Source of the DNA: a virus
Direction: 5' to 3' (one strand)
Virus record (IMG/VR): IMGVR_UViG_3300044985_000285
Location: 1 to 20,686 of that record
DNA length: 20,686 nt
Part shown: positions 1-20,686 of the stretch, one piece after another
Position numbering within the stretch: position 1 is the first letter of the stretch
Layout: every line of letters begins with the position of its first letter
Notes under the pieces: generated by a model
Told to the model about the DNA's origin: nothing
The model's input: the letters and a program-made list of their open reading frames with translations, nothing else
Databases searched by the model: none
Position numbers and translations under genes: made by a program

Positions 1-131
1 TTGATGACCTCGAACCGCGTCTCGAAGATGTACTCGTTCATCTTGATCGCATACCCCGACGCGCGCTGTGCTGCGTTCGCCCGGGGCGCACGCTTGTGGA
101 TCACCTTTTCGATCCGGTAGGTCGCGCTCAT
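1..131 (-). CDS. Hypothetical protein, truncated by the left window edge
   Basis: Open reading frame that begins with ATG at 131 and runs off the left edge, so only the first 43 codons are visible. Its start overlaps the stop codon of the upstream gene in an ATGA arrangement, which suggests translational coupling. No strong Shine-Dalgarno sequence is seen. The visible part is rich in Arg, Lys and Ala (MSATYRIEKVIHKRAPRANA at the start). I recognise no family. It is probably the next gene of the transcription unit that starts at the promoter near 563-590. Confidence 0.6.
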   Translation of the reverse strand, partial: MSATYRIEKVIHKRAPRANAAQRASGYAIKMNEYIFETRFEVI

Positions 132-508
132 ACCGAAACCACGTCGGCGTCAATGTGGAGGTCCCGCGCCAAGAACATGCTCGAACCCTTGTAAACGAAC
201 CCGGACGAGCAGCGGCACGAACTGCATCCCGCATACCAGTCCCAGGAGCAGTCCTTCGTGGCCTGGACGCTTTCCTTGATGTTGAATCCCATGCGAAGGA
301 ACGCGGCGTAGATCGTGCCCCGCAGGACCTTGCGCTGCGCGTTGTACCCTGCGCGGGTGATTGCCTTCTCTTCCTTCGTCTCGTCCGTCTTGAACAAGCG
401 AGTCTGAAGCTCGTCGAACTCCGCTCCCTCGACGTTGACGTAGACCCGGGGGTAACTGGCCTTGCCCCTCATTCGTACCTGTGTCATCTCGGTGATTGCG
501 ACCTGCAT
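128..508 (-). CDS. Hypothetical protein, first gene after promoter P1
   Basis: A 126-residue protein starting at the ATG at 508, which follows a strong Shine-Dalgarno (GGCAAGGAGGCCAAAATG). An in-frame ATG further upstream at 556 sits exactly at the predicted transcription start of P1, so a longer leaderless form (142 residues, beginning MVNVRTSD) is possible. The C-terminal half holds a cysteine cluster (CSWDWYAGCSSCRCSSGF, about residues 86-103) that could bind a metal. I recognise no family. The stop overlaps the next gene start by four bases. As the first gene behind a repeated promoter/operator it is probably expressed and repressed together with the other P-element genes (inference). Confidence 0.75.
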   Translation of the reverse strand: MQVAITEMTQVRMRGKASYPRVYVNVEGAEFDELQTRLFKTDETKEEKAITRAGYNAQRKVLRGTIYAAFLRMGFNIKESVQATKDCSWDWYAGCSSCRCSSGFVYKGSSMFLARDLHIDADVVSV

Positions 509-553
509 TTTGGCCTCCTTGCCGTTGAATGCGTCTGATGTCCTTACGTTGAC

Positions 554-590
554 CATGTGGTAACTATACCACAGTCAAGGGGACTGGCAA
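554..590 (-). promoter_or_regulatory. Promoter/operator element P1
   Basis: Read on the minus strand: -35-like TTGCCA (585-590), 16-bp spacer, -10 box TATAGT (563-568). The -10 box lies inside the palindrome GTGGTATAGTTACCAC (557-572). The ATG at 554-556 begins seven bases after the -10 box, where transcription would normally start. The same architecture recurs near 1407, 3339 and 4143. The palindrome over the -10 box is a likely repressor site (inference). Confidence 0.75.
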
Positions 591-595
591 GCACT

Positions 596-616
596 ATTTT
601 CAGGGACTCCGAAAAT
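596..616. repeat. AT-rich dyad ATTTTC-N9-GAAAAT upstream of P1
   Basis: A 6-bp inverted repeat (596-601 and 611-616) with a 9-base centre lies five bases upstream of the P1 -35 box and abuts the stop codon of the gene at 616-816. The same dyad with the same spacing occurs upstream of P4 (4182-4202). It could be an activator or UP-like element, or a weak terminator hairpin for the upstream gene; the arms are too AT-rich for a convincing terminator. Confidence 0.45.
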
Positions 617-816
617 TAAATCGTCTGCACCTTCACCCCTGCCAGCGTGGCCTCGTAGCGGTTGTCGCGCGTGCGCTCCGCCAGCCCCGCGATCACCAGT
701 TGGGTTCCATGCTTCACATCGTTGCGCCGCAACTGCACGCTCCGGGAGTTGGCCCCCTTGAGCGCGGCCTGCAAGAGGTGCAGGACCCTACGCTCGTCGA
801 TGGAAAGGCGTGTCAT
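616..816 (-). CDS. Small hypothetical protein, possibly winged-helix-like
   Basis: A 66-residue protein whose ATG at 816 overlaps the preceding stop by one base (TGATG) and follows GGAG at good spacing. An upstream TTG at 828 would lengthen it by four residues but is less likely. The N-terminus MTRLSIDERRVLHLLQAAL looks like a helix, followed by a basic stretch (SVQLRRNDVKHG) and a short segment ending in alternating polar and hydrophobic residues (NRYEATLAGVKVQTI). This pattern would fit a small winged helix-turn-helix, but the call is tentative. It is the second gene of the P2 unit. Confidence 0.65.
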   Translation of the reverse strand: MTRLSIDERRVLHLLQAALKGANSRSVQLRRNDVKHGTQLVIAGLAERTRDNRYEATLAGVKVQTI

Positions 817-1175
817 CACATGCTCCAATAGGTTTCACTTGAGGGGTCGCAGCAGTTGGGCGTGTCGGCGCGAATCGTCATCTCTTTGCCGCTCATCAGG
901 TTGACGACCGTCTTCATCTTCGGGGGACCGTGAACCGCTTCGTACTCCGCAGTCAGGACCGCCTCGGACACGAACCCGCGGGCCGTTTCTTCCCAGCCGT
1001 AGAAGCACAGCGGACCCACGTACCCGGAACACAGAATCACGCAGTTCGCATCATTGTGCATGGCCCAGCGATACCCCTCAGCCGCTTCCGTATTGGCGGC
1101 GGCCAGGAAATACTGCCCGACTTCCTTCGTCTCTGTGTTGGTTGCGTGAAAGGCGTAGATTCGTTGCTTGCTCAT
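816..1175 (-). CDS. Hypothetical protein behind promoter P2 and a structured leader
   Basis: A 119-residue protein. The start chosen is ATG at 1175, which follows GGCAAGGAGGCCGAA, the same ribosome-binding cassette seen before the genes at 508 and 3536. The reading frame stays open back to an ATG at 1406 that coincides with the P2 transcription start, giving a theoretical 196-residue form. That extension crosses a strong RNA hairpin region and looks like leader, not protein. The C-terminus NCCDPSSETYWSM is distinctive and has two adjacent cysteines. The family is not recognised. Confidence 0.75.
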   Translation of the reverse strand: MSKQRIYAFHATNTETKEVGQYFLAAANTEAAEGYRWAMHNDANCVILCSGYVGPLCFYGWEETARGFVSEAVLTAEYEAVHGPPKMKTVVNLMSGKEMTIRADTPNCCDPSSETYWSM

Positions 1176-1200
1176 TTCGGCCTCCTTGCCGTTGGTTGAC

Positions 1201-1318
1201 GTGCGCCATGAAGAAGCAGGACGTTCGTTCCCGGCCTTGGCCGCTGCTACAGACTTGAGTGCCCCGGTTTCCCGGCTTCTCTTACTGTCCTCGGTCAGCC
1301 CTGCTTCTTCATGGCACA
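1201..1318 (-). ncRNA. Candidate structured RNA in the P2 leader
   Basis: A perfect 16-bp inverted repeat, GCCATGAAGAAGCAGG (minus strand, 1300-1315) and CCTGCTTCTTCATGGC (1205-1220), encloses 79 bases. On minus-strand RNA the stem extends by three pairs (U-G at 1316/1204, G-C, U-A). The wobble pair works only for minus-strand RNA, the direction set by promoter P2. Inside lie CCGG-GAAA-CCGG, a GNRA-capped hairpin (1264-1275), and CGGC-CAAG-GCCG (1232-1243). Together they suggest a multi-branch junction. It sits between P2 and the gene at 816-1175. It could be a cis-acting leader, a processed phage ncRNA or, less likely, a small mobile-element remnant with terminal inverted repeats. Confidence 0.55.
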
Positions 1319-1403
1319 TGGGACGCAGGCTCTCGGGGTGCATCTCTTTCGTCGCTACCAGGAGCGCTGAATGGCCTTCCCCTTGAGTGTCTGTCCCGTG
1401 TAC

Positions 1404-1440
1404 CATGTGGTAACTATACCACAGTCAAGGGGAGGGGCAA
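1404..1440 (-). promoter_or_regulatory. Promoter/operator element P2
   Basis: Minus strand: -35-like TTGCCC (1435-1440), 16-bp spacer, -10 TATAGT (1413-1418) within GTGGTATAGTTACCAC (1407-1422), then ATG at 1404-1406. The spacer CTCCCCTTGACTGTGG is nearly identical to that of P1. Unlike the other three copies, this promoter is followed by a 231-nt leader before the Shine-Dalgarno-preceded start at 1175. Confidence 0.75.
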
Positions 1441-1479
1441 GGACTTATTTTCCCTGAAACCAAGATTTTTATTCAAGAG

Positions 1480-1926
1480 CTATTCCGGTCTGTTAGGCGA
1501 GATGATAGTGATCGGCTTCTGACATTCCTTCGCGAAGCGCACGGTCCACCATGTGCCTTGGCCCCGTTTCCCGATGGGCTGCTTCTCCTGCCAGGGCGTA
1601 GCCAGCATCATATCCGTGTGACTGACGATGGTGGCATTCCGCTTGAGGTACTCCGCACGGGGCAAGCACCGGGCACAACCAGTTCCCTCCCCTTCAGGGA
1701 TGCCCACGTGCTTCTGCTCAATCGGCGGGTGAAGAACAATGTAGTAGCCGAGGTCCCACGCGATGTCGTGCGCTTGGGTATCGGCCCCCACGCACCCGCC
1801 GTGATGGAACTCGTAGCGTTCCATCTTCTGCAAGGCCGACGCCTTGTGCAACTTGAGGATGTGCGTCACCGCCTCTTTCTGCGATTGCGTCATTCCCTTG
1901 CGCGTACCTGTGAATCCAATCTTCAT
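1480..1926 (-). CDS. SLOG-fold nucleotide-binding protein (DUF2493/DprA-like)
   Basis: A 148-residue protein starting at ATG 1926 with a strong Shine-Dalgarno (GAGGAGGAAGCTGAATG) and a four-base overlap with the upstream stop. The N-terminus MKIGFTGTRKGMT is the typical first strand and phosphate loop of the SLOG Rossmannoid family. FHHGGCVGADTQAHDIAWDLG (about residues 40-60) matches its G-G-x-G-A-D signature, and ATIVSHTDMMLATP and GTWWTVRFAKECQKPITII match the later strands. SLOG proteins bind nucleotides or nucleotide-derived ligands; the ligand and role here cannot be told. Two extra cysteines (CARC, residues 84-87) are unusual. It is the last gene of the P3 unit. Confidence 0.8.
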   Translation of the reverse strand: MKIGFTGTRKGMTQSQKEAVTHILKLHKASALQKMERYEFHHGGCVGADTQAHDIAWDLGYYIVLHPPIEQKHVGIPEGEGTGCARCLPRAEYLKRNATIVSHTDMMLATPWQEKQPIGKRGQGTWWTVRFAKECQKPITIISPNRPE

Positions 1927-2123
1927 TCAGCTTCCTCCTCAAACAGGTCGATGCCCAGAGCCCCGGCAATGCACTCAGATTGATCGTTACAGTACCGGAT
2001 ATTCTGAGTCATCTGCGCCCCGTGGAAATCCAACGTCTTCTGGTGAACGGAGATCTTCTCATCCGGTCGCGTACGCTTGCACACGTGGCACGTCCATGTC
2101 AGCTTCGTGTAGTCGAATGTCAT
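1923..2123 (-). CDS. Small zinc-finger-like phage protein
   Basis: A 66-residue protein. The ATG at 2123 overlaps the stop of the 57-residue gene upstream (ATGA); the frame extends to a GTG at 2174, but the coupled ATG is preferred. The residues CHVCKRTRPDEKISVHQ (about 12-28) and RYCNDQSECIAGA (about 43-55) give two CxxC or CxnC pairs with intervening histidines, suggesting one zinc site. No enzymatic motif is seen. Its first codons resemble those of the next gene upstream (both read MTFD, from ATGACATTCGACT), hinting at a duplicated gene start. The stop overlaps the SLOG gene by four bases. Confidence 0.7.
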   Translation of the reverse strand: MTFDYTKLTWTCHVCKRTRPDEKISVHQKTLDFHGAQMTQNIRYCNDQSECIAGALGIDLFEEEAE

Positions 2124-2293
2124 CGGGGAGCCATCGAAGGGAATGTGGTGGCAAGCTTCTTCTTGTTGCGCCACGCGGTGACCCTACGCTTCTCTGCCGA
2201 CCGTACCTGTGGATTCAGCTTGTATCGCTTGCGCCGCTTGGCGTTCACGATGTCCTTGTTGTCCGCGTACCACTTCTTGAAGTCGAATGTCAT
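2120..2293 (-). CDS. Small, very basic protein, possibly nucleic-acid binding
   Basis: A 57-residue frame with ATG at 2293 and TGA at 2120-2122. It joins both neighbours through four-base ATGA overlaps, which argues strongly that it is real despite its small size. Roughly one third of residues are Lys or Arg (for example NAKRRKRYKLNPQ and SAEKRRVTAWRNKKK). The pattern WYADNKD followed by basic helices recalls the N-terminal segments of phage recombination endonuclease VII/HNH proteins, but no catalytic zinc/HNH core is present. Binding to DNA or RNA is an inference from charge only. Confidence 0.7.
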   Translation of the reverse strand: MTFDFKKWYADNKDIVNAKRRKRYKLNPQVRSAEKRRVTAWRNKKKLATTFPSMAPR

Positions 2294-2679
2294 GCGCGCT
2301 CCGTGTCGTATTCGTCGCGCAGGGCGAGGATCTGACTCGGGCTGTCACTCAACCTCCCGAACCGTGTAGAGAACGCCCCACGCGCCACGTCGTGGAATAC
2401 AGAGTGCAGATCCATGCTCAGCCGCGACATACGGGTGGAGAGCGCGTACTCCCTCGCACGTTCCGTCGCAGGGAGGGGTCCCGAAAACGACCACCTCGCG
2501 ATGATGCCCAGTATCTTCTCCCGCAGATCTTCGGGGAACTCCCGATCTCCCGTGCAGAGGCAGATAGCGTGCACGCGGGGCTTTTCGATCTCCGTCATGC
2601 GGACGAGGAACTCTTCCCCGTCTTCGATATTTTCGATGGCTTGAATCTCGCCATCCCAAGCGTCAAACCAACTACTCAT
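2290..2679 (-). CDS. Hypothetical protein
   Basis: A 129-residue protein beginning MSSWFDAWDGEIQAIENIED. The ATG at 2679 has a Shine-Dalgarno (GGAGGTACCAGAGGATG) and overlaps the upstream gene by eight bases; the longer open frame to 2820 has no such support and runs antiparallel to nothing recognisable. The protein is mixed acidic/basic with likely helical stretches (EDLREKILGIIARWSF and TERAREYALSTRMSRLSMDL). I recognise no domain, signal peptide or membrane segment. The four-base overlap with the next gene places it inside the P3 operon. Confidence 0.7.
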   Translation of the reverse strand: MSSWFDAWDGEIQAIENIEDGEEFLVRMTEIEKPRVHAICLCTGDREFPEDLREKILGIIARWSFSGPLPATERAREYALSTRMSRLSMDLHSVFHDVARGAFSTRFGRLSDSPSQILALRDEYDTERA

Positions 2680-2884
2680 CCTCTGGTACCTCCAACGGGC
2701 CACACCAAACAGCCACCGAGTAAACCGAAATCGGGTCCACGAATCCGCGGTCCCCGCGCCAAACAGCCAGCTCCCCGTGCCCATGTTCCGGGCCAATCTC
2801 AACCACGGTGGGTTCCCCACTCCCCAACCGCATCCAGTAGAATCCGATCTTCGTAGGCGCTTCAGGCGTCCACTTCATCCTCAT
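2672..2884 (-). CDS. Small hypothetical protein
   Basis: A 70-residue protein starting at ATG 2884, in an ATGA overlap with the preceding gene and behind a GAGGAGGA Shine-Dalgarno. A second ATG two codons later (2878) is also possible. The text KWTPEAPTKIGFYWMRLGSGEPTVVEIG is of the kind seen in many short phage proteins with a W-x-P-x-x-P-x-x-G-x-Y-W beta-rich start, but no function is established. The end VWCGPLEVPEDE is acidic. Confidence 0.65.
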   Translation of the reverse strand: MRMKWTPEAPTKIGFYWMRLGSGEPTVVEIGPEHGHGELAVWRGDRGFVDPISVYSVAVWCGPLEVPEDE

Positions 2885-3120
2885 CCCAAATCCTCCTCAT
2901 CGAGCCGGTCCTGCAAGCCCGCCACATCGGGGAACTGTGCCAGCACCATCTCAATCGCTTCGTCCACATCCTCGGTCGTATGCGCCAGGATCGATCGCAA
3001 TTCCTTCAGCGCAGGGGCAAACGTCGGCTCCAAAGCAGCCTTGGCTTTGTTCGCCACGGCGTTGCGCTTATGCTCCGCAGCCCGCGCGACCTGCCAGGAA
3101 TTGGGAACGAACTTGCCCAT
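2881..3120 (-). CDS. Small helical hypothetical protein
   Basis: A 79-residue protein. ATG at 3120 overlaps the upstream TAA by one base. Composition is strongly helical: an N-terminal Ala/Lys-rich region (VARAAEHKRNAVANKAKAAL) and an acidic C-terminal half (TTEDVDEAIEMVLAQFPDV and LQDRLDEEDLG). No recognised family. The one- and four-base overlaps on its two sides make it an integral member of the P3 operon. Confidence 0.65.
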   Translation of the reverse strand: MGKFVPNSWQVARAAEHKRNAVANKAKAALEPTFAPALKELRSILAHTTEDVDEAIEMVLAQFPDVAGLQDRLDEEDLG

Positions 3121-3305
3121 TAGAAGACCTCGAAATCTTCAGCGAAGGGGCCTTCCGGGTAGAACTGAGGGGGCTTGTCCTTGCGTGCGATGATGGCCTT
3201 GAGCAGCATCGTCTTCTGGAACTCGTTCGGAGCGTTTTCGAGGTACTCCTCCAACTCCGCCGTCGTCACATCCTTGAGGTCCCGCATCTCGTTGGTGCCT
3301 GCCAT
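3120..3305 (-). CDS. Small acidic hypothetical protein, first gene after promoter P3
   Basis: A 61-residue protein starting at ATG 3305 behind AAAGGAAACCAAA. An in-frame ATG at 3338 coincides with the expected P3 transcription start, giving an alternative 72-residue leaderless form (MVNTRTAKETK plus the shorter protein). The sequence is acidic and probably helical (TTAELEEYLENAPNEFQKTMLLKA in two parts). The leader-encoded peptide and Shine-Dalgarno resemble those of the gene at 3918-4109. No function is recognised. It opens a seven-gene unit that ends with the SLOG gene. Confidence 0.7.
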   Translation of the reverse strand: MAGTNEMRDLKDVTTAELEEYLENAPNEFQKTMLLKAIIARKDKPPQFYPEGPFAEDFEVF

Positions 3306-3335
3306 TTTGGTTTCCTTTGCTGTCCGTGTGTTGAC

Positions 3336-3372
3336 CATGTGGTAACTATACCACACCTCCAGCGAGATGCAA
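3336..3372 (-). promoter_or_regulatory. Promoter/operator element P3
   Basis: Minus strand: -35-like TTGCAT (3367-3372), 16-bp spacer, -10 TATAGT (3345-3350) inside GTGGTATAGTTACCAC (3339-3354), then ATG at 3336-3338. The operator and -10 are identical to the other copies, but the spacer is divergent (CTCGCTGGAGGTGTGG) and there is no upstream ATTTTC dyad. It is tucked directly behind the stop codon of the gene at 3378-3536. Confidence 0.7.
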
Positions 3373-3377
3373 ACGCC

Positions 3378-3536
3378 CTACCGACCCAGCTCCTTCTTCG
3401 CCTGAGTCACGGCCTCGGCCATCGTCATCAGCGACGGACCGCTGTGCTGCCGGAGAATCTCCATCGCCAGGAAATGGACCTTGAGGCGATCATTGCCCCA
3501 CTGCGCGTCCCGGTCTGCTTGAGAAGTGTTGGACAT
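3378..3536 (-). CDS. Small hypothetical protein
   Basis: A 52-residue protein, ATG at 3536, with the ribosome-binding cassette GGCAAGGAGGCCGAAATG shared with the genes starting at 508 and 1175. The longer open frame upstream overlaps the neighbouring gene and is not credible. It has a polar N-terminus (MSNTSQADRDAQWGND) followed by a probable amphipathic helix. No family is recognised. It is the last gene of the P4 unit. Confidence 0.65.
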   Translation of the reverse strand: MSNTSQADRDAQWGNDRLKVHFLAMEILRQHSGPSLMTMAEAVTQAKKELGR

Positions 3537-3558
3537 TTCGGCCTCCTTGCCGGTGTTG

Positions 3559-3921
3559 TTATTCCGCTGCAATCTGAAAGATCTTCGTGATGATTGCAAG
3601 GCCCCGCACGTGCGGGATCGTCCCACTGGCGTTGAACCCGCGCGTGTTGAGAACGCGCCACTTACCACTCTTCGGAGTCGTCATGCTCAGTTGCAAGTCG
3701 TCCCCGAGAGAAACGCCCACCTTCTGGATGCGCGTCTTGCCCTGGACCCACACGCTAACCTGCCCGCCCGCCTTGGTGGTGAGCCGCATGTTTTCGGAGA
3801 GCAGCTTCACGAGCGACTGCTGTGGATTGAGCATGACATCGTGGCGTCGGATGAACTCCTCCAATTCCGCCAGAGCGCCGTCCAATTCCGCCAGCTCTTC
3901 TTGCTCGGCTGTTGCATTCAT
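3559..3921 (-). CDS. Hypothetical protein with coiled-coil-like N-terminus
   Basis: A 120-residue protein. The start at ATG 3921 overlaps the upstream stop by four bases (ATGA) and lacks a strong Shine-Dalgarno, so it is probably translationally coupled. The first 35 residues (TAEQEELAELDGALAELEEF and so on) are a likely coiled coil. The remainder looks beta-rich (GGQVSVWVQGKTRIQKVGVS, then LQLSMTTPKSGKWRVLN). No recognised domain. The layout suggests a small oligomeric protein, but this is inference. Confidence 0.7.
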   Translation of the reverse strand: MNATAEQEELAELDGALAELEEFIRRHDVMLNPQQSLVKLLSENMRLTTKAGGQVSVWVQGKTRIQKVGVSLGDDLQLSMTTPKSGKWRVLNTRGFNASGTIPHVRGLAIITKIFQIAAE

Positions 3922-4109
3922 CGTTGAACGCCGTTCCAAGCCGTGTAGTTAGGCTTGACGCGGGGGGTGTTGATGTTACGCGCCATCTCCACCAGCGCGG
4001 GGCTGAACGAGTTGTTCTCGTTCTTCGCGACGTACTCGACCAGCTCCTTGTCGGAGAAGGGCACGTTGAATTCTGCACGAAGGATCTTCACCAGTGCTGT
4101 CCGCGTCAT
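3918..4109 (-). CDS. Small hypothetical protein, first gene after promoter P4
   Basis: A 63-residue protein beginning MTRTALVKILRAEFNVPFSD, ATG at 4109 with AAAGGAAACCAAG before it. The frame is open to an ATG at 4142 at the P4 transcription start, giving an alternative 74-residue leaderless form starting MVKHNTAKETK, very like MVNTRTAKETK of the P3 gene. The central part (LVEYVAKNENNSFSPALVEM) is probably helical. No family is recognised. Confidence 0.7.
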   Translation of the reverse strand: MTRTALVKILRAEFNVPFSDKELVEYVAKNENNSFSPALVEMARNINTPRVKPNYTAWNGVQR

Positions 4110-4139
4110 CTTGGTTTCCTTTGCTGTGTTGTGTTTGAC

Positions 4140-4176
4140 CATGTGGTAACTATACCACACACAAGGGGGATGACAA
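4140..4176 (-). promoter_or_regulatory. Promoter/operator element P4
   Basis: Minus strand: -35 TTGTCA (4171-4176), one base from the TTGACA consensus, 16-bp spacer, -10 TATAGT (4149-4154) inside GTGGTATAGTTACCAC (4143-4158), ATG at 4140-4142. It has the best -35 box of the four copies and the full upstream dyad ATTTTC-N9-GAAAAT. Confidence 0.8.
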
Positions 4177-4181
4177 GCTTT

Positions 4182-4202
4182 ATTTTCGGATGAAGTGAAA
4201 AT
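4182..4202. repeat. AT-rich dyad ATTTTC-N9-GAAAAT upstream of P4
   Basis: Inverted repeat arms at 4182-4187 and 4197-4202 with a 9-base centre, five bases upstream of the P4 -35 box. Arm sequence, centre length and distance are identical to the copy upstream of P1, while the centre sequences differ, which is the usual picture for a protein-binding dyad or a hairpin. Confidence 0.45.
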
Positions 4203-4222
4203 AATTCTGGACACGCAAGAGG

Positions 4223-4678
4223 CTAGATAACTGCGTGAACCTCATGGAAGAGGACGATCTCGCGCGTGTCATAGGGCACGTCTTCGCGTGTTAGCTCCAC
4301 CGTTACCACGCCATCGAAACCCCTATTCAAGAGCATCAGACTGAGGTTGATCCCCGTTACTCGGTCAAACGCTTCGCTGAGCTGATGCTTCCAGGAGAAG
4401 CCATCATACCCGCATCCGTGATGAAGATTGAAGGGGATAACGAGGGGGCACTCCAACAGAGTCTTACCCTGCTCCCACCCGTGGCGGGAAATGTCCGGGT
4501 CGGGGTCGTGCAGCACATACCTCCCAACGGGTTCGATGTCCTGTTGGAATCGAGAGCCGAAGTCTTCCGCCCGATCCAGGATGTGCTTCCAGTTTAGGTG
4601 AACGGGCAAACCGGTAGAGAAGTGATGCCCGTACTCTTCCACCCCCATCCCTACCTTGGCCAGCCCCGTGAAGATCAT
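4223..4678 (-). CDS. Hypothetical protein, weakly ADP-ribosyltransferase-like
   Basis: A 151-residue protein starting MIFTGLAKVGMGVEEYGHHF at ATG 4678, with GAGGAGG at good spacing; a TTG at 4699 is an inferior alternative. The C-terminus (NRGFDGVVTVE then a linker and YDTREIVLFHEVHAVI) resembles the G-[YF]-D-G-[VI] strand and terminal E-I-V-x-F strand common in phage-encoded ADP-ribosyltransferase-like and related polyvalent-protein domains. The N-terminal R/H motif needed to confirm that family is not certain, so this is a low-confidence structural hint. It is the last gene before P4. Confidence 0.65.
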   Translation of the reverse strand: MIFTGLAKVGMGVEEYGHHFSTGLPVHLNWKHILDRAEDFGSRFQQDIEPVGRYVLHDPDPDISRHGWEQGKTLLECPLVIPFNLHHGCGYDGFSWKHQLSEAFDRVTGINLSLMLLNRGFDGVVTVELTREDVPYDTREIVLFHEVHAVI

Positions 4679-4695
4679 CTTGGTTCCTCCTCGAA

Positions 4696-4932
4696 TCAAT
4701 CAACAAAGCCTTCCGGGAAATGCTTGTCGAGTAGGGTCTGCACAATCTCCACCAGTTTCGGGGGATAGGTCTCTTGCGCGGCCACGGCCTTCAGGTCATC
4801 CCGAATCTCAAGCTTCTGCTCGCGGTACCGATTGCACTGGAACCGAGCTTGATCCCTCAGTTCCTCCGCGCGCTCCAAGGCGTACGTCAGATCCTTGATG
4901 TCCTTGGACTCCTCTTGCTTCGTGCCAGCCAT
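4696..4932 (-). CDS. Small coiled-coil protein, paralogue of the upstream gene
   Basis: A 78-residue protein. Two adjacent ATG codons (4935 and 4932) follow GAGGTG; the second gives better spacing and a start (MAGTKQEES) that parallels the neighbour's MAGELQ. Residues 12-55 form a likely coiled coil (ALERAEELRDQARFQ and REQKLEIRDDLKAVAAQ). The ending LVEIVQTLLDKHFPEGFVD matches the end of the gene at 4940-5137 (ILLVRHFPEITD). The two are tandem paralogues. Function is unknown. Confidence 0.7.
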   Translation of the reverse strand: MAGTKQEESKDIKDLTYALERAEELRDQARFQCNRYREQKLEIRDDLKAVAAQETYPPKLVEIVQTLLDKHFPEGFVD

Positions 4933-4939
4933 CATCACC

Positions 4940-5137
4940 TCAATCTGTAATCTCAGGAAAGTGCCGAACGAGCAGTATTGCCGCAGCGGCATCGGTTTCA
5001 ATCCTAGGCATCGAAGCGGTGGGGTGAGCGAGCGCCTCCAGGTCCGCTTTGATTTCGTTCTTCTCCTGCTTCAGTATCTCCTCGCGGAACCGCGATTGCT
5101 CAAGCAGTTCAGCCATCCGTTGAAGTTCCCCCGCCAT
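4940..5137 (-). CDS. Small coiled-coil protein, paralogue of the downstream gene
   Basis: A 65-residue protein with ATG at 5137 overlapping the upstream stop by one base and a GGGGGA-type Shine-Dalgarno nearby. It has a heptad-like stretch (LQRMAELLEQSRFREEILKQ and EKNEIKADLEALA) and the C-terminal motif HFPEITD. The order of conserved elements, RF-[RQ]-x3-x-[EQ]-x-K-x-EI-[KR]-x-DL-[EK]-A-[LV]-A and the HFPE end, is shared with the next gene. Function is unknown. Confidence 0.7.
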   Translation of the reverse strand: MAGELQRMAELLEQSRFREEILKQEKNEIKADLEALAHPTASMPRIETDAAAAILLVRHFPEITD

Positions 5138-5406
5138 CAGACGACCTCCACTTCAGGTACTTCAGGTTGCCGAGGAAGACTGTGGTCCTCATGTTCGTGG
5201 TCCACTCCGGCTTTGCAGAGGTCACATTCCAGTGCCCCCTCCAATTGAGCCACCGCTGCAATGAACTCTCTACACGTGCGGCAATGCAACAGCACGTGCG
5301 TCTTGGTTGCATAAGCATCCAATCCCCTGAACGGAACCTTGTTCTCGAAACAAGCCTTACACTTTAGGACTACGGCCTCTTCCCCATCGAGTTCTACTTT
5401 AGCCAT
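5137..5406 (-). CDS. Small protein with three CxxC motifs
   Basis: An 89-residue protein, ATG at 5406, one-base overlap with the upstream stop and an excellent Shine-Dalgarno (AAGGAGGGGTGATG). Three CxxC pairs are visible: CKAC (about 16-19), CRTC (about 43-46) and CDLC (about 61-64), followed by HEHEDH. Two of the pairs probably bind one zinc, as in zinc-ribbon proteins, with the third pair and histidines as a second site. No catalytic domain. It could be a nucleic-acid-binding or scaffold protein; this is inference. The C-terminal tail PRQPEVPEVEVV looks disordered. Confidence 0.75.
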   Translation of the reverse strand: MAKVELDGEEAVVLKCKACFENKVPFRGLDAYATKTHVLLHCRTCREFIAAVAQLEGALECDLCKAGVDHEHEDHSLPRQPEVPEVEVV

Positions 5407-5633
5407 CACCCCTCCTTGGTCATTCTGCCTACGTTGACTTGTTGCACTCGGCCCGCAGTGCACGCACATACGAGGTCGCGCGCATCCTCCACGGGCTCCA
5501 CGTGGATGTACCACCCAATCGAAGCCCCGATGTCTTTCGTGTCCTCCGCATGATTCTCACACACGAAGTCGGGGGCCTTCCCGGGCCAGAACCTCCGGTG
5601 AGTGACAGGTCGCTCACACTTAGGTTCGGTCAT
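5406..5633 (-). CDS. Small hypothetical protein with cysteine pairs
   Basis: A 75-residue protein whose ATG at 5633 overlaps the upstream stop by four bases. Shine-Dalgarno is weak, consistent with translational coupling. Motifs: CERPVTHRRFWPGKAPDFVC (residues 6-25) followed by ENH and later CAC, giving a plausible single zinc site of the C-x2-P-x2-H type. The family is not recognised. Confidence 0.65.
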   Translation of the reverse strand: MTEPKCERPVTHRRFWPGKAPDFVCENHAEDTKDIGASIGWYIHVEPVEDARDLVCACTAGRVQQVNVGRMTKEG

Positions 5634-6178
5634 AACAGGGGAATCCCAGACAGGTCCGCGCGATGCAACATCTTGCTCACCATGCTACTCATTCGATCTT
5701 CCCGCAGTGCCCATCCGACCTCAGGGGCCTCCCGCGCTTCTTGGATCACCATCAGCGACACGAGCACCGCCTGATTCTCTATGTCCCCGCCCGGGTACTT
5801 CCCCTCATCTGCGAGCTTCGTAATCAGGAACGCCGCAGCCAGCACCGCTTCCGCTGCATCCTCCGGGTTCGCGGCATCGAGCATGGAGTGGGCTACCCCC
5901 ATCGCAGCCAGGGTCATTTCTCCTGCCTGATCGGGAGGAATCCCGATGAGTGGTAGGGCAGCCGCCCTCGAAAGCAGTGTGGTGACATCCTCGCGCGCCT
6001 CCGCCCCCGCCTTCTCAATCAACGCCTTGAGGGCCACGTTGAGCAGTGCAGGCAACAGCACCGCCTTCCGCCGCTCTGTGGTCTTGGCTATCTGCCACAA
6101 CTCCTCCTGAGTATCCCGCCCCCGCTCAAACCCGAGCCCGGTGACGGAATCACCTTTCTTGCCCTTGATGATGGTCAT
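5630..6178 (-). CDS. Alanine-rich helical hypothetical protein
   Basis: A 182-residue protein starting at ATG 6178, which shares one base with the preceding TGA. After a short basic N-terminus (MTIIKGKKGDSVTGLGFERG) the rest is strongly helical and alanine-rich (for example AVLLPALLNVALKALIEKAG and AEAVLAAAFLITKLADEG). The hydrophobic stretches are interrupted by charged residues, so these are packed helices more than membrane spans. I recognise no family. Its place two small genes below the large terminase does not identify a role. Confidence 0.7.
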   Translation of the reverse strand: MTIIKGKKGDSVTGLGFERGRDTQEELWQIAKTTERRKAVLLPALLNVALKALIEKAGAEAREDVTTLLSRAAALPLIGIPPDQAGEMTLAAMGVAHSMLDAANPEDAAEAVLAAAFLITKLADEGKYPGGDIENQAVLVSLMVIQEAREAPEVGWALREDRMSSMVSKMLHRADLSGIPLL

Positions 6179-6363
6179 CAGGTCACCGACAAAGAGCAGT
6201 CAAGGAACTCCGCTCCCTTCCTGTCCAACAGGGCAAACAAAGCCCGCTCCCCGCCGTCCGCATCCCTGAGGGTATCTCGGAGATCTACCTCCAGCTCCAC
6301 GGTCTTACCGTCGGGAACATCCTCAAGAGTCCACATCATTGTCAAAACCACTGTCGCGCTCAT
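6178..6363 (-). CDS. Small hypothetical protein
   Basis: A 61-residue acidic protein (MSATVVLTMMWTLEDVPDGK start) with ATG at 6363 behind a strong AAGGAGGGAGC Shine-Dalgarno. The stop overlaps the next start by one base. Alternating hydrophobic residues near the start (VVLTMMWTL) suggest a beta strand. No family is recognised. Confidence 0.65.
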   Translation of the reverse strand: MSATVVLTMMWTLEDVPDGKTVELEVDLRDTLRDADGGERALFALLDRKGAEFLDCSLSVT

Positions 6364-6376
6364 GCTCCCTCCTTGG

Positions 6377-6559
6377 TCAGTCTACCCGGCTCCCGCCGAG
6401 GTCCCTGAGTTGGTGCCACACGTTTTCATCCATATCGTGCATGGGCACCATGACGTTGCGCGTGTCAGAATCGAGTGTGAAATGCTTGTCGTGGTCGATC
6501 ATCCAATTGATGAACAGTTGGGTATTGGTGTCAGACCAGAAAGCAAACTCGAACATCAT
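6377..6559 (-). CDS. Small hypothetical protein downstream of the large terminase
   Basis: A 60-residue acidic, aromatic-rich protein (MMFEFAFWSDTNTQLFINWM start). It overlaps the terminase stop by four bases (ATGA) and has GAGGAGG within the terminase end. Histidines and aspartates are frequent (IDHDKHF and HDMDENVWH). The family is not recognised. Confidence 0.65.
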   Translation of the reverse strand: MMFEFAFWSDTNTQLFINWMIDHDKHFTLDSDTRNVMVPMHDMDENVWHQLRDLGGSRVD

Positions 6560-8373
6560 TTTCGAGCCTCCTCTGCCTTCTCCATCTTCTGAACCAGGGA
6601 GCCCGGTATTGCACCCAACGGAATGCTATGGGTCACCCAGACCTCCCTCCTGCGGCTAATACCATACACGACCCCGGCGAGTGCGTCCGCGCAGTCTTTT
6701 GACCCGTTGGGACGATGGTCAATCTTCCCTTTCTGCGCATTCACTTCCAGCTTTAGGATCTCCTCTTGCGCACGCGCGTGCGCGGGAATCTGTACGCGAT
6801 CGTCATAAAGAGCCTGCTTGAAAACCGCATAGGGAAGAGGCGTCTTATCCATCGACACGTTGCCCACTGTGTACCCCTTGGTCTTGAGGATCTGCAAAGA
6901 GTCCACGCTTTGCCAGGAGTCGAACGTCACCCAGGACACCTTCACCTTTAGCTTCGAGAGGGTGTAGATCAGCGTGCGCACCTTCTCGAAAAGAATCTCT
7001 CCCCCACGCGGGGGCTTGATCTGGAGCACCGCGTCAATGTGAATCTTCGGCAGGATCTCCTTGTAATCCCCTCGATCCATCTCGGTGAACCCGTACACAC
7101 ACCCCACCGCAAAGCCACAGGAATCCGCGGTGAGCGCGAGGTCGATGTGAACGTACCGCTGGAACTCGGGGTACTGAATCAGATTGGGTTCCACGTGCAA
7201 CTTCAGGTCCTCGAAGTCCACGGCCTCCTGCACGAACAGAGAATCATGCCTCCCAAAGCAACCCACCACGCGCTCGGGTTCCATGATGAACGGGTGCAGT
7301 GCAGTCGTAGACACGCCCGCGATGTCGCGCAGTGCATTCAGGAGATCCGCCTTGAACTGGAGTGTGTACTCGACCGGGATTTCATGGACGAGGGCCTTAT
7401 CCTTGGGCAGCGGATGGTTCTCGTCAATCACGTACGGCTTGCGCGACTCATCTCCTACGAATACGCTGAACTTCTCGCCGCAGAACTTCCCCGGTCGGAT
7501 GTCCCACACCCTCTTATCGTAGACGAAGATGCGGGGATTCTCTTTCGCTTCATCCTGCTTGATGTCGGTGAACTGCCCGCGGTACCGCTTGGAGGAAACC
7601 AGACACAGCATCCCCGGCAAGTTCCCACCCAACTCGATGAACCGAGATTCCCGCCTACGAGCGATCGTGTTGTACGCCTCCACCGCTTGGTTGTACGTTC
7701 CCTCATCCGCGGCCTTCCGGCTCTTCTCGATGATCGCCATGAAGTTCAGCTCGTCAATGCACCCCCCGATCACGTTCTGTCCCAACGCCCCGGTAGACAC
7801 CCCCGAAATGGGCTTCACGATGATGCGCTTGGGGAACAGGAGCTTGGACTTGATATTCTTGTCGAAGGTGAAGTTGTGTTGGAAGTAAGGCGACATCTCA
7901 ATCATCGACTTGAAGCGGTCGTACTCCACATCCTTTGCCGTGCTGGCGGTGATGCTCTGGAACACGATCTCGATTTCCGATGTGGGGTCCAAACCGAAGA
8001 CTTCGTGTGGCTTGTCGTAGTGGCTGAGCACATAGAGCTGATACGCTTGCGTGTAGAGCGCGATCGTTGTCTTGCCCGACCCAATGGCCCCGGTCAAAAC
8101 CGCTTCCGTGTACTTCCCGGAATTCAGCTCCTCAATCGCTTTCATGCACTCCGGGTAGATGCGCCCCTTCGCGTCCATGTAGTGGGGGCTCTCAATGAAC
8201 TCCCGCACCCCCACAGGCGCAGACGTATGCTTCCGCAGGTTCCGACGTACCGCCTCAAGAAACGGAGCCCGTTTCTCCTCCGGTAGCTTCTCCGCCCGCA
8301 GGTTCGCCCTCTCCATCGCCGTCACTGTGTTCGTGTACGTGGGCAGGGAGTTGGGGGGTTGTTCCTGAGTCAT
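6556..8373 (-). CDS. terL: Terminase large subunit (DNA-packaging ATPase/nuclease)
   Basis: A 605-residue motor protein that translocates phage DNA into the prohead and cuts it. Walker A is GAIGSGKT (residues 95-102) and Walker B is VIGGCIDELN (201-210, Asp207/Glu208). The C-terminal RNase-H-like nuclease has the expected acidic triad: HIDLALTADSCG (Asp411), TFDSWQS (Asp485) and GSKDCADALAG (Asp560/Asp563). The start at ATG 8373 has GAGGTGATGG before it; the next in-frame ATG (8316) has no ribosome site. The chosen start creates a 119-base overlap with terS in another frame. The gene follows the small subunit directly, as expected. Confidence 0.95.
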   Translation of the reverse strand: MTQEQPPNSLPTYTNTVTAMERANLRAEKLPEEKRAPFLEAVRRNLRKHTSAPVGVREFIESPHYMDAKGRIYPECMKAIEELNSGKYTEAVLTGAIGSGKTTIALYTQAYQLYVLSHYDKPHEVFGLDPTSEIEIVFQSITASTAKDVEYDRFKSMIEMSPYFQHNFTFDKNIKSKLLFPKRIIVKPISGVSTGALGQNVIGGCIDELNFMAIIEKSRKAADEGTYNQAVEAYNTIARRRESRFIELGGNLPGMLCLVSSKRYRGQFTDIKQDEAKENPRIFVYDKRVWDIRPGKFCGEKFSVFVGDESRKPYVIDENHPLPKDKALVHEIPVEYTLQFKADLLNALRDIAGVSTTALHPFIMEPERVVGCFGRHDSLFVQEAVDFEDLKLHVEPNLIQYPEFQRYVHIDLALTADSCGFAVGCVYGFTEMDRGDYKEILPKIHIDAVLQIKPPRGGEILFEKVRTLIYTLSKLKVKVSWVTFDSWQSVDSLQILKTKGYTVGNVSMDKTPLPYAVFKQALYDDRVQIPAHARAQEEILKLEVNAQKGKIDHRPNGSKDCADALAGVVYGISRRREVWVTHSIPLGAIPGSLVQKMEKAEEARK

Positions 8374-8896
8374 CCATCACCTCGTACTCCACATCGAGTA
8401 TCTCTGCTTCCGCGTCATCCAACATCTTCTCAAAGTCATCAATCGAGATCGATACGTCACTGCGGTCATAGACGTTGACCTGGATCTCCGGGTTATCCTT
8501 CTGATCGAGGATCTGCTTGCCCAACCAGATCTGCATCGTCACATTGCCATCCTTCAACGCGGTATCGATCTGCTTCTTCCTCAGCAACCGTTGCGTCTTC
8601 GTGCGCCCGCGCTCCCATGCCTGCCGGTAGAGGGGTTCCTGCAACCGCCTCTTCATGGTCGAGTGCGATACGTTGAAGAAGGTGGCCGCCTCCAGGATGG
8701 TCAGGTTGAGCCCTGCCACGCTCTCCAACTCCTCCGGGGAGATCTCGATCTTGGATTGCCCGGATTGGAGCGTGGACTTGACGGCCTTCGGGTATGCCTC
8801 GTTCATCACCTGGAGTGCGTCCGCGGTACCTAGCTCCTTCAAGTCCGCAGCCAGACTCTCCATCTTCAACTTCAAGGCGCTCTTCTCATCAGCCAT
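8255..8896 (-). CDS. terS: Terminase small subunit
   Basis: A 213-residue protein that should recognise the packaging site and recruit TerL. A helix-turn-helix is visible at about residues 66-85 (TILEAATFFNVSHSTMKRRL), followed by basic helices and a central strand region (EIQVNVYDRSDVSISIDDF). The C-terminal 40 residues are low complexity, rich in Gly, Glu and Asp, and are encoded in the region that overlaps terL. ATG at 8896 has GAGG upstream and overlaps the FolE stop by eight bases, tying the packaging genes to the modification operon. The family call rests on HTH plus position next to terL. Confidence 0.85.
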   Translation of the reverse strand: MADEKSALKLKMESLAADLKELGTADALQVMNEAYPKAVKSTLQSGQSKIEISPEELESVAGLNLTILEAATFFNVSHSTMKRRLQEPLYRQAWERGRTKTQRLLRKKQIDTALKDGNVTMQIWLGKQILDQKDNPEIQVNVYDRSDVSISIDDFEKMLDDAEAEILDVEYEVMDDSGTTPQLPAHVHEHSDGDGEGEPAGGEATGGETGSVS

Positions 8897-9764
8897 GTTG
8901 CCTCGCCAAGCTCAGGAACTCCGACCTGCAATGGGCCTCGTCCTTCATCACCCCCAACAGGCAAGAGGTAACCGTGGCCCCTTCGCTTCGGATTCCCCTC
9001 ATCCCCATGCACAGGTGAACCGCCTGGATCACACACGCCGCCCCGATCGGTTCTAGGTACTGCATCATCGCCTCTGCGATCTGCTGCGTCATCCGCTCCT
9101 GCACCTGCAACCGCGCGGCATAGCACCTCACCAACCGTGCAAGCTTGGACAATCCGACCACCATTTCCCCCGGCACGTAGCCAACTGTGGCGGTGCCGTG
9201 GAAGGGGAGCATATGATGCTCACACAACGAGTAGAAGGGGATGTCACGGACCACCACCATTTCATCACACCCTACGTCGAACTGTGCAGCGAGGATCTCA
9301 ACCGGGTCCTGATCGTACCCTTGAGTCATTTCCTTGTACGCGCGGGCCACGCGCGCAGGCGTATCCTTCAGTCCCTCCCGCTCCGGGTCTTCTCCCACAA
9401 ACTGGATCAGGCGGGTCACTGCATCCTCCACCGATCCCGCAACACTCTCTTCCCACGGAAACACCAGCCACCCAAGGTCGGGGTCTTTGAGCTTGTTGAA
9501 CAGCACTACGAAAGGCTTGCCAGGGAATATCGCTTTCCAGTGCTTGCACGTGCGTCCACTGTCGATCAAGTCATCGCAGATGTAATCCGCCTCCTCCGGG
9601 TTATCCACCGGAATCCCAAGCAGAGGCGCAATCGCACACCCGCCCCGCGGTACCCCGAAGACCTTGCGGGTATCCGTATTCCCGAAGTAGTTGTCCATCT
9701 CTATTCGCACGCGATGCGCTTCCCCGCGCAGGGCATCCCACGTCACGATGGTTGTGTGCCTCAT
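8889..9764 (-). CDS. folE: Phosphoribosyltransferase-GTP cyclohydrolase I fusion
   Basis: A 291-residue two-domain protein. The start is ATG 9764, in an ATGA overlap with queE and behind CTCTGGAGAG. Residues 1-110 are a purine phosphoribosyltransferase-like domain: VPRGG (38-42), the PRPP loop ICDDLIDSGRT (62-72) and WLVFPWE (99-105). Residues 115-291 are GTP cyclohydrolase I: GLKDTPARVARAY (131-143), SLCEHHMLPFHG with zinc ligands Cys181 and His184, GYVPGEMVVGLSKLARLV, QERMTQQIA, and HLCMGMRG with Cys252. FolE opens GTP to dihydroneopterin triphosphate, the first step to preQ0. The fused PRTase may salvage free guanine to GMP, possibly guanine displaced from DNA by DpdA (inference). Confidence 0.93.
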   Translation of the reverse strand: MRHTTIVTWDALRGEAHRVRIEMDNYFGNTDTRKVFGVPRGGCAIAPLLGIPVDNPEEADYICDDLIDSGRTCKHWKAIFPGKPFVVLFNKLKDPDLGWLVFPWEESVAGSVEDAVTRLIQFVGEDPEREGLKDTPARVARAYKEMTQGYDQDPVEILAAQFDVGCDEMVVVRDIPFYSLCEHHMLPFHGTATVGYVPGEMVVGLSKLARLVRCYAARLQVQERMTQQIAEAMMQYLEPIGAACVIQAVHLCMGMRGIRSEGATVTSCLLGVMKDEAHCRSEFLSLARQHG

Positions 9765-10378
9765 CGCACTCTCCAGAGCTTGTGATCCTGTGTCGAGAGC
9801 GCCCACCGGGGGTTCTCCAAGCACAGCTTCACACACCAGTCCAAGGTCTCCCGCAGTACCGTCCCATCCGGCTCAAAGGCGGGGCTGATGAAGTGATGCA
9901 CGGCTTTCAAGTTCGGCTTGGGAATCGCCTGCCTCACATTCCGCACATACCTCAGCTCATTGATGATGGCGTAGGTCTCCCGCACCCGCAGCGTATGCTC
10001 CGCGGTCTTGGGGGAACAGGACACCCACTGAATCCCGATGGGCAAAGCCACCGTCCCGTTCGTCTCGATTGCGATAATCCAATTGGATGCCAGGAGTGCT
10101 TCGATCAGCTCATTGTCCACCTGCAATCCAGGCTCCCCACCACTGAGGACAACCCTGTGCGAACTGGACTCAAGTCGCTCCAGCGTGTGCACGATCTCTT
10201 CCGCGGTCATGGGGTAACCCGAACTGAAGTCCGTATCGCAATCGAACCCCTCCGGTCCATCCGCGCGGCAGGTGAGGTTGCAGCCTGCAAACCGCACCCA
10301 ATGGTTGACCGTTCCTTTGCGCGCTCCCTCACCCTGGAGCGTCGGACCGAATATCTCGTTCACCGTGTACGTCTTCAC
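9761..10378 (-). CDS. queE: 7-carboxy-7-deazaguanine synthase, radical SAM
   Basis: A 205-residue radical-SAM enzyme converting 6-carboxy-tetrahydropterin to 7-carboxy-7-deazaguanine. The N-terminus has the QueE signature FGPTLQGEG (10-18). The [4Fe-4S] cysteines are Cys33, Cys37 and Cys47 (CNLTC, then FDCDTDF), a spacing of C-x3-C-x9-C that differs from the canonical C-x3-C-x2-C but is of the variable-insert kind known in QueE. The SAM-binding segment VVLSGGEPGLQ (76-86) and the strand IAIETNGT (102-109) follow. The start is GTG 10378 with GAGGGG upstream; an adjacent ATG two bases upstream leads straight to a stop. The gene overlaps folE by four bases. Confidence 0.93.
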   Translation of the reverse strand: MKTYTVNEIFGPTLQGEGARKGTVNHWVRFAGCNLTCRADGPEGFDCDTDFSSGYPMTAEEIVHTLERLESSSHRVVLSGGEPGLQVDNELIEALLASNWIIAIETNGTVALPIGIQWVSCSPKTAEHTLRVRETYAIINELRYVRNVRQAIPKPNLKAVHHFISPAFEPDGTVLRETLDWCVKLCLENPRWALSTQDHKLWRVR

Positions 10379-10418
10379 ATCGATCCCCTCATGCGCAACT
10401 AATGTGCAACTCTCCCAC

Positions 10419-10907
10419 CTAAATCACATTTAGAGCCGCAGCGTCTAGGTCCAGAGGTCGATACTCTGCCCCGCAATTCGGCGTCTCCCACACCACCACA
10501 GACACCACCCGCAACCCGTAGTCCGTGGGGTCGCCCTCGTCATCGTGCGTGAGAAGCGCAGTCGCCACGTTGAATAGGTGTTCGGCCAGGTTCTCCGCGG
10601 TCGGGGCCTCCTCCATGATGAAGAAGGGGCGCAATCCCTCCTTCACTGCTTCCTTCGAGAAGTTCCGCATGAACCCATCGCTCCCTTGGATGATGAATGT
10701 GTGATCCCAGTGCTCGTCGATCCAGGTCCCCACGTATTGCTTGATGAGCCCGAAGTCCACAACGAAGCCTTCCTTGGTCAGCTCGTTCGCTTCGCACGTG
10801 ATGTCCACCTTGTACCGATGGCCGTGCGGGGTCTTACACTTGGACTCGTGCAGGGGCACTCGATGCCCTGCGTCGAACTCCAATCTGCGCGTGCATGTGA
10901 TGCTCAT
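10419..10907 (-). CDS. queD: 6-carboxy-5,6,7,8-tetrahydropterin synthase
   Basis: A 162-residue QueD/PTPS-family enzyme that converts dihydroneopterin triphosphate to 6-carboxy-tetrahydropterin, step two of preQ0 synthesis. The start is ATG 10907 with AAGGAGGAGGC; it shares an ATGA overlap with gat-queC. Zinc ligands His15 (FDAGHR), His28 and His30 (PHGHRY) are present, as is catalytic Cys24 (ESKCKTPHGH). Further family motifs are VVDFGLIK, DEHWDHTFI, PTAENLAEHL and VWETPNCGAEY. The length is somewhat above that of E. coli QueD (about 120), through insertions in the middle, as in other QueD/QueD2 variants. Confidence 0.95.
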   Translation of the reverse strand: MSITCTRRLEFDAGHRVPLHESKCKTPHGHRYKVDITCEANELTKEGFVVDFGLIKQYVGTWIDEHWDHTFIIQGSDGFMRNFSKEAVKEGLRPFFIMEEAPTAENLAEHLFNVATALLTHDDEGDPTDYGLRVVSVVVWETPNCGAEYRPLDLDAAALNVI

Positions 10908-12160
10908 GCCTCCTCCTTGAATACCGGGTCTGTCTTTCCACATCGCTCAAACGCCGTGCGCCGCATGAAGCAGGGTCCACACTTCCCGCAGTGCACGTCA
11001 CCTCCTTTGTAACAGCTCCACGTATGCTCCAACGGAGCCCCCAGATCCAACCCGTACTGCACGATCTCCCGCTTCACCATCTTGCAGACCGGAGCCTCAA
11101 TCCGCAGCTCGTACCCTGCGCTCACCGCATAGTCAGCCACCTTGTCCAGGTAGAGGAACATCTGCTCCTCATTGTCCGGGTACGCTCCGCTCTCCTCCAG
11201 GTTGTTTCCCAGCGCCACGATGTGATAGCCATGCGCTTCCGCGTATGCTGTGGCGTATCCGACCATCACGAGGTTCCGCGCAGGGACCCACTCATGGGCA
11301 AACTCCGCTCCTGCGACCGGACCTGCTATTTCCGCCCCTGCTCTGAGAAGAGTGCTTCCCCCGATGTGGGCGTAGGGTAGAGGCATGATCTCCCACTGCA
11401 CCTGAACATTGAACTGCTGGTAGAGGTTCTGTGCGATCAGCGGGATACATTTCGCCTCTCGCTTGGCCGCATGGCATCCGTAGTCCATGTGAAGCAGGCA
11501 CACGTCATATCCGAGTGCCGCGTAGTGGGTCGCCACCACCGTGCTGTCCAATCCCCCGCTTGCCACCACGAGCGCACGCTTGGCCGTCTTTCGGGGAATC
11601 TCCATCACCCTCCCCGTACGCAGATCCATCGCCGTGTAAGGCTTCAAGGCTACGGGAGCCTGTCCGAAGGGCATCACATCCTCAAAGTGACTGGCCAGGG
11701 AGCTGAAATACCGGGCGTCCCCTGGACCCTCCCAATAGTGGATCGGCTTGAAGTTGCAGGCGAGATAGACGGTCCCGTTCGCAGCCATCGCTATCGCGTA
11801 ACTGCCTTTGATTTGTTCCAGGGAATGAACGAACGCTTCCAAGGTGCTCGGGTCCAAGATGCGGGGCAGGACCATGCTGTCCACCTCGTCATCCAGAATG
11901 CCGAGTTCCATGTCATTTGCGATCGTCCCATTGTGCACAACCCCGTCATACGGTTGCAGGGGTGCGCGCTCCATCTCCGGCGTAGGGGCTGCCCTCCAAT
12001 TCCCCAGCACTGCGGTCATGTTGGTGGTCAAGAGGTCGTACTTCACCTGCCGACCCCCATCCCGTCCGCGGTCTTTCGCGCGCTCTGAAATCAGCCGCAG
12101 CGGCACCTCCCATGTGGGACCTTTCTCTTCCCGGAACAGCACTCCGTAGATTGAACACAC
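10904..12160 (-). CDS. gat-queC: Glutamine amidotransferase-QueC fusion (Gat-QueC)
   Basis: A 418-residue fusion. The start is GTG 12160, behind CTGGAGGACTGACC, because it places a cysteine at residue 2 (MCSIYGVLF), the catalytic nucleophile of class II glutamine amidotransferases once Met is removed. A longer ATG frame (12196) would bury that cysteine. The amidotransferase domain shows NWRAAPTPE and VVHNGTIAND (76-82 core). The QueC domain starts near residue 195 with the PP-loop ALVVASGGLDSTV (SGGLDS at 201-206) and ends with zinc cysteines SCYKGGDVHCGKCGPCFMRR (383, 391, 394, 397). QueC makes preQ0 from 7-carboxy-7-deazaguanine and ammonia. The fused Gat domain is known from phage 9g-type systems that make deoxyarchaeosine. 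Confidence 0.95.
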   Translation of the reverse strand: MCSIYGVLFREEKGPTWEVPLRLISERAKDRGRDGGRQVKYDLLTTNMTAVLGNWRAAPTPEMERAPLQPYDGVVHNGTIANDMELGILDDEVDSMVLPRILDPSTLEAFVHSLEQIKGSYAIAMAANGTVYLACNFKPIHYWEGPGDARYFSSLASHFEDVMPFGQAPVALKPYTAMDLRTGRVMEIPRKTAKRALVVASGGLDSTVVATHYAALGYDVCLLHMDYGCHAAKREAKCIPLIAQNLYQQFNVQVQWEIMPLPYAHIGGSTLLRAGAEIAGPVAGAEFAHEWVPARNLVMVGYATAYAEAHGYHIVALGNNLEESGAYPDNEEQMFLYLDKVADYAVSAGYELRIEAPVCKMVKREIVQYGLDLGAPLEHTWSCYKGGDVHCGKCGPCFMRRTAFERCGKTDPVFKEEA

Positions 12161-12162
12161 GG

Positions 12163-13122
12163 TCAGTCCTCCAGACTGTCTAGGGTCTTCTTCCATCGAT
12201 GCTTCATCTTGCGCTCAAAATCCAGATACCACTCCACCTCACTGCGCAGGTTCACGCTCCCCCCACGCAAGCCCGGGTTTGCCCCACCGAGGCTCTTCCA
12301 GTTCCCCCACGCCGCGGGACCCTGCTCCCAAGAGGTGGAATCACAGCTATGGAAGGGGACGGCCATGAGCACGTTGGTAGCCATGACCCCAAAGCCGTGG
12401 ATCTTCTTGGGCCACACACGGGCAAAACACTGTCGCACCCAGGCTTCGAGACTCTTGGGGTTCTGCCCAACCATGCCCCCGAGTGCGATCTTCGGATAGG
12501 TCTCTGCGAGGTGCATCAGCGCATCTTCCGGCGCTCCGTAGTGGAAGGTCGGGATAGCCTCTACCCCCTGCTTCCACATCTCCTCCGTGTTGGCCAGCGT
12601 ACCTTTCCAATCCCCGATCACGTCCAGGGAATACACTTCCGTGAGTAGTGGGTCGGATGCGAGCTTCTGTTTACAGCAGTCGATATAGTCCTGGAGCACA
12701 ATGGGCTTCCCGCTGTTCTCCGCGGTGAACGCCCCGCTATCCATCACCCAATCTCGGAAATGAAGGTGCTTTCTCATGCTCTCGAATCCGTTCAAGTAGA
12801 CATAGGAAACGAGCAGTGCAGGCGCGGGGTCTTGGGAGAGCCCCTTCTTGATTGCTTCCGGGGGTCCACACAAGGCCAGCCGCAGGTTCGTCATCTCTTC
12901 CTCTCCGATATGTTCATGCAACTCCTCCACGCTGGCTGGTTCCAGGCTCGGATCTTCCAGACGTGCACGCGCGTGCACAGATCCGAATGCCCGCATGTGC
13001 TTCAGGGGGTTGCGGAACCCTGAAACCAGCCGCATGTCTGTCACCTCAGTTTCCCCTCCCAGCGTCTTCACGATCCGCGGGTGCGCGTTGTTGTGCGCGA
13101 TTGCGAGTCGCAAGGTCGTCAC
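12163..13122 (-). CDS. dpdA: DpdA-like DNA deazaguanine transglycosylase
   Basis: A TGT-superfamily enzyme expected to exchange guanine in DNA for a 7-deazaguanine base. The catalytic core follows the tRNA-guanine transglycosylase pattern: DWVMDSGAFT (Asp128, compare DSGGF of TGT), VYSLDVIGDW (Asp167), IALGGMVGQNP (compare GGLAVGE) and FHSCDSTSW (Asp261). Numbering uses GTG 13122, which overlaps the ParB stop in a GTGA arrangement and gives 319 residues. ATG 12894, with GGAGAGGAAGAG before it, would give 243 residues starting just before the first barrel strand (MTNLRLALCGPPEAIKKGL), so the true start is uncertain. It lies two bases upstream of gat-queC. The family call rests on core motifs plus the complete preQ0 operon next to it. 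Confidence 0.88.
   Translation of the reverse strand: MTTLRLAIAHNNAHPRIVKTLGGETEVTDMRLVSGFRNPLKHMRAFGSVHARARLEDPSLEPASVEELHEHIGEEEMTNLRLALCGPPEAIKKGLSQDPAPALLVSYVYLNGFESMRKHLHFRDWVMDSGAFTAENSGKPIVLQDYIDCCKQKLASDPLLTEVYSLDVIGDWKGTLANTEEMWKQGVEAIPTFHYGAPEDALMHLAETYPKIALGGMVGQNPKSLEAWVRQCFARVWPKKIHGFGVMATNVLMAVPFHSCDSTSWEQGPAAWGNWKSLGGANPGLRGGSVNLRSEVEWYLDFERKMKHRWKKTLDSLED
12963..12978. repeat. 16-bp palindrome GTGCACGCGCGTGCAC, copy 1
   Basis: A perfect palindrome of alternating purine and pyrimidine bases inside the 5' part of dpdA. An identical copy lies at 16763-16778 in the MuF gene, in a different codon register. A related palindrome, GCGCACGCGCGTGCGC, lies at 6768-6783 in terL. Confidence 0.6.
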
Positions 13123-13733
13123 TTCGTTTTCTGGTTCCCCCACTCTGCACACAGTTGGGTGAGGGCTTCCGCGTGCGAAAGCTTCTGCTGGTGTACGAGT
13201 TGAAAGCTCGTAAGCATATCCTTGACGGTGGACCACTGATCGGCACTGAAGCTGACCACATGGGCGCTTCCCTCATCCTTGTCGGGGAGATCGGTTTTCT
13301 CGTCTGGGGAGAAGTCCGCTTGAAGCAGGATTTCCAGTTCATGTCCCTGCCACCCCAATTCAGTGAAGTCAATCCCCTCCTCTTGCAGGTCCAGGAACTC
13401 CTCGGTCACCCGGCTGTAGTCCCACCCGCTGAGTTCGGCCAGTCTATTATCTGCGAGGCGATACGCCTTCGCTTGCCCTTCGGAGAGGTGATCCAGACGT
13501 ACCACGGGGACGGTCTTCATCCCCAATTCGGAAGCTGCCAATAGGCGGCCATGCCCCGCGAGAAGGACCCCCTGCTTGTCCACCAGGACGGGGTTGTTGA
13601 ATCCGAACCGCTCTATGCTGCGAGCGATGGCATGTACCTGCACTTCATCATGGATCTTGGCGTTCTGCGCATAGGGGACCAGCCCCTCCACGGGTAACTG
13701 CTCCACCTGCTTTGCTCCATCGGTCACTGCCAC
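13119..13733 (-). CDS. ParB/Srx-fold nuclease-like protein
   Basis: A 204-residue protein with a GTG start at 13733. The N-terminal half is a ParB N-terminal domain: VEGLVPYAQNAKIHDEVQV, IARSIERFGFNNPVLVDKQG, then the signature LLAGHGRLLAASELG (GHGR at 60-63) and KAYRLADNRLAEL. Such solitary ParB-like proteins are frequent beside phage terminase and head genes, often with nuclease or NTP-binding activity; true plasmid-style partitioning would need a CTP-binding protein with a helix-turn-helix, which is not evident here. The C-terminal 80 residues are unassigned (SFSADQWSTVKDMLTSFQL). It overlaps dpdA (GTGA) and may bind DNA connected with modification or packaging (inference). Confidence 0.88.
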   Translation of the reverse strand: MAVTDGAKQVEQLPVEGLVPYAQNAKIHDEVQVHAIARSIERFGFNNPVLVDKQGVLLAGHGRLLAASELGMKTVPVVRLDHLSEGQAKAYRLADNRLAELSGWDYSRVTEEFLDLQEEGIDFTELGWQGHELEILLQADFSPDEKTDLPDKDEGSAHVVSFSADQWSTVKDMLTSFQLVHQQKLSHAEALTQLCAEWGNQKTK

Positions 13734-13837
13734 CCTGATCCCCTTTTTATAAAAGGACCACTTCGGTCGCAGGCGCTCATCACAAGATACTGGATCTGTT
13801 TGCCGCGGAGTCCGCCACGGTGCGCCTTGCCCTTCAT
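13724..13837 (-). CDS. Possible 37-residue basic peptide upstream of the ParB-like gene
   Basis: A short frame from ATG 13837 to TGA 13724-13726, overlapping the ParB GTG start by ten bases. It reads as a plausible basic peptide (MKGKAHRGGLRGKQIQYLVM start, FIKRGSGWQ end), and such overlap is typical of this genome. The Shine-Dalgarno is weak (GAGGGT) and partly in a small hairpin (13842-13858, CCGAC/GTCGG). It may be a true gene, a translated leader coupling to the ParB-like gene, or chance. Confidence 0.35.
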   Translation of the reverse strand: MKGKAHRGGLRGKQIQYLVMSACDRSGPFIKRGSGWQ

Positions 13838-14127
13838 GGCCCCGACCCTCTCAGTCGGTTTCAGGCATCGTACCTCGGGGGGAGGTTGGGTGCAACGAGG
13901 AGGAGGGGGGACACGTTATTTTGGATTTCTGAAACTATTTTAGAAATCCCTGTAACGCCCCCCAATATCAGGGAATTGGATTATCGATAATGAGGGATGA
14001 TAAACCTGGGGTGTCGAGGAAATGTGTAGAGGGGGGATCGCAACGTGGGGGGTGAACCCAGGAGGAGCCTTACCTATGATTGGGATAGGCGGTGTCCTTG
14101 CCAGGTAGTCCCCCACGCTGCGACAAA
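13838..14127. other. Non-coding region with AT-rich dyads and G-runs
   Basis: No convincing gene on either strand in 290 bases. Visible structure: an 8-bp inverted repeat GGATTTCT/AGAAATCC with an 11-base centre (13923-13930 and 13942-13949); the 12-bp palindrome ATTATCGATAAT (13980-13991); runs of G on the plus strand (13877-13882, 13888-13890, 13905-13910); and on the minus strand a weak promoter-like pair TTGGGG-N17-TAAAAT overlapping the first dyad. It is the only sizeable gap in the right half of the window, upstream of the ParB and modification operon, so it probably holds that operon's promoter. Confidence 0.5.
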
Positions 14128-14508
14128 TCATTCCAGGATCTCTTTCTCCAGGTAGTCCCCCCTCCCGGGTGTGGCTGTAGCTGTGTCCGCGGCTGCGTAC
14201 TGCTTCCCATAGTCTGGAACCGCGAGGCTGTAGATTTGGTCCAGGCGTTCCGCGCAGCATGTGGGACAGACGATGCGCTCGTCCTTCCCCGGGCATCCCC
14301 CGCGAATGAGCATTTGGGGTCCCCCGCAGTGCACACACGTTTCCTTCACCCTCCCCCTGGACACGTACTGCACCCACGCGCGTACCTTCTCGTTCACATC
14401 CTGCGCAACCTTCTCGGGCACTGCAACGTAGAGCGAAGTCAGTGCAGCCTTCCCCATCTCCTCCGGGGTTAGCGGTACCTTGATCTCGTTGTCTGCTTCC
14501 TGATCCAT
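14128..14508 (-). CDS. Zinc-finger-like hypothetical protein
   Basis: A 126-residue protein, ATG at 14508, one-base overlap with the upstream TGA and an AAGGAGGGG Shine-Dalgarno. After a helical N-terminal half (TPEEMGKAALTSLYVAVPEK, DVNEKVRAWVQYV) it has CVHCGG (about 59-64) and a second set C-x6-VCPTCC (about 73-85), a treble-clef or zinc-ribbon arrangement, then AERLDQIYSLAVPDY. No catalytic signature is seen. A 14-base piece of its 3' end (CCAGGTAGTCCCCC on the plus strand, near 14151) is repeated just beyond the stop near 14100. Confidence 0.7.
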   Translation of the reverse strand: MDQEADNEIKVPLTPEEMGKAALTSLYVAVPEKVAQDVNEKVRAWVQYVSRGRVKETCVHCGGPQMLIRGGCPGKDERIVCPTCCAERLDQIYSLAVPDYGKQYAAADTATATPGRGDYLEKEILE

Positions 14509-14771
14509 CACCCCTCCTTAGGCTTGTTCGCGTAATACCGCTCGCGCTCCTCCCGCATCATCTTCTGCTTGTGTGCGTGATCGTAGTCAGACCCCCTCCT
14601 CCCCGGGGCTTTGAAGATCTGGTTATGGTGAAGTTCCTTTTCATTCTTGCAATGGCGTCCGGGGGGTACCCCCACCCACTTCCCGAAGATCACCCGGCAG
14701 TGGGGACACTCCACGAACACTGCGCGTCGGTCTAGTTTCCGCCGATGCTTGTCGTCCGCAGTGCGGTCCAC
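14508..14771 (-). CDS. Small basic protein with cysteine/histidine motif
   Basis: An 87-residue protein. GTG at 14771 is chosen because AGGAGGAGGTGAC lies directly before it; the ATG at 14807 has no ribosome site. CPHC (about 23-26) and a later PGRHC...HH (about 38-48) could form one zinc site. The C-terminal third is strongly basic and helical (HAHKQKMMREERERYYANKP). Nucleic-acid binding is plausible but not shown. It shares a one-base overlap with the next gene. Confidence 0.65.
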   Translation of the reverse strand: MDRTADDKHRRKLDRRAVFVECPHCRVIFGKWVGVPPGRHCKNEKELHHNQIFKAPGRRGSDYDHAHKQKMMREERERYYANKPKEG

Positions 14772-14810
14772 GTCACCTCCTCCTGAGGATAGGCCCCACA
14801 TTAACATGAA

Positions 14811-15269
14811 TCACTTCTTGCTCCAATCCTCTACCCACGTGTGAGGACAACGGGTGCACCTTCGCCCCACACGGGACATCGAGGGAGTGGAGAACGTAGT
14901 CTCCGCGTCATGCCCATGCTCCTGACACAGGCTCTTTTTCTTGCTCTCATGCCGAGGAGGAGTGGTCCGCGTTGCAAACAGTGTCTTCTCATCGCTATTG
15001 AGTTGGAAGGACTCTCGCCTGCGCGTCTGGTCCCTGGCTTCCAGGGTCTCCGGGGATACCTTGCGCTTCTCGACGCACGTGTACGTGGCCGTGATGCGTG
15101 CGGCCCATCGGGGTCCCACCCCAGGGAGGTCCCTGAGGGTCCCGTCTCTCACTTTACTGTGTACGGCTTCACAGGTATAGAGACCAGCCCTCTTGAGCTT
15201 GTTCTCCATACCAGCCGGTAAGTGGGCGGGAATAATGTAGTGCAGGGTCTTCAGAATAGGGGGAGACAT
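14811..15269 (-). CDS. Helix-hairpin-helix protein with C-terminal zinc motif
   Basis: A 152-residue protein starting MSPPILKTLHYIIPAHLPAG at ATG 15269, which overlaps the upstream TGA by one base; no strong Shine-Dalgarno. Residues about 24-66 (KLKRAGLYTCEAV, then GTLRDLPGVGPRWAARITATY) carry a clear helix-hairpin-helix LPGVGP motif, a non-sequence-specific DNA-binding element. The tail holds C-x-E-H-G-H and RRCTRCPHTWVEDW, a likely zinc ribbon. The middle is basic. This should be a DNA-binding accessory protein; its exact role is unknown. Confidence 0.75.
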   Translation of the reverse strand: MSPPILKTLHYIIPAHLPAGMENKLKRAGLYTCEAVHSKVRDGTLRDLPGVGPRWAARITATYTCVEKRKVSPETLEARDQTRRRESFQLNSDEKTLFATRTTPPRHESKKKSLCQEHGHDAETTFSTPSMSRVGRRCTRCPHTWVEDWSKK

Positions 15270-15532
15270 CAAGCATTCTGCAACTTACGGACGGCTGCGT
15301 TGAATTGCTTCTTCGTCACTTGCTCCGTGCCACTCTCCGAGAAGGAACCGGAACCTTCCACAGGAACCCCAGTGGACAACCCCACGACATCATTCCAGCT
15401 CGCCGCCGCATGAGTCATCTTCTTTTTCTTGAAGTCCCAGCCGAGGAGAAGCGCACCCCCGCTCTCGGTCTTCTCGAAAGACACGGGCTTTTCACCCACA
15501 ATGAAATACAGAGGGAGGTTGAGTCCCATCAT
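15269..15532 (-). CDS. Small protein coupled to the MuF-RelA/SpoT gene; possible immunity partner
   Basis: An 87-residue protein starting at ATG 15532 in an ATGA overlap with the MuF gene and behind a GGAGG Shine-Dalgarno. Text includes LPLYFIVGEKPVSFEKTESG, LLLGWDFKKKKMTHAAASW and a C-terminal helix VTKKQFNAAVRKLQNA. No homologous family is recognised. Polymorphic-toxin MuF genes are often followed by a small immunity gene, and the tight coupling fits that, but a structural or chaperone role is equally possible. Confidence 0.7.
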   Translation of the reverse strand: MMGLNLPLYFIVGEKPVSFEKTESGGALLLGWDFKKKKMTHAAASWNDVVGLSTGVPVEGSGSFSESGTEQVTKKQFNAAVRKLQNA

Positions 15533-17133
15533 GTGCCTCCTAGTATTTCGGCCATCACTGCTCCGTAGGATACCTGTTGGATAGACACTAGATCGTCGAT
15601 CTCTCTCAGCTCCAGCAAGGTAAGCTCTCGTCCGTCAATTTGGGCCTGATCGCTAATCGTCCGCTGCCTCTCGTACAAGAGGTGATTCAGCTCTTTGGTG
15701 TTCCTCATACTGGACACATGTAGTTGAAGCTCCACCACATGCCCTCCTGGCATTTCCACCCCGAGGATGATGTCCCTATACCCTTCCGGGGTGGGGTTAA
15801 AGAAGCGATCGTTGATTCGCACAATACTGAGCACAGTGTCCGTGAGGTAGTCAAGTGTTGCGTACACTCCCTCCAGGGTATTGAACTCCAACGTCGCGCG
15901 AGAGATGTCAGTGATACCCGCAAAATCTCCACCATACCGGGCCTCCGCCTTCTCAATAACCCGAGCCCTGCTCTTGAGACCATCGACGGGGAACACTGCG
16001 GTCCCACCCGTGTCATCCGCGGCCTCTGAAACGGCTTGCTTAAATATCGGATCGATTTCCGCGGCCTGTTCATACAAGACATCCAAATCATCTGTGTTCT
16101 GCTTCGCTTTCGATCCTGTGAGGTCACTGGCCACCCCTTGTGAAATGGCTTCGTACTCCGAGGGGATCTCATTCACCACGGACTCTACAGGGGCCAAGGC
16201 CGGGTCCGCAGGGGCCGTGAACTTCGAGAAGCCCACTACCTCTACGCTATGCACGGTTCCCACGGGTACAAGGATTCCCCTGCACAGAGGGTGATAGGGT
16301 GGCGTGTCCCAACCCATATCCGCGAGATGTTGGTCTGTCATCCCCGCGAGGTTCCGCAAGCCCTGCTTCGATTGATTCGGAAACGGGGCTGCGCCCTTCA
16401 GTTCATCCCCTGTCATTTGGAGTTGTTGGAACAAGCGCCGTTCAGCCTGCTCCACACTGAAGGTCTTACCGTGCATCCCACGACACACAGGACACGTCCG
16501 GTTATCCATCACTTCACTGACTTGGAAGGTGGTAACGCCGGTCTCTATGGCCTCGGCCACATAACCATACGATACAAGGCGAGAAGTTGCGAGGTTCGCC
16601 CCCGCATCCATCAACCCACTACCCGTCCCCATCACCGCGGCATTCATCTGCCGAGCCAGCTCTTGATCGGCCACCTTGTAGAGCGTGTCGAAGACAATAC
16701 TCCCGTCCTCAATCTCGCCCTCCTGCTCCTGCCGCTCCCGCTCAGCCATCTGGGACACGACCGTGCACGCGCGTGCACTTATTGCCTTCTGACTGGCGAC
16801 GACGATGGTTTGCAGTTGGATCACCGCGAGGTCTACGGCCTTGGGGATCTCCCCTCTCTTGAAGAGGTCGGTACTGCGCACGGTCCCGCGAAATAGCCCC
16901 GCACCCAAGAGCATCGCTTGGAGGAAATGGGTCTCCAGCTTGGGACGTACCTTCTTCGCGACGGTGACCGTATCAATGCCCTGATTGGCCACCTTCTCCG
17001 CTTCCGCGAAGTCCCCACCCACAACCAAGGTTTCTAGTTCCTTGACGGTCTCTTTGTTGGCCTTTGCGAATTCGGTTTTTAGAGCACGCTGGAGAGATGC
17101 TTCCAGAGTGAGGAATGATTCAACGCTCGGCAC
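15529..17133 (-). CDS. MuF-type minor head protein with C-terminal RelA/SpoT-like domain
   Basis: A 534-residue two-part protein. GTG 17133 is chosen: it lies just after the portal stop with AGGAAG upstream, whereas ATG 17208 would overlap the portal by 74 bases and add a basic stretch that looks like shadow translation. The middle is the phage Mu F/SPP1 gp7 minor head domain, with VMDNRTCPVCRGMHGKTF (about 208-225) and PPYHPLCRGILVPVG (about 278-292). From about residue 363 the protein matches a RelA/SpoT nucleotide synthetase: LKSRARVIEKAEARYGGD, ITDISRATLEF (DxxR), GYRDIILGV, VVELQLH (E-x-Q) and NHLLYERQR. MuF proteins carrying C-terminal toxin domains are known; enzymatic activity here is inferred. 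Confidence 0.87.
   Translation of the reverse strand: MPSVESFLTLEASLQRALKTEFAKANKETVKELETLVVGGDFAEAEKVANQGIDTVTVAKKVRPKLETHFLQAMLLGAGLFRGTVRSTDLFKRGEIPKAVDLAVIQLQTIVVASQKAISARACTVVSQMAERERQEQEGEIEDGSIVFDTLYKVADQELARQMNAAVMGTGSGLMDAGANLATSRLVSYGYVAEAIETGVTTFQVSEVMDNRTCPVCRGMHGKTFSVEQAERRLFQQLQMTGDELKGAAPFPNQSKQGLRNLAGMTDQHLADMGWDTPPYHPLCRGILVPVGTVHSVEVVGFSKFTAPADPALAPVESVVNEIPSEYEAISQGVASDLTGSKAKQNTDDLDVLYEQAAEIDPIFKQAVSEAADDTGGTAVFPVDGLKSRARVIEKAEARYGGDFAGITDISRATLEFNTLEGVYATLDYLTDTVLSIVRINDRFFNPTPEGYRDIILGVEMPGGHVVELQLHVSSMRNTKELNHLLYERQRTISDQAQIDGRELTLLELREIDDLVSIQQVSYGAVMAEILGGT
16763..16778. repeat. 16-bp palindrome GTGCACGCGCGTGCAC, copy 2
   Basis: Exact second copy of the palindrome at 12963-12978. 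In this gene it encodes part of SARACT, whereas in dpdA it encodes part of VHARA, so the identity is not explained by shared protein sequence. Confidence 0.6.
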
Positions 17134-17134
17134 A

Positions 17135-19012
17135 TCAGTCTTCCTGCGAGTGTTGGGCCACCAAGGCAAACGCACACGAAGCCAACTCCGCAGCCCCCGA
17201 CGGGTCATTAGCCAGCTCAGGGAACATTTCCAGAGTGAGCATCGCGCGGAACATGGTGCGCTCCGATGAAGTCATCGAGTTGATCTGCGTCAGGAGGTTG
17301 GCGTATGCAGCACTGTGCTCCCCTGCTGCATCGATACCGTTCTCCAGCAACCCACTCGCTTCCTGGGCTATGGACGCCAGGCCCGTCGTGATGCCCCCAG
17401 CCTTCGCCATATTCATCACCGGGGAAGGTCCACCAGGGGCAGGCTGCTCCCCGGGCACCGCGTTGGGAACCACACCTTCCGCGGGTGGCGTAGTCCCGCC
17501 TCCGTTCATAGCGGCCAGCCTGTCAAGATTGTCCTGACGATCCCGCTCCTTGTCTTCCTCGTCCTTCTGGATCTTATCCTCATCGAGCACGAGGGAGAGG
17601 TTCGTGATCTGGTTGATTGTCTCGACCAGCGATTTCGGTGTGATCTTCTCGGCCACGGTTCCGATCGCATCGAGCTGTTGTGCTGTATCCCGGACACTCA
17701 GGGGCAGGGACTTGTACTTGAGACCCTCTGCGCCGATTAGCTCGGGCATGAGCACGAGATTGATCTTCTCGTCGAACTCTTCCCGCTCGGGTTGGAATAC
17801 CTGCGCTTCCGCCACCGTGTAGGAAGCGAACGCGGTTGCGAAGCTGAAGTCCTGCGCGTTGCCTGTGAAGATCGGGGGAAGCCTGAATGCACGTCGCACG
17901 CGCTCATCACACGCGGCCCCGTACTTCTCGAACATGCTGTCTTGCTGTCGCTCGGCCCCGAACCGCTCCACGGTAACCCGAACGCTCTGGTTGCTTTCCA
18001 CGTCTCCGGTTGCGGCAAATGCTTCCAGAATCGCCGCAGAATGTCGGGCCTCTCCAGTAGACATGAAGTGATCGCGCAGTGCACGTTCGGCGTCCGCCGC
18101 GAGCTTCCCACCTTGCACGATCAGAAGGAGTGGAGGGACGCCTCCTGAATCGAAGAACTGAAGATTGAATTCTTCAGCCTTGCGGGAGCCCGTGACGGAC
18201 GGAGAGTTCGACCACCAACGGGGCAATCCGTAGGGGGTGTCCACATCGTCGATCGCTGTGAAGTGAATGATCTCAGTTGCACGATCAGCGATGTCCACGC
18301 GCTCACCGTCCCGATCAGGCCCACCCTCAGACCACTTACCCGTCTTCTTATTCAAGTCCCGGGTAGCCTGGAAATCTTTGAAATAGATCAGCTTGCCCAC
18401 AAGAATCTGGGCGTACCTGCGCTCCCGCACTTCACAGGTCAAATCCGTGTCTTCCCCATTGCGCAGCACCGTCTTGACGACTTCGACAGGATCATCCAAT
18501 CGGATCATCCGCATGTCCACGGAGTCCAAACGACGCGCACCCCGGATCTCATCCTTGGCGTTGCGGATCACTTCCATGTATCCGTTGCCCGTTTCCTCTT
18601 CGTCCAACCGAATGCTCTTGCGCACGGTGGTGAACGAGACTCCAGGCCACGGCTCGTCAAAGAAGTCTTCCACCCCTTCCGTGGCTACTTCCTCTTCCTC
18701 GGTCTCCTCTTCCGCCTCTTCGATGGGAACAATCTCCCACCCAGTGCCATCGATGTTCGTGGCATAGGCGTCAATGAGCGGTCGAAGGATGCTGTTGCGC
18801 TGAACGAGAAGTCTCAGGTCCCGCGGGTCTATCGGCGGTTGAATCGTGGTAGGGCCATCCGCGCCCGCGGTAGTTTCAAGAGCCTGAAACCGATCTTCCT
18901 TGGGACCTGCATCTGACTGAACAAGGTCCTCGGCCTTCATCACCGAATTGATAAAGAAGATGCGGGGCTCGGGGGCCGGAGCCGCTTCCGGGGGACTCTC
19001 GTTCTCTGCCAT
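17135..19012 (-). CDS. Phage portal protein, PBSX family
   Basis: A 625-residue portal, the dodecameric ring at one capsid vertex through which DNA is packaged. Family landmarks are RDLRLLVQRNSILRPLIDAY (64-83) with NIDGTGWEI, TPYGLPRWWSNSPSVTGSRK (259-278), EEFNLQFFDSGGVPPLLLIV (280-299), and a C-terminal third of long helices. An acidic insert (EEAEEETEEEEVATEGVEDF, 98-117) is notable. ATG 19012 follows GAGGAACCCTGC. The Asp/Pro-rich tail (residues 490-540, GGGTTPPAEGVVPN and so on) looks disordered. The MuF gene follows after one base, the usual portal-MuF pairing, but no terminase precedes it. Confidence 0.93.
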   Translation of the reverse strand: MAENESPPEAAPAPEPRIFFINSVMKAEDLVQSDAGPKEDRFQALETTAGADGPTTIQPPIDPRDLRLLVQRNSILRPLIDAYATNIDGTGWEIVPIEEAEEETEEEEVATEGVEDFFDEPWPGVSFTTVRKSIRLDEEETGNGYMEVIRNAKDEIRGARRLDSVDMRMIRLDDPVEVVKTVLRNGEDTDLTCEVRERRYAQILVGKLIYFKDFQATRDLNKKTGKWSEGGPDRDGERVDIADRATEIIHFTAIDDVDTPYGLPRWWSNSPSVTGSRKAEEFNLQFFDSGGVPPLLLIVQGGKLAADAERALRDHFMSTGEARHSAAILEAFAATGDVESNQSVRVTVERFGAERQQDSMFEKYGAACDERVRRAFRLPPIFTGNAQDFSFATAFASYTVAEAQVFQPEREEFDEKINLVLMPELIGAEGLKYKSLPLSVRDTAQQLDAIGTVAEKITPKSLVETINQITNLSLVLDEDKIQKDEEDKERDRQDNLDRLAAMNGGGTTPPAEGVVPNAVPGEQPAPGGPSPVMNMAKAGGITTGLASIAQEASGLLENGIDAAGEHSAAYANLLTQINSMTSSERTMFRAMLTLEMFPELANDPSGAAELASCAFALVAQHSQED

Positions 19013-19063
19013 GCAGGGTTCCTCGCAGGGGGTTCCGACCCGTGTAGACTACCGAATATGCCT

Positions 19064-20686
19064 TCAGCAAGCCACCACAACCTTCTTCAGGGATGACCAA
19101 TTCACCCCCAATTCCCAATCGACAGGGAACTCAAGCTGTGGCTGCCAGTCAAATTCCTTGTCCAAGATACCGGGTATCGCGCGCACGCGCGCATCCGCAC
19201 GCTGAAGGGAATCCGTCACACAACCCTCCCGCACGTATCCGTACAGAGCGTCGTGGCTGCTCCCACGTACGCTGAACGTGTCTTCTTCGTACTGGAACTC
19301 GTCCTCGACCTCGATCGCCGCCAGTAGGGCGATGTCGTTGAGTGTGGTCTGTGTGGGGGCGTTGAGACCCTGGCGCTCAGACCGTGCGCACATGTCCTTC
19401 GCGGGGCCATTGATGAGGGGGAGGTGCCGCACACGTCCCAGCGGGGATTCGACGTACTCGTGCTCCCTCGCGAAAGCGATCTGCGTTTCGTGGTAGACCC
19501 CGATGCCCGGGTACAATTCGTGAAGGAACTTATGCCGGAACTCCGCCGCGGCCTTCGGGCTGATGACAACCCCGTACGAGTTGAACGCATACTCCACAAA
19601 GCCGCCCCCGCTCATCCCGTACAGCAAACCGAAGTTCCCGGCTTTCCCTCCCTGGCGAAGCAGTTCATACTTCGCGTGGAATTTGTGGTCCTCCGGTTTC
19701 CAGCTCAGGAATTCCTCCAACGGAATATCATTCACTTCCGCCGCGGTCTTGGCGTGCAGGTCGATCCCCGCTTTGTATGCCGCAATCATGGTCAGCTCAT
19801 TGGCCAGACATGCGATGACGCGCAGCTCCCCCTGACTGAAGTCCATTTGCCAGAACTTGTATCCGGCAGGAGCGGGGTAACACTTGCGAAGCTCCTTCGT
19901 CCAGATCGTGTGCTTGGGGAGGGTCTGGATCGCGGGGTTCTTGGCCGCAAGCCTACCCGTCACCGTGCCACTGTCATCGTCATCGTCCTCGTACAAGCCC
20001 CCTCGATAGAGGGCATAGGTGGGATGGAACAGCCCATCCGGTCGCAGGTGAACGAGGAAGCCTTTGACGTACGTGCTCAGCGTCTTCTGCGCCGCCTTGA
20101 GTTTCGTGTACTCCTTCAGGAACTTGTCTACACCCTTGTGCCCCTTGAACTTCTTGAAGTGATCCAGCGAGGTCTGCGGTTCCTGCTTCTTGGTCGTCAT
20201 GTTCTCTTTGAACGGTTTCAGATTCCAGCCGTCAGGAGAGAAAAACGTGTCACGCAGAATACAGGGCCGCGTGAGCTTCAGGTCGTCGGCATACTTGGCC
20301 CGCACTTTGAGGGGGATGGTCTTGATTGCCTTCTCCGTTGAATCCTCGATTTCAATGTAGAGTTTGATCTCCAGCTTCTTGAATGCCTTCTCGTCTACCT
20401 CCAGCCCGCGGATCTCCACCTTCTCGAATACGCGACACGCGGGGTGGAGGATCTTCCGGTAGAACCGGGCAAGGTTAGGTTGTTCATAAAGCTGCTTCCG
20501 AATTGCGAACGCGGATTGAATCGTGGCGTCTGAGTCCCCACCCGCATAGTCGAGGAAGAGTTCGTGATCGAGATATTCCTCCATGTGACCCTTGTGGTGT
20601 TTCTTTCCCTTCGGGGTGAGCGAGTTGAACTCGTGCTCGTAGCCCCCGATGGTCGTATAGATGCGACCGTGCCAGTCCAGGGAGTT
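19064..20686 (-). CDS. Family A DNA polymerase, 5' end beyond the right window edge
   Basis: The frame is open to the right edge, so the N-terminus is missing; 540 residues are visible. The first visible part (NSLDWHGRIYTTIGGYE, then LDYAGGDSDATIQ) fits the end of a 3'-5' exonuclease domain with its Y-x3-D motif. Counting from the in-frame Met at 20584, polymerase motifs are SGTVTGRLAAKNPAIQTLPK (205-224), motif A WQMDFSQGELRVIA (245-258), motif B KAGNFGLLYG (314-323), ERQGLNAPTQ (403-412) and motif C SSHDALYG (442-449). All catalytic acids (DFSQ, HD) are present. It should be the replicative polymerase of the phage. An acidic run, EDDDDDS (199-205), precedes the fingers region. Confidence 0.95.
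   Translation of the reverse strand, partial: NSLDWHGRIYTTIGGYEHEFNSLTPKGKKHHKGHMEEYLDHELFLDYAGGDSDATIQSAFAIRKQLYEQPNLARFYRKILHPACRVFEKVEIRGLEVDEKAFKKLEIKLYIEIEDSTEKAIKTIPLKVRAKYADDLKLTRPCILRDTFFSPDGWNLKPFKENMTTKKQEPQTSLDHFKKFKGHKGVDKFLKEYTKLKAAQKTLSTYVKGFLVHLRPDGLFHPTYALYRGGLYEDDDDDSGTVTGRLAAKNPAIQTLPKHTIWTKELRKCYPAPAGYKFWQMDFSQGELRVIACLANELTMIAAYKAGIDLHAKTAAEVNDIPLEEFLSWKPEDHKFHAKYELLRQGGKAGNFGLLYGMSGGGFVEYAFNSYGVVISPKAAAEFRHKFLHELYPGIGVYHETQIAFAREHEYVESPLGRVRHLPLINGPAKDMCARSERQGLNAPTQTTLNDIALLAAIEVEDEFQYEEDTFSVRGSSHDALYGYVREGCVTDSLQRADARVRAIPGILDKEFDWQPQLEFPVDWELGVNWSSLKKVVVAC

Follow-up and report, generated by a model that had tools for sequence, protein, structure and literature searches.

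The window analysed here, a stretch of 20,686 nt, carries on its minus strand, at 8889-13122, a tightly coupled operon of dpdA, gat-queC, queD, queE and folE-type genes, flanked upstream by a parB-like gene and downstream by the terminase small subunit gene (terS). The features are as follows:

13119..13733, minus strand: ParB-like gene, upstream context (PHROG 620, 3e-50)
12163..13122, minus strand: DpdA-type DNA-guanine transglycosylase, 319 aa (PHROG 887, E 7e-31)
10904..12160, minus strand: Gat-QueC, class II glutamine amidotransferase plus 7-cyano-7-deazaguanine synthase (Pfam QueC 8e-50; PHROG 10428 5e-92)
10419..10907, minus strand: QueD, 6-carboxytetrahydropterin synthase (Pfam PTPS 6e-32; PHROG 2389 5e-39; TIGR03367 9e-25)
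9761..10378, minus strand: QueE, radical SAM 7-carboxy-7-deazaguanine synthase (TIGR04508 3e-35; PHROG 2076 4e-26; alignment A1)
8889..9764, minus strand: fusion of a Gpt-like phosphoribosyltransferase (PRTase) and FolE, 291 aa (Pfam, PHROG, structure model)
9450-9764, minus strand, residues 1-105: N-terminal domain of the fusion, Gpt-like, i.e. xanthine-guanine phosphoribosyltransferase-like (PHROG 8995, 2.5e-9)
8889-9428, minus strand, residues ~113-291: C-terminal domain of the fusion, FolE, GTP cyclohydrolase I (Pfam 2e-70; fold of 1wm9, TMt 0.93)
8255..8896, minus strand: terS, downstream context (PHROG 309, 2e-5)

The first-pass annotation had described five consecutive coupled genes covering every step from GTP to a preQ0-type base and its insertion into DNA, joined to terS by an 8-base overlap. 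All five lie where it had placed them, FolE, QueD, QueE, Gat-QueC and DpdA are encoded together, and the overlap with the fifth gene is confirmed by the terS start codon (ATG 8896). Each of the enzyme assignments also holds, with the correction that the fifth gene codes for a PRTase-FolE fusion and not for FolE alone. The operon proteins matched their Pfam, PHROG and TIGR families with E-values from 1e-19 to 1e-92, which excludes chance for these gene families, and the operon itself is near certain. Over 11,060 bases (window 2892-13951) another contig (L002) agrees with the window at 99.9% identity, so misassembly of a single contig does not account for the fusion gene.

Catalytic motifs are intact across the operon, with the exception of an unusual cysteine spacing in QueE (start GTG 10378), whose three cluster cysteines are arranged as C-x3-C-x9-C instead of the expected CxxxCxxC or Cx14CxxC, the family score being good. 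QueD starts at ATG 10907 with an ATGA overlap with gat-queC. The start of Gat-QueC, earlier put at 12196, was replaced by GTG 12160, which follows a GGAGG site and gives the Met-Cys2 typical of class II amidotransferases. From this start the protein reads MCSIYG, followed by NWRAAP, HNGTIAND, SGGLDS and Cys383/391/394/397; Cys2, the Arg, HNGT, SGGLDS and the four zinc cysteines are conserved. Its identity of ~37-44% to phage Gat-QueC proteins such as those of 9g and R7M (42-46% in the comparisons with 9g), together with the N-terminal Cys nucleophile and class II amidotransferase motifs, supports the earlier view that this is the version of the fusion known from 9g.

At the terminase site of relatives of the window terminase the operon is absent, and in two of these, DLP5 and RcZahn, parB adjoins the terminase genes. 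Membership of parB in the modification system is thus unsupported, and the ParB-like gene is not thought to be part of the pathway.

The transglycosylase and the predicted DNA modification

The dpdA gene starts at GTG 13122 with a GTGA overlap with parB, and its product consists of a core (~residues 95-275) and an N-terminal extension of ~93 aa with no assigned function. The protein matched the phage families PHROG 887 and 7068, and a DpdA profile (A8) matched the solved DNA-guanine transglycosylase 7ui4 (DpdA; E 7.8e-8), both of which sustain the earlier assignment as a DpdA-like transglycosylase; the 7ui4 match came with the profile only, a phmmer search of the PDB with the single DpdA sequence having found nothing, and a Pfam search of the window protein gave no match. 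Residues D128, D167, H242 and D261 are invariant among 72 relatives, the catalytic aspartates lying in the motifs DSGAF (D128) and CDSTSW (D261). The predicted structure is a barrel with a core pLDDT >90. In structural comparison of 12163-13122, the best PDB matches were TIM-barrel proteins not named as TGT, and BFVD yielded phage queuine tRNA-ribosyltransferases.

FolE, QueD, QueE and Gat-QueC would together produce a 7-deazaguanine base from GTP, which DpdA would then exchange for guanine in the phage DNA. In phage 9g, DpdA and Gat-QueC have been shown to insert dG+ into plasmid DNA (PMC6884629). The window encodes the same set as 9g, and the predicted outcome is likewise a partial replacement of G by dG+, with restriction resistance; by this analogy the operon very probably yields 2'-deoxyarchaeosine (dG+), shielding the DNA from restriction enzymes.

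The phosphoribosyltransferase domain and its distribution

The fusion gene starts at ATG 9764, preceded by a GGAG site and with an ATGA overlap with queE, and forms a single open frame. Its structural model shows two domains (pLDDT 94.7); the best 50 Foldseek matches listed were to FolE only, which by itself is no test of the PRTase fold. A profile built from fused PRTase domains alone matched the XGPRT structure 5xtk (3e-12), an earlier profile (A2) having contained E. coli Gpt, which made it circular. Among 57 divergent fusions, conservation is 100% for the PRPP motif DDxxDxGxT and for the second Gly of RGG, 93% for the purine-side Lys and 95% for the Trp. In Gpt and HPRT structures this Lys contacts the O6/N7 side of guanine. 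The domain has both the PRPP-binding motif and the purine-binding Lys/Trp expected of Gpt/XGPRT proteins. The Gpt beta-hairpin bearing the flexible loop that closes the active site is absent from the window domain and from all 57 fusions; for this reason we call the domain Gpt-like and not Gpt, and its catalysis is not assured. The isolates checked have the fusion annotated as GTP cyclohydrolase only.

A search of 50,697 phage records with E. coli Gpt retrieved only 7-deazaguanine phages, apart from fragments of host DNA and two faecal scaffolds that carry no annotation. IMG/VR scans with E. coli Gpt or the phiST PRTase as query gave no useful sample, and the wide alignments made for QueE and the PRTase proved too divergent for scanning. 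When 24 contigs were fetched by PRTase similarity alone, 14 had FolE, QueD or QueE within 10 kb and four more a DpdA2-like gene, with no linked gene within 10 kb of the PRTase in six. Of 145 non-redundant FolE rows, 58 carry the fused domain. On a quick FolE tree the fused state changes at least eight times, so the fusion may be partly modular reshuffling. In other phages the PRTase is a separate gene beside folE, sometimes with the loop hairpin kept, and in phiST and StAshley it adjoins ribonucleotide reductase and nucleotide kinase genes.

DpdA is present in every fused locus of the IMG/VR sample that is not interrupted by a contig end. Eight fused loci without DpdA were considered as exceptions and rejected as such, all of them being truncated by a contig edge in the direction of the expected DpdA gene. 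A transglycosylase homologue is likewise encoded in the five non-fused isolate lineages examined (immuto, phiST, StAshley, F379 and BUCT-ZZ01). The PRTase domain, fused or free, tracks the 7-deazaguanine pathway, and is accompanied by a DpdA-type transglycosylase in each case in which the operon or genome was open to examination in full. The domain is missing from many DpdA phages (9g, R7M, Quesadilla, Megan) and from about half of the sampled DpdA loci, and is therefore not essential. Searches of whole phage records with PHROG 887 and Pfam TGT gave no match and constitute no test of absence, TGT having missed even 9g. Substitution of the PRTase for DpdA, considered on the basis of separate-PRTase IMG/VR loci lacking DpdA according to a first DpdA model, was rejected, as most such loci carry a distant DpdA2-like gene. 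Transglycosylase homologues were found in Campylobacter phages (Firehammervirus) described as DpdA-less.

The fate of the released guanine

The chemistry of DpdA must free one guanine per modified base. At a level like that of 9g (~1/4 of G), we estimate that guanines in the order of ten thousand would be released per genome of 80-100 kb, and that the total for a burst would be similar in size to the GTP pool of the cell. No discussion of their fate was found in the searchable literature. The Gpt-like domain could combine the freed guanine with PRPP to give GMP, which the guanylate and nucleoside-diphosphate kinases of the host would convert into GTP, the substrate of FolE, the phage thereby refilling the pool that it drains. 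We consider such a role of the window domain about as likely as not, and hold with the same even confidence the wider proposal that a minimal Gpt-like PRTase, fused to or beside FolE in guanine-exchanging phages, closes the loop between base exchange and precursor supply. The fusion gives no direct channelling, since two kinase steps lie between GMP and the GTP that FolE takes up.

Regulators built on the phosphoribosyltransferase fold are known, and the domain might be a sensor that adjusts FolE activity on binding PRPP or a guanine nucleotide, the rest of the pathway working as in 9g. The invariant PRPP loop, the hairpin missing from every fusion and the frequent attachment to the first, flux-setting enzyme would suit this role, which we judge possible but doubtful: the purine-side Lys and Trp are almost as strongly conserved as the PRPP loop, and the same domain occurs as a separate gene, sometimes with its hairpin. 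Ordinary salvage of guanine or xanthine from degraded host DNA, the position in the operon being due to chance or convenience, is what bacterial Gpt enzymes do, and nucleotide-metabolism genes are common in phages; it is nevertheless unlikely, as it would predict neither the restriction of Gpt-like genes to 7-deazaguanine phages among isolates nor the fusion to FolE.

Less likely still, the PRTase would make a preQ0 or archaeosine nucleotide for reduction to a dNTP and use by the polymerase, in parallel to DpdA. The gene neighbourhoods in phiST and StAshley are in line with this, and a modified-dGTP path was left open for phages believed to be DpdA-less (Hutinet 2019, PMC6884629); however, a transglycosylase homologue is encoded by the PRTase phages examined, Firehammervirus among them, which removes the need for a second route, and the conserved Lys matches the O6/N7 side of guanine. 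A role outside DNA, in which the pathway boosts the queuosine precursor for host tRNA, is highly improbable given the presence of a DpdA that matches a DNA-specific family and the failure of 9g Gat-QueC to restore queuosine in a queC mutant (PMC6884629). Guanine recycling would offer a direct and testable answer to the fate of the freed base, through a PRTase tied to FolE and conserved in many such phages, and, if true, would add a hidden member to the 7-deazaguanine pathway.

Comparison with known systems

The RGG, DDxxD(S/T)G, Lys and W..PW motifs of E. coli Gpt (XGPRT, PDB 1a95) align with the window domain, which differs in its length of 105 aa, its lack of the central hairpin and flexible loop, and its fusion to FolE. 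In Flavobacterium phage immuto and marine contigs, which also carry QueD, QueE and a transglycosylase, a PRTase gene directly precedes folE; there it is separate, and the transglycosylase is of the distant DpdA2-like family, unlike that of the window. The same PRTase-FolE fusion (~50% identical), annotated as GTP cyclohydrolase only, occurs with a QueC of Gat-QueC length and with DpdA beside it in Nipunavirus phages (Queuovirinae), namely Pseudomonas phages JG054, PaMx25 and NP1 and Xanthomonas phage DoCa3, although their order is queE-queC-queD-PRTfolE-dpdA.

Enterobacteria phage 9g (Nonagvirus), whose DNA carries deoxyarchaeosine, has the same five enzymes, but its FolE (204 aa) lacks the PRTase domain, the gene order is different and the operon adjoins polymerase and clamp genes instead of terS. 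Quesadilla, a Rosebush-type mycobacteriophage of cluster B that is absent among the closest relatives listed for the window terminase, has in its preQ0 operon a QueC without amidotransferase domain and a FolE without PRTase, whereas its order parB-dpdA-queC-queD-queE-folE-terS-terL is identical, which makes the link to terS an ordinary one; the operon and this link are thus of an already known kind.

Operon layout and enzyme assignments

The five-gene operon is of an already known kind. It lies on a 20,686-base fragment of a virus genome, in which the minus strand holds every gene discussed:

13119-13733, minus strand, parB-like gene, upstream flank of the operon
12163-13122, minus strand, dpdA
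10904-12160, minus strand, gat-queC
10419-10907, minus strand, queD
9761-10378, minus strand, queE
8889-9764, minus strand, fifth gene
8255-8896, minus strand, terS, downstream flank of the operon

Overlaps of 4 bases join parB to dpdA, gat-queC to queD and queE to the fifth gene, and the 8-base overlap of the fifth gene with terS, reported in the first-pass annotation, agrees with the gene coordinates. Most boundaries in the operon are backed by start codons with ribosome-binding sequences; the start of Gat-QueC was reassigned to GTG 12160, 3' of GGAGG, which places a cysteine immediately after the initiator methionine. The operon stretch recurs on a second contig at 99.9% identity.

The earlier assignments of QueC, QueD, QueE and FolE were upheld by Pfam, PHROG and NCBIfam models (E 1e-19 to 1e-92). 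Within Gat-QueC, Cys2, the Arg motif and HNGT are retained in the amidotransferase half, and the SGGLDS loop and four zinc cysteines in the QueC half. The cysteine spacing of QueE (C-x3-C-x9-C) is unusual, a caution that does not contradict the assignment. DpdA matched nothing in Pfam, nor in the PDB as a single-sequence query; a profile of 72 relatives matched the solved DNA-guanine transglycosylase 7ui4, and PHROG groups the protein with phage queuine tRNA-ribosyltransferases. As to its proposed transglycosylase fold, the predicted model is a barrel, confident in its core, whose nearest viral models belong to that same family, but the PDB structure search returned TIM barrels in general, so that the structural comparison proposed in the first-pass annotation bears the fold out only partly. 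The 93-residue N-terminal extension (12844-13122) has coding-like base composition, low model confidence and no Pfam match; TTLRLAI, at its start, comes back as TNLRLAL where the core begins.

The Gpt-like domain of the fifth gene

The first-pass annotation read the fifth gene as FolE, which holds for the C-terminal half and overlooks residues 1-105, which resemble E. coli Gpt. This N-terminal domain opens with IVTWDxL and closes with W-x-x-FPW, and it contains an RGG pyrophosphate loop, the PRPP loop DDLIDSG and the purine-side lysine. PHROG 8995 (phosphoribosyl transferase) matched the gene at 2.5e-9, and a profile of the fused phage domains, with no Gpt among its sequences, matched XGPRT structures at 3e-12. 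The fusion model shows two domains (mean pLDDT 94.7), the FolE half aligning to 1wm9 with a TM score of 0.93 of the target. Across 57 divergent fusions, two PRPP-loop Asp, a third Asp, a Gly and a Thr are invariant and the purine-side Lys (93%) and Trp (95%) are conserved, but the hairpin bearing Gpt's flexible loop is absent from all 57. Judged from these alignments, the phosphoribosyltransferase (PRTase) site is under selection but has lost its lid, hence the name Gpt-like.

Isolates with the fusion comprise Queuovirinae and relatives, among phages of Pseudomonas, Xanthomonas, Stenotrophomonas, Variovorax, Sphingomonas and Vibrio; in the isolate records opened it is annotated as GTP cyclohydrolase. 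Fusions account for 39 of the 80 IMG/VR loci retrieved with FolE and 28 of the 80 retrieved with Queuovirinae-type QueE. Among marine loci retrieved with QueE, 63 of 80 encode the PRTase on its own, usually 0-70 bases away from folE. Contigs L299, L301 and L302 carry a separate PRTase gene within an operon of window-like order. A quick rather than careful FolE tree implies about 24 switches into or out of the fused state, and well supported branches require at least eight of these, which argues for frequent gain or loss of the domain.

We found no description of a PRTase-FolE fusion or of guanine recycling in these phages in the searchable literature. Campylobacter phage F379 already bears the annotation 'purine phosphoribosyltransferase / queuosine biosynthesis protein', and the link between PRTase and pathway has therefore already been suggested by others.

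Association with transglycosylases and proposed role

E. coli Gpt served as a neutral query against 50,697 phage records. Leaving aside host fragments and two faecal scaffolds without annotation, the matches fall in Cellulophaga phiST-type, Flavobacterium immuto and Brevundimonas phages, each with 7-deazaguanine genes. Of 24 contigs retrieved from IMG/VR on PRTase similarity alone, 14 have FolE, QueD or QueE within 10 kb and four further ones a DpdA2-like gene; by comparison, fewer than 1% of phage records otherwise match FolE or DpdA. Sequences in these samples are related, and the counts are therefore not counts of independent events. Every fused locus without DpdA in the IMG/VR samples is truncated where DpdA would be.

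Transglycosylase homologues occur in all five non-fused isolate lineages examined (immuto, StAshley, phiST, F379 and BUCT-ZZ01). Comparing profiles links a distant DpdA2-like family, A6, to DpdA (probability 96.5%, E 9e-10). The A6 profile matches immuto, F379 and StAshley, the last by construction as a row of the profile, and phiST more weakly (8e-17). F379_130 (L276:4463-5236; 258 residues), annotated 'hypothetical', matches A6 at E 2.7e-73, shares 44% identity with the annotated DNA-guanine transglycosylase of immuto and has counterparts in 14 Campylobacter phage records. Campylobacter dADG phages were listed without DpdA by Hutinet 2019 (PMC6884629); this protein type is a candidate for the enzyme thought absent.

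The homologues in phiST, StAshley and BUCT-ZZ01 are hypothetical proteins. CGPG_00065 of phiST (L274:10861-11640; A6 profile 7.7e-17) and StAshley_00090 of the Brevundimonas phage (L269:1680-2480), both next to QueD/QueE genes, appear DpdA2-like; on that reading PHROG 20335 and 19058, both of 'unknown function', would be transglycosylase families. In Synechococcus phage BUCT-ZZ01, whose operon is ordered queE-Gpt-queD-folE, the protein at L279:15161-16411, shortly downstream of folE, has relatives in Stenotrophomonas and Xanthomonas phages annotated as queuine tRNA-ribosyltransferases.

Experiments on phage 9g showed that its DpdA and Gat-QueC introduce deoxyarchaeosine (dG+) into plasmid DNA, by a mechanism that Hutinet and colleagues assume to be base exchange (PMC6884629). 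Such exchange by DpdA would necessarily free guanine, which the Gpt-like domain could convert with PRPP to GMP; host kinases would then return GMP to GTP, the starting material of the 7-deazaguanine pathway. Because the domain is tied to FolE and found together with transglycosylases, it is most simply read as a guanine salvage step. Given the loss of the lid, the domain may instead act as a sensor; synthesis of deazaguanine nucleotides by the PRTase is a less likely alternative, superfluous where a transglycosylase is present.

Genomic setting

Elsewhere in the window, the C-terminal 240 residues of a MuF-like head protein (15529-16251) have no Pfam match and by eye resemble RelA/SpoT-type nucleotidyltransferases (ITDISRATLEF, EGYRDI, ELQLH). 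A family A DNA polymerase (19064-20584) matches aminoadenine-type DpoZ models weakly, far under cut-offs, and a small protein (1480-1926) has a weak SLOG/YpsA-like match.

The terminase is closest to those of Stenotrophomonas DLP5-type, Vibrio SIO-2-type and Rhodobacter RcZahn phages, whose genomes measure 80-100 kb. In both DLP5 and RcZahn, parB leads straight into a small gene and then terL, and searches of the two genomes found no QueE, DpdA or DpdA2-like gene; because of this arrangement the operon looks like a cassette set between parB and terS, ParB similarity being weak (27% over 69 residues). A similar gene run adjoins terL in Microbacterium phage Megan, and the order in mycobacteriophage Quesadilla (parB, dpdA, queC, queD, queE, folE, terS, terL) is that of the window.
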